DNA from: Streptomyces sp. NBC_00223 | Lineage (GTDB): Bacteria > Actinomycetota > Actinomycetes > Streptomycetales > Streptomycetaceae | Length of the DNA: 64,000 bases | Direction: 5' to 3' | NCBI RefSeq assembly: GCF_036199905.1 | Contig: NZ_CP108109.1 | Span: forward strand, 3,767,501 to 3,831,500 | Shown here: piece after piece, positions 1 through 64,000 of the stretch | How the letters are laid out: the number at the start of each line of letters is the position of its first letter | Numbering within the stretch: the stretch's first letter is position 1 | Translations under genes and position numbers: made by a program | The notes under the pieces: model-generated | Database searches by the model: none | Seen by the model: the letters and a program-made list of their open reading frames with translations, nothing else | What the model was told of the DNA's origin: nothing

Positions 1-205
1 GGCCGACCTCCGCTGCGGTACGGCGGCCGAGCCCAAGGCTCGCGGCGGCGAGCGCGGCCACCGACTCGGGCTGCACGGCCACGGTGTCGGCGGCCACGAG
101 CAGCCCGTCGGAGGTGGAGATCACCGTCTCGTTGACGCCCACGACGCGTTCGCGCAAGGACTTGAGCGAGGCTACGAGCGCTTCGTACGGGGCGGAACTG
201 GTCAT
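1..205 (-). CDS. Roadblock/LC7-like protein, C-terminus outside window
   Basis: Only the first 68 residues lie in the window; the gene runs off the left edge. The visible part has the roadblock/LC7 pattern: an N-terminal helix, then a beta strand with the 'STSDGLLVAADT' type turn, then an Ala-rich helix (VAALAAASLGLGRR). Roadblock proteins are small dimerising regulators of small GTPases (for example MglB). The ATG at 205 overlaps the stop of the upstream DUF4388-like gene by four bases (ATGA), so the two are translationally coupled. Together with the genes up to 2157 it forms a roadblock-rich module. Family call is fairly secure; the role is unknown. Confidence 0.75.
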   Translation of the reverse strand, partial: MTSSAPYEALVASLKSLRERVVGVNETVISTSDGLLVAADTVAVQPESVAALAAASLGLGRRTAAEVG

Positions 206-1284
206 GGTGCGGTCTCCTCGGGGCGGCCGGTCTCTGTCCCACGCACGGCGACAGGTGGTTCTGCGACAGGTGTTGCGGTGGTAGGTGATCCGACAACAGG
301 TGATTCGACGTCAGGTGGCTCCGCCGCCCCGGCGACGGCACGGCCGGGAACCCCGGGCGGCTCCTCCGCGCCGCCCATGGCGGCGGTCGGGGCCAGGAGG
401 GCGGCACGGATCAGGCGTAGGCCGCCGACCGTGTTCCGCTGGTCGGCCGAGGTCCCGGAGGGGCCGTCCGCGGGTCGGCCCGGCGGCAGGTTGCCGCCCG
501 GACGTCGCCGGGGCAGCGCCGCGGCGACGGTCTGGGGCATGGTCGGCGGGTCGGCGGCACGCGCCGTCAGCAGGGGGCGCGACGAGGGCAGGCCGGTGTC
601 CCCCACGACGAACCGGCGGGCGGTCAGCCGGGCGAGGTCGAGCATCACCGGGTACACCCCGCGCCCCACCGCGAAGGCGAGGTCACGCGGGGTACGGCGC
701 CCGTTGGCGCTGAGCAGCAGCGTACGGCTGCGGTTGTCGAGCACGTCCAGATCGGCACGGGCCGCGGGCCGGACCGGGGTACGGGCGAACTCACCGACGG
801 AGGGGCACTGTTCGCGCAGCGTCCGCAGGCGCAGTGCGGTCTCCTCCGTGAGTCGGGCCGGCTCCTGGCCTGGCCGGGCGGCCAGTTCGGGAACGCGACC
901 GGGATCGGTTCGCCAACCCGACGCCGGTTGCAAGGACATCGCGAAAGCACCGTCGAAGACCGCGGCGGTGCAGACGACGAACAGTTCCGCGGCCGTGATG
1001 AGTCCTCGACCGGTCAGTACCGATGCCAGTGGTTCGCTTTCGGTGACCGCCGCGAGCGCGGCCTCCCAGTCCTGCTCGTCGATCCGTTGGGACCTCAACA
1101 GCAGGGAGCGGGCGGAGGGGGCGGCCGGCGACTCGACCGCGACGACCAGTCCGTCGTGGAGGAAGAGCGTGCCGCCCGGGCCGCCTTCCACCTCGACCGC
1201 ACCGGTGAAACGGTCCTGCCGCAACCGGGAGAGCAACGAGGGTACGTTCCGGGGCTCCCGGCGGTGCTCGGGAACAGCCGTCAT
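202..1284 (-). CDS. DUF4388/PATAN-like regulatory protein
   Basis: A 360-residue soluble protein. Residues about 8-90 read as a DUF4388 (PATAN)-like domain: 'LLSRLRQDRFTGAVEVEG' followed by 'GTLFLHDGLVVAVES' and a helical part. This domain is found in bacterial signalling proteins that sense or scaffold. A second helical domain follows at about 170-250, then a Pro/Gly/Ala-rich disordered tail of about 110 residues. It overlaps its neighbours by four bases on both sides (ATGA at 1281-1284 and 202-205), sandwiched between two roadblock-like genes, so the three are probably made together and may form one complex. The start at 1284 is chosen from this coupling. Specific function unknown. Confidence 0.7.
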   Translation of the reverse strand: MTAVPEHRREPRNVPSLLSRLRQDRFTGAVEVEGGPGGTLFLHDGLVVAVESPAAPSARSLLLRSQRIDEQDWEAALAAVTESEPLASVLTGRGLITAAELFVVCTAAVFDGAFAMSLQPASGWRTDPGRVPELAARPGQEPARLTEETALRLRTLREQCPSVGEFARTPVRPAARADLDVLDNRSRTLLLSANGRRTPRDLAFAVGRGVYPVMLDLARLTARRFVVGDTGLPSSRPLLTARAADPPTMPQTVAAALPRRRPGGNLPPGRPADGPSGTSADQRNTVGGLRLIRAALLAPTAAMGGAEEPPGVPGRAVAGAAEPPDVESPVVGSPTTATPVAEPPVAVRGTETGRPEETAP

Positions 1285-1640
1285 GCGAGCAAGTCCTTGC
1301 AAGCCGCCGCGACCTGACGTGAGGCCAGCGCCAGATTTGCCTCCGACCGGTCGAGCAGGGCCGACATCAGCACCGGGTCGCCCTGCCACGGTACGACGTG
1401 CACGATGTGGTAGGTCCGGCTTCCGGTCACCACCACGTTCTCCAACTCGCCCTCGGCGCCCGCCTCGTGCAGCCGGTCTTGGATGAGGTTCAGCAGATGG
1501 CAAACCTCGAATCCGGTTCCGGCCGCGGCGCAGTCGCCGGTTTCGGCGTAGGTGAACCCGGTCACCGCGTCGACCAGAGCCACACCGGACGCACCGGCAA
1601 CAGAAAGGACTTCGCCGAGCATCGACTCCAGCGCGTCCAC
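1281..1640 (-). CDS. Roadblock/LC7-like small regulator
   Basis: A 119-residue protein. From the GTG at 1640 (preceded by AAGGGG at a 6-base spacing) it aligns by eye along its whole length with the divergent gene at 1792-2157: both begin '..ES.L.E...V.GA.GVALVD' and end with a 'L.LALDR..ANLALAR' type helix. An upstream in-frame GTG at 1655 is possible but fits the paralogue less well. Roadblock-type folds bind or regulate small GTPases or act as scaffolds. First gene of the leftward ATGA-coupled run. Confidence 0.72.
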   Translation of the reverse strand: MDALESMLGEVLSVAGASGVALVDAVTGFTYAETGDCAAAGTGFEVCHLLNLIQDRLHEAGAEGELENVVVTGSRTYHIVHVVPWQGDPVLMSALLDRSEANLALASRQVAAACKDLLA

Positions 1641-1791
1641 GGGGCACCCCTTCACTTTCGATCACCTGGCAGAGTACTTTAACGCCGAACTCTTTCATCT
1701 GTGAGCGCGTATGGTGATTCTCCGCTCACACCGGCCCCGCGCCCATATGGTCAGGGCCACGGTGGACCTGCCTTGAACCAAAGGAATTCCC

Positions 1792-2157
1792 ATGAACATT
1801 GAGTCGGCGCTCAAAGAAGCGATGACCGTCGAAGGCGCGATCGGAGTGGCGCTCGTCGACTACGAGAGCGGCATGGCGCTCGGCACCCTCGGCGGCGGGA
1901 GGGGGCTGGACCTGGAGGTGGCCGCGGCCGGCAACACCGAGGTGGTGCGTGCGAAGGTCCGTGCGCTGTCGATGCTCACGATCGACGACACGATCGAGGA
2001 CATCCTCATCACCCTGGGAACGCAGTATCACCTGATCCGGCTGCTCAGCGGCACTCGCGGGTCGCTCTTCCTCTACTTCGCCCTCGATCGCGACCGGGCC
2101 AACCTGGCGCTCGCCCGTCACGTGCTCAGGAAGGTCGAGGGGGAAGTACAGATCTGA
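1792..2157 (+). CDS. Roadblock/LC7-like small regulator, divergent paralogue
   Basis: A 121-residue protein paralogous to the product of 1281-1640 and transcribed away from it across a 150-base gap. It shows 'GAIGVALVDYESGMALGTLG' in the first strand/turn and 'LYFALDRDRANLALARHVL' at the C-terminal helix. A GGAA-type RBS (AAAGGAA, 1780-1786) precedes the ATG. The divergent arrangement of two paralogous roadblock genes suggests shared control and possibly heterodimer formation. No GTPase gene is visible in this window; it may lie to the left of the edge. Confidence 0.72.
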   Translation: MNIESALKEAMTVEGAIGVALVDYESGMALGTLGGGRGLDLEVAAAGNTEVVRAKVRALSMLTIDDTIEDILITLGTQYHLIRLLSGTRGSLFLYFALDRDRANLALARHVLRKVEGEVQI

Positions 2158-2763
2158 TCCCGGCGGACGGAACACGGCAGGGCGAACGCCGGACTGACGG
2201 GCGGACAGACGGTCGCCGCGCCGCCCGGCCGACGCCCCGGGCGGCTGAAGCCGATCGACCGAAAATGAATATGCGGCGGGACGCCGCCTCCCCGGTAATC
2301 CACCGTCCGCCGAAATCACCAATTTCCTCTGTGCATCTCACAGAAAACATGTATCCCGTCCGCCACGCGGCCACCGCGGGACCGGCGTGACTTCTCTTCC
2401 GCACGCAGCGTGAGAAGCACGTCGCCCTGCGCGACTCTTGCCTTTCGCATAAGTTTTGCGCCCGCGCCTCTGCGCATATCAGGCGTCACGCCGATCACTC
2501 ACGCGCCGCGAATACGCGGTTACGGTGAATACCGCGGTCACCGCCACAACGCGTTGAGTGGCCTGGGTGACCGGACCAAGGGTCGGTCAGCGCCCGGCAC
2601 AGCGCGGCCATGACGACGCCGGGCCCCGGCACCCGCTCCATGGACTACGCACTGTTCGGGTCGGCCAGGAAGAGGCAACCTGGTGAGCACCGGGACTGCT
2701 CCTCGCACGCGCGTAGTTTCGCGTAACGTGGGGGCACTGGTGGCCGGTGGGCGGGAGAGCGGC
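2158..2763. other. Intergenic, no gene seen
   Basis: Short frames here have no recognisable protein features. Base composition dips around 2260-2350 and 2440-2530, as in promoter DNA. A direct repeat of CGCGTA lies at about 2710-2726, upstream of the coiled-coil gene. No hairpin strong enough to call was found. Confidence 0.4.
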
Positions 2764-3093
2764 ATGGCGAACGAGACAGTGGTGTACGACGGACGGCTGC
2801 GGGACCTGGAGGCGCAGGCGTTCCGCACCGGCCGCACCCTCGCCGAGCACAGCGAGCAGCTGGCGACCATACGCGAACAGCAGCGCACCGCGTTCGGGAA
2901 CATCGACGCCCTCGGCGACGCCATCGGCGCGACGGGGGACCGCACGATCGCCCAGCGACTCGACACGATCGAAGAGCGGCTCGGCAGCATCGACGAGCGA
3001 TTCGACGCGATCGACCGGCAGCTGGGCACGATCGGGGACGTCCTGTCCGCCCTCGCCCGCGCGCAGGGCATCGACCCGAAGCCCGCCGACTGA
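2764..3093 (+). CDS. Small coiled-coil hypothetical protein
   Basis: A 109-residue hydrophilic protein that I do not recognise as a named family. From about residue 25 on it is a near-continuous heptad pattern with repeats such as 'RLDTIEERLGSIDERFDAI', typical of a long coiled coil, ending in a short tail. GGGAG at 2751-2755 lies eight bases before the ATG at 2764, which decides this start; an upstream in-frame GTG at 2683 would add 27 residues without an obvious RBS. No membrane segments. Small coiled-coil proteins of this kind in streptomycetes often act as oligomerising partners; nothing nearby indicates with what. Confidence 0.6.
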   Translation: MANETVVYDGRLRDLEAQAFRTGRTLAEHSEQLATIREQQRTAFGNIDALGDAIGATGDRTIAQRLDTIEERLGSIDERFDAIDRQLGTIGDVLSALARAQGIDPKPAD

Positions 3094-3257
3094 CCCCGTA
3101 ACGGCACGCTGCCAGGCCCAGGGACACCGTCGGCCCGCTCCCGAGGCTGTCCGCCCGTGGGGCGCCTGTCAGGTCCTTTCGACGGGCCTGTGGACACCTG
3201 TCGTTCCATCGGCGAACCGCACCGCCGAGCAGCAGTTCGTACGCCCGCCGACCGCTA

Positions 3258-4739
3258 CTAGCAGGCGTCGTCGTCGCGGTCGCCGCTCCGCGCGAAGCGG
3301 GGGAAGCGGGCGAGGAGGGGCGGGGAGTCCCATCCCGTACGGTCGCCGGTCAGCCATCCGTCCACCGACGGAGTCGGCGGGCGCACCCGGCCGAGTACGT
3401 ACAGCGCGACGCCGAGCACCGCGCCCGCGAGGGAGATCCCGAAGCAGATCCACAGAGCCGTCCTCGTACCCGAGTCGGCGTTTCTCCCGACGGAGGCGGC
3501 GACGTACAGCAGGACCGGGGCGATCATGAACGCCGCCACCGCCCGCATGAGTTCGACGATCGCGAACACGCGCTGCACACTGCTGGACCGCAGCGAGAAG
3601 CCCGCGATGAACAGGGCCGGAACGACGGAGGCGCCGACGCCGATGCCGACCAGCCCCGAGCCCACGGCGGTGAGCGCGGACGTGGGCGGGGCGGCGCCGT
3701 TCATGATCACGACGCCGACGCTCAGGAGGAGCAGGCCGACGAGGACGAAGTAGTGCAGCAGGTGGGTGCGGAAGACCGTGCCGAAGACGACCGCGGCGAC
3801 CACCGCGCCGCCGAACTCGGGGAGATAGAGCAGCCCCAGGTGCAGGGGCGTGACGCGGTGCGCGAGCGTGGCCTGGGTCAGTGAGATCGCCGACACCGAC
3901 GCGGCCGCCGCGCAGATGGCGGCGATGATGCCGGCGACCGGAAGCGTGCTGAACAGGCTCCCCACGCACAGCAGCGGACGCTTGGTCGTGTACTCGTGGA
4001 CGAAGAGGGTGACGATCAGCAGCAGCCCGCCGATCAGCGGCCCGCAGGTGGGGGCCGCGACGAAGGGGTGGGTGAGCAGCTCCGAGGCGCCGTAGAACGC
4101 GGACACGCACCCGACGATGGCCAGCCCGAGCGCGATGACGTCGATGGGGGCGTCCGGATTGAGCGGCGGGGTCTCCTGGAAGGTGAGGGCGGACAGTACG
4201 AGCGCCGCCACGGCGATTCCGGCGATGGTCCAGAACAGCGGCCGCCAGCCGTGGGCGTTGGCCTGGACGCCGCCGAGCACCGGACCGAGCGCGACGGCGC
4301 CGAAGATGCACACGTTCATGATCACGGCGGTCGTGCGCAGCCTGGTCGCCGGATATCCGATGATCAGCGGCGGTACGGCCGCGATCAGCAGCAGGCTGGT
4401 GCACAGGCCCTGTAGGACGTGGCCGACGATGAACATCGCGGAGTCGGTCGCCGCCGCGGTGAGCACCGAGCCGATCACGAGCAGGATGCCGTAGACGAGC
4501 AGCATCCGCCGTTGCGGTAGCCGTTGGGCGAACTGCACGGCCAGGACCGTTCCCACCGCGTAGCCGGCGTTGGCCATGCCCGTCGTGAGGCTGATCGCCT
4601 GCGGGCTCATGTGCAGATCCCCGGCGACGAGCGGCGTGATGGGCCCCAGAGCCGCCGAGAGGGCCAGGTAAGGCACCAGGGCGAACACGACCATCGCCGC
4701 CACCGCGGGATAACGTCCGGCCAGCGGGCCCTGTCGCAT
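3258..4739 (-). CDS. MFS transporter, DHA2-like drug exporter
   Basis: A 493-residue integral membrane protein with about 14 hydrophobic segments, as in the DHA2 (14-TM) drug:H+ antiporters. The first loop carries the MFS motif-A region in degenerate form ('AQRLPQRRMLLVYG'), and 'GPVLGG' is present at the motif-C position. The start at 4739 is preceded by AACGAGGAG at good spacing; the longer frame to 4835 lacks an RBS. It is divergent from an SRPBCC-ArsR pair whose operators lie in the shared 303-base gap, so ArsR control of the exporter is possible. The polar C-terminal tail ends Asp-Asp-Asp-Ala-Cys. Substrate unknown. Confidence 0.85.
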   Translation of the reverse strand: MRQGPLAGRYPAVAAMVVFALVPYLALSAALGPITPLVAGDLHMSPQAISLTTGMANAGYAVGTVLAVQFAQRLPQRRMLLVYGILLVIGSVLTAAATDSAMFIVGHVLQGLCTSLLLIAAVPPLIIGYPATRLRTTAVIMNVCIFGAVALGPVLGGVQANAHGWRPLFWTIAGIAVAALVLSALTFQETPPLNPDAPIDVIALGLAIVGCVSAFYGASELLTHPFVAAPTCGPLIGGLLLIVTLFVHEYTTKRPLLCVGSLFSTLPVAGIIAAICAAAASVSAISLTQATLAHRVTPLHLGLLYLPEFGGAVVAAVVFGTVFRTHLLHYFVLVGLLLLSVGVVIMNGAAPPTSALTAVGSGLVGIGVGASVVPALFIAGFSLRSSSVQRVFAIVELMRAVAAFMIAPVLLYVAASVGRNADSGTRTALWICFGISLAGAVLGVALYVLGRVRPPTPSVDGWLTGDRTGWDSPPLLARFPRFARSGDRDDDAC

Positions 4740-4967
4740 CGGTCGATTTCTCCTCGTTAGGTGGGAAAGGCGGCGTTCCGTCCCATCGTGGACCGTGACC
4801 GCCGCGCTCCCGTCAGGCGCAGCCGCTGAAGTCACCCGATCGACACTCGTCCCGGGTGAACCCCCACCCGCTCCTTGCCCCTGTCCGGAGGTCGGTCGAG
4901 GTCGGACGGCCGGACCCGGCGCCGACGCCGCCCCCGGGCAGGGCCGACGTCGGCGCCGGGAGGTTTA

Positions 4968-4984
4968 TGCAACCAAAGGTTGCA
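4968..4984. promoter_or_regulatory. Palindromic operator 1 for the ArsR-type repressor
   Basis: TGCAACC-AAA-GGTTGCA is a perfect 7-bp inverted repeat. A near copy lies 45 bases downstream, just before the SRPBCC gene. Winged-helix ArsR repressors bind such short palindromes, and the repressor gene is the second gene of this operon, so autoregulation is inferred. Confidence 0.65.
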
Positions 4985-5012
4985 TGCAAGCTGAGCGCCG
5001 AGTACGTTGGGG

Positions 5013-5029
5013 TGCAACCAAAAGTTGCA
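5013..5029. promoter_or_regulatory. Palindromic operator 2 for the ArsR-type repressor
   Basis: TGCAAC-CAAAA-GTTGCA repeats operator 1 with one changed base and a 6-bp perfect arm. It lies immediately upstream of the RBS (GGTGGAG) of the gene starting at 5043, where bound repressor would block transcription. Confidence 0.65.
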
Positions 5030-5042
5030 GAAGGTGGAGAGC

Positions 5043-5510
5043 ATGGAATTCGGAACGATCGAGCGGGAGATCCACATCGACGCCTCACCCGAGGTCGTCT
5101 TCGACGTGGTCAGCAGCCCCGCGCACCTGCGCGAGTGGTGGCCGGACGAGGTCGAGTTCCCGGCCGTGCCCGGCGGGGCGGGGCGGATCGGCTTCGGGGA
5201 CGTCTCGCAGGGCCTCACCTGGGTGCAGTTCACGGTCGTCGACGCCGTACCGCCGCGGCTGTTCTCCTTCCGGTGGACCCACGAGGAGGGGGAGTCCGCC
5301 GCACCAGGCAACTCCAACCTGGTCGTCTTCGCGCTCGAACCCGCCGGGAACGGGACGCTCCTGCGCATGACCGAGAGCGGCTTCCGCGAGCGCGGCTGGG
5401 ACGAGGCGAAGGTCGCCGCCGAGTACGGCGATCACACCACCGGTTGGGACTTCTACCTGGCGCGGCTGGAGACGTACGCCGCGAAGGTCGGAGCGGACGT
5501 ACGACGGTGA
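5043..5510 (+). CDS. SRPBCC (AHSA1-like) domain protein
   Basis: A 155-residue single-domain protein of the START/Bet v1-like superfamily, AHSA1 branch. It begins with 'IEREIHIDASPEVVFDVVSSPAHLREWW', the hallmark first strand and helix, and ends with the long C-terminal helix after 'GWDFYLARLETYA'. Such proteins bind hydrophobic ligands in a central cavity. In actinobacteria they are very often paired with an ArsR repressor, as here: the next gene overlaps by four bases (GTGA). GGTGGAG precedes the ATG. Ligand unknown. Confidence 0.88.
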   Translation: MEFGTIEREIHIDASPEVVFDVVSSPAHLREWWPDEVEFPAVPGGAGRIGFGDVSQGLTWVQFTVVDAVPPRLFSFRWTHEEGESAAPGNSNLVVFALEPAGNGTLLRMTESGFRERGWDEAKVAAEYGDHTTGWDFYLARLETYAAKVGADVRR

Positions 5511-5878
5511 CAGTCGACGACGACCTCTGGTCGGCGGTCGGCGACCCGACGCGGCGCCGGATGCTCGACCTGCTGCTGAGCGAAGGCAGCGGTACGGCGA
5601 CCAGCCTCAGCGAGCATCTGCCGGTGACCCGTCAGGCGGTGGCCAAGCACCTCACCGTCCTCGACCGGGTCGGCCTGGTACGTGCCACCACCGTCGGCCG
5701 CGAGCGGCAGTTCCGCGTCGATCAGGCCCAACTCGCCCGCGCGACAGCCCAGCTCGCCGACGTCGGCGCCGCCTGGGACTCCCGCCTCCGGCGCATCAAG
5801 CGCATCGCCGAGACGATCCAGCGCGGCAAGGACGCGAACGACGAGCCCGGGAAGGACGCACCGAGCCGCACGACGTGA
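5507..5878 (+). CDS. ArsR-family transcriptional repressor
   Basis: A 123-residue winged-helix regulator starting with GTG in a GTGA overlap with the SRPBCC gene. The pattern 'LWSAVGDPTRRRMLDLLL ... LPVTRQAVAKHLTVLDRVGLV' is the classic ArsR helix-turn-helix. No metal-binding Cys pair is visible, as expected for the SRPBCC-linked subgroup, which probably senses something other than metal. It probably represses its own operon through the two TGCAAC palindromes at 4968 and 5013, and possibly the divergent exporter. Confidence 0.9.
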   Translation: MTVDDDLWSAVGDPTRRRMLDLLLSEGSGTATSLSEHLPVTRQAVAKHLTVLDRVGLVRATTVGRERQFRVDQAQLARATAQLADVGAAWDSRLRRIKRIAETIQRGKDANDEPGKDAPSRTT

Positions 5879-5922
5879 AGATCAGCGACTGACACTGATC
5901 CGTAGGCCACAGGGGACGGTGG

Positions 5923-6030
5923 GAAGGCCACGTGGGCCCGTGCCCGGAGGGTGATCCGGCGGACCGCGGCCGGGCTCTCGTCGACGGCCTCGGCGATCTC
6001 GTCGTACGCCAGAACGAACACCGCGCGCAC
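5923..6030 (-). pseudogene. Remnant of an ECF sigma factor, region 4
   Basis: The minus strand encodes a 36-residue fragment reading 'RAVFVLAYDEIAEAVDESPA' followed by 'AVRRITLRARAHV'. This is the sigma-4 helix-turn-helix of SigJ-type ECF sigma factors, in which a short linker normally sits between 'RAVFVL' and 'YDEIAEAV'; here it is missing. No sigma-2 region precedes it and the flanking frame loses similarity at once. I read it as a decayed gene stranded between the convergent ArsR and MFS genes. Confidence 0.6.
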
Positions 6031-6159
6031 AGGCCCGGGGTGCTCAGTGCCGACGGCACAGGGGGTGAGCCGAACTCCGTTCCAGCGGCGGGGGGCCGTT
6101 TCGGGGGGCCGTTTCGGCGGGCCGACGGTTCCGCTGAGCGGGTCGGGACGGGACGGGGG

Positions 6160-7623
6160 TCAGGGGTGGGAGGGGTCGGGGGCCGGCGTCGGGGGAGGGG
6201 CCTCCGTGGGGGTGGGGGAGGTGCCGGGGGCGGCCTCGATGCCGGCGACCAGGACGAACGCGCCGACCGACACCACCAGCAGGGTGCCCCACAGCGGGAC
6301 CGTTCCGATGTTCATCAGGCGGGTGAAGACGCTGGGGCCCAGCACCGCGGCCAGGCTCCAGCAGATCTGGCTGAGCGCGAAGTACCGCCCCCGCAGGCCC
6401 GTCGGCGCCAGCGTGGCCACCAGATCGGTCAGGACGGGGGACGCGATGATCTCGGCGGCGGTGTAGCAGGCCACACCGGTGACCAGGCAGAGCACGATCC
6501 ACCGGGTGCCGCTCGCGTGCGCCGCCCACAGCAGCGCGAAGGAGGCCCCGAACAGCACGGACGCCAGCCGCAGCAGACGGGTGCCGCGCAACGGGCGCAG
6601 CGCCTCGGTGACCGGTGTCTGGAGGGTCACGATCAGCGCGGTGTTTCCCGCGAGCAGCGCCCCCGCCACCCAGGTGGGCTGGCCGAGTGTCCTGGTGACG
6701 TAGAGCACCAGGATCAGCGGAAGTCCCAGCAGGCACAGTCCGAATATCACCGTGGTGGCGTTGAGTGCCGTGAATCGGCGGTCCGCCAGGACCTCGCGGT
6801 AGCCGGGACGCCGCGGCTCCCGGACGCCAAGGCTCCGCCGCTCACGGACCTGCGCGGGCACGACAGCGGACACGGGAGAAGCGGGTGCGGCGGCCGGCAC
6901 ATCAACGGATACGTCAACGGATACGTGGGCGGACACGTCGGCCGGCACCGCCCCGGGCGGCGACTCCCCCGGCCGCAGACGCGCGAGCACCGCGGCCGCC
7001 AGCAGAAAACTGCCCGCGTTGACCGCCACCACCGCCCGCCCGCCGACCGACCCCGCACCCGCCACGACCGACGTCGCCAGCAGCGCGCCCACTCCGGTGC
7101 CCAGGTTGCGCACCACCCGCAGCAAACTGAACCACCGCACCCGGTCCTCCGGTTCCGCGACCAGCGCGACCATCACCCCGTTCGCCGTCCAGAACAGATT
7201 CTGGCCCGCGTTGACGAGGAACCCGTAGGCCACGATCTGCCCCGCGCAGCCCGCCCCGAGGTAGCCGATGAAGCCGGCCGCCTGGGCGACGTTCGCCAGC
7301 ACCACCGAACTCCGGGCGCCGAAGCGGTCGACCAGCGGACCGAACAGCGCGGAGCACGGCAGCGCGAGGGCCGCGGCCCCGGACAGCGCGAGTCCGATCG
7401 TGGGCAGCGGCACCCTGGTGGTGTCGAGGAAGTACAGCAGCGCGTACGGCAGGAAGAGCCCGGTCCCCAGGCTGTCCACCAGGGCAGCCGTCAGCAGCGG
7501 GCCGGCGCCCCGGGTACGGGGCAGCCCAAGACGTTCGCGCAGAGTCGATCGGCGGGTGGCCGGCCCGGTCAGGGCCACACCGCCTTCCTCCCCCTCGCTC
7601 CGGGCCGACCCGCCCAGAGTCAC
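6160..7623 (-). CDS. MFS exporter of the deazapurine cluster
   Basis: A 487-residue membrane protein with about 12 hydrophobic segments. It has 'GPLVDRFGARSSVVLANV' at the motif-A loop and a long hydrophilic central loop (about residues 215-265), typical of 12-TM MFS efflux pumps. It starts with GTG overlapping the aminotransferase stop by four bases (GTGA at 7620-7623), so it is the last gene of the leftward biosynthetic operon. The role is most likely export of, or self-protection from, the cluster product. The substrate is inferred from context only. The C-terminal 25 residues are Pro/Thr-rich. Confidence 0.85.
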   Translation of the reverse strand: MTLGGSARSEGEEGGVALTGPATRRSTLRERLGLPRTRGAGPLLTAALVDSLGTGLFLPYALLYFLDTTRVPLPTIGLALSGAAALALPCSALFGPLVDRFGARSSVVLANVAQAAGFIGYLGAGCAGQIVAYGFLVNAGQNLFWTANGVMVALVAEPEDRVRWFSLLRVVRNLGTGVGALLATSVVAGAGSVGGRAVVAVNAGSFLLAAAVLARLRPGESPPGAVPADVSAHVSVDVSVDVPAAAPASPVSAVVPAQVRERRSLGVREPRRPGYREVLADRRFTALNATTVIFGLCLLGLPLILVLYVTRTLGQPTWVAGALLAGNTALIVTLQTPVTEALRPLRGTRLLRLASVLFGASFALLWAAHASGTRWIVLCLVTGVACYTAAEIIASPVLTDLVATLAPTGLRGRYFALSQICWSLAAVLGPSVFTRLMNIGTVPLWGTLLVVSVGAFVLVAGIEAAPGTSPTPTEAPPPTPAPDPSHP

Positions 7624-9071
7624 ACCGGTGTCCTCTCCCCCGCACCGGGCCGAACCGCGCCGGTCCCACCCGCCGCGTTTCCATCCGATGCGGTCCCATC
7701 CGCTCCGGGACGGCCCGGATCGGACCGGCCCGCATCGGAGCGATCCGCGTCCGGCCGACCCGCGCCCGGCCGACCCGCCGCCGGCACCACCGGCGGCCGC
7801 TCCGACACCCTGGTGAGCACGGCCCGCACCGCGGCGGTGACGATCTCCAGCCCCTCGTCCAACTCGTCCTCGCCGACCGTGAGCGGGGGCAGCAGCTTGA
7901 CGACGTCGTCGGCCGCCCCGGAGGTCTCCACGAGCAGCCCGCGCTCGAAGGCGGCGGCGCAGATCAGTTGCGCCGCGGTGGGACCGCCTCCCCCGGCCGC
8001 GCCGAAGCGCAGCCCCACGGCCATCCCCCGCCCCCGCACCTCGGCCCCCGCCTCGGGGAACTCCCGCGCGACCTCGCCGAGCACGGCCCGCAGCCGCTCC
8101 CCCTTGGCCCGTACCGACTTCTCCAGATCGCCGTCCGCCCAGTACGTCCGCAGGGCCTCGGCCCCGGTGACGAAGGACGGGCTGACGCCGCGGAACGTGC
8201 CGTTGTGCTGGCCCGGCCGCCACACGTCAAGGTCCGGCCGGATCAGGGTGAGCGCCATTGGCAGCCCGTATCCGCCGATCGACTTCGACAGGCAGACGAT
8301 GTCGGGGGTGATGCCCGCGTCCTCGAAGCTGAAGAAGGCTCCGGTGCGCCCGCAGCCCATCTGCACGTCGTCCACCACCAGCAGTACGTCCAGCCGGCGG
8401 CACACCTCGGCCAGCGCGCGCAGCCACGCGCCGCTCGCCGCGTGGAGGCCGCCTTCGCCCTGCACGGTCTCGACGATGACGGCGGCCGGCAGGTCGTACC
8501 CGCTGCCCGGATCGGTCAGCAGCCGCTCCAGCAGCGCGGGGGCGTCGCCGCCGCCCGGATAGCCGTCGTACGGGAGCGTGGTGACATGGGTGAGCGGCAC
8601 ACCGGCGGCGGCTCGCTTGGACGCGTTGCCGCTCACCGCGAGCGCGCCGAGCGTCATGCCGTGGAAGGAGTTGGTGAAGCTGACGACCGAGTGCCGTCCG
8701 GTCACCAGTCGGGCCAACTTCAGCGCGGCCTCGACCGCGTTGGCGCCGCCGGGGCCGGGAAAGACGACCTTGTAGTCGAGATGACGTGGCGTCAGGACCA
8801 CGTCGGCCAGCGCTTCGAGGAATTCGGACTTGGCCACGGTGAACATGTCGAGCGCGTGGACGACGCCGTCCCGGTTGAGGTAGTCGAACAACGCCGCCTT
8901 CAACACCGGGTTGTTGTGACCGTAGTTGAGCGCTCCGGCACCGGCGAAGAAGTCCAGGTACGGTGTCCCGTCCCGGGCGTACAGGCGACTGCCCGCGGCG
9001 CGGTCGAAGACCACCGGCCAGGACCGGCAGTAGCTGCGTACCTCTGATTCCAAGGCATCGGACATGGCCAT
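7620..9071 (-). CDS. Class III aminotransferase, EctB-like
   Basis: A 483-residue PLP enzyme of fold type I. 'FFAGAGALNYGHNNP' near the N-terminus and 'NSFHGMTLGAL' match diaminobutyrate-2-oxoglutarate transaminases (EctB family). The PLP-binding Asp lies in 'LLVVDDVQMGCGRTG' and the Schiff-base Lys in 'CLSKSIGGYG'. EctB-type enzymes make L-2,4-diaminobutyrate from aspartate semialdehyde. No ectA or ectC is nearby, so a role in making an amino building block for the deazapurine product is more likely than ectoine synthesis. The last 55 or so residues are a low-complexity Gly/Arg/Pro/Asp tail not found in the family. ATG codons at 9071 and 9065 are both possible. Confidence 0.85.
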   Translation of the reverse strand: MAMSDALESEVRSYCRSWPVVFDRAAGSRLYARDGTPYLDFFAGAGALNYGHNNPVLKAALFDYLNRDGVVHALDMFTVAKSEFLEALADVVLTPRHLDYKVVFPGPGGANAVEAALKLARLVTGRHSVVSFTNSFHGMTLGALAVSGNASKRAAAGVPLTHVTTLPYDGYPGGGDAPALLERLLTDPGSGYDLPAAVIVETVQGEGGLHAASGAWLRALAEVCRRLDVLLVVDDVQMGCGRTGAFFSFEDAGITPDIVCLSKSIGGYGLPMALTLIRPDLDVWRPGQHNGTFRGVSPSFVTGAEALRTYWADGDLEKSVRAKGERLRAVLGEVAREFPEAGAEVRGRGMAVGLRFGAAGGGGPTAAQLICAAAFERGLLVETSGAADDVVKLLPPLTVGEDELDEGLEIVTAAVRAVLTRVSERPPVVPAAGRPGAGRPDADRSDAGRSDPGRPGADGTASDGNAAGGTGAVRPGAGERTPV

Positions 9072-9309
9072 CGGGAGGTCCGTTCATGGAGGTGGGTGGC
9101 TGCGGGCGTGGCGCCCGGGGTGGACAGGCGGAGTATGCCGCCCGGGGCGAACGGGAGGTGCGCCCAGGGCGGACGGGCGGGGTACGGCGGATACGGCGGC
9201 GCCCAGGGCGGGCGGGGTACGCGCCGATGGAGGGCGGGGTACGGCGCCGGTGGAGGGCGGGGTACGGGTCCCGGGGCGGCCGGGATGTGCCGTCCGCCCC
9301 GGAGCCCGG

Positions 9310-9909
9310 TCAGGTGTGGAGGAAGGTCAGCAGCTCGTCACGGGCCGGCCCGGCCCGGCCGAAGTCGCCGTGGATGGAGGTGGAGGTCATCCGGGCGCTG
9401 GTCTTGATGCCGCGCATCGTCATGCACAGGTGTTCGCCGTGGCCGACCACGGCGACGTCCTCGCTGCCGGTGATACGGATGATGTCGGCGGCGATGTCGG
9501 CGACCAGCCGCTCCTGGAGTTGCAGCCGGTGGGCGTGCTGGTGGGCGATACGGGCGAACTTCGAGAGCCCGAGCAGCCGTTCGGTGGAGCGGTAGGCGAC
9601 GCTGATCGAGCAGTTGAACGGCAGCAGGTGGTGCTCGCAGATGGACCAGACCTCGATGCCCGAGACGAGCACCAGCTGACCGGTCCTGGTCGTCTCGAAC
9701 AGGGTGGACACGGTACCGGGGTTGTAGTCGGTGAACTCCCGCCACCAGCGGGCGAATCGCTCCGGCGTCTCCTGGAGTCCGTCGCGGCTCGGGTCCTCCC
9801 CGATCTCCTTCAACAGCCTGACGGCGAGGTCGACCAGCGGATCGGGGTCCCGTACGCGTTGGATGTCCAGCGTGGCGGTGACGGACTCGGTTTCCACATC
9901 TGTGCTCAC
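9310..9909 (-). CDS. folE: GTP cyclohydrolase I
   Basis: A 199-residue homologue of FolE, which converts GTP to 7,8-dihydroneopterin triphosphate, the first step of both folate and 7-deazaguanine synthesis. The zinc ligands and active site are intact: 'SICEHHLLPF' (Cys-Glu-His-His) and 'GHGEHLCMTMRG' (Cys). It starts with GTG directly after the queE stop (TGAGTG). Its place beside QueC, QueD and QueE marks it as a dedicated copy feeding preQ0 synthesis; the housekeeping folE is expected elsewhere. Intact and confidently identified. Confidence 0.95.
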   Translation of the reverse strand: MSTDVETESVTATLDIQRVRDPDPLVDLAVRLLKEIGEDPSRDGLQETPERFARWWREFTDYNPGTVSTLFETTRTGQLVLVSGIEVWSICEHHLLPFNCSISVAYRSTERLLGLSKFARIAHQHAHRLQLQERLVADIAADIIRITGSEDVAVVGHGEHLCMTMRGIKTSARMTSTSIHGDFGRAGPARDELLTFLHT

Positions 9910-10539
9910 TCAGACGCCTCTTTCCTGTCCCCAGATCAAGATGTGCAGTCGGGTGGTGAGATTCCAGCCGCGCTCGATCACCGCGGCCACAAGGTTCTGC
10001 ACATGTGCGTTGACGTGTTCCGCGCTCTGGCCCTCCGGCATGATCCACACCGGGTCGATGGCGAAGCGCCGTACGAGGTCGCCGACTTCGTCCAGGTCGG
10101 CGAGGTCGCGGCAGACGAACTTGAAGGCGGTGCCGGGGGTGCCGACCAGACTCCGCAGCGCGTCCGGCCTGATCCGCCGGTCGGTGTGGACGCCCGAATG
10201 GGCCAGCTTCGGCGAGACGTTGAACCGGACGCCCGCCGCCACCAGTGCCTGGTGGGGGGCGTGAGTGCCGTTGGTCTCGATCTCGACTTCCATGCCGCGC
10301 TTGGTGAGCCGTTCGACCAGCGGGACCAGTCGGAACTGCTGGCCGAGCGGTTCGCCGCCGGAGATCACCACGAGGTCCACGCCGAGCCCGGACACCTCGT
10401 CGGCGACGGAGGCGATGGAACGCGGGTGCAGCTCCTTGCGGGGGTCGTAGGCGATCCCCGCGTCGCTCGTCCCCCGCCAGTCCCAGGTGTAGGGGGTGTC
10501 GCACCAGCGACAGGTCAGATTGCAGCCCCCCAGGCGCAC
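9910..10539 (-). CDS. queE: 7-carboxy-7-deazaguanine synthase, 5' end frameshifted
   Basis: Radical SAM enzyme that rearranges 6-carboxytetrahydropterin to 7-carboxy-7-deazaguanine. The frame shown begins at a GTG and holds the cluster motif 'CNLTCRWC' (Cx3Cx2C), 'ISGGEPL' and 'EIETNGT'. QueE proteins normally carry about 30 more N-terminal residues, including 'QGEG'. These are encoded just upstream but split between two frames (see 10540-10631): 'QGEGRSLGRRCAF' is in this frame with no start codon, while 'VNEVFGPTI' and a GTG with a good RBS are in another. As sequenced, full-length QueE cannot be made without frameshifting. It is either a real mutation, a programmed shift or a sequence error. 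Confidence 0.85.
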   Translation of the reverse strand: MRLGGCNLTCRWCDTPYTWDWRGTSDAGIAYDPRKELHPRSIASVADEVSGLGVDLVVISGGEPLGQQFRLVPLVERLTKRGMEVEIETNGTHAPHQALVAAGVRFNVSPKLAHSGVHTDRRIRPDALRSLVGTPGTAFKFVCRDLADLDEVGDLVRRFAIDPVWIMPEGQSAEHVNAHVQNLVAAVIERGWNLTTRLHILIWGQERGV

Positions 10540-10631
10540 AAAGGCGCACCGCCGGCCGAGTGAACGGCCTTCTCCCTGAACGGCCCTATGGTGGGGCCGA
10601 AGACTTCGTTGACGACGATCTGCGGATCCAC
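10540..10631 (-). other. Out-of-frame 5' end of queE with an 8-base insertion
   Basis: The GTG at 10631 follows GAGGAGG and opens a frame reading VDPQIVVNEVFGPTI, the expected QueE N-terminus. Eight extra bases (10579-10586) then separate the Ile codon from CAG, the first codon of 'QGEGRSLGRRCAF' in the main queE frame. Removing them restores 'GPTIQGEG', the conserved family sequence. The 9-mer TGAACGGCC occurs at both 10561-10569 and 10577-10585, which suggests slippage or mis-assembly. Confidence 0.7.
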
Positions 10632-10816
10632 TGGCACCACCTCCTCGATGTGGTCGCCGCGCGAGCGGGTGCGGTTCGGGCCCGGCTGCTGCCGAGCCCG
10701 TGAGGCCGGGTTCCCCTACGGGCCCGCGGGTCCGTAGGGCCGGGGCGCCCGTCGGCCCGGGGCAGGTAAAACCCGACCGGTGTCAGGCCCCGCGAGCACA
10801 CGGCCCCGGGGTTGTC

Positions 10817-11179
10817 TCAGGGCCGGAACTCGGCCCAGGTTTTCGGCGTTTCGGAGATCCGGACGGCGGACAGCTCCGGGAACTGCTCCGACCACAGCTC
10901 GTACATCCACCTGGCCAGGTTCTCCGCGGTCGGATTGGCCTTGACGACGTCGTTGAGGTGCTGGTGGTCCACGGTGGTGTCGATCCACGCCTTGAACGGC
11001 GCCAGTTCGCCGTAGTCCCGGACGAATCCGGTCGGCGTCAACCGATCGACCTCGGCGGCCAGTTCCACTTCGACCAGGTAGTTGTGGCCGTGCAGGCGTC
11101 CGCACTGGTGTCCTTCGGCGAGGCCCTCCAGCCGGTGGCTGGCCGAGAAGGCGAACTGCTTGGTGATCCGCACTGTCAT
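10817..11179 (-). CDS. queD: 6-carboxy-5,6,7,8-tetrahydropterin synthase
   Basis: A 120-residue PTPS-family enzyme that converts dihydroneopterin triphosphate to 6-carboxytetrahydropterin, the second step of the 7-deazaguanine route. Zinc-binding His residues are in 'FSASHRLEG' and 'RLHGHNY', and the catalytic Cys is in 'HQCGRLHGHNY'. The C-terminal 'TPTAENLARWMYE'-type helix (here 'NPTAENLARWMYE') is typical. Full length and intact. A 185-base gap separates it from queE downstream, the widest within the pathway core; I saw no convincing riboswitch or terminator in it. Confidence 0.95.
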   Translation of the reverse strand: MTVRITKQFAFSASHRLEGLAEGHQCGRLHGHNYLVEVELAAEVDRLTPTGFVRDYGELAPFKAWIDTTVDHQHLNDVVKANPTAENLARWMYELWSEQFPELSAVRISETPKTWAEFRP

Positions 11180-11198
11180 GCGCGATGTCCCTTCCGAT

Positions 11199-11897
11199 TC
11201 ACAACGTCCGCTCCAGGACGTCCTTCTCGCTGTTCCGGTACGCGGTGGGGTCCTCGACCTCGGCGGCCGTGAACGCCGTACGCCGCTCGACGCACGCCGC
11301 GCACACCCCGCAGTGGAGCTCCTCCCCGCGGAAACACGTCCAGGTCTCGCCCCACGGAACGCCCAACTCCGTTCCGCGCAGGATCACTTCGTGCTTGTGG
11401 AGGGTGATGAGCGGCGCGAGCAGATCCAGTCCCGGCAGGGCCTGGCCCCGGGTCGCGATCCGCTCCATGGCGAGGAATGCCTCCAGGAACGCCACTGAGG
11501 TGTCGGAGGGGCCCACGTCGTCCGCCATCACCCCGAAGGCCACCGCCTGCGCCTGCTCGACCACGGCGACCGAGTAGGCCACCGCCAGCAGGAGCGCGTT
11601 GCGGTTCGGCACGATGTTGGGGTTGGGCCCGGCAGGGGCGGAGTGCGCGTCCGGGACGGGCACCGAGGGGTCGGTGAGGGACGAACCGCGCAACAGGCGG
11701 CCCACGGAGGTCAGATCGACCTCGTCGTACGGGGAGCCGAGCCGTTCGGCGGTGGCGCGGGCGAAGTCGAGTTCCTTGCGGTGGCGCTGCCCGTAGTCGA
11801 CGGCGAGGACATGCAACCGGTGTCCCTCGGCGGCCAGTTGGTGGGCCATCGTCACGGAGTCGATTCCGCCGGAGACAACGGCGACGATCTTGGTCAT
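11199..11897 (-). CDS. queC: 7-cyano-7-deazaguanine (preQ0) synthase
   Basis: A 232-residue ATP-dependent enzyme that turns 7-carboxy-7-deazaguanine into the nitrile preQ0. It shows the PP-loop 'VVSGGIDSVTMAHQL', the 'LAVDYGQRHRKEL' segment, and a C-terminal zinc site with four Cys ('CFRGEELHCGVCAACVERR'). Its ATG overlaps the ATP-grasp stop by four bases (ATGA at 11894-11897). With FolE, QueD and QueE it gives a complete preQ0 pathway apart from the damaged queE. No QueF or tRNA-guanine transglycosylase is seen, so the product is more likely a small molecule than tRNA queuosine. Confidence 0.95.
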   Translation of the reverse strand: MTKIVAVVSGGIDSVTMAHQLAAEGHRLHVLAVDYGQRHRKELDFARATAERLGSPYDEVDLTSVGRLLRGSSLTDPSVPVPDAHSAPAGPNPNIVPNRNALLLAVAYSVAVVEQAQAVAFGVMADDVGPSDTSVAFLEAFLAMERIATRGQALPGLDLLAPLITLHKHEVILRGTELGVPWGETWTCFRGEELHCGVCAACVERRTAFTAAEVEDPTAYRNSEKDVLERTL

Positions 11898-13204
11898 CGG
11901 ACACTCCCCACCTGGGCGTCGTGGCCGGCGGCGTCCGCAGGTACCGGGCCGAGTGGCACGACGCCGAACTCCCGCGGCCCCTGGACCGGCGCCACGTCGA
12001 GTTCGTACAGCCGCGCCAACTCCTTCAGCCGACCGGGGACTTCGTCCTCGTCGTCGGCCGCGAAGAGCACCACACCGGTGTGCGACGTGGAGTAGAGGTC
12101 GGGGTCGACGACGTCGCCGACGCCGCGGGTCATGGTGACCCGGAGCACCCCCGGCACCGCCGCCAGCTTCTCGGCCGGGGTGATCGCCGTGATGCGCCCC
12201 GCCCTGGCCGGAAGCATGGAGTTGGCCACGATGTGTCCGGCGTGCCGGGGGCGCAGGGTCGGCGGCAGCCCCAGCGAGGTTTCGAGGAACGCCTGCCACA
12301 GATCGACCCCGTACTGGACGGCGAGCCCCTCGACCAGTCCGCCGCCCGGCGGCCGGCAGGCGATCTCGCCGACCAGCATCCCGGACGCGGTACGGAACAT
12401 CTCCACATGCGCGACCCCCGAACGCAGACCGACCGCGCTCAGCACGTCGCGGAGCAGGGCGAGCGCCGTCTCCCGGTCGGGATGCGTGTCGGGCAGCGGG
12501 TAGGACCCCAGCAGCCCGCCGAGACTGCGCAGGACCGGGCCGTGGTAGCGGGAGACGGCGGCGAACAGCGGCTCGCCCTCGTGCACCACGGCGTCGCAGT
12601 GGTACTCCGCCTCCATCTCCACCAGGGACTCGACCAGCAGCGGTGTCCGTTGCCCGCGCAGACCGGCCGAGCGCCGTTCGGCGGCGAACTCCTCGAAGGC
12701 GCCCGGCGAGTGGAGCTCGACCACGTTGAACGCCCCGCCGCCGAAGGTGGGTTTGACCACCACCGGCCAGCCCAGCGCGGCCGCGGCGGCCGGGACATCG
12801 GCCAGCCGGTGCACCGGTCGGAAGGGGGTGACCGGCACTCCGGCGGCCGCCAACGTCCGCTTCATCACGTACTTGTTGGAGCAGATGTTGGCGGTCTCGT
12901 ACCCGATGCCCTGCACGCCGTAGTGCGAGCGCAGCAGTCCCGAGGCGGCGATGCCGGCCTCCGTGGGGGTCAGGACGGCGTCGACCCGGCCCTCCGCGAA
13001 GATGCCGAGTGCCGCGTCGCGCACGGCCGTCAGGTCGTCGACGCTGCCGACGGTCGTCACCTGCGCGGCGGGCCCGTAGAAGTCGGCGAACTCGGGCTCG
13101 GTGACGACCGACACCCGGCCGATGAGTTCGCTCGCCAGCAGCGGGGCCGGCAGCGGCTTGTAGGAGCTGACCACCAGGATGTCGTACGGGCCTCGGCCGG
13201 TCAT
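11894..13204 (-). CDS. ATP-grasp ligase
   Basis: A 436-residue ATP-grasp enzyme. Residues about 1-100 form a Rossmann-like N-terminal domain. The ATP-grasp fold follows: 'NKYVMKRTLAAAGVPVTPF', the glycine-rich 'PVVVKPTFGGGAFNV', and the metal-binding end 'GVAHVEMFRTASGMLVGEIACRP'. Such ligases activate a carboxylate as acyl-phosphate and join it to an amine. Coupled by ATGA overlaps to the methyltransferase upstream and to queC downstream, it probably condenses a preQ0-derived or amino-acid carboxylate, perhaps with diaminobutyrate made by the cluster aminotransferase. The substrates are inferred. Confidence 0.88.
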   Translation of the reverse strand: MTGRGPYDILVVSSYKPLPAPLLASELIGRVSVVTEPEFADFYGPAAQVTTVGSVDDLTAVRDAALGIFAEGRVDAVLTPTEAGIAASGLLRSHYGVQGIGYETANICSNKYVMKRTLAAAGVPVTPFRPVHRLADVPAAAAALGWPVVVKPTFGGGAFNVVELHSPGAFEEFAAERRSAGLRGQRTPLLVESLVEMEAEYHCDAVVHEGEPLFAAVSRYHGPVLRSLGGLLGSYPLPDTHPDRETALALLRDVLSAVGLRSGVAHVEMFRTASGMLVGEIACRPPGGGLVEGLAVQYGVDLWQAFLETSLGLPPTLRPRHAGHIVANSMLPARAGRITAITPAEKLAAVPGVLRVTMTRGVGDVVDPDLYSTSHTGVVLFAADDEDEVPGRLKELARLYELDVAPVQGPREFGVVPLGPVPADAAGHDAQVGSVR

Positions 13205-13956
13205 GAGATCCCCTTCCGGGCGACGAGCACGAACCAGTGCCGGGCCAGGTGGACGCCGCGTTCCGAGGTCGCGCGCTCGACGTAGGCGTCGAACCGTTCC
13301 TTGTCGGCGACCGGGTCGAAGTCCTCGAAGATCGGGACCTTCCGCAGGAATCCGCGCAGGTCGTCCGCCGAGTGGAAGTGCTCGTCGAACCGGAACGCGC
13401 GGTGCTCGACGCAGAACCCGGCCTCCTCCAGCCGCACTTGACCCTCCTGGGCCGGCGGGACCGTGTGCCAGCGGCCGTAGTTCTGCCCGCGTCCGAAGGT
13501 CTCCTTGAGGGCCCTTGCGTCCTGCTCGCCGATGCCCAGATGCACCACCGCGCCCCGCTCGCCGAGCACCCGGTGGAACTCGGCCGGGCACAGCGGTCCG
13601 CGCCGGGAGGAGACCACGTCCACCGAACCGTCGGGCAGCCGGGTGGCCGCGGCGTCGCCCACCTCGAAGACCACGTGGTCGAGCCCGGCCTCGCGCTGGT
13701 TGCGGCGGGCGGCCGCCAGCATCTCGGGCGACATGTCGATGCCGCGGACCTGCGCGAACCGGTCGGCCAGCGCCAGCAGATTGCGTCCGTCGGCGCATCC
13801 GACGTCCAGCAGGCGCCCTCCGCCGCCGAGTGCGGTCAGCACGGTGTCGAAGAACTCCTCGGGGTCGCCCTCGGGGTAATGCGTGTCGCGGGGAGGCCAG
13901 TCGGGGTAGCCGCCGAACTGTCCGGCCACCTTCGAGTAGAACGCGGGGTTGGTCAC
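13201..13956 (-). CDS. SAM-dependent methyltransferase, class I
   Basis: A 251-residue class I methyltransferase. Motif I is 'RLLDVGCADGRNLLALA', followed by 'VRGIDMSPEMLAAAR' (motif II) and 'DVVSSRRGPL' at the post-I/IV region. The GTG at 13956 is chosen over the upstream GTG-like starts because it gives a normal family N-terminus and has AAAGG upstream, though at a long spacing. It overlaps the ATP-grasp gene by four bases. Within the deazapurine cluster it is a likely tailoring N- or O-methyltransferase. The acceptor cannot be deduced. Confidence 0.85.
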   Translation of the reverse strand: MTNPAFYSKVAGQFGGYPDWPPRDTHYPEGDPEEFFDTVLTALGGGGRLLDVGCADGRNLLALADRFAQVRGIDMSPEMLAAARRNQREAGLDHVVFEVGDAAATRLPDGSVDVVSSRRGPLCPAEFHRVLGERGAVVHLGIGEQDARALKETFGRGQNYGRWHTVPPAQEGQVRLEEAGFCVEHRAFRFDEHFHSADDLRGFLRKVPIFEDFDPVADKERFDAYVERATSERGVHLARHWFVLVARKGIS

Positions 13957-14138
13957 GGCGTCGGTCGCCTTTCTCGGGCCGGGTCGGGCTGTCGGCAAGG
14001 GAGCGGGCTGCGGGCGGACTGGGGGCGGCGGTTGTCGGGCGCGGTCGGCGCGACGGCGGTTCGTCGGCCGGTGTCCGCGGGACGCCGTCGCTCACGCCGG
14101 GGGCCGGCGCAGGGCGGCGGCCCTCACGGCAACGGCCC

Positions 14139-15119
14139 TTACGCCGGGGTCAGCGGGACCCCGAGCTTGCCGAGGATCGACTCGCCCGCCACCTCGGCCT
14201 CCAGTCCGCGACCGCCGCCGACCGGTACGTTCATCGGCTCGATCAGGGCCAGCGGGTCGGCCTCGAAGAAGAACACCAGGGAGACCTGTTCCTCGTCGGC
14301 GGCCTCGGGGCCGGGGGCCGGCACCCGGTGCCGCAGTGCCCGCCAACGGCCGTCCGTCCACAGCTCCATCAGGTCGCCGAGGATGACGATCAGGGTGTCG
14401 GAGTCCTGGTCGTAGGCCGGGGGGAACCAGCCGTTCGCCTCGTTCCACGCCTCCAGACCGCCCTTTCCGGGCTGGCGGTTGAGCAGGGTGAAGGTGCCCA
14501 GGTCGGTGTGCGGCGCGTTGCGCATGCGGCCGGTGCTGACCTGGCCCAGCCGGGACAGCGACGGGTACCAGCTGACGTTCTGCGTCCACGTCGCCTTCCG
14601 GGAAAGGGAGTTGAAGAAATCCCGGGGGAGCCGGAGCACATCGGCCATCAGTCCGTTGACCTGCGCGGCCACCCGCACCATGTGGGCGGTGTAGACATCG
14701 GCCGCGTCCCGGAGCCGCGGCAGTTCGTCGGGCCAGCGGTTGGCCGGGTAGAACAGGCCGTCGACGTGGGGGTCACCGGTGCGGTGTGTGGGGCCCACGT
14801 AGAAGGACTCGTGCAGGTCGGCGGCGCTGTCGTCGCCGGCGGCGTCGGGAATCCCGACGTTGCGGTGCACCTCGCGCCAGCCGTTGTCGTACTGCCCCTG
14901 GATCTCGTAGCGGAGCTTGGTCTCGCGGGGCAGCCGGAAGAACGACAGCCCCGCGTCGCGGAAGTCCTCGCCGCTCGCCCGCGGTACGTCATGGCCGGTC
15001 AGCAGGAACATGCCGGTCTGTCGCAGGGCCAGGTCCACGTCCGACGCGATCTCGTCGAGCCGGTCGGGTCCCGCGCTCTGCCATTCCTTCAGGTCGACGG
15101 TGGGGATCTGGGTGCTCAT
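14139..15119 (-). CDS. Fe(II)/2-oxoglutarate oxygenase, isopenicillin-N-synthase-like
   Basis: A 326-residue oxygenase of the DIOX/IPNS family. The DIOX_N region is residues about 5-120. The iron ligands are 'NAPHTDLGTFTLL' (HxD) and 'WRALRHRVPAP' (distal His), with an Arg/Ser-type 2-oxoglutarate site expected shortly after ('EEQVSLVFFFE'). AGGAGCG nine bases before the ATG at 15119 fixes the start. First gene of the leftward nine-gene deazapurine cluster; a likely hydroxylation or desaturation tailoring enzyme. It is separated from the methyltransferase by a 182-base gap, so an internal promoter is possible. Confidence 0.88.
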   Translation of the reverse strand: MSTQIPTVDLKEWQSAGPDRLDEIASDVDLALRQTGMFLLTGHDVPRASGEDFRDAGLSFFRLPRETKLRYEIQGQYDNGWREVHRNVGIPDAAGDDSAADLHESFYVGPTHRTGDPHVDGLFYPANRWPDELPRLRDAADVYTAHMVRVAAQVNGLMADVLRLPRDFFNSLSRKATWTQNVSWYPSLSRLGQVSTGRMRNAPHTDLGTFTLLNRQPGKGGLEAWNEANGWFPPAYDQDSDTLIVILGDLMELWTDGRWRALRHRVPAPGPEAADEEQVSLVFFFEADPLALIEPMNVPVGGGRGLEAEVAGESILGKLGVPLTPA

Positions 15120-15927
15120 CTCTGGACGCTCCTTGAAGCGGCCCGGGCTTGTGGCGACCGGGGGTGTTCGGTACCTGTACGGCTGGGGTGTGCGGGCGGG
15201 AGAGGAGAGGGGACGCGGGCACGCGGAATCGGCGAGCGGTGGGGTACGGGCGTCGCGGCGGCGGACCATGTCCGTCCGGTCCGTCCTGTCCCGTCCCGGA
15301 AAGGCTGATCGGCCGGGAAATCGGGGGGACGTGCAACGGGCGGAGGGGTGCCGCCGCTGCCCGGGAATCGTCGGGCCCACGTACGGTCGGAGTGCGCATT
15401 CACCGGCCGTACGGAAAGGCGTTTCGGTGCGCTGGAATTCGGTCGGACGTCAGGCGGGGCCGGCGGCACGATGTCGCCGAAACGCCCCTCTTTTGCCTGC
15501 CGATTCACGGCCGATCGGCGGGCTTTCGAGAATTCCCGGCCAAATCCCTTCGGGACTCCCCGAAGAAATCGGCTCGGGCACACGATCACCCACCCGGCCA
15601 GTCTCAGCCGCTGCCCTGACCTCTGTCAACGGCGCATTCCGCGTGAGACGCGAGGCGCGCGGCCGGCCGCACGATCCCCCCGTTCGCGCTGTTTATCACC
15701 GGCGTACATAACGATCATTATCCGATGATCCAACCGTAAACTTTACATCTCCACGGAGAATTCCACCGGGCCTTTTTCAACCGGTGGAACGTTTCCGTCA
15801 CTCCGTGATGTCGAGCAGGCGGGAAATACGGCCACGAGCGTATGAGCATACCGCCGCCGGGGGCGTATGCGGGAATTATTTCACGCTAAAGTCCGTACGC
15901 CGACACCGCGTTCACCTGAACGCTCGC
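15120..15927. other. Intergenic region upstream of the deazapurine cluster
   Basis: About 800 bases without a convincing gene. The stretch 15690-15900 is clearly lower in GC than its surroundings, as expected for promoter DNA. It contains an inverted repeat GATCAT-6 bases-ATGATC at 15713-15730, a possible operator. The other short frames here have no recognisable protein character. Confidence 0.45.
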
Positions 15928-16554
15928 TCAGCGCGCTTCCCGGGCGGGGGCACCGTAACGGAGTCCGTCGACGAGCAGGCCGACCATGCGTCGCGTATGA
16001 CCGTTGCCGTCCTCCTGGGCGGGCAGGGTCAGATTGCCCGTGGCGCGCAGCAGGTCGTCGGGGTCGATGTCGGAGCGGATCCCGCCCGCCTGCGCCGCGG
16101 CGTCGAGGAGCGCGCCGAGCACGGGTATGAAGCGCTGCTGGAAGTAGCCGGGCAGGGTGTCGTACGCCGGGTCCCCCGAGTGGAGGGCCGCGCTGAGTCC
16201 GCGCTTCGTGGCGATGAAGACGGCGAAGCGCTGGAGCCACCGGGCGAGCGCTTCCACCGGCTCGTACCGCGCCGCGAGGGAGGGCGCGGCGTCGGCGCAG
16301 GCGTCGACCTCGTGCCGGAAGACCGCGGCGATGAGGTCGGAACGCAGCGGGAAGTGGCGGTAGAGGGTGCCGGCCCCGACGCCCGCCTTGGCGGTGATCT
16401 GGCGTACGGGTGCGTCGACGCCCTGGGTGGCGAAGATTTCCGCGGCCGCCGCGAGCAGGGCGTCGGTGTTGCGTCGCGCGTCGGCCCGTACGCGCTTGTG
16501 GGGCTGCCCCTCGGACGCGCCGGAGCCGGCTTCCCGGGTCGTGTCCTCGCTCAC
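15928..16554 (-). CDS. TetR-family transcriptional repressor
   Basis: A 208-residue TetR regulator. The N-terminal helix-turn-helix is 'ALLAAAAEIFATQGVDAPVR' then 'ITAKAGVGAGTLYRHFPLRSDL', with the usual ligand-binding helices after residue 85. It is divergent from an aldo/keto reductase. The 120-base gap holds the palindrome at 16573-16589, so it very likely represses itself and the reductase and is released by a small ligand. The C-terminal half ('LHSGDPAYDTLPGYFQQRF') matches the TetR_C group common beside oxidoreductases. Confidence 0.92.
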   Translation of the reverse strand: MSEDTTREAGSGASEGQPHKRVRADARRNTDALLAAAAEIFATQGVDAPVRQITAKAGVGAGTLYRHFPLRSDLIAAVFRHEVDACADAAPSLAARYEPVEALARWLQRFAVFIATKRGLSAALHSGDPAYDTLPGYFQQRFIPVLGALLDAAAQAGGIRSDIDPDDLLRATGNLTLPAQEDGNGHTRRMVGLLVDGLRYGAPAREAR

Positions 16555-16572
16555 GGTGCTCCCTGTTGCTAA

Positions 16573-16589
16573 ACGGAACGCTGTTCCGT
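16573..16589. promoter_or_regulatory. TetR operator palindrome
   Basis: ACGGAAC-GCT-GTTCCGT is a perfect 7-bp inverted repeat in the gap between the divergent TetR and aldo/keto reductase genes. Half of it (CGCTGTTCCGT) recurs at 16612-16622, giving one full and one half site. Binding by the adjacent TetR protein is inferred from position and symmetry. Confidence 0.7.
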
Positions 16590-16674
16590 ATCGTCTGGAC
16601 CGAACGCTGAACGCTGTTCCGTTTATGCAGCGTAGCGCGCCGCCTCAGGCGTGGGCCAACGCACAAGGAGATCC

Positions 16675-17703
16675 ATGAAGTACCGCACACTGGGCCGGAC
16701 CGGCATCAAGGTCAGCCCGTACTGCCTGGGCGCCATGATGTTCGGCGCCGCCGGAAACCCCGATCACGAAGACTCCGTCCGGATCATCCACAAGGCGCTG
16801 GACGCGGGCGTCAACTTCGTCGACACCGCCGACGCCTACTCGCGCGGCGAGTCCGAGGAGATCGTCGGAAAGGCGCTCAAGGGCCGCCGGGACGATGTCG
16901 TACTGGCCACCAAGGCGCACCTCCCGATGGGGGACGACCCCAACCAGCAGGGCAACTCGCGGCGCTGGCTGGTCCGCGCGCTTGAGGACTCCCTGCGCCG
17001 GCTGGGGACCGACCACGTCGACCTCTTCCAGGTCCACCGGCCCGCGCCGGACACCGACGTGGAGGAGACGCTCTCGGCGCTCACCGACCTCGTACGCGCG
17101 GGGAAGGTCCGGGCCATCGGCAGCTCCACGTTTCCCGCCTCGGACATCGTCGAGGCGCAGTGGGTCGCCGAGCGGCGCGGCCTGGAGCGGTTCCGCACCG
17201 AGCAGCCGCCGTACTCGATCCTCAACCGGGGGATCGAGCGCGAGGTACTGCCCGTCTGCGAGCGCTACGGCATCGGCGCCCTGGTCTGGAGCCCGCTCGC
17301 GCAGGGCCTGCTCACCGGCCGCTACCGCAAAGGCCTGACGACCGAGAGCCTGCGGGCGAGCTACGGCTTCAAGCACCTGAGCGACGAGCGCAGGCTCGAC
17401 GCGGTCGAGCGGCTGATCCCGGTCGCCGAGGACGCCGGGATGTCACTGACGCACCTGGCCATGGCCTTCGCGATCGCCCACCCCGGGGTCACCTCCGCGA
17501 TCATCGGCCCTCGCACGGGGGACCACCTCGACGACCTGCTCGCGGGGGCGTCGACCGAGCTGAGCGACGAGGTGCTGGACCGGATCGACGCGGTGGTGCC
17601 TCCCGGCACGGACATCGGAGCCCTGGACATGGCCTACGACCCGCCGGCCATCGAGCACCCCCACCTGCGCCGCCGCACCCCCGAATCCCGCCCCGCCTCC
17701 TGA
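16675..17703 (+). CDS. Aldo/keto reductase
   Basis: A 342-residue NADPH-dependent TIM-barrel oxidoreductase. The catalytic tetrad is visible: Asp50 and Tyr55 in 'FVDTADAYSRGES', Lys80 in 'VVLATKAH' and His121 in 'VDLFQVHRP'. The cofactor motif is near the C-terminus ('SAIIGPRTGDHL'). AAGGAG at 16664-16669 precedes the ATG. Controlled, by inference, by the divergent TetR. These enzymes reduce diverse aldehydes and ketones; the natural substrate is unknown. Confidence 0.93.
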   Translation: MKYRTLGRTGIKVSPYCLGAMMFGAAGNPDHEDSVRIIHKALDAGVNFVDTADAYSRGESEEIVGKALKGRRDDVVLATKAHLPMGDDPNQQGNSRRWLVRALEDSLRRLGTDHVDLFQVHRPAPDTDVEETLSALTDLVRAGKVRAIGSSTFPASDIVEAQWVAERRGLERFRTEQPPYSILNRGIEREVLPVCERYGIGALVWSPLAQGLLTGRYRKGLTTESLRASYGFKHLSDERRLDAVERLIPVAEDAGMSLTHLAMAFAIAHPGVTSAIIGPRTGDHLDDLLAGASTELSDEVLDRIDAVVPPGTDIGALDMAYDPPAIEHPHLRRRTPESRPAS

Positions 17704-17750
17704 CCTACCCAGCCTCCCAACACCCCACCTCCCAAAGGCCCGCGGAAGGG

Positions 17751-19337
17751 TCAGGCCTGGGTGAGGAGGGGGTCGTAGGGGGTGGAGTGGTGGCGGGCCG
17801 ACATGAAGGAGAGGAAGTCCCGCACGAAGGCGCCGCGGGTGTACCTCGGGTCCGCGCCGGCCACTGTGCGCCGGAAGCCGGTCCGGAACAGCGCCCGGTA
17901 CTCGTCCGCGTCGATGAACCCGTTGCCGTCCTTGTCGGTGACGTCGAAAAGCACCTCGGCGACCCTGATCAGCGCGGGACCGGCGAGGGAGGGGACGGCG
18001 GCGGCGTACTCCTCCTTGCTGACGCGGCCGTCACCGTCGGCGTCGAGGGCCGCCTGGAGTTCGCGCCACCAGTCGGCGTACGCCTGGTAGAGCCTGGTCT
18101 CCTCCGGCTCGTCCAGGTCGAGGCGGGAGGACAACTCCCGTGCCATGGCGGCGAGATCGGGCCAGTCGAGATAGCCGTCCCCGGTCTGGTCCAGCACCGC
18201 CGTGAAGAACTCGTCGGCGCTCCGCCGCTGCCCGCCCTCCTCGGCGGGACCGCGTTGCGCGGGAAAGGGCGTGACCAGCCGGAACAGCGCGCCGGCCCGC
18301 TTCATCCGGCCGCGCAGCGCGGCGAGCGTCGCGGCCTGGGGGTCGTCGCTGTCCGGGGAGAGGTAGAGCAGGTTGGTGATGCTCTCGGTCTGGAGCCAGT
18401 TGTCGGGCAGGAAGCGGGCCAGACCGGCGGCCATGTAGGCGCTCTGCATCAGCGTCTGGGCGCCGGGGATCTCGGGGAGGCAGGCCCGCCGACGGAAGGG
18501 CTCGGGGAGGGACGCCACGGTGATCGTGCCGATGAGCGGGCCGGCGAGCGCGCGGCCGGCCGCCCACACGGTGGGCAGGCCGTCCAGCAGCGGCGGCGCC
18601 GGGAGGTGGTCGAAGAGCTTGTAGAGGATGATGCGCAGCGCCTCGGTGTTCTCCAGCTCCTCCTCGACCACACGGTCGTAGTACGGCCAGAACTCCTGCA
18701 CGGTGGGCGGCAGATGACCGGCCCCGCCGTCCAACACCGCGAGGAAGGCGCGGAATTCGGCGTACAGCCGTTCCAGGGAGGTCTGGTCGAGCGGCTGTCC
18801 GCTCAGTCGGCACATGGTGACCGAGCTCTCGAACAGCGTCGCGACCACCCACGCGCGGACCTGGGGGTCCATCGCGTCGTACGGCCGGTGCCGCGCGTCG
18901 GTGCCGCTCAGCCGCGCGTGCATACGGTTGAGCCGCGCCGCCTCCCGCTGCCGCACGTGGTCGTCCTCGCCGAACATGCGTTGCAGGCTCAGCAGGGTGT
19001 TGCGCAGCCGTCGCCAAGGGTGCGCCACGAAGGTCGAGTTGTCGATCAGCGCCGCGCCGATCTGCGGGTGGGCGGCCTCGAGTACCGTCGCCCTGACCAT
19101 CGCCAGGGCCCAGCGCGGATCGTTGAAGAACCGGTGGAACTGCGAGTCGGGGCCGAACAGGGACCCGGGCCGCGCTTCGGAAGCGGGTGCCTCGGCGGCC
19201 GGCCGTTCCTTCGCGGCCGGCTGTTCCTCCGCGCCCGGCCGTTCCTTCGCGGACGCACGGTCGGGGCCGTCGCCGCCCTCGTGACCGTCGGCTGCTGAAC
19301 GCGTGCGCTTGGGGCGGCTGTTGCCGGTGTCCGTCAC
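17751..19337 (-). CDS. DUF2236 (MpaB/rubber-oxygenase-like) oxygenase with EF-hands
   Basis: A 528-residue protein. After a 55-residue charged, repetitive N-terminus, residues about 60-330 match the DUF2236 catalytic domain ('FFNDPRWALAMVRATVLEAA', then 'STFVAHPWRRL'), the family of Lcp rubber oxygenase and MpaB, which cleave prenyl chains with a haem. The C-terminal third has EF-hand loops: 'DQTGDGYLDW', 'DADGDGRVSKEE' and 'DKDGNGFIDADE', so calcium regulation is likely. No signal peptide. Its GTG overlaps the stop of a cis-prenyltransferase gene (GTGA), which suggests that it acts on that enzyme's polyprenyl product. The substrate is inferred. Confidence 0.8.
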   Translation of the reverse strand: MTDTGNSRPKRTRSAADGHEGGDGPDRASAKERPGAEEQPAAKERPAAEAPASEARPGSLFGPDSQFHRFFNDPRWALAMVRATVLEAAHPQIGAALIDNSTFVAHPWRRLRNTLLSLQRMFGEDDHVRQREAARLNRMHARLSGTDARHRPYDAMDPQVRAWVVATLFESSVTMCRLSGQPLDQTSLERLYAEFRAFLAVLDGGAGHLPPTVQEFWPYYDRVVEEELENTEALRIILYKLFDHLPAPPLLDGLPTVWAAGRALAGPLIGTITVASLPEPFRRRACLPEIPGAQTLMQSAYMAAGLARFLPDNWLQTESITNLLYLSPDSDDPQAATLAALRGRMKRAGALFRLVTPFPAQRGPAEEGGQRRSADEFFTAVLDQTGDGYLDWPDLAAMARELSSRLDLDEPEETRLYQAYADWWRELQAALDADGDGRVSKEEYAAAVPSLAGPALIRVAEVLFDVTDKDGNGFIDADEYRALFRTGFRRTVAGADPRYTRGAFVRDFLSFMSARHHSTPYDPLLTQA

Positions 19338-20194
19338 GGGTGTTGTTCTCCGATCGCGTACGGCGTCACGCCGCCGAAGCGGCGATCGCGTTGCTGGTAG
19401 CCGCGCAGGCACTCCAGGAAGTGCGGCGCGCGGAAGTCGGGCCAGAGCACCGGCGGGAAGACCCACTCGGCGTAAGCCACCTGCCAGAGCATGAAGTTGG
19501 AGATGCGCTGCTCGCCGGAGGTCCGGATGACGAGGTCCACATCGGGGGTGTCGGGAAAGGGCAGATGAGCGGCGAAGTGCCGCTCGTCGACGGCCTCGGC
19601 CGCCACCCCGCTGCGGATCAGGGACCTCGCCGCCTCGACGATGTCCCGGCGTCCGCCGTGGTCGAACGCCACGGTCAGGGTCATGCCCCGGTTCTCCTCG
19701 GTCAGCGTCATCAGGTCGGCGAAGTCCCGGGCCAGCGGCGCGGGAATCCTCGGGTCCGCCACACCGAGAAACCGGCAGCGGATGCCGCGCGCGTGCAGCA
19801 GCGGAGCGTGCTTGCGTACGACCCGGCGCACGAGCCGCATGAGGAAGTCGACCTCGTCGCTCGGGCGTCGCCAGTTCTCGGTGGAGAACGCGTACAGGCT
19901 CAACCAGCCCACCCCCGCCGTCCGCGCGGCCTCGATGACGTCGATCACCGTGGTCTCCGCCGCCCGGTGACCCGACGTCCGCGGCAGGGACCGCTGGGAC
20001 GCCCACCGGCCGTTCCCGTCCATCACGCACGCGACGTGGCGCGGTACGGCCCCGCGTCGGTCCTCGCCGGCCGGACGTGCCGGGTACGTCGAGGCCGACG
20101 GCGAGGTGGGCGACGAAGCGGGAGCCCCACCGGCCCGCACAGCCGAGGCGCCTTCCGCCAACGCCCGCTCGGCCGAGGCCCGTTCACCCGTCAC
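19334..20194 (-). CDS. uppS: cis-Prenyltransferase, undecaprenyl diphosphate synthase family
   Basis: A 286-residue enzyme that adds isopentenyl units in cis to an allylic diphosphate. Catalytic Asp59 lies in 'CVMDGNGRWA'. Further family motifs are 'SGHRAAETT', 'LYAFSTENWRRP' and 'VIRTSGEQRISNFMLWQ'. GAGGGAG five bases before the GTG at 20194 supports that start; the first 45 residues are Ala/Pro-rich and poorly conserved. Streptomycetes usually keep a housekeeping uppS elsewhere, so this copy may make a chain of another length. It is translationally coupled to an MpaB-like oxygenase, an unusual pairing. Confidence 0.9.
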   Translation of the reverse strand: MTGERASAERALAEGASAVRAGGAPASSPTSPSASTYPARPAGEDRRGAVPRHVACVMDGNGRWASQRSLPRTSGHRAAETTVIDVIEAARTAGVGWLSLYAFSTENWRRPSDEVDFLMRLVRRVVRKHAPLLHARGIRCRFLGVADPRIPAPLARDFADLMTLTEENRGMTLTVAFDHGGRRDIVEAARSLIRSGVAAEAVDERHFAAHLPFPDTPDVDLVIRTSGEQRISNFMLWQVAYAEWVFPPVLWPDFRAPHFLECLRGYQQRDRRFGGVTPYAIGEQHP

Positions 20195-20590
20195 GCGTGC
20201 TCCCTCGGCCGTCACCGCACAGTCCCCGCTCCGCCCTCGCGCGTGGCGCCTCCTCACCGCGAGGCACCGCCGTGGGGAGCCCGGCCGCTGCCCTGCCGCG
20301 TCCGGGCTCCTCCGCGTGCGCCGCGCGTCCACCGCGAACCGGTCGAATCCGCGGGCGAGTGCCGTTCCCGCGAACGGCGGACCGGGTCGCGTCACGGACG
20401 GTTCGAGGCGCCCGCCGCCGCAGGCGCCACTTCGACACACACTCAGCAGAGTGCCGTTCCCCGGCCCCGGGTACGTGGCGATCCGCCCACATTCACCCGT
20501 AGTACGTCGGTACGATTTCAGTACGTTGGGGCCGGCCGTGTGGGGAGCCCGTGGACGTACGGCTCACCTCTACGAGGCTCTACGTGGGCT
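20195..20590. other. Intergenic, no gene seen
   Basis: A 396-base spacer between two minus-strand genes. No convincing frame. It should hold the promoter of the uppS-oxygenase pair and the 3' end of the XRE transcript, but no strong hairpin was found. Confidence 0.35.
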
Positions 20591-22132
20591 CTACGAGATC
20601 GCCGGGGCCCAGTTCTCGCCGTCGTAGAAGTAGGTGGGGGCGCCCTTCAGGCCCACCGTGCGGAAGGGCCGGCCGTTGTCGTCGACCTTGAGGGTGCCCT
20701 GACGGTCGCCGCAGCTCCAGACGAGTTCCAGGTACCAGCTGACGTCGTGGTCCGCGGTGTGGGCGTCCACGTCGAGGACCTGCGGGTCGGCGGCGGAGAC
20801 CTGGAAGGGGAAGTCGGTGACGGTGGCCGGCCGGTCTTCCCCCGAGCCGGGCAGGGGACGCGCGCGGGGTACGGCCGGGTCGAGGTCGACGTCGAACGAC
20901 GCGGGCTCGATCCCGCCGCCGCAACCGGACGCGGGCGTGTAGCCCCTCCCCTTGGGGGCCGGGCCGCTGCTGACGACCCGCACATACAGGGCGTGCAGCA
21001 CCACCGGGCGGCCGGGTACGCCCTGCGCGGTCAGTTGCAACCGCAGATCCCCGGCCGGTACGCCGCCGAGCGCGGCCGCCCAGGCGTTCGTCTCCTGCAA
21101 CGACGGTGGCGGCGGGACCTTCCCCGGTGGCCGCGTGAGCAGGAACCACTGGCCGCACTGGATGTCCCAGTTGTTCGACAGTACGGTCACCTGGACGGGT
21201 GGCCGCGTGTCCACGGGGGTCCGCGGCGGCGTGGTCCGAGGGGAAACGGACGCGGGCGCCGAAGCGGTAGCCGCAGCCGCAGCCGATGTCGACGCGGAAG
21301 CAGGGGGAGGCGCGGACGCGCTCGTCGGTGCCGTCGCCCCCGCGCCGGCCGTCACGCGCGGGCCGGGCGCGGAGGCTCGCGTGTCGTCGGCCTCGCGGCC
21401 GGTGTTGTGCAGCACCAGCGGAAGCACGGCGGCGATGACGGCGACGGCTCCCAGTACGACCTTGGTCCGGCGCGGGCGACGCGCGGGCCGTTCACCGTCG
21501 GCCTCGGGCGTCGGCGCGAGCGACACCGCCGGGATCTCTCCCTGCGGCGCCTCGGCCGCCGGGGCGCGCGTCTCCGGAACGCCCGTCGGCGGAACGTCCC
21601 CCTGCCGAACGTCCACTCGCGGAACGTCCTTCGCCGAGGCCGCTGTCTCCTGGGCCGACGTCTCAGGGGCCGCCGTCTCAGGAGCGCTCGCCCCCGGCGC
21701 GGCGGACCCTCCCGGACCCGCGCCGCCCGGAGTGTCCGTAGTCCCCGCACCATCCGCGCCGCCCGGCCCACCGTCCGCACCAACGTCAGCCGACGAACCC
21801 TCGCCACCGGAAGCGCGAGCGTCGACCGCCGCGCCCGGCGTACCCGCCCCGCCCGACCCCCTCGCCGCCCCGCGATGCGGCTCCCGCCGCCGAGCGGCGT
21901 CCGCCAGCAGCCAGAGCCGATGCAGCCCCACCAGCTCCTCCCGCGTCGCGCCGCACTGCCGCGCGAAGCGCTCCACCGGGGCGTAGTCGCCGGGCACCGC
22001 CGCGCCGTTGCAGTAACGGTGCAGCGTCGAGGTGCTGACGTGCAGCCGGGTGGCCAGCACGCCGTAGCTGCGCCCCGACCGTTCCTTGAGCCCGCGCAGT
22101 TCGCGCGCGAAATCCTCGATGTGCGTGGTCAT
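20591..22132 (-). CDS. XRE-family HTH protein with one membrane span
   Basis: A 513-residue protein. Residues 5-75 are an XRE helix-turn-helix ('LKERSGRSYGVLATRLHVST'). Residues 80-220 are Gly/Ala/Pro/Glu-rich and disordered. One transmembrane helix follows at 225-242, then an Ala/Ser/Thr linker and a folded external domain from about 320 on that I do not recognise ('VTVLSNNWDIQCGQWFLLTR' onward). The layout implies a cytoplasmic DNA-binding head and an extracellular sensor, common in streptomycetes but of unknown target. GAGGGGGAGGG before the ATG at 22132 decides the start. Confidence 0.8.
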   Translation of the reverse strand: MTTHIEDFARELRGLKERSGRSYGVLATRLHVSTSTLHRYCNGAAVPGDYAPVERFARQCGATREELVGLHRLWLLADAARRREPHRGAARGSGGAGTPGAAVDARASGGEGSSADVGADGGPGGADGAGTTDTPGGAGPGGSAAPGASAPETAAPETSAQETAASAKDVPRVDVRQGDVPPTGVPETRAPAAEAPQGEIPAVSLAPTPEADGERPARRPRRTKVVLGAVAVIAAVLPLVLHNTGREADDTRASAPGPRVTAGAGATAPTSASAPPPASASTSAAAAATASAPASVSPRTTPPRTPVDTRPPVQVTVLSNNWDIQCGQWFLLTRPPGKVPPPPSLQETNAWAAALGGVPAGDLRLQLTAQGVPGRPVVLHALYVRVVSSGPAPKGRGYTPASGCGGGIEPASFDVDLDPAVPRARPLPGSGEDRPATVTDFPFQVSAADPQVLDVDAHTADHDVSWYLELVWSCGDRQGTLKVDDNGRPFRTVGLKGAPTYFYDGENWAPAIS

Positions 22133-22301
22133 TCCACCCTCCCCCTCGTTCCGGGCAGACATTCCAGGAGATGCCATCATCGCAGCTCAGAGTGGGTGGA
22201 ATCGTTCCAGCGTCCCCTACTGTGGCAAGACTGTGGCATCCGGGACAGGACACGGCCCAGGGTGATGGCATCCCAACCGCTCACCGTGAAGGATGACCAC
22301 C

Positions 22302-23051
22302 ATGTCCGTGAAATCCGCTCTGTCCTCCACCGCCGTCCTCGTGCTCGGCGCCGTCGCCCTCACCGCGTGCCAGGCCGGGTCCACCACCCCGGTGAGCGAA
22401 TCGGCGCCCTCGCGGCCGGCCTCCTCCTCGTCGGTCCCCGTGGCCCCCGCGGGCAGCGCGGCGCCGGTCTCCACGCCGTCCGCTCCGGCGTCGGCGGGCG
22501 GGAGCGGTACGGAGAGCGCCGCCTCGGGCAGCAGCGGACCGGCCGCCAAGAGCGGGGGCGGCGACAACGCCACCAGTGACAGCTACGCCTACAAGCACCC
22601 CTGCTCCAGCGGGCAGTTGTCCGTGCACGTGGTCACCCGGGCCGCGGCGCCCACCCAGCGGGTGATCGAAGTGCGCAACGTCGGCGCGTCCTCCTGCGGC
22701 CTGAGCTACTACCCGCGGATCTACCTGGCCGACTCGCACGCCGCGGACTTCAGCCACGCCGTGCGGCCGCTGGTCCCGAGTGGCCTCGGGGGTGCCCCCG
22801 CGTACCCGGTGTACGCCGGGCGGACCGCCTACGCGGTGGTCAACCTCGACCCCAGCGGCGCGACCACCGGTACCGTCAAGGGAATCGACGAGCTGGACGT
22901 CCTCGCCGACGGGGACCACATGCCCAACGCCGACACGCTCAACTTCCCGCTCGGCTCCGGCGCCCATGTCCTCAAGCCGAAGCTGGGCCTCTACCGCGCC
23001 ACGGTCGCGGACGCGGTCGCCTCCATGGACTCGGCGGACACCCAGACCTGA
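22302..23051 (+). CDS. Secreted DUF4232 lipoprotein
   Basis: A 249-residue protein with a lipoprotein signal peptide ending at the lipobox 'VALTAC'. A Ser/Ala/Pro-rich linker (about residues 25-95) leads to a DUF4232 domain ('SSGQLSVHVVTRAAAPTQ' then 'SSCGLSYYPRIYLADS'). DUF4232 proteins are exported actinobacterial proteins of unknown function, thought to sit on the outer face of the membrane. The ATG at 22302 has AAGGA eight bases upstream; the ATG at 22293 lies inside that RBS. Divergent from the membrane-bound XRE gene, which might regulate it. Confidence 0.85.
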   Translation: MSVKSALSSTAVLVLGAVALTACQAGSTTPVSESAPSRPASSSSVPVAPAGSAAPVSTPSAPASAGGSGTESAASGSSGPAAKSGGGDNATSDSYAYKHPCSSGQLSVHVVTRAAAPTQRVIEVRNVGASSCGLSYYPRIYLADSHAADFSHAVRPLVPSGLGGAPAYPVYAGRTAYAVVNLDPSGATTGTVKGIDELDVLADGDHMPNADTLNFPLGSGAHVLKPKLGLYRATVADAVASMDSADTQT

Positions 23052-23070
23052 CCCGGCCCGTACGGTGTCC

Positions 23071-23101
23071 GCCCCGCCCGCGCGGGATGCGCGGGCGGGG
23101 C
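23071..23101. terminator. Strong hairpin terminator between convergent genes
   Basis: GCCCCGCCCGCGC and GCGCGGGCGGGGC form a perfect 13-bp stem around a 5-base loop (23084-23088). It lies between the 3' ends of the DUF4232 gene and the chitinase gene, so it can serve both. No U-tract follows, as is usual in Streptomyces. Confidence 0.8.
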
Positions 23102-23159
23102 GGGGCCTCACAGCCGGTGACGCGTCACATCGGGTCGACGCGGGCCGACGGTAACCCGG

Positions 23160-25490
23160 TTACTGGAGGCCGGTGTTGAGAGCCGTGAGCAGCGACCCGT
23201 TGGCCGTGTCCCCGGACATCTCCCAGATCATCGCGCCGAGCAGATGCTTGGACTTGATGTACGCCGCCTTCTTGCCGATGGACCAGGCGTCGTCGAAGGA
23301 CCACCACTGGCCGTTCGCTCCGGTGTAGCCGTAGGTGGAGACGGACTGCTCGTCGTGGTAGATGGTGAGGTTGGGCACGCTGGAGATGAGGTTGCTGTAC
23401 CCCCGGGTCCCCGCTTCCTCCGCGAACTGGCCCGGCGCGGCGCCGTTGGCGCTCTGCCACTCGCCGTGCGCACCGCCGTCGGCCACCTGTTGCCAGCCCC
23501 GGCCGTAGAACGGGAAGCCGATGGTGAGCTTGCGCGGGCTCACTCCGGCGTCGAGGTAGGCCTGCACGGCGCCGTCGATGCTGAAGTCGTTCGGGTACGG
23601 CGACTGGGCGTCGGGGTAGAGGTTGGACTGGTCGCCCGTGCGGTTGGGCTCCCAGGAGTTGTCGCTGCCCGAGCCGTGGAAGTCGTAGCCCTGGACGTTC
23701 TCGATGTCCAGGGACTTCGAGACCTGCGGCAGGTCCCACCCGGCGGCGATCTTGTTGGGGTCGCCGGGGGTGAAGGCGGTGAGCAGCTTGTGGTCGCCGC
23801 CGAGCGCGTCGAGCTGGGTGCGGAACTCGGCGAGCAGCGCGGTGAGGTTGGCCTTGTCCGACGTGCTCCAGTGGTTGCCGGGGTGGCCGTCGGGCGAGCC
23901 GGCCCACTCCCAGTCGATGTCGAAGCCGTCGAAGATGCCGGCGGCGACACCCGGGCCGCCCCCGCCCTCGTACGCGGGCAGGTTGCCCTTGATGTACATG
24001 TCGATGCAGGAGCTGACGAACTTCTTGCGGGAGGCGTCGGTGGCGGCCACGTTGGAGAAGTACTTGGAGTACGTCCAACCGCCCAGCGACATCACGACCT
24101 TGAGCTTCGGGTACTTGGCCTTCAGCTCCTTGAGCTGGTTGAAGTTGCCGCGCAGCTTGCCCCAGCCGTCGTCGGCCTGGCCGTTGACCGACTGGGAGGC
24201 GGGGAAGGCCCGGCCGTAGTCGGCCTCGGCGTCACCGGCGCCGTCGCCCTGGTTGGGGTCCTCCGGGTCCGCGGTGGTGCCCTTGGTCACGCCGTTGAGG
24301 CAGGTGAGGTTGACCGGGTCGATGTTGCCGAACGCGTAGTTGATGACGTCCAGCTTGGCCGCGGCGCCCGAGGTGTCGAGGTTCTTGACGAAGTACTGGC
24401 GGCCGTAGATGCCCCACTGCACGAAGTACCCCACCTTGGCGTAACCGCCGTCGGCCACCGGGTCCTTGGTGGTGACGGAGACCGCGTTACTGGCCGGCGA
24501 GGGGTTGTCGGCGAGGTCACGGGCCTTGACGGTGAAGGAGTAGGCGGTGGCGGGGGCCAGGCCGGAGACCGTGGTCGTACGGGTGTCGGCCGGGAGGGAC
24601 GTCACGAGCGCGGTGCCCCGGTAGACGTCGTAGGCGGCCACGCGGTTGTTGTCGGTGGCCGCGTCCCAGGAGAGCTGCACGGTGCTGGAAGTGACGGTGC
24701 CGGCCCGCAGATTGCCCGGCGCGGTCGGCGGGACGGTGTCGGTCGCCGGGTCGAAGGTCGTCGCGGTGACGGGGCCACTGGCCGGCCCGAGGTTGCCGCG
24801 GGTGTCCTTGGCCCGGACCGTGAACTGGTAGGACGTCGCCGGGGACAGGTCCTGGACGGTGGCCGAGGTGGTGGCGCTGGAGGTCACCACGCTGCCGCCG
24901 CGCAGCACGTCGTAGGAGGCGACGGGGAAGTCGCCCTTGGCGGCTGCGGTCCAGGACAGGGTCACCGTGTGGGCGGTGGCGTCGGCGACCGTGACTCCGG
25001 TGGGCGCGTTGGGCGGTACGGCGGGGCTGCCGTCGCACTTGTCGCCGTTGATCAGACAGCCGGTCGGCGCGGTCTGCGGGCCGGAGGCCTGGAAGGTGTA
25101 GCTGTACGGGTACGTGGACCCGTTCGCCGCGACCGTGGAGTTGTAGTAGGCGGGCGAGACGACGACGTGCGAGCCGCTGACCGTACTGGTGCCGTACATC
25201 TCGCTGGTGATCGTGACGCCGGCCGGGAGGTCGAACTCCAGGGTCCACCCGTTGACGGCGCTGGAGGTCCCGTTCTTGACGACGTAGGTGCCGGACCAGG
25301 ACGAGCCGCTGCCGGTGCTGCTGAACTGCGCGGTGAGCGGCCCGGCGGCCTGGGCGGCGTGGGCGCCCAGGCCGGTGAGACCGGCCAGCGCCATGGCGAT
25401 CGTCGCCAGTCCGGCGGCGAGCCGCTTGCGCACGTGGGCCAAGGACCGCGGGGGCCGGGGCGGTTGTGGGGATCTGAGTCCTCTGGACAC
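23160..25490 (-). CDS. Secreted family 18 chitinase with CBM2 and two FN3 domains
   Basis: A 776-residue extracellular enzyme that hydrolyses chitin. Layout: signal peptide (about 1-49, AHAAQAAG cleavage region), cellulose/chitin-binding CBM2 (51-145), two fibronectin III domains (about 165-250 and 258-345), and a GH18 catalytic barrel (350-776). The DxxDxDxE motif is intact (Asp521, Asp524, Asp526, acid/base Glu528, 'DGFDIDWEW'), as is the upstream 'VMSLGGWTYS' strand. AAGGAG lies four bases before the GTG at 25490. Two DasR-type dre-like sites lie upstream, so control by the GlcNAc-responsive regulator DasR is expected. Confidence 0.95.
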   Translation of the reverse strand: MSRGLRSPQPPRPPRSLAHVRKRLAAGLATIAMALAGLTGLGAHAAQAAGPLTAQFSSTGSGSSWSGTYVVKNGTSSAVNGWTLEFDLPAGVTITSEMYGTSTVSGSHVVVSPAYYNSTVAANGSTYPYSYTFQASGPQTAPTGCLINGDKCDGSPAVPPNAPTGVTVADATAHTVTLSWTAAAKGDFPVASYDVLRGGSVVTSSATTSATVQDLSPATSYQFTVRAKDTRGNLGPASGPVTATTFDPATDTVPPTAPGNLRAGTVTSSTVQLSWDAATDNNRVAAYDVYRGTALVTSLPADTRTTTVSGLAPATAYSFTVKARDLADNPSPASNAVSVTTKDPVADGGYAKVGYFVQWGIYGRQYFVKNLDTSGAAAKLDVINYAFGNIDPVNLTCLNGVTKGTTADPEDPNQGDGAGDAEADYGRAFPASQSVNGQADDGWGKLRGNFNQLKELKAKYPKLKVVMSLGGWTYSKYFSNVAATDASRKKFVSSCIDMYIKGNLPAYEGGGGPGVAAGIFDGFDIDWEWAGSPDGHPGNHWSTSDKANLTALLAEFRTQLDALGGDHKLLTAFTPGDPNKIAAGWDLPQVSKSLDIENVQGYDFHGSGSDNSWEPNRTGDQSNLYPDAQSPYPNDFSIDGAVQAYLDAGVSPRKLTIGFPFYGRGWQQVADGGAHGEWQSANGAAPGQFAEEAGTRGYSNLISSVPNLTIYHDEQSVSTYGYTGANGQWWSFDDAWSIGKKAAYIKSKHLLGAMIWEMSGDTANGSLLTALNTGLQ

Positions 25491-25653
25491 GTCTCTCCTT
25501 GATGTGGGGGGATGCCGACACGGCCCGTCGCCGGGCCGTGGATCGCAGAGGTGTGTCGTACTGCCCAGGGCACCGGACGCCTCTGCGCTGTCGTTTACCG
25601 CGCTCTCAGGACAGCGGAGAGCCCCCTTGCATGACAATGCACCTGTCAAAGAT

Positions 25654-25669
25654 TGGACTATACCAATTC
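25654..25669. promoter_or_regulatory. dre-like DasR operator
   Basis: ATTGGACTATACCAAT matches the DasR consensus A(C/T)TGGTCTAGACCA(G/A)T at 14 of 16 positions and keeps the symmetric arms ATTGG/CCAAT. It lies about 165 bases upstream of the chitinase start, as in known streptomycete chitinase promoters. Confidence 0.7.
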
Positions 25670-25709
25670 GCTTGGAGCGGCCGACTCCGACGGCGTTGCC
25701 GCTGCTAGA

Positions 25710-25725
25710 AGAGGACTAGACCAAT
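25710..25725. promoter_or_regulatory. Second, weaker dre-like site
   Basis: AGAGGACTAGACCAAT matches the DasR consensus at 13 of 16 positions, with a good right half (CTAGACCAAT) and a poor left half. It is 56 bases from the first site. Confidence 0.45.
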
Positions 25726-26101
25726 TTCGGGAATTTTACCTTCCCGTGATCCCGCCGACCCCGTCAAGGCGAGCCGCCGCACCCGCGTACGTACGGCCTC
25801 GCCCACCACTCGCCGCCCGCCACCCGCCACCCGCCACCCGCCACCCACGGAACGGATCACCGCACCCGGTCGAGCTTGTCGATCCGGGCCTTCACCATGC
25901 GCCGCGGCGGGGGGGTCGGGGAGTCGACGGATCGGAGGCGCGGACGGAGGGGGCTACGTCGGCGTGTTCGGGCTGGAGCTTCCGCCCGTGGGGCGGGGCG
26001 GGAATCGCCCGTGGCGTACGGGCGGAATCGTCATGGGTGCGTCGTCGGCCGTCACCGACGGCCGACGCGCGCGAACCGGGACGCCCGCGTGAACGGCGCC
26101 G
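25726..26101. other. Intergenic, with a heptamer repeat at 25816-25847
   Basis: No gene seen. A tandem run of about four CCGCCAC heptamers occurs at 25816-25847, simple-sequence DNA with no evident role. Confidence 0.4.
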
Positions 26102-27097
26102 CTACTCAGGGGGTTTGTGCGCGAACACCCAACGGTTGCCCGCCAGCGCGTCGTTCGGCTCCGGCAGCGGGCCCCGGCCGTGCCGGCGGCTGAAGTCGAA
26201 GGGCGAGTGGACCGACGCGGTCCAGCCCCTGTCCCTCAGTTCACCGGCCGAGTCGGGCCGCGGTTCCCCGTCGAACAGCGCGAGCAGATCGACGCCGATC
26301 TGCTCCCTCGCGGCGGCGTAGACCGGATTGGTGTGGGCCCCCGGTGTGTTCCAGCCGAGCTTGATCTCGAACGCCATGGCGGTGCCGCCACCGCTCAACC
26401 GGTCGACCGTGGCGATGAGTTGCCGCTCGGCGACATGCGGAAGGTAGAGCAGCAGCCCCTCGGCCAGCCAGGCGGTCGGAACGGCCGGGTCGAAGCCGGC
26501 GTCGGTGAGCGCCCCGACCCAGTCGTCGCGCAGATCGGCCGCGATCGGTACGCGTAACGCCTTCGGGACGGCGCCCAACCCGCCCAGCACATCGCGCTTG
26601 AACGCCATGACGTCCGGCGTGTCGACCTCGAAGACCGCGCAGTCCCGCGGCCAGTCGAGCCGGAACGCCCTCGTGTCCAACCCCGCCCCGAGCAGCACCA
26701 CTTGGCGGATGCCCTCGCCGACCGACCGGAGGAGGAAGTCGTCCAGGACCCTGGTCCGCAGACCGAAGTAACGGCCCAGCCGTCCCCACAGCGGATTCCC
26801 GTCCCCGTCCGGCACGTCCTCGGGACGGACCGGCCAGTCGGCGGACGCCCGCGCGGCGCGTACGAAGTGCTCCGCGTAGACGTCCCGTGCCAGGGCGTCG
26901 GGGCGGTGGGCCTCGATGGCCCGCGCCGCGGCGACCATGAGCGCGGTCCTGCCGACACCGGCCGCCACACCCGAGTCGACGCCCACGGCGCCGGCGTCGA
27001 CGCCCACCGCGCGCCCGCCGGGCTCCGGGTCCGCGACTGTGCCGCCCGCGTCGTCGCCGCCCGCCGCACCGGAGTTCAGACGCGCTGTGCCGACCAT
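26102..27097 (-). CDS. SAM-dependent methyltransferase, leucine-carboxyl-MT-like family
   Basis: A 331-residue protein of the class I methyltransferase family often annotated as TIGR00027/PPM1-like. It shows 'GRTALMVAAARAIEAHRPDA' near the N-terminus, the SAM motif 'QVVLLGAGLDTRAFRLDWP', the acidic 'AVFEVDTPDVMAFKRDVL' and 'AWLAEGLLLYLPH'. The first 40 residues are Gly/Ala-rich and may be disordered. GAGGAGG sits just before the ATG at 27097, inside the end of the isochorismatase gene (22-base overlap). It is the last gene of a three-gene operon. These enzymes usually O-methylate carboxylates of secondary metabolites. The substrate is unknown. Confidence 0.88.
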   Translation of the reverse strand: MVGTARLNSGAAGGDDAGGTVADPEPGGRAVGVDAGAVGVDSGVAAGVGRTALMVAAARAIEAHRPDALARDVYAEHFVRAARASADWPVRPEDVPDGDGNPLWGRLGRYFGLRTRVLDDFLLRSVGEGIRQVVLLGAGLDTRAFRLDWPRDCAVFEVDTPDVMAFKRDVLGGLGAVPKALRVPIAADLRDDWVGALTDAGFDPAVPTAWLAEGLLLYLPHVAERQLIATVDRLSGGGTAMAFEIKLGWNTPGAHTNPVYAAAREQIGVDLLALFDGEPRPDSAGELRDRGWTASVHSPFDFSRRHGRGPLPEPNDALAGNRWVFAHKPPE

Positions 27098-27708
27098 GTC
27101 GCCTCCTCCTCGGTGAGCCGCGACCACAAGGCCGACCGGTCGTGGGTCGTCGTACGGGCGCCGTACACACGGGTCATGTATCCAAGAATCTCCGCGTCCG
27201 GCAGGTGCAAACTCGTCGTGCAGTCCGTCAGCACCGTCACATGGAAGCCCTTCTGGAACGCGGTGCGCGCGGTCGAGTCCACACAGACGTCGGTGAACAG
27301 GCCGACGAACACCAGATGCCCGATGCCGCGCCGGACGAGATGCTCCTCGAACCCGTCGCTGAGGAAGGCGTCGAAGCAGGCCCGTTTGGTGAAGACCGCC
27401 TCGTCCGGCGCGGGCGCCACCTTGTGGAACTCGGCGCCCCACGTCCCCTCGCGGCACTTCGGCTCCTTGCCCAGGACGAGGTCCCGGCGCCGCCAGCTCG
27501 GCCCCTGGTGCTCGGTGTCCCCGGTGAACCGGACGAAGACGACCTCCGTACCGAGGTCCCGCGCCGCCTCGACGGCCCGCGCGGCGTTCGTCGTCACCGC
27601 GTCCAGCCGCGCGGGGTCGCCGCGGTACCGGGCGAGGGCCACCGGGCTCGCGCAGAAGTCGTTCTGCACGTCGACGACGACCAGCGCCGTCCCCTCCCGG
27701 GCGGTCAT
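27076..27708 (-). CDS. Isochorismatase-family cysteine hydrolase
   Basis: A 210-residue hydrolase of the isochorismatase fold. The catalytic triad is visible: Asp in 'LVVVDVQNDFC', Lys in 'EAVFTKRACFDAF' and the nucleophile Cys in 'VFVGLFTDVCVDSTARTAF'. The family includes isochorismatases, nicotinamidases and N-carbamoyl hydrolases; a free-standing copy with this Cys is more often an amidase or ureide-type hydrolase. Coupled by ATGA to the dehydrogenase upstream and overlapping the methyltransferase downstream. True substrate unknown. Confidence 0.88.
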   Translation of the reverse strand: MTAREGTALVVVDVQNDFCASPVALARYRGDPARLDAVTTNAARAVEAARDLGTEVVFVRFTGDTEHQGPSWRRRDLVLGKEPKCREGTWGAEFHKVAPAPDEAVFTKRACFDAFLSDGFEEHLVRRGIGHLVFVGLFTDVCVDSTARTAFQKGFHVTVLTDCTTSLHLPDAEILGYMTRVYGARTTTHDRSALWSRLTEEEATWSAQRV

Positions 27709-28832
27709 GAGCCGGTGGCCAGCGGAGATCCGGCCACGGTCAGCCCGCCGTCGCCCCGGGGCCCCGGCACCTCGTCCCTCAGCGGCTCCAGCGCGTCGAG
27801 AATCGCGTCCACCACCTCCGTGGTCGAGTGCCGCCCGCCGAGGTCCGGCGTGGCGATGCCCCTGTCCACGACGGCCTCCAGCGCCCGTTCCACCACGCGC
27901 ACCGCGCCCGCGCAGCCCGCGTGCCGCTCCGCGATCGCCGCCGCGGCCCGTACGGTCGCCACCGGATTGACCGTGTCCCGCCCCGCGAGGTCGTCGGCCG
28001 AACCGTGCACGGTCTGGTACTCGACCAGCCCGGCCACGTCCGGGTGAAGATGGACATTCTCCGTGCAGCGGTTCTCCTGCCGCTCGGAGCCGAAACGGTC
28101 GAGCAGGACCACATGCATGATGTCGGCCCACTCGTTTCCGGCGATGATCAGCGTGCGGGCCGAAGGGCCGTACTCGATCAGATTGCGGTTCACCGTGTCC
28201 GGCTGGAAGAGCTTGATCTCCACCCCGTGCCGCGCGGAGATCTCCGCCACCCAGTCGTCGAGAGCGCGGTCCAGCAAATGGAATTTGTAGGCCATGACGA
28301 TCTGGTCGATCCGGCCGTCCGGCCATTCCCGCCCGGCCCGTTCCAGGGCGAACGCGATGACCTTCTCGGTGATCTCCCGGCTGAAGGTCGTCGTACGGGT
28401 GACCAGGCCAGGGGAATGCTCGTTCTCACCGGTGTAGAAGCCCTGGGCCTCGTCCCTGACCAGCAGCAGCGAGGTGTCCCCGGCGGCGATGACGTCCACC
28501 TTCACCGCCTGCAACCGCTGCCGTACGAGGTACAGCGACTGGGCGTTGATCGCCGTGCGGAAGATCGCCGTGGTGCCGAGGTCCGCCCGGGTCCGGCAGA
28601 AGCGCTCGTAGTGCTCGGCGTCCTCCCGCGTCAGCTCGCGGACCCGCTCGATCCCGCTCTCGGCCTTCAGCGACACATACGAGTGATAGGTCCGCGGCGA
28701 CCGCACGACGTCGATTCCGACCGAATACAGCCGGCCGATTCCGTCCAGGACCCTTTCGAAGACGGCCGCGAGTTCCGCTCCCGTTCCCCGTCCCACAGCA
28801 AGTCCGATGGCAGGGTTCACCATGCTGCTCAC
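27705..28832 (-). CDS. Isocitrate/isopropylmalate dehydrogenase-like protein
   Basis: A 375-residue beta-decarboxylating dehydrogenase homologue. 'TENVHLHPDVAGLVEY' resembles the family's substrate/cofactor loop, 'TVHGSADDLAGRDTVNPVAT' is the NAD-binding signature, and 'DRALDDWVAEISARH' precedes it. It is more diverged from leuB and icd than those are from each other, so a specialised metabolic role is likely. GAGGTGAT (28833-28840) is an extended Shine-Dalgarno; either the GTG at 28832 or the ATG at 28823 could be the start. First gene of an operon with the isochorismatase and methyltransferase. Confidence 0.8.
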   Translation of the reverse strand: MSSMVNPAIGLAVGRGTGAELAAVFERVLDGIGRLYSVGIDVVRSPRTYHSYVSLKAESGIERVRELTREDAEHYERFCRTRADLGTTAIFRTAINAQSLYLVRQRLQAVKVDVIAAGDTSLLLVRDEAQGFYTGENEHSPGLVTRTTTFSREITEKVIAFALERAGREWPDGRIDQIVMAYKFHLLDRALDDWVAEISARHGVEIKLFQPDTVNRNLIEYGPSARTLIIAGNEWADIMHVVLLDRFGSERQENRCTENVHLHPDVAGLVEYQTVHGSADDLAGRDTVNPVATVRAAAAIAERHAGCAGAVRVVERALEAVVDRGIATPDLGGRHSTTEVVDAILDALEPLRDEVPGPRGDGGLTVAGSPLATGS

Positions 28833-29121
28833 ATCACCTCAGTCCCCAGAGACGCGTCATTCTTCTTCCGGTCGTCGTCGCTCACGGGTTTGCGCGGAGG
28901 AAATTCAGGAATGCCCGAATATCGCCCTTCCCGTCCGGTCGCACACCGGAGCGCGGCGATTCCCTCACTATCCGGCCGACGGCCGACACGCTTATGGGGA
29001 AGCCGGTCCGGTTCACCCGAAGGGGTGAATTCCAGATATCCGCGCATAAGACGCGGCCGCGCGGTTCCGGACGCGTACACGGTGAGCCGCGAAAAAGCGG
29101 CCGGGCGGGCCGCCGGACGCG

Positions 29122-29613
29122 CTACGAGTGGCTGGGCAACGGGGCTCCGGCGCGCATGGGAATGCCGCGGAAGGTCTGGACGATGATCAGCAGGGCGCCG
29201 AGCGTCACGCACTGATCGGCCAGATTGAAGGTCCCGGAGTCGCCGATCCGGATGAAGTCCAGGACGGCACCGCGGCCGAAGCCGGGGGTACGGAAGATGC
29301 GGTCGGCGAGGTTGCCGCCCGCGCCCGCGAAGAGCAGGCCGAGCCCGACGGCCCAGCCGGGGGAACGTACGGCGGGCGCCACGCGGGCGATGAAGACGAG
29401 CACCGCGCACGCCAGGAGTGTGAAGACCAGGGTGGCGCGGGGCGCGAACGAGCCGGCCGCGCCCGAGTTGCGGAAGGCCGCGAAGGTCACCGCGCCGCCG
29501 AACGCGTGCGTGGGTTCCCGGCCCTCGACGACGACCGCGGCGATCGCCTTCGTGCTCTGGTCCACCGCGAGCCCGATGGCCGCCGTCACCCACAGCAGAT
29601 ACGTCCGCCGCAC
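29122..29613 (-). CDS. lspA: Lipoprotein signal peptidase II
   Basis: A 163-residue membrane aspartic protease that removes signal peptides from prolipoproteins. It has four hydrophobic segments and both catalytic Asp motifs: 'AGGNLADRIFR' and 'TFNLADQCVTLG'. 'AVDQSTKAIA' at the N-terminus is also typical. GGGAGG six bases before the GTG at 29613 sets the start. Streptomycetes can carry more than one lspA; this copy lies next to a lipoprotein gene rather than in the usual ileS/rluD context, so it may be a second, accessory one. Confidence 0.9.
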   Translation of the reverse strand: MRRTYLLWVTAAIGLAVDQSTKAIAAVVVEGREPTHAFGGAVTFAAFRNSGAAGSFAPRATLVFTLLACAVLVFIARVAPAVRSPGWAVGLGLLFAGAGGNLADRIFRTPGFGRGAVLDFIRIGDSGTFNLADQCVTLGALLIIVQTFRGIPMRAGAPLPSHS

Positions 29614-29814
29614 CGCACACCTCCCGGTCCCCTGCCCCGCCTTCCACCGAGCGTACGCGCCGCCCGCCGACGGCCAAGGGGGCGTACCGCCGAGGAGACC
29701 CGGATCACCCGGCGCGACGGCGGGGGTACGGCGGGGGACGTACGGCGGGAGGCGCCGGGGACGTACGGCCGGGGGTACACCGGGAGGTACTGCGGCAGCG
29801 GACGTACGGCGGAC

Positions 29815-29956
29815 GGCGGGGCGGACGGCATGGCGGCCGTCCGCCGAGACGGCGGGGCGGACGGCATGGCGGCCGTCCGCCGAGACGGCGGGGCGGACGG
29901 CATGGCGGCCGTCCGCCGAGACGGCGGGGCGGACGGCATGGCGGCCGTCCGCCGAA
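29815..29956. repeat. Four-copy 36-bp tandem repeat with internal hairpins
   Basis: A 36-bp unit is repeated four times (starts 29815, 29851, 29887, 29923), the first three identical and the last losing identity after 29956. Each unit contains CGGACGGC-6 bases-GCCGTCCG, an 8-bp inverted repeat, so transcripts can form four identical hairpins in a row. The region lies between lspA and a lipoprotein gene, both on the minus strand. Upstream (29700-29810) is a looser GTACGGC-rich stretch. Confidence 0.85.
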
Positions 29957-30000
29957 AGGGTCAGCGGGGGTCGGCGGGGGTCAGCGCGGGTCGCCGGAGG

Positions 30001-30567
30001 TCAGTAGCCCCCGCCGCCGGACGACGGCTTCTGCGACGACTTCGAGGTGATCGCCTTGCCGTTGCCGCCCAGGACGTACCACTTGGCGCCGAAGTTGTTG
30101 AGCCCCTGGCCGTTGGTGTCACCGGCCTTCTTGTCGCCGGCGAAGCGGTAGAGCGGGTGGCCCTTGTACGTCACCTGCTTGGTGCCGCCCGAGCGGTTGG
30201 TGGTCGAGAGCAGCTTGCTCTGGACCCCGGAGCCCGCGGTCGGCTTCCCCTTGACGGTCAGCGGCGGCCACGCCTGGGCGCAGGCACCCGTGCAGGTCGA
30301 CTTGCTGGTCTTGTCGGCCTCGAAGAGATAGAGGGTCAGGCCCTTGGCGTTGACGAGGATCTTGCCCAGCGACTCCGACTTCGTGGAGACCGTCGCCGTG
30401 GTGGAGCTCGCCACGGCTTCGGGCGCGTACGCGTCGCTGGAGGACTTCGGGGCGGCGGCGGCCCCGGTGCTGGACGAGCTGTTGGTGGTGCCGGTGGAAC
30501 AGGCGGTCGCCGCGACCGCGACGAGTACGCTTCCGGCGACGGCGGCGAAAGTTCTGACGTGCCTCAC
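30001..30567 (-). CDS. Secreted lipoprotein of the SCO0930/PF03640 type
   Basis: A 188-residue lipoprotein with a signal peptide ending at 'VAVAATAC' (lipid-modified Cys). The mature part is a Ser/Thr/Ala-rich linker plus two copies of the secreted repeat of unknown function (PF03640): 'LVNAKGLTLYLFEADK' with the Cys pair 'CTGACAQAWPPL', and 'VTYKGHPLYRFAGDK' ending 'GAKWYVLGGNG'. The tail is Ser/Gly-rich. Its nearest downstream neighbour is lspA, whose product would process it. Function unknown; suspected cell-envelope or electron-transfer role in the family. Confidence 0.88.
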   Translation of the reverse strand: MRHVRTFAAVAGSVLVAVAATACSTGTTNSSSSTGAAAAPKSSSDAYAPEAVASSTTATVSTKSESLGKILVNAKGLTLYLFEADKTSKSTCTGACAQAWPPLTVKGKPTAGSGVQSKLLSTTNRSGGTKQVTYKGHPLYRFAGDKKAGDTNGQGLNNFGAKWYVLGGNGKAITSKSSQKPSSGGGGY

Positions 30568-30872
30568 GAGGACTCCTCTGATCCGTCCGCCCTGGACGGG
30601 CAGCCGACGGCCCGCGCTGATCGGGGCCGCCCGTCCCCACTACACAACGGCGTCCACGGTCCGGCCACGCGGCAGAGCCGTCCGGGGAGCGGCCCGGGGA
30701 GCGGCCTGGGCGCGAAAATCACCGGGCACAGCCGATCTCCGCCGCGTCCGGAGCCACCCCTTCCCGCCACGCCGAGCAGACCGAGGAAGATAGAGGTACG
30801 TTTTATAGAAGTACGCTTCTCTATTCTCCCGAACCGCTCAAGGACCGGCGGCCCACCGCGAAGGATGTGTCC
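30568..30872. promoter_or_regulatory. Divergent promoter region with an AGAAG-TACG-CTTCT palindrome
   Basis: This 305-base gap between the lipoprotein and the AAA ATPase gene becomes AT-richer at 30785-30825. AGAAG-TACG-CTTCT (30807-30820) is an inverted repeat that fits an operator for the ATPase gene. The rest holds no gene. Confidence 0.45.
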
Positions 30873-32345
30873 GTGCTCAAACCCGCCGAGATGTTCGACC
30901 GTGACTACGAGTGGTCCGCTCTGACCCGATTCATCAGCGACCCCCAGCCCGGGGCCACCCTCGGTGTGGTCTCCGGGCGGCGACGCCAGGGCAAGACCTT
31001 CCTGCTCGACGCCGCATGCCGCGCGGCCGGAGGTTTCTACTTCGGGGCCACCGAGGCAGCCGACACCGAGTCGCTCCGACGTCTGAGCACGATGCTCACC
31101 GCACACGTCCGGCCGCCCAGCCCCTTCCACTTCGCCGACTGGGCGGAAGCGATCGACGCCCTACTGGCGCTCGGCGCCGAACGGCCGGTGCCGGTGGTGA
31201 TCGACGAGTTCCCGTACCTCGCCAAGGCCAACCCGGAACTCCCCTCGATCATCCAGGAGGCATTCCGGCCGCTGCGCGAAGAGCGCACCGCGTCCCGTGC
31301 CCGGCTGCTGCTGTGCGGTTCGGCTCTCTCCTTCATGGGCAAGCTGCTGTCGGGCAACGCGCCTCTGCGGGGACGGGCGGGGCTCGAACTGCTCGTACGG
31401 CCCCTGGACTACCGCCTCGCCGCGCGGTTCTGGGACATCACCGATCCGCAGCTGGCCATGCGGGTCAACGCGATCGTCGGCGGCACCCCCGCCTACCGCC
31501 GTGAATTCGCCCGCGGGGACTCCCCCAGCGGCCCGGAGGACTTCGACGACTGGGTCGTGCGCACGGTTCTCAACCCCGAGACGCCGCTCTTCCGCGAGGC
31601 CCGCTATCTGCTCGCCGAAGAGCCGGATCTACGGGACACGGCGCTGTACCTGAGCGTCCTGGCCGCTGTCGCGGATGGCAACAGGACCCGGGGCGGTATG
31701 GCCGGCTATCTGGAGCGCAAGGCAACGGATGTCGCCCACCCCATCAACGTCCTTGAAGACGCCGGGCTGTTGCACCGGGATGCCGACGTCTTCCGCGAGA
31801 ACCGGCCCACGTACCGCATCGCCGAACCGCTGATCGGTTTTTACCACGCCGTCATGCGGCCGGTGTGGGACCAGTTGGAGCGGCCGGGAAGCGCGGCGCG
31901 GGTGTGGCAGGCCAGCCGACGCCGCTACGTCAGCAATGTCCTCGGTCCGCACTTCGAACAGGTCTGCCGCGACTGGGCCCTGCATCACGCCGACCCCGAC
32001 CTCTTCGGCGGGCTGCCCGCCCGTGTCGGGCACGGCGCGGTCCACGACTCCGGCACCCATGTCGGACACGAGATCGACGTGGCCGTCGTCGGCATCGCCG
32101 ACGGTGGAAAGCCGCCCCTGCTGGCCATCGGCGAGGCCAAGTGGAACGACACGATGGGAATCGCCCATATCGAGCGGCTCCAGCACATCCGTACGCTCAT
32201 CGCCCGGACCGGGCGCTACGACACCACGCGCACGCAACTCCTCTGCTTCAGCGGGGCCGGTTTCAACGGCAAGGCGCGGACGGCCGCAGAAACCGCCCCT
32301 GACCTTCACCTCATCGATCTCACGACGCTCTACGGGCAGATGTGA
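30873..32345 (+). CDS. AAA ATPase fused to a PD-(D/E)xK nuclease-like domain (DUF234 type)
   Basis: A 490-residue protein of the 'archaeal-type ATPase' family. Walker A is 'GRRRQGKT' (residues 35-42) and Walker B is 'VPVVIDEFPYL'. A winged-helix region follows at about 260-320. The C-terminus (about 390-415) carries a nuclease-like signature, 'HEIDVAVV' then 'LLAIGEAKW' (D...ExK), as in DUF234. AAGGA seven bases before the GTG at 30873 sets the start. Such proteins are mobile and patchily distributed; nucleic-acid or defence roles have been proposed, none proven. Coupled to a 60-residue gene. Confidence 0.85.
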   Translation: MLKPAEMFDRDYEWSALTRFISDPQPGATLGVVSGRRRQGKTFLLDAACRAAGGFYFGATEAADTESLRRLSTMLTAHVRPPSPFHFADWAEAIDALLALGAERPVPVVIDEFPYLAKANPELPSIIQEAFRPLREERTASRARLLLCGSALSFMGKLLSGNAPLRGRAGLELLVRPLDYRLAARFWDITDPQLAMRVNAIVGGTPAYRREFARGDSPSGPEDFDDWVVRTVLNPETPLFREARYLLAEEPDLRDTALYLSVLAAVADGNRTRGGMAGYLERKATDVAHPINVLEDAGLLHRDADVFRENRPTYRIAEPLIGFYHAVMRPVWDQLERPGSAARVWQASRRRYVSNVLGPHFEQVCRDWALHHADPDLFGGLPARVGHGAVHDSGTHVGHEIDVAVVGIADGGKPPLLAIGEAKWNDTMGIAHIERLQHIRTLIARTGRYDTTRTQLLCFSGAGFNGKARTAAETAPDLHLIDLTTLYGQM

Positions 32346-32524
32346 GCCGTCAGCGGCGCCCGGGCGCCGGGACATCCGATGGCGCAGCCGGGAGCGCGCC
32401 GGTCCGTCAGGCCGGCGGCCGGACGATCCTCGAACTGTGGGTACCGGCCGAGGAGTTGCCGGAGTTCAACCGCCACATCGTCGGCCCGATCCGACTCACC
32501 CACACCTTCACTCCGGAGCCGTGA
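32342..32524 (+). CDS. Small hypothetical protein coupled to the ATPase gene
   Basis: A 60-residue frame whose GTG overlaps the stop of the ATPase gene. After a 25-residue disordered start it reads 'TILELWVPAEELPEFNRHIV' and then 'GPIRLTHTF', a compact pattern that looks like a real folded small protein. I do not recognise a named family. Coupling suggests a partner of the ATPase. Confidence 0.5.
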   Translation: MSRQRRPGAGTSDGAAGSAPVRQAGGRTILELWVPAEELPEFNRHIVGPIRLTHTFTPEP

Positions 32525-32647
32525 CCCGCGACCCGGGCCGGCGACCCGGGCCGACGGCAAATCCGGTGGGGGGTAAAGGGGTTGCGGTACTAGCGCGCTG
32601 GGGGCGGACTGCGCACGCGCGGGCGGCGGGGCGGGGCATGAGAAAGC

Positions 32648-32672
32648 GGCCCGCGCGCGGTGCGCGCGGGCC
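32648..32672. terminator. Hairpin terminator between convergent genes
   Basis: GGCCCGCGCGC-GGT-GCGCGCGGGCC is a perfect 11-bp stem with a 3-base loop. It lies between the 3' ends of the plus-strand ATPase operon and the minus-strand XRE gene and is placed to stop both. Confidence 0.75.
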
Positions 32673-32715
32673 GGGGTGGGTGGATGGGTAGGTGACGGTT
32701 GGGGCGGAGGACGCG

Positions 32716-33234
32716 CTACGCGTCCGTCTTCTTCGATCGGCGGCCACCCTCGGCGGGCGCCGGACCGTCCGGCGGCTGCCACTCGGGGGCCTGGGCGAAG
32801 AAGACATTGATCCGGCCGACGAGCGTGCTGTACTCGGACGGGTTGAGCCCCACCCGGGCCTGGCGCAGCAGCGCCTCCAGCATGTGCCAGCGCTCGTCCA
32901 CACGGCTCACCGAGCCGTCCACGAACGGTGCGGACTCCTCCTCCCGCTCCTTGGCCACGATGGCGCGCAGCGCGGTCGCGACATCATCGCGGCCGACTGC
33001 CTCCAACTGCTCCGGTTGCAGATCGACGACGCGTGCCATCCGGGCCACCGTGTCCGCCGGGCTGCGAAAGCTGACCTTCGAGCCGCCGATGGACTGGTAG
33101 CCGGAGACGATCTGCCGCCACCGGGTGTCGCTGATGTTTGCTCGCCGCGCTGCTTCTCGCTGCGAGATTCGTGATGCCACCAGGGCGGTCTTGATCAACT
33201 CACCCTCGGGCGGTGCGGCCGGGCGCTCAGTCAT
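32716..33234 (-). CDS. XRE-like helix-turn-helix regulator
   Basis: A 172-residue protein. Residues 10-75 look like a helix-turn-helix ('SRISQREAARRANISDTRW'), followed by helical segments and a Lys/Arg-rich C-terminus. The ATG at 33234 has no clear Shine-Dalgarno; an upstream TTG at 33252 is less likely. It is divergent from a second, smaller XRE gene, and their common upstream region is full of repeats. A two-regulator switch, or a phage-like repressor pair, is a reasonable reading but is not proven. Confidence 0.75.
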   Translation of the reverse strand: MTERPAAPPEGELIKTALVASRISQREAARRANISDTRWRQIVSGYQSIGGSKVSFRSPADTVARMARVVDLQPEQLEAVGRDDVATALRAIVAKEREEESAPFVDGSVSRVDERWHMLEALLRQARVGLNPSEYSTLVGRINVFFAQAPEWQPPDGPAPAEGGRRSKKTDA

Positions 33235-33250
33235 AGGACGAGCTTCGCAC

Positions 33251-33390
33251 AACTACGCGCTCCGCGTCCAGTTCTACCCCGCTAGAACCCGAACCTACCC
33301 CGGACTGCCTGCGCATATGCACGTCAGTACGAGGCACAGTGCGCGTAGTTCGCACGGACTACTTGTGCAAAAGCGCTAGTACGCGCTAGT
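33251..33390. promoter_or_regulatory. Repeat-rich control region between divergent XRE genes
   Basis: AACTACGCGC (33251-33260) recurs inverted as GCGCGTAGTT (33341-33350), and GCGCTAGT occurs twice in tandem (33373-33380, 33383-33390), right in front of the plus-strand XRE start. These repeats are probably operator sites for one or both regulators. The plus-strand gene lacks an obvious RBS and may be leaderless. Confidence 0.6.
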
Positions 33391-33398
33391 TTCTCCAC

Positions 33399-33671
33399 AT
33401 GACACCCCGCCCCCGCACCCGTCCGAGCAGGCTCCACCAGGAGCCCGAGGCGGTCACATGGGCACGCGAGAAGGCCGGGCTGACCAAGCGCGCCCTCGCC
33501 GATCTGGTCGGCATCTCCGAACAGCTCATGGGGGAGATCGAGTCCGGCTGGCGCAGTGCCACGCCGGCCAATCTCACGAAGATCGCCGAAGCGCTGAACT
33601 GTCCCCTGGTCGCCCTGGAACGCAAACGCCACACCGGCGGCACGGCCAAGTCCCCCGAGGACACCGGTTGA
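33399..33671 (+). CDS. Small XRE-family DNA-binding protein
   Basis: A 90-residue protein that is almost entirely one XRE helix-turn-helix: 'VTWAREKAGLTKRALADLVG' then 'ISEQLMGEIESGWRSATPANL', with a short polar tail. Proteins of this size act as simple repressors. The ATG follows the tandem GCGCTAGT repeats within ten bases and has no Shine-Dalgarno, consistent with leaderless translation. Divergent from the larger XRE gene. Confidence 0.85.
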   Translation: MTPRPRTRPSRLHQEPEAVTWAREKAGLTKRALADLVGISEQLMGEIESGWRSATPANLTKIAEALNCPLVALERKRHTGGTAKSPEDTG

Positions 33672-34231
33672 CCGCCGACAGGACCGGGACGATCGCCGAT
33701 TCCCGCGAACCCGCAGAAATGGCATATGCCAAAGTCGTGAGACGGGGGGTGTGCACCTGGGGGTTATCGGCCATCATGAGACGCGTAGGAATGCGGAGGC
33801 CGCAATCTTTAGGCGACAACGGCCTCCGCCGGCCGAACTACCGGTCGCTGACGTGCTGATGGATCCAGACTGCCATCTGGATGATGCACCAGGTCACGCG
33901 TAAGCGATCGATACTACGGAGCCTCCTCGGCTTCCGATGTTTCACTCGGTGCTGCTCCGTTCTCCTTACATCCGTACCGGGTGTACGGAGGAGGAAGCAG
34001 CGGACGAATGGCCGACCGCTCGTCACATTACGGCGAGCAGCCGTGCCATGTCCGGCAGTCACCGAAATGCCGGTGTCGGCGCAGGTCACCCGCATGCCAC
34101 CGCGCACCGATCAGGCCGCCAGGCCCCCACCCGCGCACCGACCGACCCGCCGAAGCGCCCACAACGCGCGTCGGCGCGCGCGCCCACGCCCACTCCGAGG
34201 CCCCCGGCCGGACGGCACCGAGCCCCATCGC
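33672..34231. other. Intergenic region, with a hairpin at 33794-33828
   Basis: No convincing gene. CGGAGGCCG (33794-33802) and CGGCCTCCG (33820-33828) form a 9-bp stem with a 17-base loop, a possible terminator for the small XRE gene. The segment 33840-34000 is AT-richer than its surroundings but has no plausible start. Confidence 0.4.
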
Positions 34232-35125
34232 TCAGCCCGCGGCCCCCGCGATCCCCTCCGCCTCGACCGCCATCCGCATCCCGCCCAAGCGGCTGATCGA
34301 CGCGTCCAGCACATCACCGGGCACGATCGGCCCGACACCGGGAGGCGCCCCCGTGAAGATCACATCACCGGGGTTGAGGGTCATCATGCGCGAGGCGTAG
34401 GAGATGATCCGCGGCACCGGAGTGATCAGATCCGAGGTGTTGACCTCCTGACGCGGTTCGCCGTCGCAGGTCAGCCGGATGTCGAAGTCGGCCGGGTCGC
34501 CCGCCTCGTCGCTGGTGGTGAGCCAGGGTCCCAACGGGCTGAACGTGTCGTAGCTCTTGCGGCGGGAACGGTCCGCCGGGCTGCGTACGGTGATGTCCAG
34601 GCCGATCGTGTAGCCGAGCACATGGTCGAGGGCGTCCTCGACCGCGATGTCCTTGCCGCCGGTGCCGATCACCACGACCAGTTCGGACTCGTGGTGGATC
34701 TCGCTGCCCTCGTCCAGCACCGCGCGCGGAAGCACGATGGGCCCGCGCGGTCCGGTGATGGACGACGGCGCCTTGAGGAAGACGTCGAAGTTCATCATCC
34801 ACGACTCGACCTGCCCCAGCGTGCGCTCCTGCACCGAGTGCATCTCGTCCACGTGGGCCTGGTAGTTGCTGGCCGAGGCGATGATCTTCGTCGGGCCGAG
34901 CACCGGCGCCGCCAGCCGTACGGAGTCCAGCGGCAGCCGCGGGCCCGCGTCGGCCGCCGCACCCAGGGCGGGGGCGACCTCGGCGAAGTCCCGGCAGAGC
35001 CGGCGCCACCAGCCGGCCAGCAGCGGGTCGGGGTCGTGCGGCCAGGGCAGCGCGTGGGTCACGTCCACCACGGCGTCGCCGATGACGACGCCGAGCCGGT
35101 TGTCGTCGAAGAGGGCGAGTCTCAT
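34232..35125 (-). CDS. Fumarylacetoacetate hydrolase family, probable fumarylpyruvate hydrolase
   Basis: A 297-residue FAH-fold hydrolase. The metal-binding acidic residues are in 'EIHHESELVVVIGTGGKDI' and 'GYTIGLDITVRS', and the C-terminus has 'PGDVIFTGAPPGVGPIVPGD'. The family cleaves C-C bonds in beta-diketo acids. Coupled by ATGA to a gentisate dioxygenase gene, it most likely hydrolyses fumaryl- or maleylpyruvate to pyruvate and fumarate or malate. No maleylpyruvate isomerase gene was found nearby, so it may act directly on maleylpyruvate. Confidence 0.9.
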   Translation of the reverse strand: MRLALFDDNRLGVVIGDAVVDVTHALPWPHDPDPLLAGWWRRLCRDFAEVAPALGAAADAGPRLPLDSVRLAAPVLGPTKIIASASNYQAHVDEMHSVQERTLGQVESWMMNFDVFLKAPSSITGPRGPIVLPRAVLDEGSEIHHESELVVVIGTGGKDIAVEDALDHVLGYTIGLDITVRSPADRSRRKSYDTFSPLGPWLTTSDEAGDPADFDIRLTCDGEPRQEVNTSDLITPVPRIISYASRMMTLNPGDVIFTGAPPGVGPIVPGDVLDASISRLGGMRMAVEAEGIAGAAG

Positions 35126-36375
35126 GAGCGCACCTGGTCCTGGTTCGTGGCGGCGGACGTAACCGGAGCAGCCGGGGTGGCCGGAACAGCCGGAGCAGCC
35201 GGCGTGGCCGGGGTGAAGACACCGGTCACCGACTGGGGTGCGGCCAGGGTCAGTTCGCGGTAGATGCCGAGCGCCCGCAGTACGGGGCTGTCGCCGATGC
35301 TGAACAGGTCGGCGCCCTCCGCGCTGGTGTGCTCGGCGGCGGCCCAGGACGGTACGACGAACATGTCGCCGGCCGACCAGTCGAACCGCTGACCGTCGAT
35401 CACCGAGGAGCCGGAGCCGCGGTAGACGACGAAGACGGCGTTGCCGGTACGGCGGACCGGCAACGTGTGTGCTCCGGGGGCGAGTCGGTGCATGCCGCAG
35501 TTCATGGTCGGCAGCACGCTGGCGCCGGTCTGCGGGCTGACGAACTCCAGGCTCACCAGCGGCTCTGCGCTCTCGGCGGCCAGCCGGGTCAACTCCCGGT
35601 CGGTGTCGGTCCATCGGTAGACCAGCAGCGGGGAGTGCCGGCCGTCCACCACGTCGCGGACCGCGCCGCTGACGAAGCGCGGACCGGGTCCGGCCGTGGT
35701 CTCGGAACGGTTGTGCGGGGTCTCCTCCGGCTGCCGGAGGTCGGGGTAGGGCTCGAAGAAGACCGCGTCCAGCGCCTCGATCATCGGCAGGTCGAGCCCG
35801 TCGAACCAGAGCATCGGGCCGTCGCTGGTGCTGCTGTGGTCGTGCCAGTTCCACGACGGGGTGAGCACCAGGTCGCCGGGGTGCATGTCGCAGACGTCGC
35901 CGTCGACGGTGGTCGCGACGCCGTCCCCGGACAGGATGAAGCGGATGGCGCCGGGCGTGTGCCGGTGGGCCGGGGCCGTCTCGCCCTGGCCGAGGCACTG
36001 GATGGCGCCCCACAGGGTGCCGGCCGCGTAGGGCAGACCGCCGAGGCCGGGGTTGCCGAGGCTCAACACCCGTCGCTCACCGCCGCGTTCGACCGGTACG
36101 AGGCGCAGTGCACGCTCGGCGAGGTCGGTCAGCACGGGGGCGCTCCACAGCCAGGGGACCGAGCGGGGGCGCGGGGTGGGCGGCAGCAGGTTGCGGGTGA
36201 TCGTCCACAGCGGATGCAGGTCCACGGCGGCCAGGTCCCGGTAGAGGGAGGCGAGTTGGGCCTCCTCGTCAGCCGGCGCCTCCCCACCACCAGGCGCCTC
36301 CCCATCGGTCGACAGCTGCTCTCCCGAAGGGAGTTCTTCCCCGTCCCGCGCGGACGCGGTCGTTCCGTACGTCAT
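35122..36375 (-). CDS. Gentisate 1,2-dioxygenase-like bicupin
   Basis: A 417-residue bicupin ring-cleaving dioxygenase. The first cupin has the iron ligands at His137-Arg-His139 ('TAPAHRHTPGAIRFIL') and a later 'SWNWHDHSS'. The second cupin ('MHRLAPGAHTLPVRRTGN') lacks a full set, as in the family. It opens the ring of gentisate (2,5-dihydroxybenzoate) or a related salicylate. The extra 40 residues at the N-terminus are Gly/Glu-rich. Between the FAD hydroxylase (53 bases upstream) and the FAH hydrolase it completes a short gentisate operon. Confidence 0.88.
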   Translation of the reverse strand: MTYGTTASARDGEELPSGEQLSTDGEAPGGGEAPADEEAQLASLYRDLAAVDLHPLWTITRNLLPPTPRPRSVPWLWSAPVLTDLAERALRLVPVERGGERRVLSLGNPGLGGLPYAAGTLWGAIQCLGQGETAPAHRHTPGAIRFILSGDGVATTVDGDVCDMHPGDLVLTPSWNWHDHSSTSDGPMLWFDGLDLPMIEALDAVFFEPYPDLRQPEETPHNRSETTAGPGPRFVSGAVRDVVDGRHSPLLVYRWTDTDRELTRLAAESAEPLVSLEFVSPQTGASVLPTMNCGMHRLAPGAHTLPVRRTGNAVFVVYRGSGSSVIDGQRFDWSAGDMFVVPSWAAAEHTSAEGADLFSIGDSPVLRALGIYRELTLAAPQSVTGVFTPATPAAPAVPATPAAPVTSAATNQDQVRS

Positions 36376-36428
36376 AGCGTCTCTTTCGCCTGCGCCGCGC
36401 CCGGCCGGGCCCGGCGGCAACGGTCGGC

Positions 36429-37697
36429 TCATATGGTCGAGTTCGCCACCGCGTCCATACGGCGGCGGACCTCCTGCGGCGGCAGTCCGATTCCGAAGCG
36501 GGCCACCGATTCGAGCAGCGAGGCACGCCGGCACCAGGCCCTGGCCCGGTCGGGGTCGCCCGCGACGGCCCGCATCTCGTCGTGGTTGGCCTGCCGCTTG
36601 GCCTCGTCGCGCTCGCCGATCCGCTCGGTGTTCTTCTTGGTGTCGGCCTGGACATACTCGACGGCCACCTGCCGCCGTACGAAGTTGAAGGCCGCCAGCT
36701 CGGCTTCCTCGTCGGCGTCGTGCTGGAGGATCCGGACCAGCCGGCGGGCCAGGTCGACGCCGTCGTGGATACCGCTGTTGAGTCCCACCCCGCCGAGCGG
36801 GCTGTTGATGTGGGCGGCGTCGCCGATCAGCGCGCAGGGGCCGAAGACGAACGAGTCCGCCACCCGCTGGTGCACGTGGTAGACCTGGTAGTCGATGATC
36901 GGGTAGCCGGACGGCAGCGGCGCGATGCCCTGCAACCGGGTCTGCATCTCGGCGGCGTCGGTGGCCTGCTCGTACGTCTGGTCCACCGGCACCGGGTACA
37001 CCGCGCGCCAGGACTCCACCGTGCGCAGCAGGAAGAGCCATTCGTCGGGGTCGGCGACATAGTTGACGTCGGCGATGTCCGGGATGAGCGCGCGGAAGTC
37101 GGCCGAGGTGCTGGCGATCAGGAAGCGCTCGGGGTAGGTGAAGCCCTCGAACCGGGCGCCCAGCAGCCCGCGGGCGGTGCTGCTCGCGCCGTCGGCGGCG
37201 ATCAGGAAGCTGCCGCGCAGGCTCACCTCGCCGGACGGTCCTCGGCCCGAGACGGTCACGCCGTCCGCGCCGGTGGTGATCGCGTCGGCGGTGACGCCGT
37301 AGTGCAGGGTGACGTTCGGGGCGTCCGTGAGCCGTTCGACCAGCATCCGGACCAGGTGCTGCTGGTTGAGCTGGAGCCGGTGCGGGTACTTTGTCTCGTC
37401 CTTGAGCACGCCGAAGTCGAACTCGGCGACCAGTCCGGAGCGGCGGTCGCGGTACTGGTAGCGCGGCACCGTCAGCCCCTCGGCGTGCATCTGTCCCGAC
37501 AGGCCGAGATCGTCGAGCAGTTCGAGCGTCGGCGGGTGGAACGTCGACGCGCGCCAGTCGGTACGCGGCTGGGGTTCGCGCTCGATGACGTGCACCTCCA
37601 CGCCTGCTCGGGCCAGCGCCCATGCCGCGGTGGCGCCGACGGGGCCGCCCCCCAGCACGAGTACGGGCAGCTCACGATGATTCGCCACGAATGTCAT
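36429..37697 (-). CDS. FAD-dependent aromatic hydroxylase, probably gentisate-forming
   Basis: A 422-residue class A flavoprotein monooxygenase. It has the Rossmann GxGxxG region 'VLVLGGGPVGATAAWALARA', and the second FAD motif 'CALIGDAAHINSPLGGVGLN'. A DG-type motif is present ('FLIAADGASSTARG'). Such enzymes hydroxylate phenolic acids with NAD(P)H. With gentisate dioxygenase directly downstream, conversion of 3-hydroxybenzoate or salicylate to gentisate is the likely job. It is divergent from the IclR regulator across 56 bases. Confidence 0.88.
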   Translation of the reverse strand: MTFVANHRELPVLVLGGGPVGATAAWALARAGVEVHVIEREPQPRTDWRASTFHPPTLELLDDLGLSGQMHAEGLTVPRYQYRDRRSGLVAEFDFGVLKDETKYPHRLQLNQQHLVRMLVERLTDAPNVTLHYGVTADAITTGADGVTVSGRGPSGEVSLRGSFLIAADGASSTARGLLGARFEGFTYPERFLIASTSADFRALIPDIADVNYVADPDEWLFLLRTVESWRAVYPVPVDQTYEQATDAAEMQTRLQGIAPLPSGYPIIDYQVYHVHQRVADSFVFGPCALIGDAAHINSPLGGVGLNSGIHDGVDLARRLVRILQHDADEEAELAAFNFVRRQVAVEYVQADTKKNTERIGERDEAKRQANHDEMRAVAGDPDRARAWCRRASLLESVARFGIGLPPQEVRRRMDAVANSTI

Positions 37698-37753
37698 AGC
37701 CCAACCTTAGTGATTATTCCGCGCCTTGGAAGATTTGGCGCTACTATTCCTTC
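37698..37753. promoter_or_regulatory. Divergent promoter/operator region of the gentisate operon
   Basis: This AT-rich 56-base gap must hold both promoters. GCGCC (37721-37725) and GGCGC (37737-37741) form an inverted repeat around TTGGAAGATTT. ACTATTCC at 37743-37750 recurs in the reverse sense at 53075-53082, upstream of the second catabolic operon. A site for the adjacent IclR protein is inferred. Confidence 0.5.
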
Positions 37754-38563
37754 ATGAAGAACACAATCCACGATGACCCCCACGTCCCCGCGCCTTACGA
37801 GCCGCAGGCGGGCCTGTCATCGGTCGACAACGCCCTTCAGTTGCTGCACCTCATCGGCGAGAGACGGGCCCTGCGCGTCGCCGAGGCCGCGGAGGCGCTG
37901 GGCGTCGCCCGGTCCACCGCCCATCGGCTGCTGACGGCACTGCGCCGGCAGAGCTTTGTGACGCAGGACAAGCCCAACGGCGTCTATCGGCCAGGCCGCG
38001 CCCTGTTGGAGATCGGACTCGCCGCGATCGGCCGGGTCGACATCCGGCACGCGGCGCGTCCGGTGCTTGAGCAGCTGAGCGAGCAGACCCAGGAAACGGC
38101 CAGTCTGCTGCTGCTGGAGGGCAATTCCGTCCGCTTCATCGACTGTGTCGAGGGCTCCCGGGCGGTGCGCGTGGCGACCCGTACCGGGATCGTGCTGCCG
38201 GCCCACTGCACGGCCGGCGGCAAGGCGATACTGGCCGCTCTGCCGAGCACCGACCTGGGCCGCCGTTACCCGACCCGGCAGTTGGACACCCGCACGCCCG
38301 CCTCCATCTCCACCTGGGGCGAGTTGGAGGCCGATCTGCGTGAGATCCGGGGGATCGGATACGCGATCAACTTCGGCGAGGGCGAGAACAGCATCAGCGC
38401 GGTGGGGACGGCGATCTACGACCTCATCGGCTATCCGCTGGCGGCCATCGCGGTGGCCGTCCCGAGGTCCCGGCTGGAGACCATCGAGCAGGCCAGGGCG
38501 CTGGCGCCCCTGGTGGTCCAGGCCCAGGCGTCGGTGAGCGAGGCGCTCAACGAGTCCGCCTGA
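37754..38563 (+). CDS. IclR-family transcriptional regulator
   Basis: A 269-residue regulator. The N-terminal winged helix reads 'SVDNALQLLHLIGERRALRV' then 'AEAAEALGVARSTAHRLLTA'. The C-terminal effector domain contains 'TGIVLPAHCTAGGKAILAAL', the typical IclR ligand pocket with Cys. IclR proteins usually respond to aromatic acids and control their breakdown. It is divergent from the hydroxylase-gentisate dioxygenase-hydrolase operon and is the only regulator in the catabolic island, so it may control both operons. Confidence 0.93.
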   Translation: MKNTIHDDPHVPAPYEPQAGLSSVDNALQLLHLIGERRALRVAEAAEALGVARSTAHRLLTALRRQSFVTQDKPNGVYRPGRALLEIGLAAIGRVDIRHAARPVLEQLSEQTQETASLLLLEGNSVRFIDCVEGSRAVRVATRTGIVLPAHCTAGGKAILAALPSTDLGRRYPTRQLDTRTPASISTWGELEADLREIRGIGYAINFGEGENSISAVGTAIYDLIGYPLAAIAVAVPRSRLETIEQARALAPLVVQAQASVSEALNESA

Positions 38564-38613
38564 GGGGGGAACCGTTGGCCGCGGCGGCGGCCTGGCACCT
38601 GCCGAGCCGCCGG

Positions 38614-40212
38614 TCACAGCGCGAACACCAATGACTTGAGCGAGACCGGGACCGTCCCGGACTTGGCCAGCACCGCGCCGACGTCCACATAGTCGAACGC
38701 GGTGCCGGTGATGCCGTCCACCGAGACGACCGGGGACGTCACACCCTGATCGAGCAGCAGAGCGCCGACGGTCTGCGCGATGTCGCCGTCGAAGAGCAGA
38801 CACAGCGGCAGGCCCGCCGCGATCCGCTCCTCCAGACCGAGCCGTATCCCCGTGACGAAGGCGTCCAGCCGCCGGAAGCTCGGCGCACCGCTCCAGCCGA
38901 AGCCGAAGGCCAGCGCGTCGTCCGGGCCGACCGCCGACTCCGTGAGCCGCCGCCGGACCGCGGCCGCGACCAGCTCCGGGTCGACCTCCTCGGTCCACGC
39001 GAACTCCGGTCGCAGCACCCGCAGATCGCGCATCGGCAGCAGACCGGGATCGCTGACGTGCAGGGTGTTCCCGCTGACCTGCACGGTGTACTGGGACGCC
39101 CCGAGCACCGTCGCCCTGATCGCCCGCCCGCAGTCCTCCACCGGACCGGGCAACCGCCCCGCCCGCCCGGCCAGCGCACGCCCGAACATCGGCCCCAGAT
39201 CGCCGAACTCCCTGGACTCGCGCCCGTAGACGTACTCGGCGACACCGCCGGAGAACAGCACGGCGTCGTACGGACCCCGGGCGGCGAACGGTTCGGTGAG
39301 CCGCGTCCAGTCGAGACCGTCACCGGGAACCGAACCGGGCGCGGACGTACCGAGCACCGCAGAGAGGACCTGGTCGGCCATCAGCGCGGCCAGTTCCGCC
39401 AGCCGGGACGGTGGGACGGTGTCCCCCAGCGACCAGTCGTGACCGAGCGCCGCCGCCAGACGGGCGCCCGCGGGTTCCAGCCGGACGATCCGCCCCGCGC
39501 CGTCGACCACGACCAGCCGTCCGCCCAGATGCAGCGCGGCGGTCTCCCGTACGGCGCCGGACTCGGCCACCGACAGCTTGGTGGTGCCGCCGCCCACATC
39601 GATGTTGAGCACCCGCCCGCCGCGCTCGCTCCTGGCCACCGCGCCCGAGCCGTGGGCGGCGAGCACCGCCTCCATGCCGTGCCCGGCGGCCGCGCAGATG
39701 AAGCGGCCGGTCCGGGCGGCGAAGAGGTCCGCGATGGCCCGGGCGTTGTGCCGCCGGGTCGCCTCGCCGGTGAGGATGACGGCGCCGGTGTCCACCTCGT
39801 CGGCCGAGACGCCGGCCTCCGCCAGCGTCCGGTCCACGAAGTCCCGCAGCCGCTCCTCGTCGATCCGCAGCCCCTCGGCGTACGGCGTCAGGACGACGGG
39901 CGACTCGTGGACGATCCGCTTCTCGACGACGGCGAAGGCACTGGACATCTCCCGTCCCAGCCGCCGCAGGGTCAGCCGGGACAGCAGCAACTGGCTCGTG
40001 GCCGAGCCGATGTCGATGCCGACGCTGGTGAGGACGATCTGATCCCGTTCCCACAGCGGGTGGTCGGGGTCGTCGGACCAGATGTCCACGGCGTGGTCGT
40101 CGTGATGGTGACCGTGACCGTGGCCATGGCTGTGACCGTGGCTGTGGTTGTGACCGTGGCTGTGGCCATGGACCTCGGCCGCGGCCCGCGTCCCCGTGTC
40201 GGTGTCGGACAC
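38614..40212 (-). CDS. EutA-like ATPase/reactivase with His-rich N-terminus
   Basis: A 532-residue homologue of EutA, the actin-fold ATPase that reactivates the B12 enzyme ethanolamine ammonia-lyase. It shows 'VGIDIGSATSQLLLSRL', 'VLNIDVGGGTTKLSVAES' (phosphate-binding strand) and 'AVLFSGGVAEYVYG'. Residues 15-40 hold 14 His alternating with Gly/Ser, a probable metal-binding tail as in urease and hydrogenase accessory proteins. No eutBC, eut shell or B12 enzyme is in the window. It ends the aromatic-acid operon, 5 bases after the aldolase-like gene (start GTG 40212; GTG 40221 is an alternative). Role here unknown. Confidence 0.85.
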   Translation of the reverse strand: MSDTDTGTRAAAEVHGHSHGHNHSHGHSHGHGHGHHHDDHAVDIWSDDPDHPLWERDQIVLTSVGIDIGSATSQLLLSRLTLRRLGREMSSAFAVVEKRIVHESPVVLTPYAEGLRIDEERLRDFVDRTLAEAGVSADEVDTGAVILTGEATRRHNARAIADLFAARTGRFICAAAGHGMEAVLAAHGSGAVARSERGGRVLNIDVGGGTTKLSVAESGAVRETAALHLGGRLVVVDGAGRIVRLEPAGARLAAALGHDWSLGDTVPPSRLAELAALMADQVLSAVLGTSAPGSVPGDGLDWTRLTEPFAARGPYDAVLFSGGVAEYVYGRESREFGDLGPMFGRALAGRAGRLPGPVEDCGRAIRATVLGASQYTVQVSGNTLHVSDPGLLPMRDLRVLRPEFAWTEEVDPELVAAAVRRRLTESAVGPDDALAFGFGWSGAPSFRRLDAFVTGIRLGLEERIAAGLPLCLLFDGDIAQTVGALLLDQGVTSPVVSVDGITGTAFDYVDVGAVLAKSGTVPVSLKSLVFAL

Positions 40213-40217
40213 CGCTC

Positions 40218-40958
40218 TCACCTCTCCCCGGTCGGCTCGTCCGCCAGACGGCGGTAGAAGCGCCAGGTGGACTCGATCAGCTCCGGCCGGGTGCGGCCGG
40301 TCCCGACGACGGACTCCTGGTCGGCCGCGTCGATCGGCCGCGGCTCACCGAGCTGGCGGGCCCGGAAGTTGAGCTCGGCCAGCTCGCTGAGCTTGATGAC
40401 GTTCAGCGCCGCCTCCTCCGGTGTCTCCCCCGCGGTCGTCACGCCGTGGCCGCGCATCAGACAGGCGCCGCCCGACCCGAGCACCGCGGCCAGCTCGTCG
40501 CCCAGCCGGCGGTCCGTGACCAGCACGGCGCGCTGGTACGTCGGCACACCGCGGGCCAGCAGCCGCAGCGCGTACGGGTCATAGGCGCCGATCAGCGGCA
40601 GCAGCGGTACGTCGCAGACGCCGAAGAGCACCGGCATCAGCGGATGGACATGCGCCACGCTGCCGACGTCCGGGCGGGCCCGGTACACCGCGAGGTGGAT
40701 GGCGACCTCCTGCGGAGGCTTCAACCCCGGTGCGCCGGAGAGCAGTTCACCGTCGGGACCGACCACCACCACGTCGTCGGCCCCGGCGAACCGCAGTCCG
40801 GTCTCGGCGGGACCGCGGGCCTTGACGGCCACGCTCCCGTCGGCCAGCCGCATGCTGACATGGCCGGCCGGCTCGCGGGTCAGGCCCAGGCGGCCGAGGA
40901 CACGGCAGGCCGCGGCGATCCGCTCCGCCGCCGCGACGCGCTCGGCCGCCGGCGCCAT
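40218..40958 (-). CDS. Class II aldolase/adducin family protein, probable decarboxylase
   Basis: A 246-residue class II aldolase fold. Metal-binding His residues are in 'SVAHVHPLMPVLF' and 'CLMRGHGVTTAG', with the acidic residue near 'PPQEVAIHLAVYR'. In phthalate-degrading actinobacteria, members of this family decarboxylate dihydroxyphthalate; fuculose-phosphate-type aldolase activity is less likely in this setting. Its ATG shares a base with the Rieske stop (TGATG). With the Rieske oxygenase it suggests hydroxylation plus decarboxylation of an aromatic polyacid. The function is inferred. Confidence 0.82.
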   Translation of the reverse strand: MAPAAERVAAAERIAAACRVLGRLGLTREPAGHVSMRLADGSVAVKARGPAETGLRFAGADDVVVVGPDGELLSGAPGLKPPQEVAIHLAVYRARPDVGSVAHVHPLMPVLFGVCDVPLLPLIGAYDPYALRLLARGVPTYQRAVLVTDRRLGDELAAVLGSGGACLMRGHGVTTAGETPEEAALNVIKLSELAELNFRARQLGEPRPIDAADQESVVGTGRTRPELIESTWRFYRRLADEPTGER

Positions 40959-42115
40959 CACACCCTGCCCTCGGCCACGGCCACCCGCGCCTGGCCCTGG
41001 GACACGTCGAACGCGACCTTGGCCAGGGCGGGGTCACGGATCAGACCCATCGGGTCCTCACCCGCCTGCACCAGCTCGATCTGCTGCCGCAGCAGCCGCC
41101 GGTACATCGCGATGCCCTTGTCCTCCGCGCCCAGCATCTCCTTGGTGCGGTCGTAGACGGCGCCCTGGGTCTCCCAGGCCATCCGGTCCTGGCTGGTGAA
41201 GGTGTCCATCACGTGGTCGCCGTCGGCGGTCATCTCCGAGGGCAGACGCACCACGCTGGGCTCCTCGTCGTGCACCCGCTCCTCGCCCGGCTGGTCGGGG
41301 CGCAGCCCGGCCCGGATGAGCATGGTGTGCTCGTCGTCCACCGGCACCCGCCAGTGCATCGCCTGGAGCGGGCCCTCGGGCAGCCGCAGGATGTTGGGGA
41401 AGACCAGCGGATGGCCGGTCTCCTCCTCCACCGCGCCGGTCTTGTCGCGGTAGACGCGGCGCTTGATGATGCCCCACTCGAACTGCTCGAAGGAGTACTT
41501 CTCGATCGGGCGGTAGTAGTAGCTGCCGCGGTCGATGCCCTTGACGTGCATGGTGTGCCCGTGCAGCCAGAAGGTGTGCACGGTGTCGACGGCGTTCTCC
41601 ATCGGCTGGAGCCAGTTGCACTGGAGGTCCTGCTCCACGAAGAGCGTCAGATGGCCGTCGCGCCGGTCGAGCACGTCCCACTGCGGCAGCACCGGCGGCT
41701 CGCCCGGGCCCATGTAGGCGAAGACGATGCCGCGGTAGGCGCGGACCGGGTAGCCGGCGATCTTGGCGCGTTCGCGGGCCCGCCGGTTCTCCTGCTCGAA
41801 GGGCTGCTCCAGACACTGGCCGCTGCTGTCGTACTTCCAGCCGTGGTACGGGCAGCGGATCGCGCAGCCCTCCACGAAGCCGTAGTACAGCGAGACCCGC
41901 CGGTGGGCGCAGGACTCGGCGACCAGGGCGTGGGTGTTGTCGTCGGTCAGATAGAGGACCAGGTCCTCGCCCAGCACCCGGATGCGCTTGGTGCGCTTGT
42001 CCGGGGACAGGTCGGCGGTGAGGGCGACCGGCTGCCAGTAGCGGCGCAGCAGTTCACCGGCCGGGGTGCCGGGGCCGACCCGGGTGAGGAATTCGTTCTC
42101 GGCTTCACTGATCAT
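40958..42115 (-). CDS. Rieske aromatic-ring oxygenase, alpha subunit
   Basis: A 385-residue oxygenase. The Rieske cluster ligands are Cys69-x-His71 ('ESCAHRR') and Cys88-x2-His91 ('CPYHGW'). The mononuclear iron site is 'ENAVDTVHTFWLHGH'. The size and the 'PDKRTKRIRVLGEDLVLY' region resemble phthalate 4,5-dioxygenase and vanillate-demethylase-type oxygenases. The electron donor is probably the VanB-like reductase encoded at 47889-48866. The aromatic substrate cannot be fixed from sequence. Overlaps the small gene upstream by four bases. Confidence 0.9.
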   Translation of the reverse strand: MISEAENEFLTRVGPGTPAGELLRRYWQPVALTADLSPDKRTKRIRVLGEDLVLYLTDDNTHALVAESCAHRRVSLYYGFVEGCAIRCPYHGWKYDSSGQCLEQPFEQENRRARERAKIAGYPVRAYRGIVFAYMGPGEPPVLPQWDVLDRRDGHLTLFVEQDLQCNWLQPMENAVDTVHTFWLHGHTMHVKGIDRGSYYYRPIEKYSFEQFEWGIIKRRVYRDKTGAVEEETGHPLVFPNILRLPEGPLQAMHWRVPVDDEHTMLIRAGLRPDQPGEERVHDEEPSVVRLPSEMTADGDHVMDTFTSQDRMAWETQGAVYDRTKEMLGAEDKGIAMYRRLLRQQIELVQAGEDPMGLIRDPALAKVAFDVSQGQARVAVAEGRV

Positions 42116-42444
42116 GCTTGCTCCTGTTGGTTCCGCAGGGCCTGCCGCAGCATGGCGGCCACACCCTGTCGGAGGTCGTCGCGCTCCCCGGGCCCGCCGT
42201 GCGACGCCCAGGCGTCCGCGAGGCGGCGCAGATACGGCTCGGCGTCGCCCTCCGGCAGGGTCTCGATGAGCGGTTCGAGGTCGCGTTCCAGCTCTTCGAG
42301 CCAGACCCAGGTCCGGTCGTCGGCCGGGGTCCAGCCGAGCCGGGCCTGGAGGGCGTTCAGATAGCTCCAGAAGTCGACCGACAGCGTCGACGCGTCGGCC
42401 GCGATGTGGAAGTCCTCGTCGAAACGGCGTTCCAGGGCGACCAT
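42112..42444 (-). CDS. Small helical hypothetical protein in the catabolic operon
   Basis: A 110-residue acidic, mostly helical protein with no signal peptide or membrane span, rich in Trp and Leu ('STLSVDFWSYLNALQARLGW', 'RTWVWLEELERDLEPL'). I do not recognise the family. It overlaps the Rieske gene by four bases (ATGA), so a partner or assembly role for the oxygenase is possible. I considered the LigA (small subunit of protocatechuate 4,5-dioxygenase) assignment and found no matching motif. Confidence 0.6.
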   Translation of the reverse strand: MVALERRFDEDFHIAADASTLSVDFWSYLNALQARLGWTPADDRTWVWLEELERDLEPLIETLPEGDAEPYLRRLADAWASHGGPGERDDLRQGVAAMLRQALRNQQEQA

Positions 42445-42475
42445 CTCGCCTCCTTCCTGCGGGGGTCGGGTCCGG

Positions 42476-43564
42476 TCAGCGGGTCTGCCGGGCGGCCTTG
42501 GCGTAGACCTCGTCCATCCGGCTGGTGGCGCCGTGCTTCGCCAGTTCGGCCTCGAAGGTGGCGCGGACCGAGGGGTCCTCGTCCCGGTACTCGATCTGGT
42601 CGCCGCCCTCGGTGGTGGGGCGGTCGATCAGGAACTGCCGGAACATGGGGTACTTCTTGCTGCCCCAGCGCAGGGCCATGTAGCGGGCCGGGGTGGGGCC
42701 GGTGTTGAAGTGCTGGTGGAACCACTGCTCCGGCGGCACCACGATCGAGCCCGCCCGCCAGTCGACCTTGCGGACCGGCTCGCCCTCGCGCCACAGCAGC
42801 GAGAAGCCGGTGCCGCCGAGGATGATCACATGGGCGCCGGCGTTGTGCCGGTGGGCCTTCTTGTAGGTGCCGACCGGGAACTGCGAGACATGGCCGCACA
42901 GGCTGTTGTCGGCGATCTCCAGCATCACGTTGCTGCCGCCGGCGCCGCGCGCGTCCCACGACTTGAGCTCGATGCCGGCCGCGTCCGGGATGAACCTGCT
43001 CTCCCAGACCCGGGACTGGTACTCGGTGCCGGCGCCGCTGAAGTCGTCCTTTCCGGCGCCGAACCGGTCGGTGAAGTCGAAGTCGCAGTCGTAGACGAAG
43101 GCCCGGTTGTGGAACAGCCGCATCACCAGCGGGGCGCTGGTCACGGTGTAGAAGCGGGCGGGCTGCGACCCGCTGCTGTTGAAGTGCCGGGCGTAGGCGT
43201 TGAGCGGGACCGAGAAGACGCTGCCGGCCTTCCACTCGAAGCGGGTACGGTCCCCGGCGGAGTTCCACACCTCGGTCAGTCCACGGCCGGCCACCACATA
43301 GGTGATCTCCTCGTAGAGGTGCCGCTCGGGCGCTATCTCCCCGCCGGGGGCGATCTCGATGATGTGGGCGTCGTTGACGTCCTCGGCGCCCTCCAGCCGG
43401 GCGACCGCGGCACGGCAGCCGCGCCGTGCCCAGTCGCCCAGTTCGACGGTGTTCAGGTCTTCGATGAACAGCCCTTCGACGACCTTCAGCCCCTCGTCCG
43501 TCAGCCACTGGTCGTATGCCGTGGGGCGTTTGATCGTGGGCAGTTCGGTTTCGGCCACCGTCAT
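42476..43564 (-). CDS. Bicupin protein
   Basis: A 362-residue protein with two cupin barrels. The first reads 'APERHLYEEITYVVAGRG' and the second 'KKAHRHNAGAHVIILGG', each with His/Glu metal-ligand patterns; 'QHFNTGPTPARYMALRWGS' closes the second. Bicupins in aromatic pathways include dioxygenases and hydratases or isomerases, and this sequence is not close to gentisate dioxygenase at 35122. It lies between the ABC binding protein (37-base gap) and the small helical gene. Probable metalloenzyme of the pathway; reaction unknown. Confidence 0.78.
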   Translation of the reverse strand: MTVAETELPTIKRPTAYDQWLTDEGLKVVEGLFIEDLNTVELGDWARRGCRAAVARLEGAEDVNDAHIIEIAPGGEIAPERHLYEEITYVVAGRGLTEVWNSAGDRTRFEWKAGSVFSVPLNAYARHFNSSGSQPARFYTVTSAPLVMRLFHNRAFVYDCDFDFTDRFGAGKDDFSGAGTEYQSRVWESRFIPDAAGIELKSWDARGAGGSNVMLEIADNSLCGHVSQFPVGTYKKAHRHNAGAHVIILGGTGFSLLWREGEPVRKVDWRAGSIVVPPEQWFHQHFNTGPTPARYMALRWGSKKYPMFRQFLIDRPTTEGGDQIEYRDEDPSVRATFEAELAKHGATSRMDEVYAKAARQTR

Positions 43565-43601
43565 CTGAATGTCTCCTTGCTGAATGGTTGGCGCGCCGCG
43601 G

Positions 43602-44771
43602 TCAGTTGGAGCCGATCAGGCTTTTGATGAGCGTGGTCGCCTCGCCGACGCCCTTGGTCAGGAACTCCCACGAGTTGGTGTCGAAGTACGTCTGGCCGGG
43701 CTTGGGGACCTCCCAGGCGGGCAGGTCGGTCGGCGGCGCGACGTCCACGCGGGTGCTGGCGCTGTCGTAGGCGGTGTTCCACGCCTTGTTGCCGTCGGGG
43801 CAGGCCAGCCACTGGGCGAGCAGCTTGGCGGCGTTCGGGTGCGGGGGCTTGTTGGAGACGGCCAGGAAGCCGAAGCCGCTGGTGGTCTGCTCCAGGTCGG
43901 GGGCGACCACCTCGATCGGCAGCCCGTCGGCCATCGCCTTGCTGACGTCGAGCTGGCCCAGTGCCAGGGCGACCGCGTACTTGCCCCTGGACAGGTCGTC
44001 GGTGCCCTGCCGGGAGTCGGTGATCAGCACCGGCTGCTGGTCCTTGTAGAGCGCCTTGACGAAGGACTCGCCGTAGGCCGGGTCGGACTGGAACATGCCG
44101 ACGTTGTAGATCGAGCCGCCCGGGGTGCGCGGGTCGATGATGGCGATCTTGCCCTTCCACTTCGGGTCGAGCAGGTCCTTCCAGCTGCTGATCTCGCCGG
44201 ACTTGACCTTGGCGCTGTTGATGACGATCGGGACGCTGACGTACTTGCTGATGCTGAGGATCTGCTGGTCGGGGTCGACGAACGGGACCTTCCCGCCGAG
44301 CCACGACTTCGGGTCGAGCTCCTGCGGGGTCAGTACGTCGGTGAGCGGGGTGAGCCAGCCCTGCGCGTGGTAGCTGTTGGCCATGGTGTCGGCGCCGCCG
44401 ACGAACACGTCCTGGGAGTAGATCCCGGCCTTGCGCTCGGACTGGAGCTTGGCGGCGTTGTTGCGGCCGCTGGTGCCGATGTAGTCGAGGGTCACGCCGT
44501 AGGTCTTCTGGAAGGCCTGCGGCAGCTGCTGGCGGATGGTGTCGGTGGGCGAGCCGGACATGACGACCTTGCCCTCCTTCTTCGCCGCCGCGACCAGCGC
44601 GCCGGTCGGGGACGGGCAGAGGCTGTTGACCTCGCCGGTCGTACCGCCCTTGGCGGTGGAGTCGGAACCCGATCCCGAGTCGGAACTCGAACCGCACGCG
44701 GTGGCGGCGAAGGCGACGGCGATACCGGCGCAGATCAGCTTCCAGTTGCGGTGAGTGCTGTGTCTCTTGAT
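43602..44771 (-). CDS. ABC transporter substrate-binding lipoprotein, probable ATC start
   Basis: A 389-residue periplasmic-type binding protein of the iron(III)/polyamine (FbpA/PotD-like) family. The signal peptide ends at the lipobox 'VAFAATAC', then 'CPSPTGALVAAAKKEGKVVM' begins the mature fold. Oddly, no ATG, GTG or TTG lies in frame near the expected start: the codon in the right place, seven bases after AGCAGG, is ATC (44771-44769, followed by AAG AGA). It is either a rare ATC start, a point mutation or a sequence error. The gene begins inside the end of the permease gene. It probably supplies the pathway's organic-acid substrate or iron. Confidence 0.85.
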   Translation of the reverse strand: MKRHSTHRNWKLICAGIAVAFAATACGSSSDSGSGSDSTAKGGTTGEVNSLCPSPTGALVAAAKKEGKVVMSGSPTDTIRQQLPQAFQKTYGVTLDYIGTSGRNNAAKLQSERKAGIYSQDVFVGGADTMANSYHAQGWLTPLTDVLTPQELDPKSWLGGKVPFVDPDQQILSISKYVSVPIVINSAKVKSGEISSWKDLLDPKWKGKIAIIDPRTPGGSIYNVGMFQSDPAYGESFVKALYKDQQPVLITDSRQGTDDLSRGKYAVALALGQLDVSKAMADGLPIEVVAPDLEQTTSGFGFLAVSNKPPHPNAAKLLAQWLACPDGNKAWNTAYDSASTRVDVAPPTDLPAWEVPKPGQTYFDTNSWEFLTKGVGEATTLIKSLIGSN

Positions 44772-46615
44772 GACGCACCTGCTTTCGTTGTGGAGCGCGG
44801 GGACGTTGGGGGAAGGCCGCCGGTCGTCCGGACCCGGCGCTTCGGCTTGCGCAGCCGGCCGCTGGTGACCGCCCTGGCCAGCAGCGCCACTCCGACCGTG
44901 ATCACGCTCATCAGCACACCCAGGACGGATGCCTGTTCGAGCGCGCCGCTGGTGCTGTACTCCAGCAACAGCAGGGACAGCGGCCGGGAGTTGTTGCTGC
45001 TCAGGAGGACCACCGTGCTGACATCGCTGACGGCGGCGTTGAAGGTGAGGATTCCGGCCGCGGCCACCGAGGGGCCGAGCAGCGGGAAGAGGATGTGGAC
45101 GTAGGCGCGCAGCGGGCTGGCGCCGCAGATCCGCGCCGCCCGGTCCAGATCGGGGCTGATCTGGAGGATGGCGGCCTTCAACTGCTGCGTGCCGGTGGCC
45201 ATGTGGCTGATGACCAGCGCGATGACCAGGCCGAACAGATTGCCGTAGAGCACGGTGCGCAGCGGGGTGCCGAGGTAGACCCACAGCAGTCCCAGGCCGA
45301 GCAGCATGCCCGGTACGGCGGCCGGCAGCCAGGCCATCACATCGATGCCGCCCCGGGTGGGGAGTTGGCTGCGGACGACGGCGAAGGCGACCGCGAAGTA
45401 GACCAGGACGCCGATCAGGGTGGCGAACAGCCCGATGAGCAGGGTGTTGCGCACCGAGGACGCGAACAGGTTGTCCTCGAAGAGCGCCGACCAGTGGGCG
45501 GTGGTGAAGGGGTGGGTCAGCTGGAAGAAGCCGAACCGCCGCATCAGCGAGCCCACGACGATGGCGCCCATCGGGAGCACCACGGCGACGAAGGTGTAGA
45601 GCCCCAGCACCCCGGCGACCACCCAGCGGCGCACCGGGCCGAGCCGGATCGGCTCGTCGTTGAAGGTGTGCGCGCCGACGGTGATGTAGCTGCGGTTGCG
45701 GGTGGCGTACCGCTGCATGATCGCCAGCATGACCAGGATCGGGATGAACACCGAGCCCAGCGCGGTGGCGACGCCGAAGGCGGGCGGGGACGCCTCCAGC
45801 CAGTTGTAGATCTGGGTGGAGTAGACGTTGAGGCCGATCGGCGTGCCCAGCAGCAGCTCGATCTCGAAGGTCTTGAGCGAGTAGACGAAGCTGAGCAGCG
45901 CGGCGGCGACGATGGCCGGGCGCATCACCGGGACGGTGATCATCACCAGGGTCCGCAGCCGGCCGGCCCCGCAGGTCTGCGCGGCCTCCTCCATCGACCG
46001 GCTCATCCGGCGGAAGGCCGGCACCAGCAGGATCACCATGATCGGCACCGTGGTGGTGGTCAGGTGGTCCCAGACGATGCCCCAGTAGCTGTAGATGTTG
46101 AACGGGCCGTTGGTGACGCCGCCCAGTCCTGGGATGTCCCTGACCAGTTGGTTGAGGGCGCCGTTGGCCGGGTCGAGCAGCAGGATCCAGCCGAGCGTCA
46201 TCGACAGCGGGGGGATGAAGAACGCGAACCAGAGGAAGACCTCGACGATCCGGCCGCCCGGCATGTCGGTCCTGGCGATCAGCCAGGAGATGACCGTGGC
46301 GATCACGATCCCGATCAGCACCCGGGGCACGGCCAGCCGTACGGTGTTCCAGCCGGAGCGCCACAGCGCGCCGTCGCCGAACGCGGTCCGCCAGTTCTCC
46401 AGGCCGTAGTGGGCCGGGTCGCCGGGGCCCGCGGTGTTGAGGCTGTTGACCAGCAGCAGCGCGATGGGCACCAGCGTGACGGCGGCGACCAGCAGCAGTA
46501 CGACCACTCCGGCCGTCCGCGAACCGCTGGAGCGGCGGGCCCTGATCAGCCTGCGCACGGGTCCGGGCAGTTCCTCGCCCTCTTCGGGGGCCGATGTCGG
46601 CAGCAGGCCGGTCAC
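44735..46615 (-). CDS. ABC transporter permease, two fused domains (FbpB-like)
   Basis: A 626-residue permease with about 12 membrane spans, formed by two fused BPD-type domains as in FbpB/iron(III) and some polyamine transporters. Each half has an EAA loop: 'EEAAQTCGAGRLRTLVMITV' and 'DRAARICGASPLRAYVHILF'. The start at 46615 (GTGA overlap with the ATPase stop) is preferred over GTG 46624. The C-terminal 30 residues are basic and polar and run into the binding-protein gene. Confidence 0.88.
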   Translation of the reverse strand: MTGLLPTSAPEEGEELPGPVRRLIRARRSSGSRTAGVVVLLLVAAVTLVPIALLLVNSLNTAGPGDPAHYGLENWRTAFGDGALWRSGWNTVRLAVPRVLIGIVIATVISWLIARTDMPGGRIVEVFLWFAFFIPPLSMTLGWILLLDPANGALNQLVRDIPGLGGVTNGPFNIYSYWGIVWDHLTTTTVPIMVILLVPAFRRMSRSMEEAAQTCGAGRLRTLVMITVPVMRPAIVAAALLSFVYSLKTFEIELLLGTPIGLNVYSTQIYNWLEASPPAFGVATALGSVFIPILVMLAIMQRYATRNRSYITVGAHTFNDEPIRLGPVRRWVVAGVLGLYTFVAVVLPMGAIVVGSLMRRFGFFQLTHPFTTAHWSALFEDNLFASSVRNTLLIGLFATLIGVLVYFAVAFAVVRSQLPTRGGIDVMAWLPAAVPGMLLGLGLLWVYLGTPLRTVLYGNLFGLVIALVISHMATGTQQLKAAILQISPDLDRAARICGASPLRAYVHILFPLLGPSVAAAGILTFNAAVSDVSTVVLLSSNNSRPLSLLLLEYSTSGALEQASVLGVLMSVITVGVALLARAVTSGRLRKPKRRVRTTGGLPPTSPRSTTKAGASSRDTALTATGS

Positions 46616-47790
46616 AGCGGCCACACCATGGTGCGCTGGGGGTCGACCTCGATGACGACCTCGTCGCCCGGCCGGTGCACGACCCGGCGCGGAGCGTCGA
46701 GCAGTACGTTGGAGCCGCCGATGTCGAGGACGTACTCGAAGCTGTCGCCGAGGTAGACCGAGGAGAGCACCCGGGCGGCCACCTGGTTGGGTCCCGTTTC
46801 GCCGGGGCCGCGCGGCTTGATGTCGACGTCCTCGGGGCGCAGATGGACGCCCACCCGGTCGCCGGCGCTCAGCCCGGCCGGCGGCTCCACGCCGACGATC
46901 TGCCCGACCCGCTGTCCGCCCTGGTCGAGTATCACCCGGCGCTGCTCGGCCTCGCCGTCGAGCACGCCCTCGACCACGATGAGCCGGCCGAGGAAGTCCC
47001 GTACGAACGGGGTCTTCGGGCGCTCGTAGAGGTCGGTCGGGCGGCCGATCTGCTCGATCTTCCCCTTGTTCATCACGGCGAGCCGGTCGGCCATGGACAG
47101 CGCCTCGTACTGGTCGTGGGTGACGAAGAGCATCGTGATGCCCAGCTCCTGGTTGAGCCGGCGGATCTCGCGCCGCATCTGGGTGCGCAGCTTGGCGTCC
47201 AGGTTGGACAGCGGTTCGTCGAGCAGCAGCAGGTCGGGGGTGTAGACCAGGGCCCTGGCGAGCGCCACGCGCTGCTGCTGGCCGCCGGAGAGCAGGGTGG
47301 CCGGCCGGTCGGCCATCGCCTCGAGTCCGGTGACCGCGAGGATCTCCTCGACCCGGCGGCGGCGCTCGGCGCGCTTGACCCGGCGCATCCGCAGCGGGAA
47401 GGCGACGTTCTGGGCCACCGTCATGTGCGGCCAGATCGCGTAGGACTGGAAGACCATCGCGATCTCGCGCTTCTCCGACGGCAGGAAGGTGCCCTGCCGC
47501 GCGTCGGCGAGCGTGCGGCCGCGCATCGAGATCGAGCCGCCGTCGATCTTCTCCAGACCGGCGATCATCCGCAGCGACGTGCTCTTTCCGCAGCCGCTGG
47601 GGCCGAGGAGGGCGAAGATCTCGCCCTGCTTCACATCGAGGTCGATGTGGTCGACGGCGATGACGTCGTTGAACTTCCGGGTCATGCCGGTCAGCTGGAG
47701 CTGAACGGCCGGGTCACCGGACGGCTGCTCCACCGGATCTGTGGTCGGGCCCCTGAGGGGGCGGTCCGGCGTGGTCGCCCTCATAGACAT
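46612..47790 (-). CDS. ABC transporter ATP-binding protein
   Basis: A 392-residue importer ATPase of the FbpC/PotA type. Walker A is 'LLGPSGCGKSTSL', signature 'LLSGGQQQRVALARAL', Walker B 'LLLLDEPLSNLD', and the H-loop 'VTHDQYEALSM'. A C-terminal TOBE domain covers about 290-392. AGGAG five bases before the ATG at 47790 sets the start. It forms an importer with the permease and binding protein downstream. It starts 98 bases after the reductase gene, so the transporter may have its own promoter. Confidence 0.94.
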   Translation of the reverse strand: MSMRATTPDRPLRGPTTDPVEQPSGDPAVQLQLTGMTRKFNDVIAVDHIDLDVKQGEIFALLGPSGCGKSTSLRMIAGLEKIDGGSISMRGRTLADARQGTFLPSEKREIAMVFQSYAIWPHMTVAQNVAFPLRMRRVKRAERRRRVEEILAVTGLEAMADRPATLLSGGQQQRVALARALVYTPDLLLLDEPLSNLDAKLRTQMRREIRRLNQELGITMLFVTHDQYEALSMADRLAVMNKGKIEQIGRPTDLYERPKTPFVRDFLGRLIVVEGVLDGEAEQRRVILDQGGQRVGQIVGVEPPAGLSAGDRVGVHLRPEDVDIKPRGPGETGPNQVAARVLSSVYLGDSFEYVLDIGGSNVLLDAPRRVVHRPGDEVVIEVDPQRTMVWPL

Positions 47791-47888
47791 CTGCGCTCCT
47801 CGGATCTGTCCTGGGCGGCTGACCGTCGCCAGGAATCCTTCGTAGAGAAATGGACGCTCTGTAGGTTCTGGTAAGGGGAATTGATGAC

Positions 47889-48866
47889 TCAGAGGTCCAG
47901 TGCGAGCAGCTCCGAGGCCGACCGCCCGACGCAGATCATCATCGTGTCGCCGCGCTTGCGCTCCTCGTCGGAGAGCACGGTGTCGTGGTGCTCGGGGACC
48001 CCGGCGAGCACCCTGGTCTCGCACGATCCGCAGTAGCCCTCCTCGCAGGAGAACCCCACGTCGGGCGCCACGTCCCGGACCACGTCGAGCAGGGTCCGGT
48101 CCGGCGGCACCTCCAGCGTCAGTCCGCTGCGCCGCAGTTCCACGGTGAAGCCGGCCGCCCCCGCCGCCGGTCCCGCCGTGGCCGGCGGTACCCCTGGCGG
48201 CGCGCCGAACCGCTCGACGTGCAGTGCCTGCGGCCGGCCCGCGCACGCCCGGGTGACGGCCGCGACCATGCCCTCGGGACCGCAGCAGTACACGGCGGTA
48301 CGGTCGGGCGCCGCGGCCACCAGGTCGTCGACCGGCAGCAGTCCGTCCTCGTCCTGCGGCGCGAGGTGTGTCCGCCCGGCGCCGAGGTCCGTCAGCTCGG
48401 CGGTGAACGCCATGGTCGCGCGCGAACGTCCGCCGTAGTACAGCTCCCAGGAGGCGCCGGCCGCGGCGACCGCGCGGACCATGGCCAGGATCGGGGTGAC
48501 CCCGATCCCGCCCGCCAGGAAGAGATAGTGGGGGGCGTCCACCAGCGCGAAGTGGTTGCGCGGGCCGCGCACCTGGAGGGTGCGGCCGACCAGCGCCGAG
48601 TCGTGCACCTCGACCGAGCCGCCCCGGCCGCGCTCCTCGCGGAGCACCGCGACGGTGTACGTGTACGGGTCGTCCGGCGGTCCGCACAGCGAGTACTGCC
48701 GTACGGTGCCGCTGGGCAGCTTCAGGTCGATGTGCGCGCCCGGCGACCACGGCGGCAGTTCGCCGCCGTCCGGGTCGGCCAGGGTCAGCGAGACCACGCC
48801 CACGGCCTCCAGCCGGACCTGGCGGACCAGCAGCTGCCGGGTGTCGAAGACGGCCTGTTCTGTCAT
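47889..48866 (-). CDS. PDR/VanB-family oxygenase reductase
   Basis: A 325-residue flavoprotein reductase with three parts: FMN/FAD-binding barrel (about 10-105, 'VRQYSLCGPP'), NAD-binding domain (115-215, 'FLAGGIGVTPILAM' and 'AVYCCGPEGM'), and a C-terminal plant-type 2Fe-2S ferredoxin (240-325, 'CEEGYCGSCETRV'). This is the vanillate/phthalate reductase layout. It is the probable electron donor of the Rieske oxygenase at 40958, seven genes away in the same run. It starts five bases after the neighbouring RraA-like gene's stop. Confidence 0.92.
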   Translation of the reverse strand: MTEQAVFDTRQLLVRQVRLEAVGVVSLTLADPDGGELPPWSPGAHIDLKLPSGTVRQYSLCGPPDDPYTYTVAVLREERGRGGSVEVHDSALVGRTLQVRGPRNHFALVDAPHYLFLAGGIGVTPILAMVRAVAAAGASWELYYGGRSRATMAFTAELTDLGAGRTHLAPQDEDGLLPVDDLVAAAPDRTAVYCCGPEGMVAAVTRACAGRPQALHVERFGAPPGVPPATAGPAAGAAGFTVELRRSGLTLEVPPDRTLLDVVRDVAPDVGFSCEEGYCGSCETRVLAGVPEHHDTVLSDEERKRGDTMMICVGRSASELLALDL

Positions 48867-48871
48867 GACGC

Positions 48872-49549
48872 TCAGTCCGTACCGGCGGGCCGGAAGCCGT
48901 AGATGTCCAGGGTGAGTTCGCCCTCGGCGATCCGGCGCATGTAGCCCGCCTCGGCGGCCTCGCGCGCCCGGCCGGCGGTCAGCACCGCGTCGGCCGACGC
49001 CCAGGGGATCACCACGACGCCGTCCGCGTCGGCCACCACCAGGTCGCCCCGGCGGACCGGTACGGCGCCCAGCGTGATCGGGTCGCCGACGGTCCCGGAG
49101 TCGTCCTTGGCCGTGGTGCGGACCGCGACCGAGGAGCTGAAGACCGGGAAGCCGCGGTCGCGCAGCTGGTCGGTGTCGCGCACCCCGCCGTCGATCACCA
49201 GCCCCAGCACGCCGCGCGCCTGGGCGGCGACGGTGAGCACTTCGCCCCAGTAGCCGCAACTCTCCTGCCGTCCGTCGACCACCAGCACGTCGCCGGGTTC
49301 GGCGAGTTCGAGGGCGAGGTGCAGCGGGAGGTTGTCGGCGGGGCCTGTGGTGACCGGCAGCGCCCGGCCGACGACCACGGCGCCGGACCAGACCGGACGG
49401 ATACGCGGCGGCAGGAAGCAGTTGAGCCCGGACGCCTCGTAGAGCGTCGCCGTGCCCAGCCGCAGACAGGCGGGGGTGTCCAGGCCGTCGAGGCCGGCGG
49501 AGCCCTGAGGGATGCTCGGGCCGGAGGCGGGGGATGCGGCGGTCGTCAT
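48872..49549 (-). CDS. RraA/HMG-aldolase-like protein, copy 1
   Basis: A 225-residue protein of the RraA family, which includes 4-hydroxy-4-methyl-2-oxoglutarate/4-carboxy-4-hydroxy-2-oxoadipate aldolases (LigK). The active-site region is present: 'GDVLVVDGRQESCGYWGE' and the RD motif in 'VIDGGVRDTDQLRDRG'. In an island with LigB- and LigJ-like genes an aldolase role, splitting the pathway end product into pyruvate and oxaloacetate, is more likely than RNase E control. Overlaps copy 2 by four bases. Confidence 0.88.
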   Translation of the reverse strand: MTTAASPASGPSIPQGSAGLDGLDTPACLRLGTATLYEASGLNCFLPPRIRPVWSGAVVVGRALPVTTGPADNLPLHLALELAEPGDVLVVDGRQESCGYWGEVLTVAAQARGVLGLVIDGGVRDTDQLRDRGFPVFSSSVAVRTTAKDDSGTVGDPITLGAVPVRRGDLVVADADGVVVIPWASADAVLTAGRAREAAEAGYMRRIAEGELTLDIYGFRPAGTD

Positions 49550-50223
49550 GCCTGGCTCCTCTGCAGCAGGTGGTAGCCGTGCGCGGCGCGGGCGGCGGCC
49601 AGCGTGCGGCCGGCGAGCACGTCCTCGACGATGCGCGACTCGCGTTCGTGGATGCCCCGGCAGACCTCGGCCAGTTCGTCCTCGACGTCCGGCGGCACGG
49701 CGATCGCGCCGTCGTCGTCGGCGATGATCAGCTGGCCGGGCAGCACCTGGACGCCACCGATCCCCACCGGGCACTGCACATCGCGGACCTCGACCCGGTC
49801 CTTGCCGGTGCGCATGTAGCGGCCGCGGGTGAAGAGCGGGTAGTTGAGGTCGAGCGCCCGCCGTACGTCCCGGCAGACTCCGTCGATCACCGTGCCGGCG
49901 ATCCGCCGGTCGTCGGCCATCGCGGTGAGGATGTCGCCCCACACCGTGCAGTCGGTCCGGCCGGAGTTGTCGAGCACGGCCACCTCGCCGGGCTCGACGT
50001 CGTCCAGGTAGTCGCCGACCGTGCCGGCCGGGTGCCCGGCGGCGACGTAGGAGACGGTGTAGGCGCGGCCGAAGATCGACATCCCGTTGGCGAGCGGGCC
50101 GATGCCGAGCAGACAGCCCTCCCGGCCGAGCCGGTCAAGCGCGTCGGCCACGGTGGCGGTCGAGTAGCCGCGCAGCGGGTGCGCGGGGGCGGCGGGCGCC
50201 TGGGCGGCGCGTTCGTCGGTCAC
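49546..50223 (-). CDS. RraA/HMG-aldolase-like protein, copy 2
   Basis: A 225-residue RraA-family protein with 'VAVLDNSGRTDCTVWGDILT' and the RD motif in 'VIDGVCRDVRRALDL'. It is only moderately similar to copies 1 and 3, so they are old paralogues rather than fresh duplicates. GTG start at 50223 overlaps copy 3's stop (GTGA). It may provide a different aldolase or a decarboxylase activity (oxaloacetate decarboxylation is known in this family). Confidence 0.88.
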   Translation of the reverse strand: MTDERAAQAPAAPAHPLRGYSTATVADALDRLGREGCLLGIGPLANGMSIFGRAYTVSYVAAGHPAGTVGDYLDDVEPGEVAVLDNSGRTDCTVWGDILTAMADDRRIAGTVIDGVCRDVRRALDLNYPLFTRGRYMRTGKDRVEVRDVQCPVGIGGVQVLPGQLIIADDDGAIAVPPDVEDELAEVCRGIHERESRIVEDVLAGRTLAAARAAHGYHLLQRSQA

Positions 50224-50915
50224 GAGCCGGACTCCTCGGTAGCGGGGAACTGACTGTCGTGCATCACTTCGGAGACCGGACGTCCCCGGTCGACGGAGTC
50301 GGCCATGCCGGCCTCGCGCGCCACGATGCGTTCGGCGAAGCCGACGATCCGCGGGGCGTCGGGCCCCGGGACGAAGGCCACTCCGTTGCCGTCGGCGATC
50401 ACGTAGTCGCCCGGCCGTACGGTGACGTCGCCGAACTCCACCGGCTCGTCCATCGCGTGCTGGACCACCCGGCCGCGGGCGCTGATCGGCACCACGGCCC
50501 GGGCGAAGACCGGCAGGCCCAGCTCGCCGCTCTCGGAGGCGTCCCGGCAGGCGCCGTCCACCAGCACTCCGGCGATCCCCCGGGCGACGGCCGCCCGGCT
50601 GAGGATGCCGCCCCAGCAGGACACGTCGAGCCGGCCGTCGTTGGCGATGACCAGTACGTCCTGCGGGCCCGAGGCGTCCACCGCGGCGGCGCCGACATGG
50701 CCGGCCGGCCGGTCGGAGCGGCGCGGGCCCACCTGGACGGTCCGCACCCGGCCGGCCACCACCCGGTCCACCGGCCACACCGGGCGCGGGCCGAGCACGA
50801 CGGTGGACAGGCCGTACGCGTCCAGCGCGTCGGAGACCGCGCAGGAGTCCAGGGCCCGCAGCCGTTCCAGCAGGGGGTCCGTCCCGTCGGGCGCGGATGT
50901 CCCGTCCGTCGTCAT
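50220..50915 (-). CDS. RraA/HMG-aldolase-like protein, copy 3
   Basis: A 231-residue RraA-family protein. The active-site pattern is 'DVLVIANDGRLDVSCWGGIL' and 'VLVDGACRDASESGELG'. It overlaps the LigB-like dioxygenase stop by four bases (ATGA at 50912-50915). Three consecutive members of one small family within a pathway operon is unusual; copy 3 is the one next to the dioxygenase and so the best LigK candidate by position only. Confidence 0.88.
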   Translation of the reverse strand: MTTDGTSAPDGTDPLLERLRALDSCAVSDALDAYGLSTVVLGPRPVWPVDRVVAGRVRTVQVGPRRSDRPAGHVGAAAVDASGPQDVLVIANDGRLDVSCWGGILSRAAVARGIAGVLVDGACRDASESGELGLPVFARAVVPISARGRVVQHAMDEPVEFGDVTVRPGDYVIADGNGVAFVPGPDAPRIVGFAERIVAREAGMADSVDRGRPVSEVMHDSQFPATEESGS

Positions 50916-51952
50916 CGTGTCTCCTCCGGACGGTCGTCCTGCCAGGTCATGAAGGCCATCGCGCAGCCGGTGCCGGCCTCGGCGCGGTAGCAGGGCTCGT
51001 AGCCGACCAGCTCGGCCGAGAGCGGGGAGGAGTGCAGCGCCCCCGCGACCACGATCCAGTTGCGCATCTCCGAGGTGCCCGACCGCAGCACGGCGTCCGG
51101 CAGCGCGCGCAGATGGTCGGCGTCCCGGCCGGCCAGCGCGGTGAGGAAGGCCCGGTCCAGCTCCTCGTCCACCACGAAGTGGCTCAGCCCCCCGGAGGCG
51201 ACGATGCCCACCCGCAGGTGCCCGGGGAAGCTCCTGATCGCCTCGCCGAGCGCGACTCCGAAGTCGAAGCAGCGGGCGGCCGACGGCGGGTTCGGCTCCC
51301 AGAAGGTGTTGACGAAGACCGGTACGGTCGGCGGGATGTGGTCCGCGTCGCCGGCGAGCAGCTGCTCGAAGATGAAGCCCCAGCCGTGCGGAATGCCCGA
51401 GTTACCCCATTCACCGGGCGGCAGGTTCCGGGACGCGGCCGGGTCGAACCCGGCGGCGGAGGTCCGCTCGATCAGATGGCGGGCCAGCGCCGCGTGGCCG
51501 GGCCGTACGGTACTGCGCTCGGGCACATTGGCCACCTCGGCGACGGCAAGACCGGGCTTCATCCGGTCCAGCTGCTCCTGGGTGAAGGGCTCGTGCCGCA
51601 TGGTGTCGCCCCAGTAGAAGGCGAACTGCGGCAGCAGCGCGTCGTCGAAGACCTCCTTGTGGTCACTGCTGACCACGACCAGGACGTCCAGCTCGGCGGC
51701 CACGATCCGGCGGCCCAGCTCCTCGATGTCGGCGCGGCAGGCCGCGTGACGGCGGCGGCGCACCTCCAGTGCGCACTCGTCCGCGAAGCCGGGGGCGCGC
51801 AGCGCGAGCAGGTCGTCGTACGCGTACTCCGTGCCCCGGTAGACCAGCGCCTTGTTGGCGCGGTCGGCCTTGGCCCGCAGTCCCCAGTCCTCCGGCGCGG
51901 TGTTCAGCAGCGGTCCGTGGGAGGTGCCCACGCCCAGTACGAGTTCGGCCAT
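50912..51952 (-). CDS. Class III extradiol ring-cleavage dioxygenase, LigB-like
   Basis: A 346-residue protein of the LigB (protocatechuate 4,5-dioxygenase catalytic subunit)/gallate dioxygenase superfamily. Iron and active-site His residues appear in 'GVGTSHGPLLNT', 'VVVSSDHKEVF' and 'ASGGLSHFVVDEELD'. These enzymes open catecholic rings beside the hydroxyls. No LigA subunit, LigC or LigI is seen; with LigJ- and LigK-like neighbours this fits gallate (or a 3-O-methylgallate) better than protocatechuate, because gallate cleavage gives 4-oxalomesaconate directly. Substrate inferred. Confidence 0.85.
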   Translation of the reverse strand: MAELVLGVGTSHGPLLNTAPEDWGLRAKADRANKALVYRGTEYAYDDLLALRAPGFADECALEVRRRRHAACRADIEELGRRIVAAELDVLVVVSSDHKEVFDDALLPQFAFYWGDTMRHEPFTQEQLDRMKPGLAVAEVANVPERSTVRPGHAALARHLIERTSAAGFDPAASRNLPPGEWGNSGIPHGWGFIFEQLLAGDADHIPPTVPVFVNTFWEPNPPSAARCFDFGVALGEAIRSFPGHLRVGIVASGGLSHFVVDEELDRAFLTALAGRDADHLRALPDAVLRSGTSEMRNWIVVAGALHSSPLSAELVGYEPCYRAEAGTGCAMAFMTWQDDRPEETR

Positions 51953-51958
51953 CGCGGC

Positions 51959-52963
51959 TCAGACCTCCAGCCCGAACAGATCGACGGCGTTCGTCTCGAA
52001 CAGCGCCTTGCGGTCCGCGTCGGTGAGCCAGTCGATGTCCTCGATCAGCAGATGGATGTCGTCGATCCAGCGGCCGGTCTTCGGGTCCTTGACCGATCCG
52101 GTGCCCGGCTTCTCGGTGCCGAACAGACAGCGGTCCACACCGACCGTGCGCAGCAGGAACTCGATCGAGTCCTGGGTGTAGAGGCAGGTGTCGTAGTAGA
52201 GGCGGCGCAGCCGCTCCTCGAAGGTGGTGCCCGCCCGCAGCGCGGCCGGGTAGAAGCGGCCCTTCTGGTACGGGATCGCGCCGCCGCCGTGCGACACGAC
52301 GATCTTCAGGTCGGGGAAGTCGTCGAGCACCGTCGACTGGAGCAGCCCGGCCACCGCCAGGGTCTCCTCCTGCACGAAGTGCAGCGAGTAGCTTTCGCGG
52401 GCCGGCGGACGGCAGGCCGCCGAGTGGATGATGGCCGGTACGTCGAGTTCGCAGAGCGTCTCCCACACCGGGTACCAGAAGCGGTCGCCGATGGCGGGCG
52501 GCTGCCGCAGGCCCTCGTAGGGGTCGGTGTTCAGGGTCGCGCCGACGAAGCCCAGCTCGGTGACGCAGCGGCGCAGTTCCTTGGTCCACAGCGCCGGGTC
52601 CAGCTCCATCGACTGCGGCATACCCGCCACGCCCCGGAAGCGGCTGTCCACCTGACAGCACAGCGCGATGACGTCGTTGGTCTCCGCGGTGAACCACTCG
52701 ACCAGATGGGCCGGGCTCTCGCTGTGCATCATCTGGAACGGCCGGGGCGAGATCAGCTGTACGTCCACGCCCGCCTGGTCCAGGTGCTCCAGGTGGGAGA
52801 TCTTGCCGAAGCTCGGATGCGGCGCGTTCAGCGCCTCCACGACATGTTCTCTGGTCACTCCGGAACGGCCGCGCCCGTGGGCGCCGCGGTGGGACAACAG
52901 GCCCGCTTTGTACGCGTAGAGCTTGTCCGGGGCGGTGACGTGCCCGTGAACGTCGATGTACAT
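51959..52963 (-). CDS. Amidohydrolase family hydratase/decarboxylase, LigJ-like
   Basis: A 334-residue metal-dependent TIM-barrel protein of the amidohydrolase-2 (ACMSD) group. The N-terminal metal site is 'YIDVHGHVTAP' (HxH), with 'AIIHSAACRP' and 'VVSHGGGAIPY' further on and a late Asp/Glu in 'RCLFGTEKPG'. Known members include 4-oxalomesaconate hydratase (LigJ) and 5-carboxyvanillate decarboxylase (LigW). First gene of the second catabolic operon, six bases from the LigB-like gene, which favours a LigJ role. AAGGA-type RBS before the ATG at 52963. Confidence 0.87.
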   Translation of the reverse strand: MYIDVHGHVTAPDKLYAYKAGLLSHRGAHGRGRSGVTREHVVEALNAPHPSFGKISHLEHLDQAGVDVQLISPRPFQMMHSESPAHLVEWFTAETNDVIALCCQVDSRFRGVAGMPQSMELDPALWTKELRRCVTELGFVGATLNTDPYEGLRQPPAIGDRFWYPVWETLCELDVPAIIHSAACRPPARESYSLHFVQEETLAVAGLLQSTVLDDFPDLKIVVSHGGGAIPYQKGRFYPAALRAGTTFEERLRRLYYDTCLYTQDSIEFLLRTVGVDRCLFGTEKPGTGSVKDPKTGRWIDDIHLLIEDIDWLTDADRKALFETNAVDLFGLEV

Positions 52964-53537
52964 GGCGCTGTCCTTCTCATGGTCAGAACGGGCGAGGCCC
53001 GCCGTTGCCCCGGGAAGGGTGCCTGCGGCGTCCTTACCGGGTGTCCTGAACCATAGGCATGGTGCGCCCTATGTGGAATAGTTTCAGGGAGAATTCCTCA
53101 TGGTGGGACAGCTAACTGTCCGTGGCACCTCCCCCGACGTCCCGAGGGCCTGGCGTCCCACCCGGCGTGGACCGTCGGCGCCCGGCGAGGGGCGCTCTGA
53201 CGTGCATATATCGCATCCGCCTGAGAAACATCCTAGATCGAATTTCCCCCAGCGGACTGTGCGCCAAAAAAGTTCACCATAAAAGAACCGGCGCATCCGT
53301 CCCTTTCATCACCGCACTTTCCAGCCACCCCACCCTCCCCCGGGCAGGAGTCGGCCGGGGTGCCCGGTCGCGGGCGGGGCGGGTGGGATCGGAATGGGAC
53401 CGGGTTGGTCACGGACCGCGGGAGGTGTCCGGGCGGCGCTGCTAGAAATTGCTCGGCCCCAATCAGTGCCTGGGTCGGTCCGCGGATCACGGCGGGCGGA
53501 CACAGGCCGGGAGACATCCGTAAAGGAGGTGATCAGG
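52964..53537. promoter_or_regulatory. Divergent control region of the catabolic operon and the peptide locus
   Basis: No gene seen in 574 bases. CATAGG (53052-53057) and CCTATG (53068-53073) form an inverted repeat, and GGAATAGT (53075-53082) is the reverse complement of ACTATTCC in front of the IclR gene; both fit operators for the leftward operon. The stretch 53200-53290 is AT-rich with a run of six A residues, a likely promoter area for the peptide gene. Confidence 0.5.
53522..53534 (+). promoter_or_regulatory. Perfect 13-nt Shine-Dalgarno of the peptide gene
   Basis: AAAGGAGGTGATC is a perfect 13-base complement of the conserved 3' end of 16S rRNA (GATCACCTCCTTT). It ends three bases before the ATG at 53538. 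It is the strongest Shine-Dalgarno seen in the window and implies high-level translation of the short peptide. Confidence 0.9.
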
Positions 53538-53654
53538 ATGAAGAAGATCGCCATTCGGAAGGCCGGTTCGGTCCGTCTGACCAGCACCGCGGCGCTCTAC
53601 GGCGGCGCCCCGTGCGGTCCGACCTGGCCCCCGCTGCCCCCGGTCAACTTCTAG
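53538..53654 (+). CDS. Putative RiPP precursor peptide
   Basis: A 38-residue peptide. The first half is basic and leader-like ('MKKIAIRKAGSVRLTSTAAL'). The last 18 residues are a Gly/Pro-rich core candidate, YGGAPCGPTWPPLPPVNF, with one Cys, one Trp and five Pro. A 13-base perfect Shine-Dalgarno precedes the ATG. The next gene, 155 bases on, encodes a membrane HExxH protease with a PqqD/RRE-like domain, then a TPR protein. Size, composition, strong RBS and neighbours suggest a ribosomally made, proteolytically matured peptide. I know no named RiPP class with this core. No other modifying enzyme is seen. Confidence 0.72.
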   Translation: MKKIAIRKAGSVRLTSTAALYGGAPCGPTWPPLPPVNF

Positions 53655-53809
53655 TCGCGCGGCTCAACCCGGCGGCGGGACACGGGACTTCCCGCCCGCC
53701 GCCGGTCACCGAGGACCCCGGCCCCAGTCGCCGTGTGCGCGCCCCGGCCGTCCGCCCACGCGGGCCGCCCGCCCACCGGCCGCCGCCCGGCCATCCGCTT
53801 GGAGGAGCC

Positions 53810-55096
53810 ATGCCAGACAGGTCGGCGACCGCCGAGCCCGGCGAGGACCGGGCGCAAGGGACGGCGGGAACGCCCGGCGCGCCGCCCGCGTCAGGCACGG
53901 CCGACCAGCCGCTCGCCTTCCACGACCTCGTCTTCCAGCCCGACGGCGACGAGGTGACCGTCGGCAGGCTCGACGCGGGCTCGTTCGTGGTGCTCCCGGC
54001 CGACGGCGCCGCGCTGCTGCGCCGGCTCGTCGAGGGCAGCACATGCGCGGAGGCCGCCCGGTGGTACTCCGCCACCTACGGCGAAACCGTCGACATCGCC
54101 GACTTCGTGGCCGACCTCGGCGAACTCGGCTTCCTGCGGCCGCCCGGCGAGAAGGACGCCGCCCCGCCCCCGCCCGTGCGCTGGCAGCGCCTGGGCCGCG
54201 CGGTGTTCTCCCCGGTCGGCGCGGTGCTCTATCTGCTGCTGATCGCCGGCTGGCTGGTCACGACGGTCCGCTCGCCCGACCTCGCGCCCAGCTACCGGCA
54301 CGTGTTCTTCACCCACTACATGTCCGTCCTGGTGGCGACGATGTTCTTCGCCCAGGCGCCGCTGATCCTGCTGCACGAGGCCGCGCACGCGCTGGCCGGA
54401 CGCCGGCTGGGCCTGCGCTCCAAGCTGTCGGTGGGCCGGCGGCTGTACTACGTGGTCGCGCAGACCACCATGGACGGGCTGGTCGCGGTACCGCGCCGCA
54501 AACGCGTCCTGCCGATCCTGGCCGGCATGCTCACCGACATCGGCGTACTGGCCGCGTTCACCCTGGTCGCCGCCGCCACCCGTACCGCCGACGGCGATTT
54601 CTCGCTGATCGGCGGGGTCGCGCTGGGCCTCGCGTACTCCACCGTGCTGCGGCTGGTGTGGCAGTGCTTCTTCTTCCTGCAGACCGATGTGTACTACCTG
54701 GTCGTCACCGTGCTCGGCTGCCTCGATCTCCAGGCGACCGCCAAGCAGTTGCTGGCCAACCGGTGGTCCCGGCTGTGGGGCCGCCCGGCCCGGCACGACC
54801 CGCGGAACTGGCATCCGCGCGACCGCTCCGCCGCCCGCTGGTACTCCGTGCTGATGGGCGTCGGTTACGCCTTCGCCCTGGCGACGATGGCCGTCAATCT
54901 GCCGCCCATCATCAGCCGTGCCTTCCACACCGTGGTGACGCATCTGTCGGGCGGCCCGGCCCACCAGTGGGCCGGCCTCGCGGACAGCGTCGTCTTCCTG
55001 CTGATGGTCGTCGGCGAACTCGGCCTCGCCGGCGCGCTGTACCTGCGCGAGCGGCGGGCCGGGCGCAGAGCCGCCACCACCTGGTCCCCGTCCTGA
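53810..55096 (+). CDS. M50-like membrane metalloprotease with PqqD/RRE-like N-terminal domain
   Basis: A 428-residue protein. Residues 35-110 look like a PqqD-type RiPP recognition element ('GSFVVLPADGAALLRRLVEG' and a following helix pair), which binds leader peptides. Then come about six membrane spans. The second carries the zinc site His189-Glu-Ala-Ala-His193 ('LILLHEAAHALAG'), and Asp293 in 'FLQTDVYYLVV' fits the third ligand, as in site-2-type peptide zinc metalloproteases. GGAGGAG precedes the ATG at 53810. It most likely recognises and cleaves, or exports, the 38-residue peptide. The protease fold is secure; the RRE call is by pattern only. Confidence 0.82.
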   Translation: MPDRSATAEPGEDRAQGTAGTPGAPPASGTADQPLAFHDLVFQPDGDEVTVGRLDAGSFVVLPADGAALLRRLVEGSTCAEAARWYSATYGETVDIADFVADLGELGFLRPPGEKDAAPPPPVRWQRLGRAVFSPVGAVLYLLLIAGWLVTTVRSPDLAPSYRHVFFTHYMSVLVATMFFAQAPLILLHEAAHALAGRRLGLRSKLSVGRRLYYVVAQTTMDGLVAVPRRKRVLPILAGMLTDIGVLAAFTLVAAATRTADGDFSLIGGVALGLAYSTVLRLVWQCFFFLQTDVYYLVVTVLGCLDLQATAKQLLANRWSRLWGRPARHDPRNWHPRDRSAARWYSVLMGVGYAFALATMAVNLPPIISRAFHTVVTHLSGGPAHQWAGLADSVVFLLMVVGELGLAGALYLRERRAGRRAATTWSPS

Positions 55097-55113
55097 CGTC
55101 CCTGGAGTGCCCG

Positions 55114-57378
55114 ATGTCCGCTGAGCCCGCCCACTCCGCAGCGCCCGCAGAAGCAGCCCCGGCCGGGCCCGTGGAAGCAGCCCCCACCGCCGAACCGACT
55201 TCGCAGGCCGACCAGTTGGCGCCCTCGGACCCCGGCCGCCAGCACCTCCTCGTGGTCGGCGAGCTGCGCCGGGACCGTACGGCCCACCGCGCCGGCCTCG
55301 CGCTTCCGCCGCCGCTGCTGCCGGAGATCTCGGCCCACCGGGGACTGCGCGGACCGTACACGGCCGCGGGCACCCTGCTGCGTGCTCTCGTCCCCGGCGC
55401 GCTCGACCGCCGGCCGGAGCTGGTCACCGCCCACGAGGTGGAACTGCTCACCGTGGCACCGGAGTTGCGCGAGCTGATCCCCGCCAACCTGGAGACGCTG
55501 ACCTCGCTGGCCGTGCCCGAGGAGCGGACCCGTTTCTACTCGCGGTGGCGCACGCTGCGGATCGCGCACGGCCTCCAGGAGTTCCTGCGCGAACTGCTGG
55601 AGTCCGACGGCGCCGGTACACGGTCGCTGGTCGTCGAGGACCTGGACCACGCGGACCCTACCGACACGGAGTTCGTCTCGGTACTCCTGCGCAGGACCGA
55701 CCCGGCGCTGCTGACCGTGGTGGCCGGGGGTACGGCCGCGCTGCTCGTCCCCGCGCCGCCCGACCCCGGAGTGGAGCCGGGCACCCCGGCAGGCGAGAAC
55801 CTGGCCGAGGTGCTGGCCCGGCACTGCCGACGGGCCGACGCGCCGCACATACCGGCGCCCGAGAGCACCGAGAACGCCGAGAGCGTCCACGCGCGGGCCG
55901 CCCGCTATGTCGAGGGTGACGCGACCGACGACGACCCCGCCGCCCTGGCCGCGTACGAGAGCCTCGACGCCGCCGAGCGCCGGGAGTTGCACGACCGGCG
56001 GGCCGACGCGCTCGCGGCCGCCGGCGAACGGTCCCTGGCACTGGGCGCGATCCCGTACCACCGCGAACGCGGGAGCGAGCCGTACCGCACCGGCATCGCG
56101 GCCCTCGCCGTGGCCATGGACACCTGCATGCTGCACGGCTTCTACGAGGCGACCCTCGACCTGTGCCGGCGCGGCCGCGCGCTCACCGACGGCGGGCGCT
56201 TCCCTGACCACTGGTGGTACTTCACCGGCAAGATGCCCACCTCGCTGTCCGCGCTCGGCCGCGCCGACGAGGCCGAGGCGATCTGCGACGAGGCCAGGGC
56301 GCGTTCCACCAAGCCCGCCGTGCACATCCAGTGCGCGTACGCGACCGCGATGCTCTTCACCCGGCACCGCGAGCCCAGCCGCCGCGACCACGACCGGGCG
56401 CTGGCCTGGATCAACGAGGCGATCGCGCTGGCCTCCCTGCTGCCCGACCGCCGGCAGCGCGCCTTCAACACCGTCTTCCACAACAACGGGCTCGCGCTGA
56501 TCGAGGCTCATCTCGGCCACGCCGAGGAGGCGCTGCGGCTCGTCACGGAGGGCATCGCCGAACTCGACCGCGATCTGGGCGCCGACGAGCACCATCTGCA
56601 CCGTTCCGTCCTGCGGCACAACCGGGCCACCGTGCTGATCGGGCTCGGCCGGCCGGCCGAGGCGCTCGACGACCTCCGCGCGGTGATCGACCAGGACCCG
56701 CACTACCCGGAGTACCACTTCGACCTGGGCAATCTGCTGCGCCTGATGGGCCGTGAGCAGGACGCGCTCGCCGCCTACGAGACGGCGCTGCGCCTCGGCC
56801 CGCCCTTCCCCGAGGTGTACTACAACCGCGGCGACCTCAGGAACGACGCCGGGGACGTCGAGGGCGCGCTCGCGGACTTCAGCTATGTGCTGGAGCTGGA
56901 CCCCAGCTTTGTGAACGCGTACGTCAACCGGGCCGGTCTGCTGCTGGACCTCGGCGATCTCGACGCGGCCGAGCGGGACGCGGCGGCCGGCCTCGCCCTG
57001 GCCCCGGAGCACCCGCATCTGCTCGCCGTGCTCGGCCAGGTGCACGCCGAGCGCGACGACGCCGAGGCCGCGCGGGAGGCGTTCGGGAGGGCGCTGCTCG
57101 CCGACCCCGACCTGGTGCCGGCGCTGTGCGGCCGGGCGACGGCGGCGTACGAGGGCGGGGACCTGGACGCCGCCCTGGACGACCTGCGCCGCGCGGTCGA
57201 ACTGACGCCGGACGACCCGGCCGTGCGCTACAACCGCGCCTTCGTGCTGCGGCAGGCCGGCCGCTGGGACGACGCGCTCGCCGACCTCGACATCGCCGCG
57301 GAACTGCTGCCGGACGACACGGACATCACCGAAGCCCGCGAGGAGTGCCTGGCCCGCAGGAGCATGGCGATCGGCTGA
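55114..57378 (+). CDS. Large TPR protein with a degenerate ATPase-like N-terminal region
   Basis: A 754-residue cytoplasmic protein. After an Ala/Pro-rich start (1-40), residues 45-260 resemble the ATPase part of large AAA/LuxR-type regulators: 'RSLVVEDLDHADPTD' (171-185) looks like Walker B, but no Walker A is present, so ATP binding is doubtful. From about 300 to 750 it is a series of tetratricopeptide repeats, for example 'PEVYYNRGDLRNDAGDVEGA' and 'PAVRYNRAFVLRQAGRWDDA'. TPR domains bind peptides and proteins. Eighteen bases downstream of the protease gene; a scaffold or peptide-sensing part of the same system. Confidence 0.8.
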   Translation: MSAEPAHSAAPAEAAPAGPVEAAPTAEPTSQADQLAPSDPGRQHLLVVGELRRDRTAHRAGLALPPPLLPEISAHRGLRGPYTAAGTLLRALVPGALDRRPELVTAHEVELLTVAPELRELIPANLETLTSLAVPEERTRFYSRWRTLRIAHGLQEFLRELLESDGAGTRSLVVEDLDHADPTDTEFVSVLLRRTDPALLTVVAGGTAALLVPAPPDPGVEPGTPAGENLAEVLARHCRRADAPHIPAPESTENAESVHARAARYVEGDATDDDPAALAAYESLDAAERRELHDRRADALAAAGERSLALGAIPYHRERGSEPYRTGIAALAVAMDTCMLHGFYEATLDLCRRGRALTDGGRFPDHWWYFTGKMPTSLSALGRADEAEAICDEARARSTKPAVHIQCAYATAMLFTRHREPSRRDHDRALAWINEAIALASLLPDRRQRAFNTVFHNNGLALIEAHLGHAEEALRLVTEGIAELDRDLGADEHHLHRSVLRHNRATVLIGLGRPAEALDDLRAVIDQDPHYPEYHFDLGNLLRLMGREQDALAAYETALRLGPPFPEVYYNRGDLRNDAGDVEGALADFSYVLELDPSFVNAYVNRAGLLLDLGDLDAAERDAAAGLALAPEHPHLLAVLGQVHAERDDAEAAREAFGRALLADPDLVPALCGRATAAYEGGDLDAALDDLRRAVELTPDDPAVRYNRAFVLRQAGRWDDALADLDIAAELLPDDTDITEAREECLARRSMAIG

Positions 57379-57431
57379 CGGCACCGCCATGGCGCCCGGG
57401 CGCCGCGGAACTACGGCCCGGGCGGGCGCCG

Positions 57432-58136
57432 TTACGGCCTCGGCGGCTGCCACCAGGGTGACCGCGGCGACCAGCGGTCGAACGCCCGGCGGGTGCTGTC
57501 CCGTACGGCGGCGGCCAGTCGCGCGAGGGCGGCGGTGACGGACTCCTCGTCGCCGCCGCCGAAGGTCTCGGGTGGTCGCGGGCCCGGCCGGCGCGCGGCC
57601 GCCGGGCCGTGCCCGTAGCCGTACCCGGCCGCGCCCGTGACGCCGCCCCCGACCCCGCCCGTGACGCCGCCCCCGACCCCGCCGGCATCCGCGTCCCCGC
57701 CCGCGTCCTCGCCCGCGTCCACGTGCGCGGCCAGCAACGCGGTCATCCGCTCCGCGCGTTCGGCCATCGCCTTGCGCCGCAGCGCCCGCAGCGCGCCGGC
57801 GGGCAGGCCGAAACACTGCTCGTACGAGCGGATCAGCGACTCCGAGGGAATCCGCCGTCCTTTTTCGATGGCCGAGAACACACTGTGCGCGCTGTAGCCC
57901 AATCGCTGGGCGAGGGCCCGTAGGGAAAGGCCGTGCTCCAGCCGTAAACGGTGCAGGGTCAGTCCCAGATCCCGCTCGGCGCGGCCGATGTCGGCGGAGG
58001 AGAGCGTGGGCGATGTCGCAGGTCGGACCGGATCGGCCGGCCTGGACGCGGTGCCGGGCGCGCCGCCGCCCGGTGCGCCCGCACGCCCGAACGGGACGCC
58101 GACCCGCCGGCTGTTCTCCGGGCTCCGAAATTCCAT
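57432..58136 (-). CDS. XRE-family transcriptional regulator
   Basis: A 234-residue regulator. A disordered start (1-45) is followed by an XRE helix-turn-helix at 57-118 ('RLEHGLSLRALAQRLGYSAH' and 'SVFSAIEKGRRIPSES'). The C-terminal half holds a Gly/Val repeat (two copies of GGVGGGVTG) and a short helical end. It converges on the TPR gene, so it could be a regulator of the peptide locus, or could act on its divergent neighbour, the large glycosidase. Confidence 0.8.
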   Translation of the reverse strand: MEFRSPENSRRVGVPFGRAGAPGGGAPGTASRPADPVRPATSPTLSSADIGRAERDLGLTLHRLRLEHGLSLRALAQRLGYSAHSVFSAIEKGRRIPSESLIRSYEQCFGLPAGALRALRRKAMAERAERMTALLAAHVDAGEDAGGDADAGGVGGGVTGGVGGGVTGAAGYGYGHGPAAARRPGPRPPETFGGGDEESVTAALARLAAAVRDSTRRAFDRWSPRSPWWQPPRP

Positions 58137-58641
58137 AAGGCCACCGTCTCCTTGTGGTCAGTGCGCGAAATCCGGCCGCCTCGTGCGCAGTGATCCGCCG
58201 CCCGGCCGCGGTGACGGCATCGGTTCGCAAGCATCGTTCCGCACGCAGGTATGCGCATTCCTGGGAAGCGGAACATTCCGTGCCCACGGGAGCGCCCGGT
58301 GGGACCCACGGGACGAGCCGCCCGACACACACAGGTTCTTGCGCAAGAAAGTAGAGATTTGGCAAAGCTGCATCCTGATATTGCGGTGCAGTGTCCGCGA
58401 CATTACGGTGCCCTTGCGCCGTCACCGCCCGCACCACCCCGGGCACCATCCCGCAGTCGCACGCGTCCGCTTGTGATCCCCCGTCCCCCCACCCGTCACG
58501 GAACCCGCACCGCGTCCGGCCGCGCTCACCGAGGGCCCCGGCGCCGGCTCCGCCTCAGCTCCATGCGCCTCCCCCATTCACGCCGCCCAACAGCGGTCGA
58601 ACGGTGCACACACGGCATTCCATGTCGAAAAGGAGCAGACG
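58137..58641. other. Intergenic region upstream of the large glycosidase
   Basis: About 500 bases with no convincing gene. It should hold the divergent promoters of the XRE gene and the glycosidase. GC is lower at 58330-58400. No clear palindrome was found. Confidence 0.4.
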
Positions 58642-61600
58642 TTGTACCAGCCCATCAGATATCTGGGGCGCACGATCGCCCTGGGAGGCACCACCGCGTT
58701 GCTGGCCGCCGCCGGCGTCTTCGCGCTGGCCGTCCCGCAGGCGTCGGCCGCCACCCCCGCCGCCACCGGCGGCAACGGAGCGAGCCTGCCGTACGTCGAG
58801 GTACAGGCGGAGAACTCGGCCACCAACGGCACGGTCATCGGCCCGAGTTACGCCCAGGGCCAGCTGGCCGACGAGGCGTCGTACCGCAAGGCCGTGACCC
58901 TCCAGGGCAGCGGCAAGTACGTCACGTTCACCACACCGGTGGCGACCAACTCGATCGACTTCCGGTACAGCATCCCGGACACCTCGGGCGGATCGGTCTA
59001 CACCGCCCCGCTGTCGCTGTACATCAACGGCACCAAGCAGAGCGACTTCACGCTGACCAACGCCTACAGCTGGTACTACGGCGGCTATCCGTTCACCAAC
59101 TCGCCGGGCAGCAACCCGCATCACTTCTACGACGAGGCGCACCGGCTGCTCCCGCAGTCGTATCCGGCCGGTACGACCTTCAAGCTCCAGGTGGACGCGG
59201 GCGACAACGCGTCGTCGTACACGATCGACTACGCCGACTTCGAGCAGGTGGGCGCCGCGCTGACCGCGCCCGCGGGCTCGGTGTCGGTCACCAGCAAGGG
59301 CGCGGACGCGACCGGTTCGGCCGACTCGACCAGCGCGTTCAACTCCGCGATCAGCGCGGCCGGTCCCGGCGGCACGGTGTGGATTCCGCCGGGCACGTAC
59401 AACATCCCGGGGCACATCGCCGTCAACAACGTGACCGTCGCGGGCGCCGGCATGTGGTACTCGACGGTCACCGGCACCGCGCCCGGCTTCTACGGCAACT
59501 CCGCGCCGTCGCCGAGCAGCAATGTGCATCTGCAGAACTTCGCGATCTTCGGCAACGTCCAGGAGCGCGACGACTCCGCCCAGGTGAACGGCATCGGCGG
59601 CGCGATGAGCAACTCCAGCGTCTCCAGCGTGTGGATCGACCACATGAAGGTCGGCGCCTGGATGGACGGGCCGATGGACAAGCTGACCTTCAGCGGTCTG
59701 CGCATCCGCGACACCACCGCTGACGGCGTCAACTTCCACGGTGGCGTGACCAATTCGACCGTCACCAACAGCGACATCCGCAACACCGGTGACGACGGCA
59801 TCGCGACCTGGGCCGACTCCGCGCTCGGCGCCGACGCCAACGACACGATCTCCGACAACACGGTGACAACGCAGATCCTCGCCAACGGCATCGCGATCTA
59901 CGGCGGCCACGACAACACCGTCAGCGGCAACCTGGTGGTGGACACCGGCCTCGCCCAGGGCGGCGGCATCCACGTCGGGCAGCGCTTCACCTCGACGCCC
60001 GTCGGCACCACCACGGTGTCGAACAACACCCTGATCCGCGACGGCAGCCTCGACCCGAACTGGCAGTTCGGCGTCGGCGCGCTGTGGTTCGACGGCAGCC
60101 AGGGCGCGATCACCGGACCGATCAACGTCAGCAACGCGCTGATCGAGCAGAGCCCGTACGAGGCCGTCCAGTGGGTCGAGGGCACCGTCAGCGGGGTCAA
60201 CCTGAACAACGTGACCATCGCGGGCGCCGGCACCTTCGCCCTCCAGGAACAGACCGGCGGCGCGGCGAAGTTCACCAATGTCACGGCCACCGGCGTGGGC
60301 GCCTCCTCCCCGGTCTACAGCTGCGAGGGCAACAACTTCGCGGTGACCGACGGCGGCGGCAACTCCGGTATCACCGGCACCCCGATCTGCGGCCCGTGGC
60401 CGTCCCCGGTCTTCCCGCCCTACCCGGCCGAGGGCGTCACCGCCAACCCGAGCGCGCTCAACTTCGGTTCGGTCGCCACCGGTTCGACGAGCGCCGCGCA
60501 GACCGTGACGGTCTCCAACCCGACGGGCGCGGCCGCTGCCGTCTCGTCGATCGCCGCCACCGGCGACTTCTCCCAGACCAACACCTGCGGTTCGTCCATC
60601 GCGGCGAACGGCTCGTGCACGGTCAGCGTGAAGTTCGCGCCGACGGCGACCGGCGCCCGTACCGGCACCCTGACCGTCAACGCGGGCGGGAACACCAGCA
60701 CGGTCAGCCTGTCGGGCACCGGCACCGCGCCCGGCCCGGTCCTCAACACCGACCCGGCCAGCCTCTCCTTCGCCGCCACGGTGGTCGGCTCCTCGGCTCC
60801 CGCGCAGACCGTGACGGTGTCCAACTCCGGTACGACCGCGGCGACCGTCTCGGGCGTCACGGCGAGCGGTGACTTCAGCCAGACCAACAACTGCTCCACC
60901 CTCGCGGTGGGTGCCTCCTGCACGGTGACCGTCACGTTCAAGCCCACCACGGGCGGCGCCCGTACCGGGAATCTGACGCTCACCGGCAACGCCAACAACA
61001 GCCCGACGACGGTCACCCTGGCCGGCAGCGGCATCGACAGCAGCACCAACATCGCGGCCGGCCGCCCGGCGTCGGCGAGTTCGAGCAGCGGTACGTATGT
61101 CCCGGCGAACCTCACGGACGCCGACGCCTCGACGTACTGGGAGAGCGCCAACGGCTCCTTCCCGCAGTGGGCGCAGGTCGACCTCGGCCAGAACTACGGC
61201 GTCGGCAAGGTCGTCCTCAAGCTGCCGCCGGCCACGGCGTGGGCGGCGCGCACCCAGACCCTGTCGGTGCTCGGCTCCACGGACGGCTCGAACTTCTCGA
61301 CCCTCGTGGGCTCGGCCGGGTACACCTTCGACCCGAACGCCAACAACAACACGGTGACGATCACCTTCAACTCCGCCACGGCCCGGTACGTCCGGGTCAA
61401 CATCACCGCCAACAACGGCTGGGCGGCGGGGCAGTTGTCGGACTTCGAGGTCTTCCCGAGCGGCGGCGGTGGCGGGACGTCGGCGGCGACGCTGTCGGCC
61501 AACCCCGGTTCGCTGACCTTCGCGAGCCAGGCGCCGGGCACCACCAGCGCGGCGCAGACGGTCACGGTGACCAACACCGGCAACGCGGCCGCGGCGGTCT

Positions 61601-62211
61601 CCGGGGTCTCGGTCTCCGGTGACTTCTCGCAGACCAACACCTGCGGTTCGTCCCTCGCGGCGAACGCGTCCTGCACGGTCAGCGTCAAGTTCGCGCCGAC
61701 CGCGTCGGGCACCCGCACCGGCGGCCTCACCATCAGCAGCAACGCGTCGAACAACCCGACCACGGTCGCGCTGACCGGCACGGGCTCGGGCACGGTGAGC
61801 ACCAACCTCGCCGCGGGCAAGGCCACCAGCGAGTCCAGCCACAACGACGTGTACGCGTCCTCGAACGTCACGGACGGCAACCAGAACAGCTACTGGGAGA
61901 GCGCCAACAACGCTCTGCCGCAGTGGGTGCAGGTGGACCTCGGCTCCGCGCAGAGCGCCGGGCGCGTCGTCCTCCAGCTCCCCGCCACGTGGGGGGCCCG
62001 CAGCGAGACGCTCTCCGTGTCGGGCAGCACGGACGGCAGCAGCTTCACCACGCTCAAGTCGTCGGCGAGCTACACCTTCGACCCGAGCGGCAATAACACG
62101 GTCACCATCACGTTCCCCGCGACCACCCAGCGGTACTTCCGGGTGACCGTCACGGCGAACACGGGCTGGCCGGCCGGCCAGTTCTCCGAGTTCCAGGTCT
62201 GGAACACCTGA
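58642..62211 (+). CDS. Secreted beta-helix glycosidase with accessory domains (GH87-like)
   Basis: An 1189-residue secreted protein with a TTG start (AAAGGAG seven bases upstream). Layout: signal peptide 1-36; N-terminal carbohydrate-binding-like domain 45-195; right-handed beta-helix about 210-600 with Asp-rich turns ('NTGDDGIATWADS', 'GIAIYGGHDNTVSGN') resembling mycodextranase/alpha-1,3-glucanase GH87 and pectate lyases; two choice-of-anchor-D (ASH-like) repeats 612-835; F5/8C discoidin 838-955; a third anchor-D repeat 962-1065; a second F5/8C 1068-1189. It probably digests a fungal or plant polysaccharide such as alpha-1,3-glucan. Exact activity uncertain. Confidence 0.85.
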   Translation: MYQPIRYLGRTIALGGTTALLAAAGVFALAVPQASAATPAATGGNGASLPYVEVQAENSATNGTVIGPSYAQGQLADEASYRKAVTLQGSGKYVTFTTPVATNSIDFRYSIPDTSGGSVYTAPLSLYINGTKQSDFTLTNAYSWYYGGYPFTNSPGSNPHHFYDEAHRLLPQSYPAGTTFKLQVDAGDNASSYTIDYADFEQVGAALTAPAGSVSVTSKGADATGSADSTSAFNSAISAAGPGGTVWIPPGTYNIPGHIAVNNVTVAGAGMWYSTVTGTAPGFYGNSAPSPSSNVHLQNFAIFGNVQERDDSAQVNGIGGAMSNSSVSSVWIDHMKVGAWMDGPMDKLTFSGLRIRDTTADGVNFHGGVTNSTVTNSDIRNTGDDGIATWADSALGADANDTISDNTVTTQILANGIAIYGGHDNTVSGNLVVDTGLAQGGGIHVGQRFTSTPVGTTTVSNNTLIRDGSLDPNWQFGVGALWFDGSQGAITGPINVSNALIEQSPYEAVQWVEGTVSGVNLNNVTIAGAGTFALQEQTGGAAKFTNVTATGVGASSPVYSCEGNNFAVTDGGGNSGITGTPICGPWPSPVFPPYPAEGVTANPSALNFGSVATGSTSAAQTVTVSNPTGAAAAVSSIAATGDFSQTNTCGSSIAANGSCTVSVKFAPTATGARTGTLTVNAGGNTSTVSLSGTGTAPGPVLNTDPASLSFAATVVGSSAPAQTVTVSNSGTTAATVSGVTASGDFSQTNNCSTLAVGASCTVTVTFKPTTGGARTGNLTLTGNANNSPTTVTLAGSGIDSSTNIAAGRPASASSSSGTYVPANLTDADASTYWESANGSFPQWAQVDLGQNYGVGKVVLKLPPATAWAARTQTLSVLGSTDGSNFSTLVGSAGYTFDPNANNNTVTITFNSATARYVRVNITANNGWAAGQLSDFEVFPSGGGGGTSAATLSANPGSLTFASQAPGTTSAAQTVTVTNTGNAAAAVSGVSVSGDFSQTNTCGSSLAANASCTVSVKFAPTASGTRTGGLTISSNASNNPTTVALTGTGSGTVSTNLAAGKATSESSHNDVYASSNVTDGNQNSYWESANNALPQWVQVDLGSAQSAGRVVLQLPATWGARSETLSVSGSTDGSSFTTLKSSASYTFDPSGNNTVTITFPATTQRYFRVTVTANTGWPAGQFSEFQVWNT

Positions 62212-62260
62212 CCCGACTCCCGGTCGGGCACCCCCCGACCGGACCCGCCCATGCATGACA

Positions 62261-62291
62261 AGGGGCCCCACCGCGGCGCGGTGGGGCCCCT
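62261..62291. terminator. Strong hairpin terminator after the glycosidase
   Basis: AGGGGCCCCACCGC and GCGGTGGGGCCCCT form a perfect 14-bp stem around a 3-base loop, 50 bases after the glycosidase stop. It is the strongest terminator-like hairpin in the window. Confidence 0.85.
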
Positions 62292-62477
62292 GCCTCTCCC
62301 CTGTGGACCACGTCCGCCACTCCGGATCCGCCGTGGGGTGCACGGTCAGGAACTCCGCAGAGCGGATCGGCACGCCCGCCGCCCGACCGGCTCCGCCGCT
62401 CCCGAAGGAGCCCGGTCAGAGTGGCCCGGCCCCCACGGCGGCGGCCCGGACGGACGAGCACGTCGCCCGCTGGCCGG

Positions 62478-62910
62478 CGCGGCGCCGCCGAGCACGCCCA
62501 CCGCGTCGCGGAGCGCGTCGGCAACGGCAGCCGAGCCCCACGGGGGCGGACGAGACGGACGAGCGTCGCCCGTCGGCCGGGACGGACGGGTGCGTCACCC
62601 GTCGGCCGAGGGTGAGCCGACGCGGCGCCGCCGAACACGTCCACCACGTCGCGGAGCGCGTCGGCAACTGGAGCCGGCCCCCACGGGTGGCGGGCCGGAC
62701 GGACGAGTACGTCGCCCCCCGGCCGGGGCTGAGCCGCCGCGGCGCCGCCGAACACGCCCACCGCGTCGCAGAGCGCGTCGGCAACTGGAGCCGGCCCCCA
62801 CGGGTGGCGGGCCGGACGGACGAGTACGTCGCCCCCCGGCCGGGGCTGAGCCGCCGCGGCGCCGCCGAACACGCCCACCGCGTCGCGGAGCGCGTCGGCA
62901 GCGGGAGCCG
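62478..62910. repeat. 117-bp tandem repeat array
   Basis: A unit beginning CGCGGCGCCGCCGA starts at 62621, 62738 and 62855 (period 117 bp). The first two full copies are nearly identical, the third is partial, and a more diverged copy begins at 62478. Because 117 is a multiple of three, frames stay open on both strands, giving 39-residue protein repeats; neither strand has an RBS or a known fold, so I do not call a gene here. Confidence 0.75.
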
Positions 62911-63145
62911 GGCCCGACTCGGCTGTCGGATCGGCATGTCCGGCCTCCTCGATCGCCTCGCGTCCGAGCCCCCGGCTCCTGGGTCCGCGCCGCGGGGGCG
63001 CGGAGGTCAGGAAGGGGAGCGGGCCCGGGCCGGGGCCCGGGAAGGGGGAGCCGCCCCGGGCTCAGAACGCCGGGTACCGGCCCGGGCTCAGAACGCGGTG
63101 TCGGCCGGCGCTCAGAACCCGGGAAGCATCGGTCGCAGACCGCGC
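62911..63145. other. Intergenic with short direct repeats
   Basis: Short imperfect repeats such as GGCTCAGAACGC occur at 63058-63115, followed by two copies of a CGGGAAGC-CGGTCGCAGACCG pattern that run into the 3' end of the PH-domain gene. No gene seen. Confidence 0.4.
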
Positions 63146-63976
63146 TCAGGACACGGGAAGCGCCGGTCGCAGACCGGGCTCGCGGATCAGCGCGGTGACC
63201 TCCGCGGCCGCCCGCGACGCGCAGCTCGGCCGCCCCGACCACCGTTCCAGCCGCGGCGAACCGACCATGCCGATCCGTATGTCGTCGACCCCTTCACGGC
63301 AGGCGAGGCCCAGCTCGCCGCGCGCGTTGTACACGACGGCCGTGGCGTCGTCCCAGGGGCGGTGGTGCGTACGCCACAGGGTCCGCACGTACAGACCGTC
63401 GGGCGCGGCCACGATCCGCCACCGCGCGATCCGGGCCAAGGGGACCACCCAGCACAGCCACATCAGGTACCAGAAGGTCAGCGGCGACGGGTGAACCCCC
63501 CACAGGTACAGCGCGACCGGCCCCGCGGCCACCACCGCGAACAGCACCAACGCCGTCACGAACGCCACCGGCCCCGGCTGCCAGCGCACCCGGGCCGGCC
63601 CGGTGGCCAGAGCGGCCCGCGCCTCGCGCACCCGGTCCTCGGCTGCCGCCCGGTCCTTCGCGGGACCCCCGCTGACCGGGACGCCGTCGGCCTGGGGCAG
63701 GTCGGGCGCGGCGCCCGGACGTATCGGGGAGACCGACACCTCGACAAGCCACTGGCCTGATTCCGTGGCGCTCGCCAGCACCAACTCCCGGTCCCCGCGG
63801 ACCGGTCCGTAGAGCAGGGCCTGGCGCAGCGTCTCACGGGCGCCGATGTGCGGCCGGTAGTGCAGCACGGGGTCGAGGCCGGCGGTGTCGTCGGCGGCGT
63901 ATATCTCCGTGTTCCCCCCGTTGCGGCGGGTCAGGACGCGCAGGACGGGCACGGGAGCGCTCAGCAGCGCCGTCAC
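63146..63976 (-). CDS. PH-domain-like membrane protein
   Basis: A 276-residue protein. Residues 1-130 are a soluble mixed-fold part. Two membrane spans follow ('FVTALVLFAVVAAGPVALYL' and 'LTFWYLMWLCWVVPLARIA', about 148-200). The rest resembles a bacterial PH-type domain ('RWRIVAAPDGLYVRTLWRTH', then 'RIGMVGSPRLERW'). Such two-span PH proteins are common in actinobacteria and of unknown role. The GTG at 63976 may overlap an upstream gene outside the window (GTGA context). Confidence 0.72.
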   Translation of the reverse strand: MTALLSAPVPVLRVLTRRNGGNTEIYAADDTAGLDPVLHYRPHIGARETLRQALLYGPVRGDRELVLASATESGQWLVEVSVSPIRPGAAPDLPQADGVPVSGGPAKDRAAAEDRVREARAALATGPARVRWQPGPVAFVTALVLFAVVAAGPVALYLWGVHPSPLTFWYLMWLCWVVPLARIARWRIVAAPDGLYVRTLWRTHHRPWDDATAVVYNARGELGLACREGVDDIRIGMVGSPRLERWSGRPSCASRAAAEVTALIREPGLRPALPVS

Positions 63977-64000
63977 CCGGTGGCGGGCGAGCAGGCCCGA

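Follow-up and report, generated by a model that had tools for sequence, protein, structure and literature searches.

The short peptide gene, the membrane protease gene and the gene for a large tetratricopeptide repeat (TPR) protein that follow each other on the plus strand between positions 53538 and 57378 of the analysed DNA of Streptomyces sp. NBC_00223 (the window, 64,000 nucleotides of a 7.96 Mb genome assembled as a single contig) probably form the core operon for a family of RiPP-type peptides that has not been described before. A preliminary description, made from the letters of the window alone, had proposed a candidate RiPP-type peptide system of three same-strand genes in close order, a reading which finds support in a conserved leader-core peptide, in the RRE and site-2 protease (S2P) folds of the protease and in the consistent pairing of the protease with the TPR protein. 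The gene order and coordinates hold as described (Table 1), and the nearest named relatives of the protease, with approximately 60% identity, have been found in Streptacidiphilus and Streptomyces. Further upstream, the window harbours an aromatic-ring catabolic cluster with LigB, amidohydrolase, RraA, Rieske, BPD_transp_1 and ABC_tran with TOBE_2 family genes. A participation of the upstream LigB, amidohydrolase and RraA genes in the system is unsupported, the amidohydrolase being without a match in the seven nearest-relative loci searched. Equally, no known RNA family was recognized between 52900 and 58600 at the gathering threshold, PADLOC gave no meaningful match to a defence system, and a search for plasmid mobility returned a single remote match (41%) among 72,556 plasmid records.

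Table 1. Features of the peptide, protease and TPR protein locus in window coordinates.
Feature	Position	Strand	Remark
Shine-Dalgarno sequence AAAGGAGGTGATC of the peptide gene	53522-53534	+	long; read directly from the sequence
Peptide open reading frame, 38 aa	53538-53654	+	leader half, core half and stop codon
Leader half MKKIAIRKAGSVRLTSTA	53538-53591	+	leader/core boundary inferred
Core half ALYGGAPCGPTWPPLPPVNF and stop codon	53592-53654	+	contains Tyr21 and Cys26
RRE-fused site-2 (M50-type) membrane protease, 428 aa	53810-55096	+	
RRE/PqqD-like domain, protease residues 33-113	53906-54148	+	
Site-2 protease core, residues 169-369	54314-54916	+	
HEAAH of the protease	54374-54388	+	
Asp293 of the protease	54686-54688	+	
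TPR protein, 754 aa	55114-57378	+	partner of the protease
N-terminal ATPase-like region, TPR protein residues ~44-300	55243-56013	+	weak AAA_16; without Walker A
TPR superhelix, residues 322-754	56077-57375	+	model, fold matches and conserved-Asn column counts
Convergent HTH_31 (XRE-type) regulator	57432-58136	-	HTH_31 E 7e-11; clade-specific neighbour

The 38-residue peptide frame is a real gene. Of the 30 same-genus loci, among which the window is counted, 28 have a peptide beside the protease, while L023 and L024, which lack it, encode remote homologues of 31% identity and no TPR protein; equally, the peptide is present in all 80 named loci, in 74 through the leader motif and in a further 6 upon relaxed inspection. 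The named loci represent the best 80 among 168 relatives, so that the latter count refers to close members only, and the two sets overlap, 8 of the same-genus loci being identical to 8 of the named ones. The small leader-bearing peptide upstream of protease-TPR homologues, whose conservation the preliminary description had suggested to check, is thereby established for the family. Four loci had initially seemed devoid of a peptide; on closer look, L125 and L126 contain one, while in L121 and L122, which possess protease and TPR genes, none was found by the filters used. In the same-genus loci the peptide reads MKKIxxRKxGxVRLTSxA followed by a short variable tail, and throughout the family the leader is near-invariant and the core variable, the arrangement of a short RiPP precursor beside its maturation genes; the conservation figures are inflated at positions named in the search motif, with Tyr, Cys and the Ala at +2 lying outside it.

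In the 1,545,228 bases of the 80 named loci, 79 occurrences of the strict leader motif have been counted, spread over 74 loci, each time on the plus strand and within 1.5 kb upstream of the protease, whereas the reversed motif has no occurrence in the same sequences. Among close peptides, substitutions distribute as 94/84/385 over the codon positions (98 pairs) and synonymous changes prevail (337 versus 137 codons). The stretch AAGGAGGTG is common to five aligned upstream regions, two of which (L003 and L033) represent one locus. Tandem precursors have been observed in Actinorhabdospora (L084; six clear copies and one divergent) and Phytomonospora (L093; seven copies), and a profile search of the databases recovered 623 related peptides at E<=1e-3, the named entries among those listed being annotated as hypothetical, uncharacterized or, once, as lipoprotein. 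A chance frame is ruled out by the conservation and the codon-position pattern. That the short frame is a regulatory leader or chance frame without a product, with which its usual distance of no more than a few hundred bases from the protease that follows it would agree, is hardly credible in view of the strong coding signature, the frame's own Shine-Dalgarno sequence, the conservation on the amino acid level, the tandem copies with different cores and distances from the protease of up to approximately 1.2 kb.

The core of the peptide had initially been characterized as rich in proline, and proline is indeed common, but with an occurrence in just 57 of 83 distinct cores it is not universal and has been discarded as the defining trait. 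Tyr and Cys, on the other hand, are each found after the leader LT in 83 of the 83 distinct family cores, counts that are not independent because the peptides are related. The minimum distance between Cys and Tyr does not exceed 5 in 79 of these 83 peptides, and the first Tyr is found at offset 6 after LT in 60 of them. Of the 623 database peptides, the best 120 all contain Tyr and 119 of them Cys, P0117 being the sole peptide without it. Two layouts recur, Cys-x-x-Tyr as in CSIYKVPN and Tyr-x(n)-Cys as in LYGGAPCGPTW, with the window peptide displaying the second.

The protease combines two modules. The N-terminal domain, previously suspected to be PqqD/RRE-like, is recognized as an RRE fold and, by fold, is of the type that binds precursors, the outcome of the comparison with RRE/PqqD structures that had been recommended. 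The zinc motif of the site-2 core, for which the residue numbers His189-His193 and Asp293 had been given correctly, consists of HExxH and a distal Asp in an S2P fold, with H189, E190, H193 and D293 invariant in 14 as well as in 54 aligned relatives. The possibility that the system is a divergent member of a known RRE-M50 RiPP class such as the daptides, epipeptides or pearlins can draw on matches of the NCBIfam YydH/LiaK model to 3 of 54 protease members (best 4.7e-4) and of the daptide protease model to 1 of 54 (0.03), yet protease P0004 matches neither model at E<=1, and the precursors and neighbouring genes also speak against it to a degree that makes this reading very improbable. No radical SAM, aminotransferase, methyltransferase or LanB-like gene is present among the annotated window genes between 50223 and 62208, as had been noted for radical SAM and LanB-like enzymes before, and in the 80 loci a CxxxCxxC motif is found in 3 of the 697 genes that encode 200-700 aa, two of the three (in L044 and L074) appearing PqqE-like by eye.

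The daptides are among the closest known systems; the passages considered describe DapP as an intramembrane site-2 protease that carries an RRE at its N-terminus, acting in Actinomycetota on a short precursor with a conserved N-terminal motif (PMC10036551). According to the same passages, the daptide leader motif is ELExMEAP, in contrast to KIxVRKxGxVRLT in the present family, and an oxidative decarboxylase, an aminotransferase, a methyltransferase and a DUF-RRE protein, none of them found beside the window operon, accompany the protease in place of the TPR partner (PMC10036551). The ELExMEAP motif was not found in the alignment of 41 peptides, and the three daptide enzymes, the epipeptide radical SAM epimerase and the pearlin PEARL (small LanB-like) ligase are absent from the window genes scanned around the triad. 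In the sections of the literature covered, S2P-clan proteases act on the precursors of epipeptides, pearlins and TMcin. The M50 membrane protease EpeP/YydH has been proposed to cleave and export the epipeptide, and in the part of the report considered, deletion of epeP did not fully abolish the product (PMC10885120). Epipeptides share the M50 membrane protease, with a weak model match in 3 of 54 members, and differ by their radical SAM epimerase, which the window neighbourhood lacks; the TPR partner and the Tyr and Cys in every core are features of the present family. TMcin, from which the S2P-clan HExxH protease TmcP removes the leader in the membrane, provides a precedent for membrane cleavage, but a transmembrane helix and a disulfide are present in its precursor, the protease is a member of PF11667, and the terms 'RRE' and 'TPR' are absent from the text (PMC13252029).

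For the TPR protein, TPR models match 49 of 49 aligned members, and AAA_16 matches 42 of the 49 at E values up to 1 (best 5.2e-6), a weak relationship. As the Walker A pattern, the P-loop of active STAND/AAA ATPases, occurs in 0 of 79 TPR proteins checked, the ATPase-like region is at most a pseudo-ATPase, in agreement with the degenerate region noted beforehand. The predicted structure has a mean pLDDT of 92.5; its TPR part (residues 322-754) resembles OGT-type and bacterial TPR superhelices, and TPR repeats fill the fold matches listed. OGT holds peptides through an Asn ladder, which is resembled by the conserved Asn at repeated TPR positions of the present protein, N458, N503, N571 and N707 in 49 of 49 members, N434 in 46 and N605 in 42. 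Equally, the TPR protein resembles signal-sensing partners and fits a role in signalling too.

The TPR gene lies downstream of the protease in all 80 named loci, and both genes occur together in 21 of 35 same-genus genomes; two genomes (G010 and G025) encode a remote protease homologue and no TPR protein, one (G016, 71% complete) the TPR protein only, and remote TPR hits of 31-33% identity are located elsewhere in G023 and G028. Protease and TPR distances co-vary closely (Mantel r 0.962, 0/5000 permutations) over 27 loci, that is the 30 same-genus loci minus the remote L023 and L024 and the disrupted L026. A number of 606 TPR partners at E<=1e-60 was obtained among the 7994 best candidates scored, with the named ones among the matches listed annotated as hypothetical, uncharacterized or plain tetratricopeptide repeat protein. 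TPR proteins have been named for RiPP systems in the NCBIfam models FxSxx-COOH and HaaT, systems that have radical SAM enzymes; TPR protein P0002 matches the FxSxx_TPR model with E 0.0018 over 200 residues and 16.8 of 300 bits, far below the curated cut-off. No Pfam or NCBIfam model matches the combination of leader family and fixed TPR partner, and, with daptide, epipeptide and pearlin hallmarks missing, the earlier statement that no named RiPP class fits is upheld. None of the passages considered from the literature on RiPPs, RRE and M50 proteases, which was mainly represented by titles and abstract openings, describes the triad.

Neighbouring genes vary between lineages. Groups of SARP, flavin reductase and Old Yellow Enzyme (OYE) genes were defined as BLAST clusters of gene calls made here; of the 196 near-neighbour genes, 100 were covered by a Pfam scan, for which the listing comprised the 25 commonest families, and in the scanned part 9/9 SARP-cluster genes and the flavin reductases matched Pfam. 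YcaO, LanB/C and P450 are not among these 25 commonest families, and a methyltransferase was seen in 2 cases among the scanned neighbours of relatives. A flavin reductase immediately follows the TPR gene in 24 of the 80 loci, in 23 on the same strand and in L040 on the opposite one, and an OYE directly follows it in 5. ABC ATPase genes occur within 10 kb in 12 of the 80 loci at scattered positions, no exporter takes a fixed place across these loci, and no immunity gene has been recognized.

In 44 of the 80 loci, a SARP-family gene is found no more than 4 kb away. Triple direct repeats (TTGGAG or CTGGCG type) precede the peptide gene in many such loci; their 11 bp period is the known spacing of SARP operators, and they reach p<=0.05 in 30 of 43 SARP loci versus 6 of 34 others, the test comprising 77 of the 80 loci (three with the peptide near a contig end or unmatched were dropped) with p values per locus, uncorrected, and ten of the SARP loci being related Lentzea. 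Several of the significant repeats belong to types other than TTGG. TTTGG repeats occur in two of the six repeat loci without SARP: L063, where less than 1 kb of contig extends past the TPR gene, and L103, where a SARP-linked gene is located approximately 5 kb away. The window locus itself has neither SARP nor flavin reductase nearby, and its promoter repeats are not significant (p 0.20). Its convergent HTH_31 regulator is shared by the five distinct loci nearest to it (L032; L033, identical to L178; L179; L180; L181), was not found in L182 and the other 78 named loci, and likely belongs to the system.

Regulators that adjoin the operon raise the question whether the peptide is a quorum-sensing pheromone, freed by an Eep-like protease and, after uptake, read by the TPR protein, which would then act on the SARP/XRE regulator. 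RRNPP TPR receptors sense peptides and M50 proteases process pheromones, and a weak ATPase-like region as in sensor proteins as well as near-identical cores within one protease clade would equally fit such a function. On the other hand, the fusion of the protease to an RRE is a typical RiPP trait, L084 and L093 encode tandem arrays with six or seven different cores, no DNA-binding family is among those listed for the TPR protein, and the solute ABC importer of the window (44741-48750) is of TOBE_2 type and sits inside the catabolic cluster, so that a pheromone system is considered rather unlikely.

For the favoured RiPP-type family, a course of maturation can be proposed. Judged from the RRE fold, the basic, alternating leader KIxVRKxGxVRLT would dock as a beta strand on the RRE of the protease, which would place the leader-core junction, near a conserved Ala-rich stretch, at the membrane-embedded zinc site for removal of the leader; cleavage near this junction is the simplest reading because the RRE is tethered to a zinc protease. 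By analogy to the proposal for EpeP, the protease may also release the core outward. The TPR protein, with a probably inactive ATPase-like region and an Asn-lined groove, might hold the precursor or the core and serve as a scaffold or chaperone of the protease, as its strict pairing and co-variation with the protease suggest; it is best seen as a precursor-holding scaffold, with a receptor role as the main rival. The product would be a short peptide of approximately 10-20 residues in which a Tyr near the start has a Cys in its vicinity, and the two are likely functional or linked. Flavoenzymes, present in 29 of the 80 loci, point to redox tailoring as an optional step, by which a flavin reductase or OYE may modify the product in some lineages, and SARP might switch the operon on in some lineages. 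As a universal modifying enzyme is missing, the product may be a peptide that is cleaved but left unmodified, which would place it outside the strict definition of a RiPP. More tentative, and rather doubtful, is a new RiPP class defined by the RRE-site-2 protease and an obligate pseudo-ATPase TPR partner, in which all products would have their Tyr-Cys pair joined or be otherwise matured without an enzyme dedicated to modification; the TPR protein and the protease, optionally assisted by a flavoenzyme, would carry out these steps.

The distribution of the family is patchy. A protease homologue is present in 23 of 35 same-genus genomes, with up to five copies per genome, in 39 of 293 same-order genomes, remote forms included, and in 4 of 396 genomes phylum-wide. 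The genera of the named loci include Streptomyces, Kitasatospora, Streptosporangium, Lentzea, Actinokineospora, Micromonospora, Nocardia, Kineosporia and Catenulispora, and also Ktedonobacter (Chloroflexota). Remote protease homologues of 29-35% identity without TPR protein have been found in L128-L141, L176, L177, L023 and L024. RRE-M50 relatives with an E1/ThiF-like protein share the homologous protease at this identity and likewise tiny basic precursors such as MKKLIVRRLESVKTSAATSCSVVVA, but differ in that in L137 and L141 the TPR protein is missing and the E1/ThiF-like protein, by eye, has an RRE-like N-terminus. As the remote relatives are devoid of TPR protein and a ThiF-like gene is present in L137 and L141, where the TPR gene would be, the triad looks like one branch of a wider, little-named group of RRE-M50 peptides, in which L175 may bridge the branches.

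The RRE-M50 fusion is already known from the passages on daptides; its combination with this leader family and a fixed TPR partner appears to be new, and there is a real chance that the system represents a class of its own. The databases contain hundreds of distinct precursors along with the TPR partners among the candidates scored. A testable logic of RRE docking and membrane cleavage, both proposed, the near-universal Tyr-Cys signature of the product and SARP neighbours of antibiotic type together point to an unexplored group of actinomycete peptides, which would probably escape tools that rely on known modifying enzymes. The triad looks, from its genes, like an undescribed route to small secreted peptides in many soil actinomycetes.

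The triad of precursor peptide, RRE-M50 protease and TPR protein is also present in Ktedonobacter (Chloroflexota) at two of the loci retrieved with protease homologues (L-numbers), L096 and L099, with MKKIVVRKTQAVKLTSGSTPLYGMCIY-type peptides, suggesting acquisition by transfer from actinomycetes. An in-frame stop interrupts the protease or TPR gene in some relatives (L026, L127 and L146), which are possibly decaying copies.

In ten Lentzea loci (L054, L062, L068, L077, L082, L086, L088, L089, L095 and L097) the promoter of the precursor gene is strongly conserved and contains three repeats of the TTGGAG type, spaced by 11 bp, which likely constitute a SARP operator. PqqE-like radical SAM genes lie no more than 10 kb from the operon in two relatives.

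PqqE-like radical SAM genes in the neighbourhood of the operon
Locus	Position	Basis
L044	2519-3658	CPLHCxxC motif by eye
L074	5565-6674	CPLHCxxC motif by eye

Elsewhere in the window, a gene cluster for aromatic catabolism (36432-52963) encodes a FAD monooxygenase-like protein, an IclR regulator, an EutA-like protein, a class II aldolase, a Rieske oxygenase with LigXa-like C-terminus, a cupin protein, an ABC importer, a ferredoxin-type reductase, two RraA-like proteins, a LigB dioxygenase and an amidohydrolase. A large alpha-1,3-glucanase-like protein with matches to F5/8 type C domains and an ASH/HYDIN-type Ig domain is encoded at 58642-62211.

RRE-M50 protease homologues without a TPR protein constitute a sister group (L128, L130, L132, L136, L137, L141 and L177). 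The distant locus L175 from the same phylum, with 29% (protease) and 25% (TPR) identity to the window's proteins and a peptide, MHTTQAKSTPMKMKKFAIRDVETVKTTAAALYIPFFCGGGGWPF, retaining Tyr and Cys, may link the TPR-bearing and TPR-less branches. Within the sister group, a gene read from its sequence as E1/ThiF-like lies immediately upstream of the protease homologue in L137 and L141, and tiny peptides such as MKKLIVRRLESVKTSAATSCSVVVA, MADVIVIRKLDKKETTSSSNQSSA, the latter accompanied by a near copy, and MKIEVKKVEKVQATIYMPPPKL occur at others of these loci. These TPR-less loci possibly represent another undescribed peptide system.
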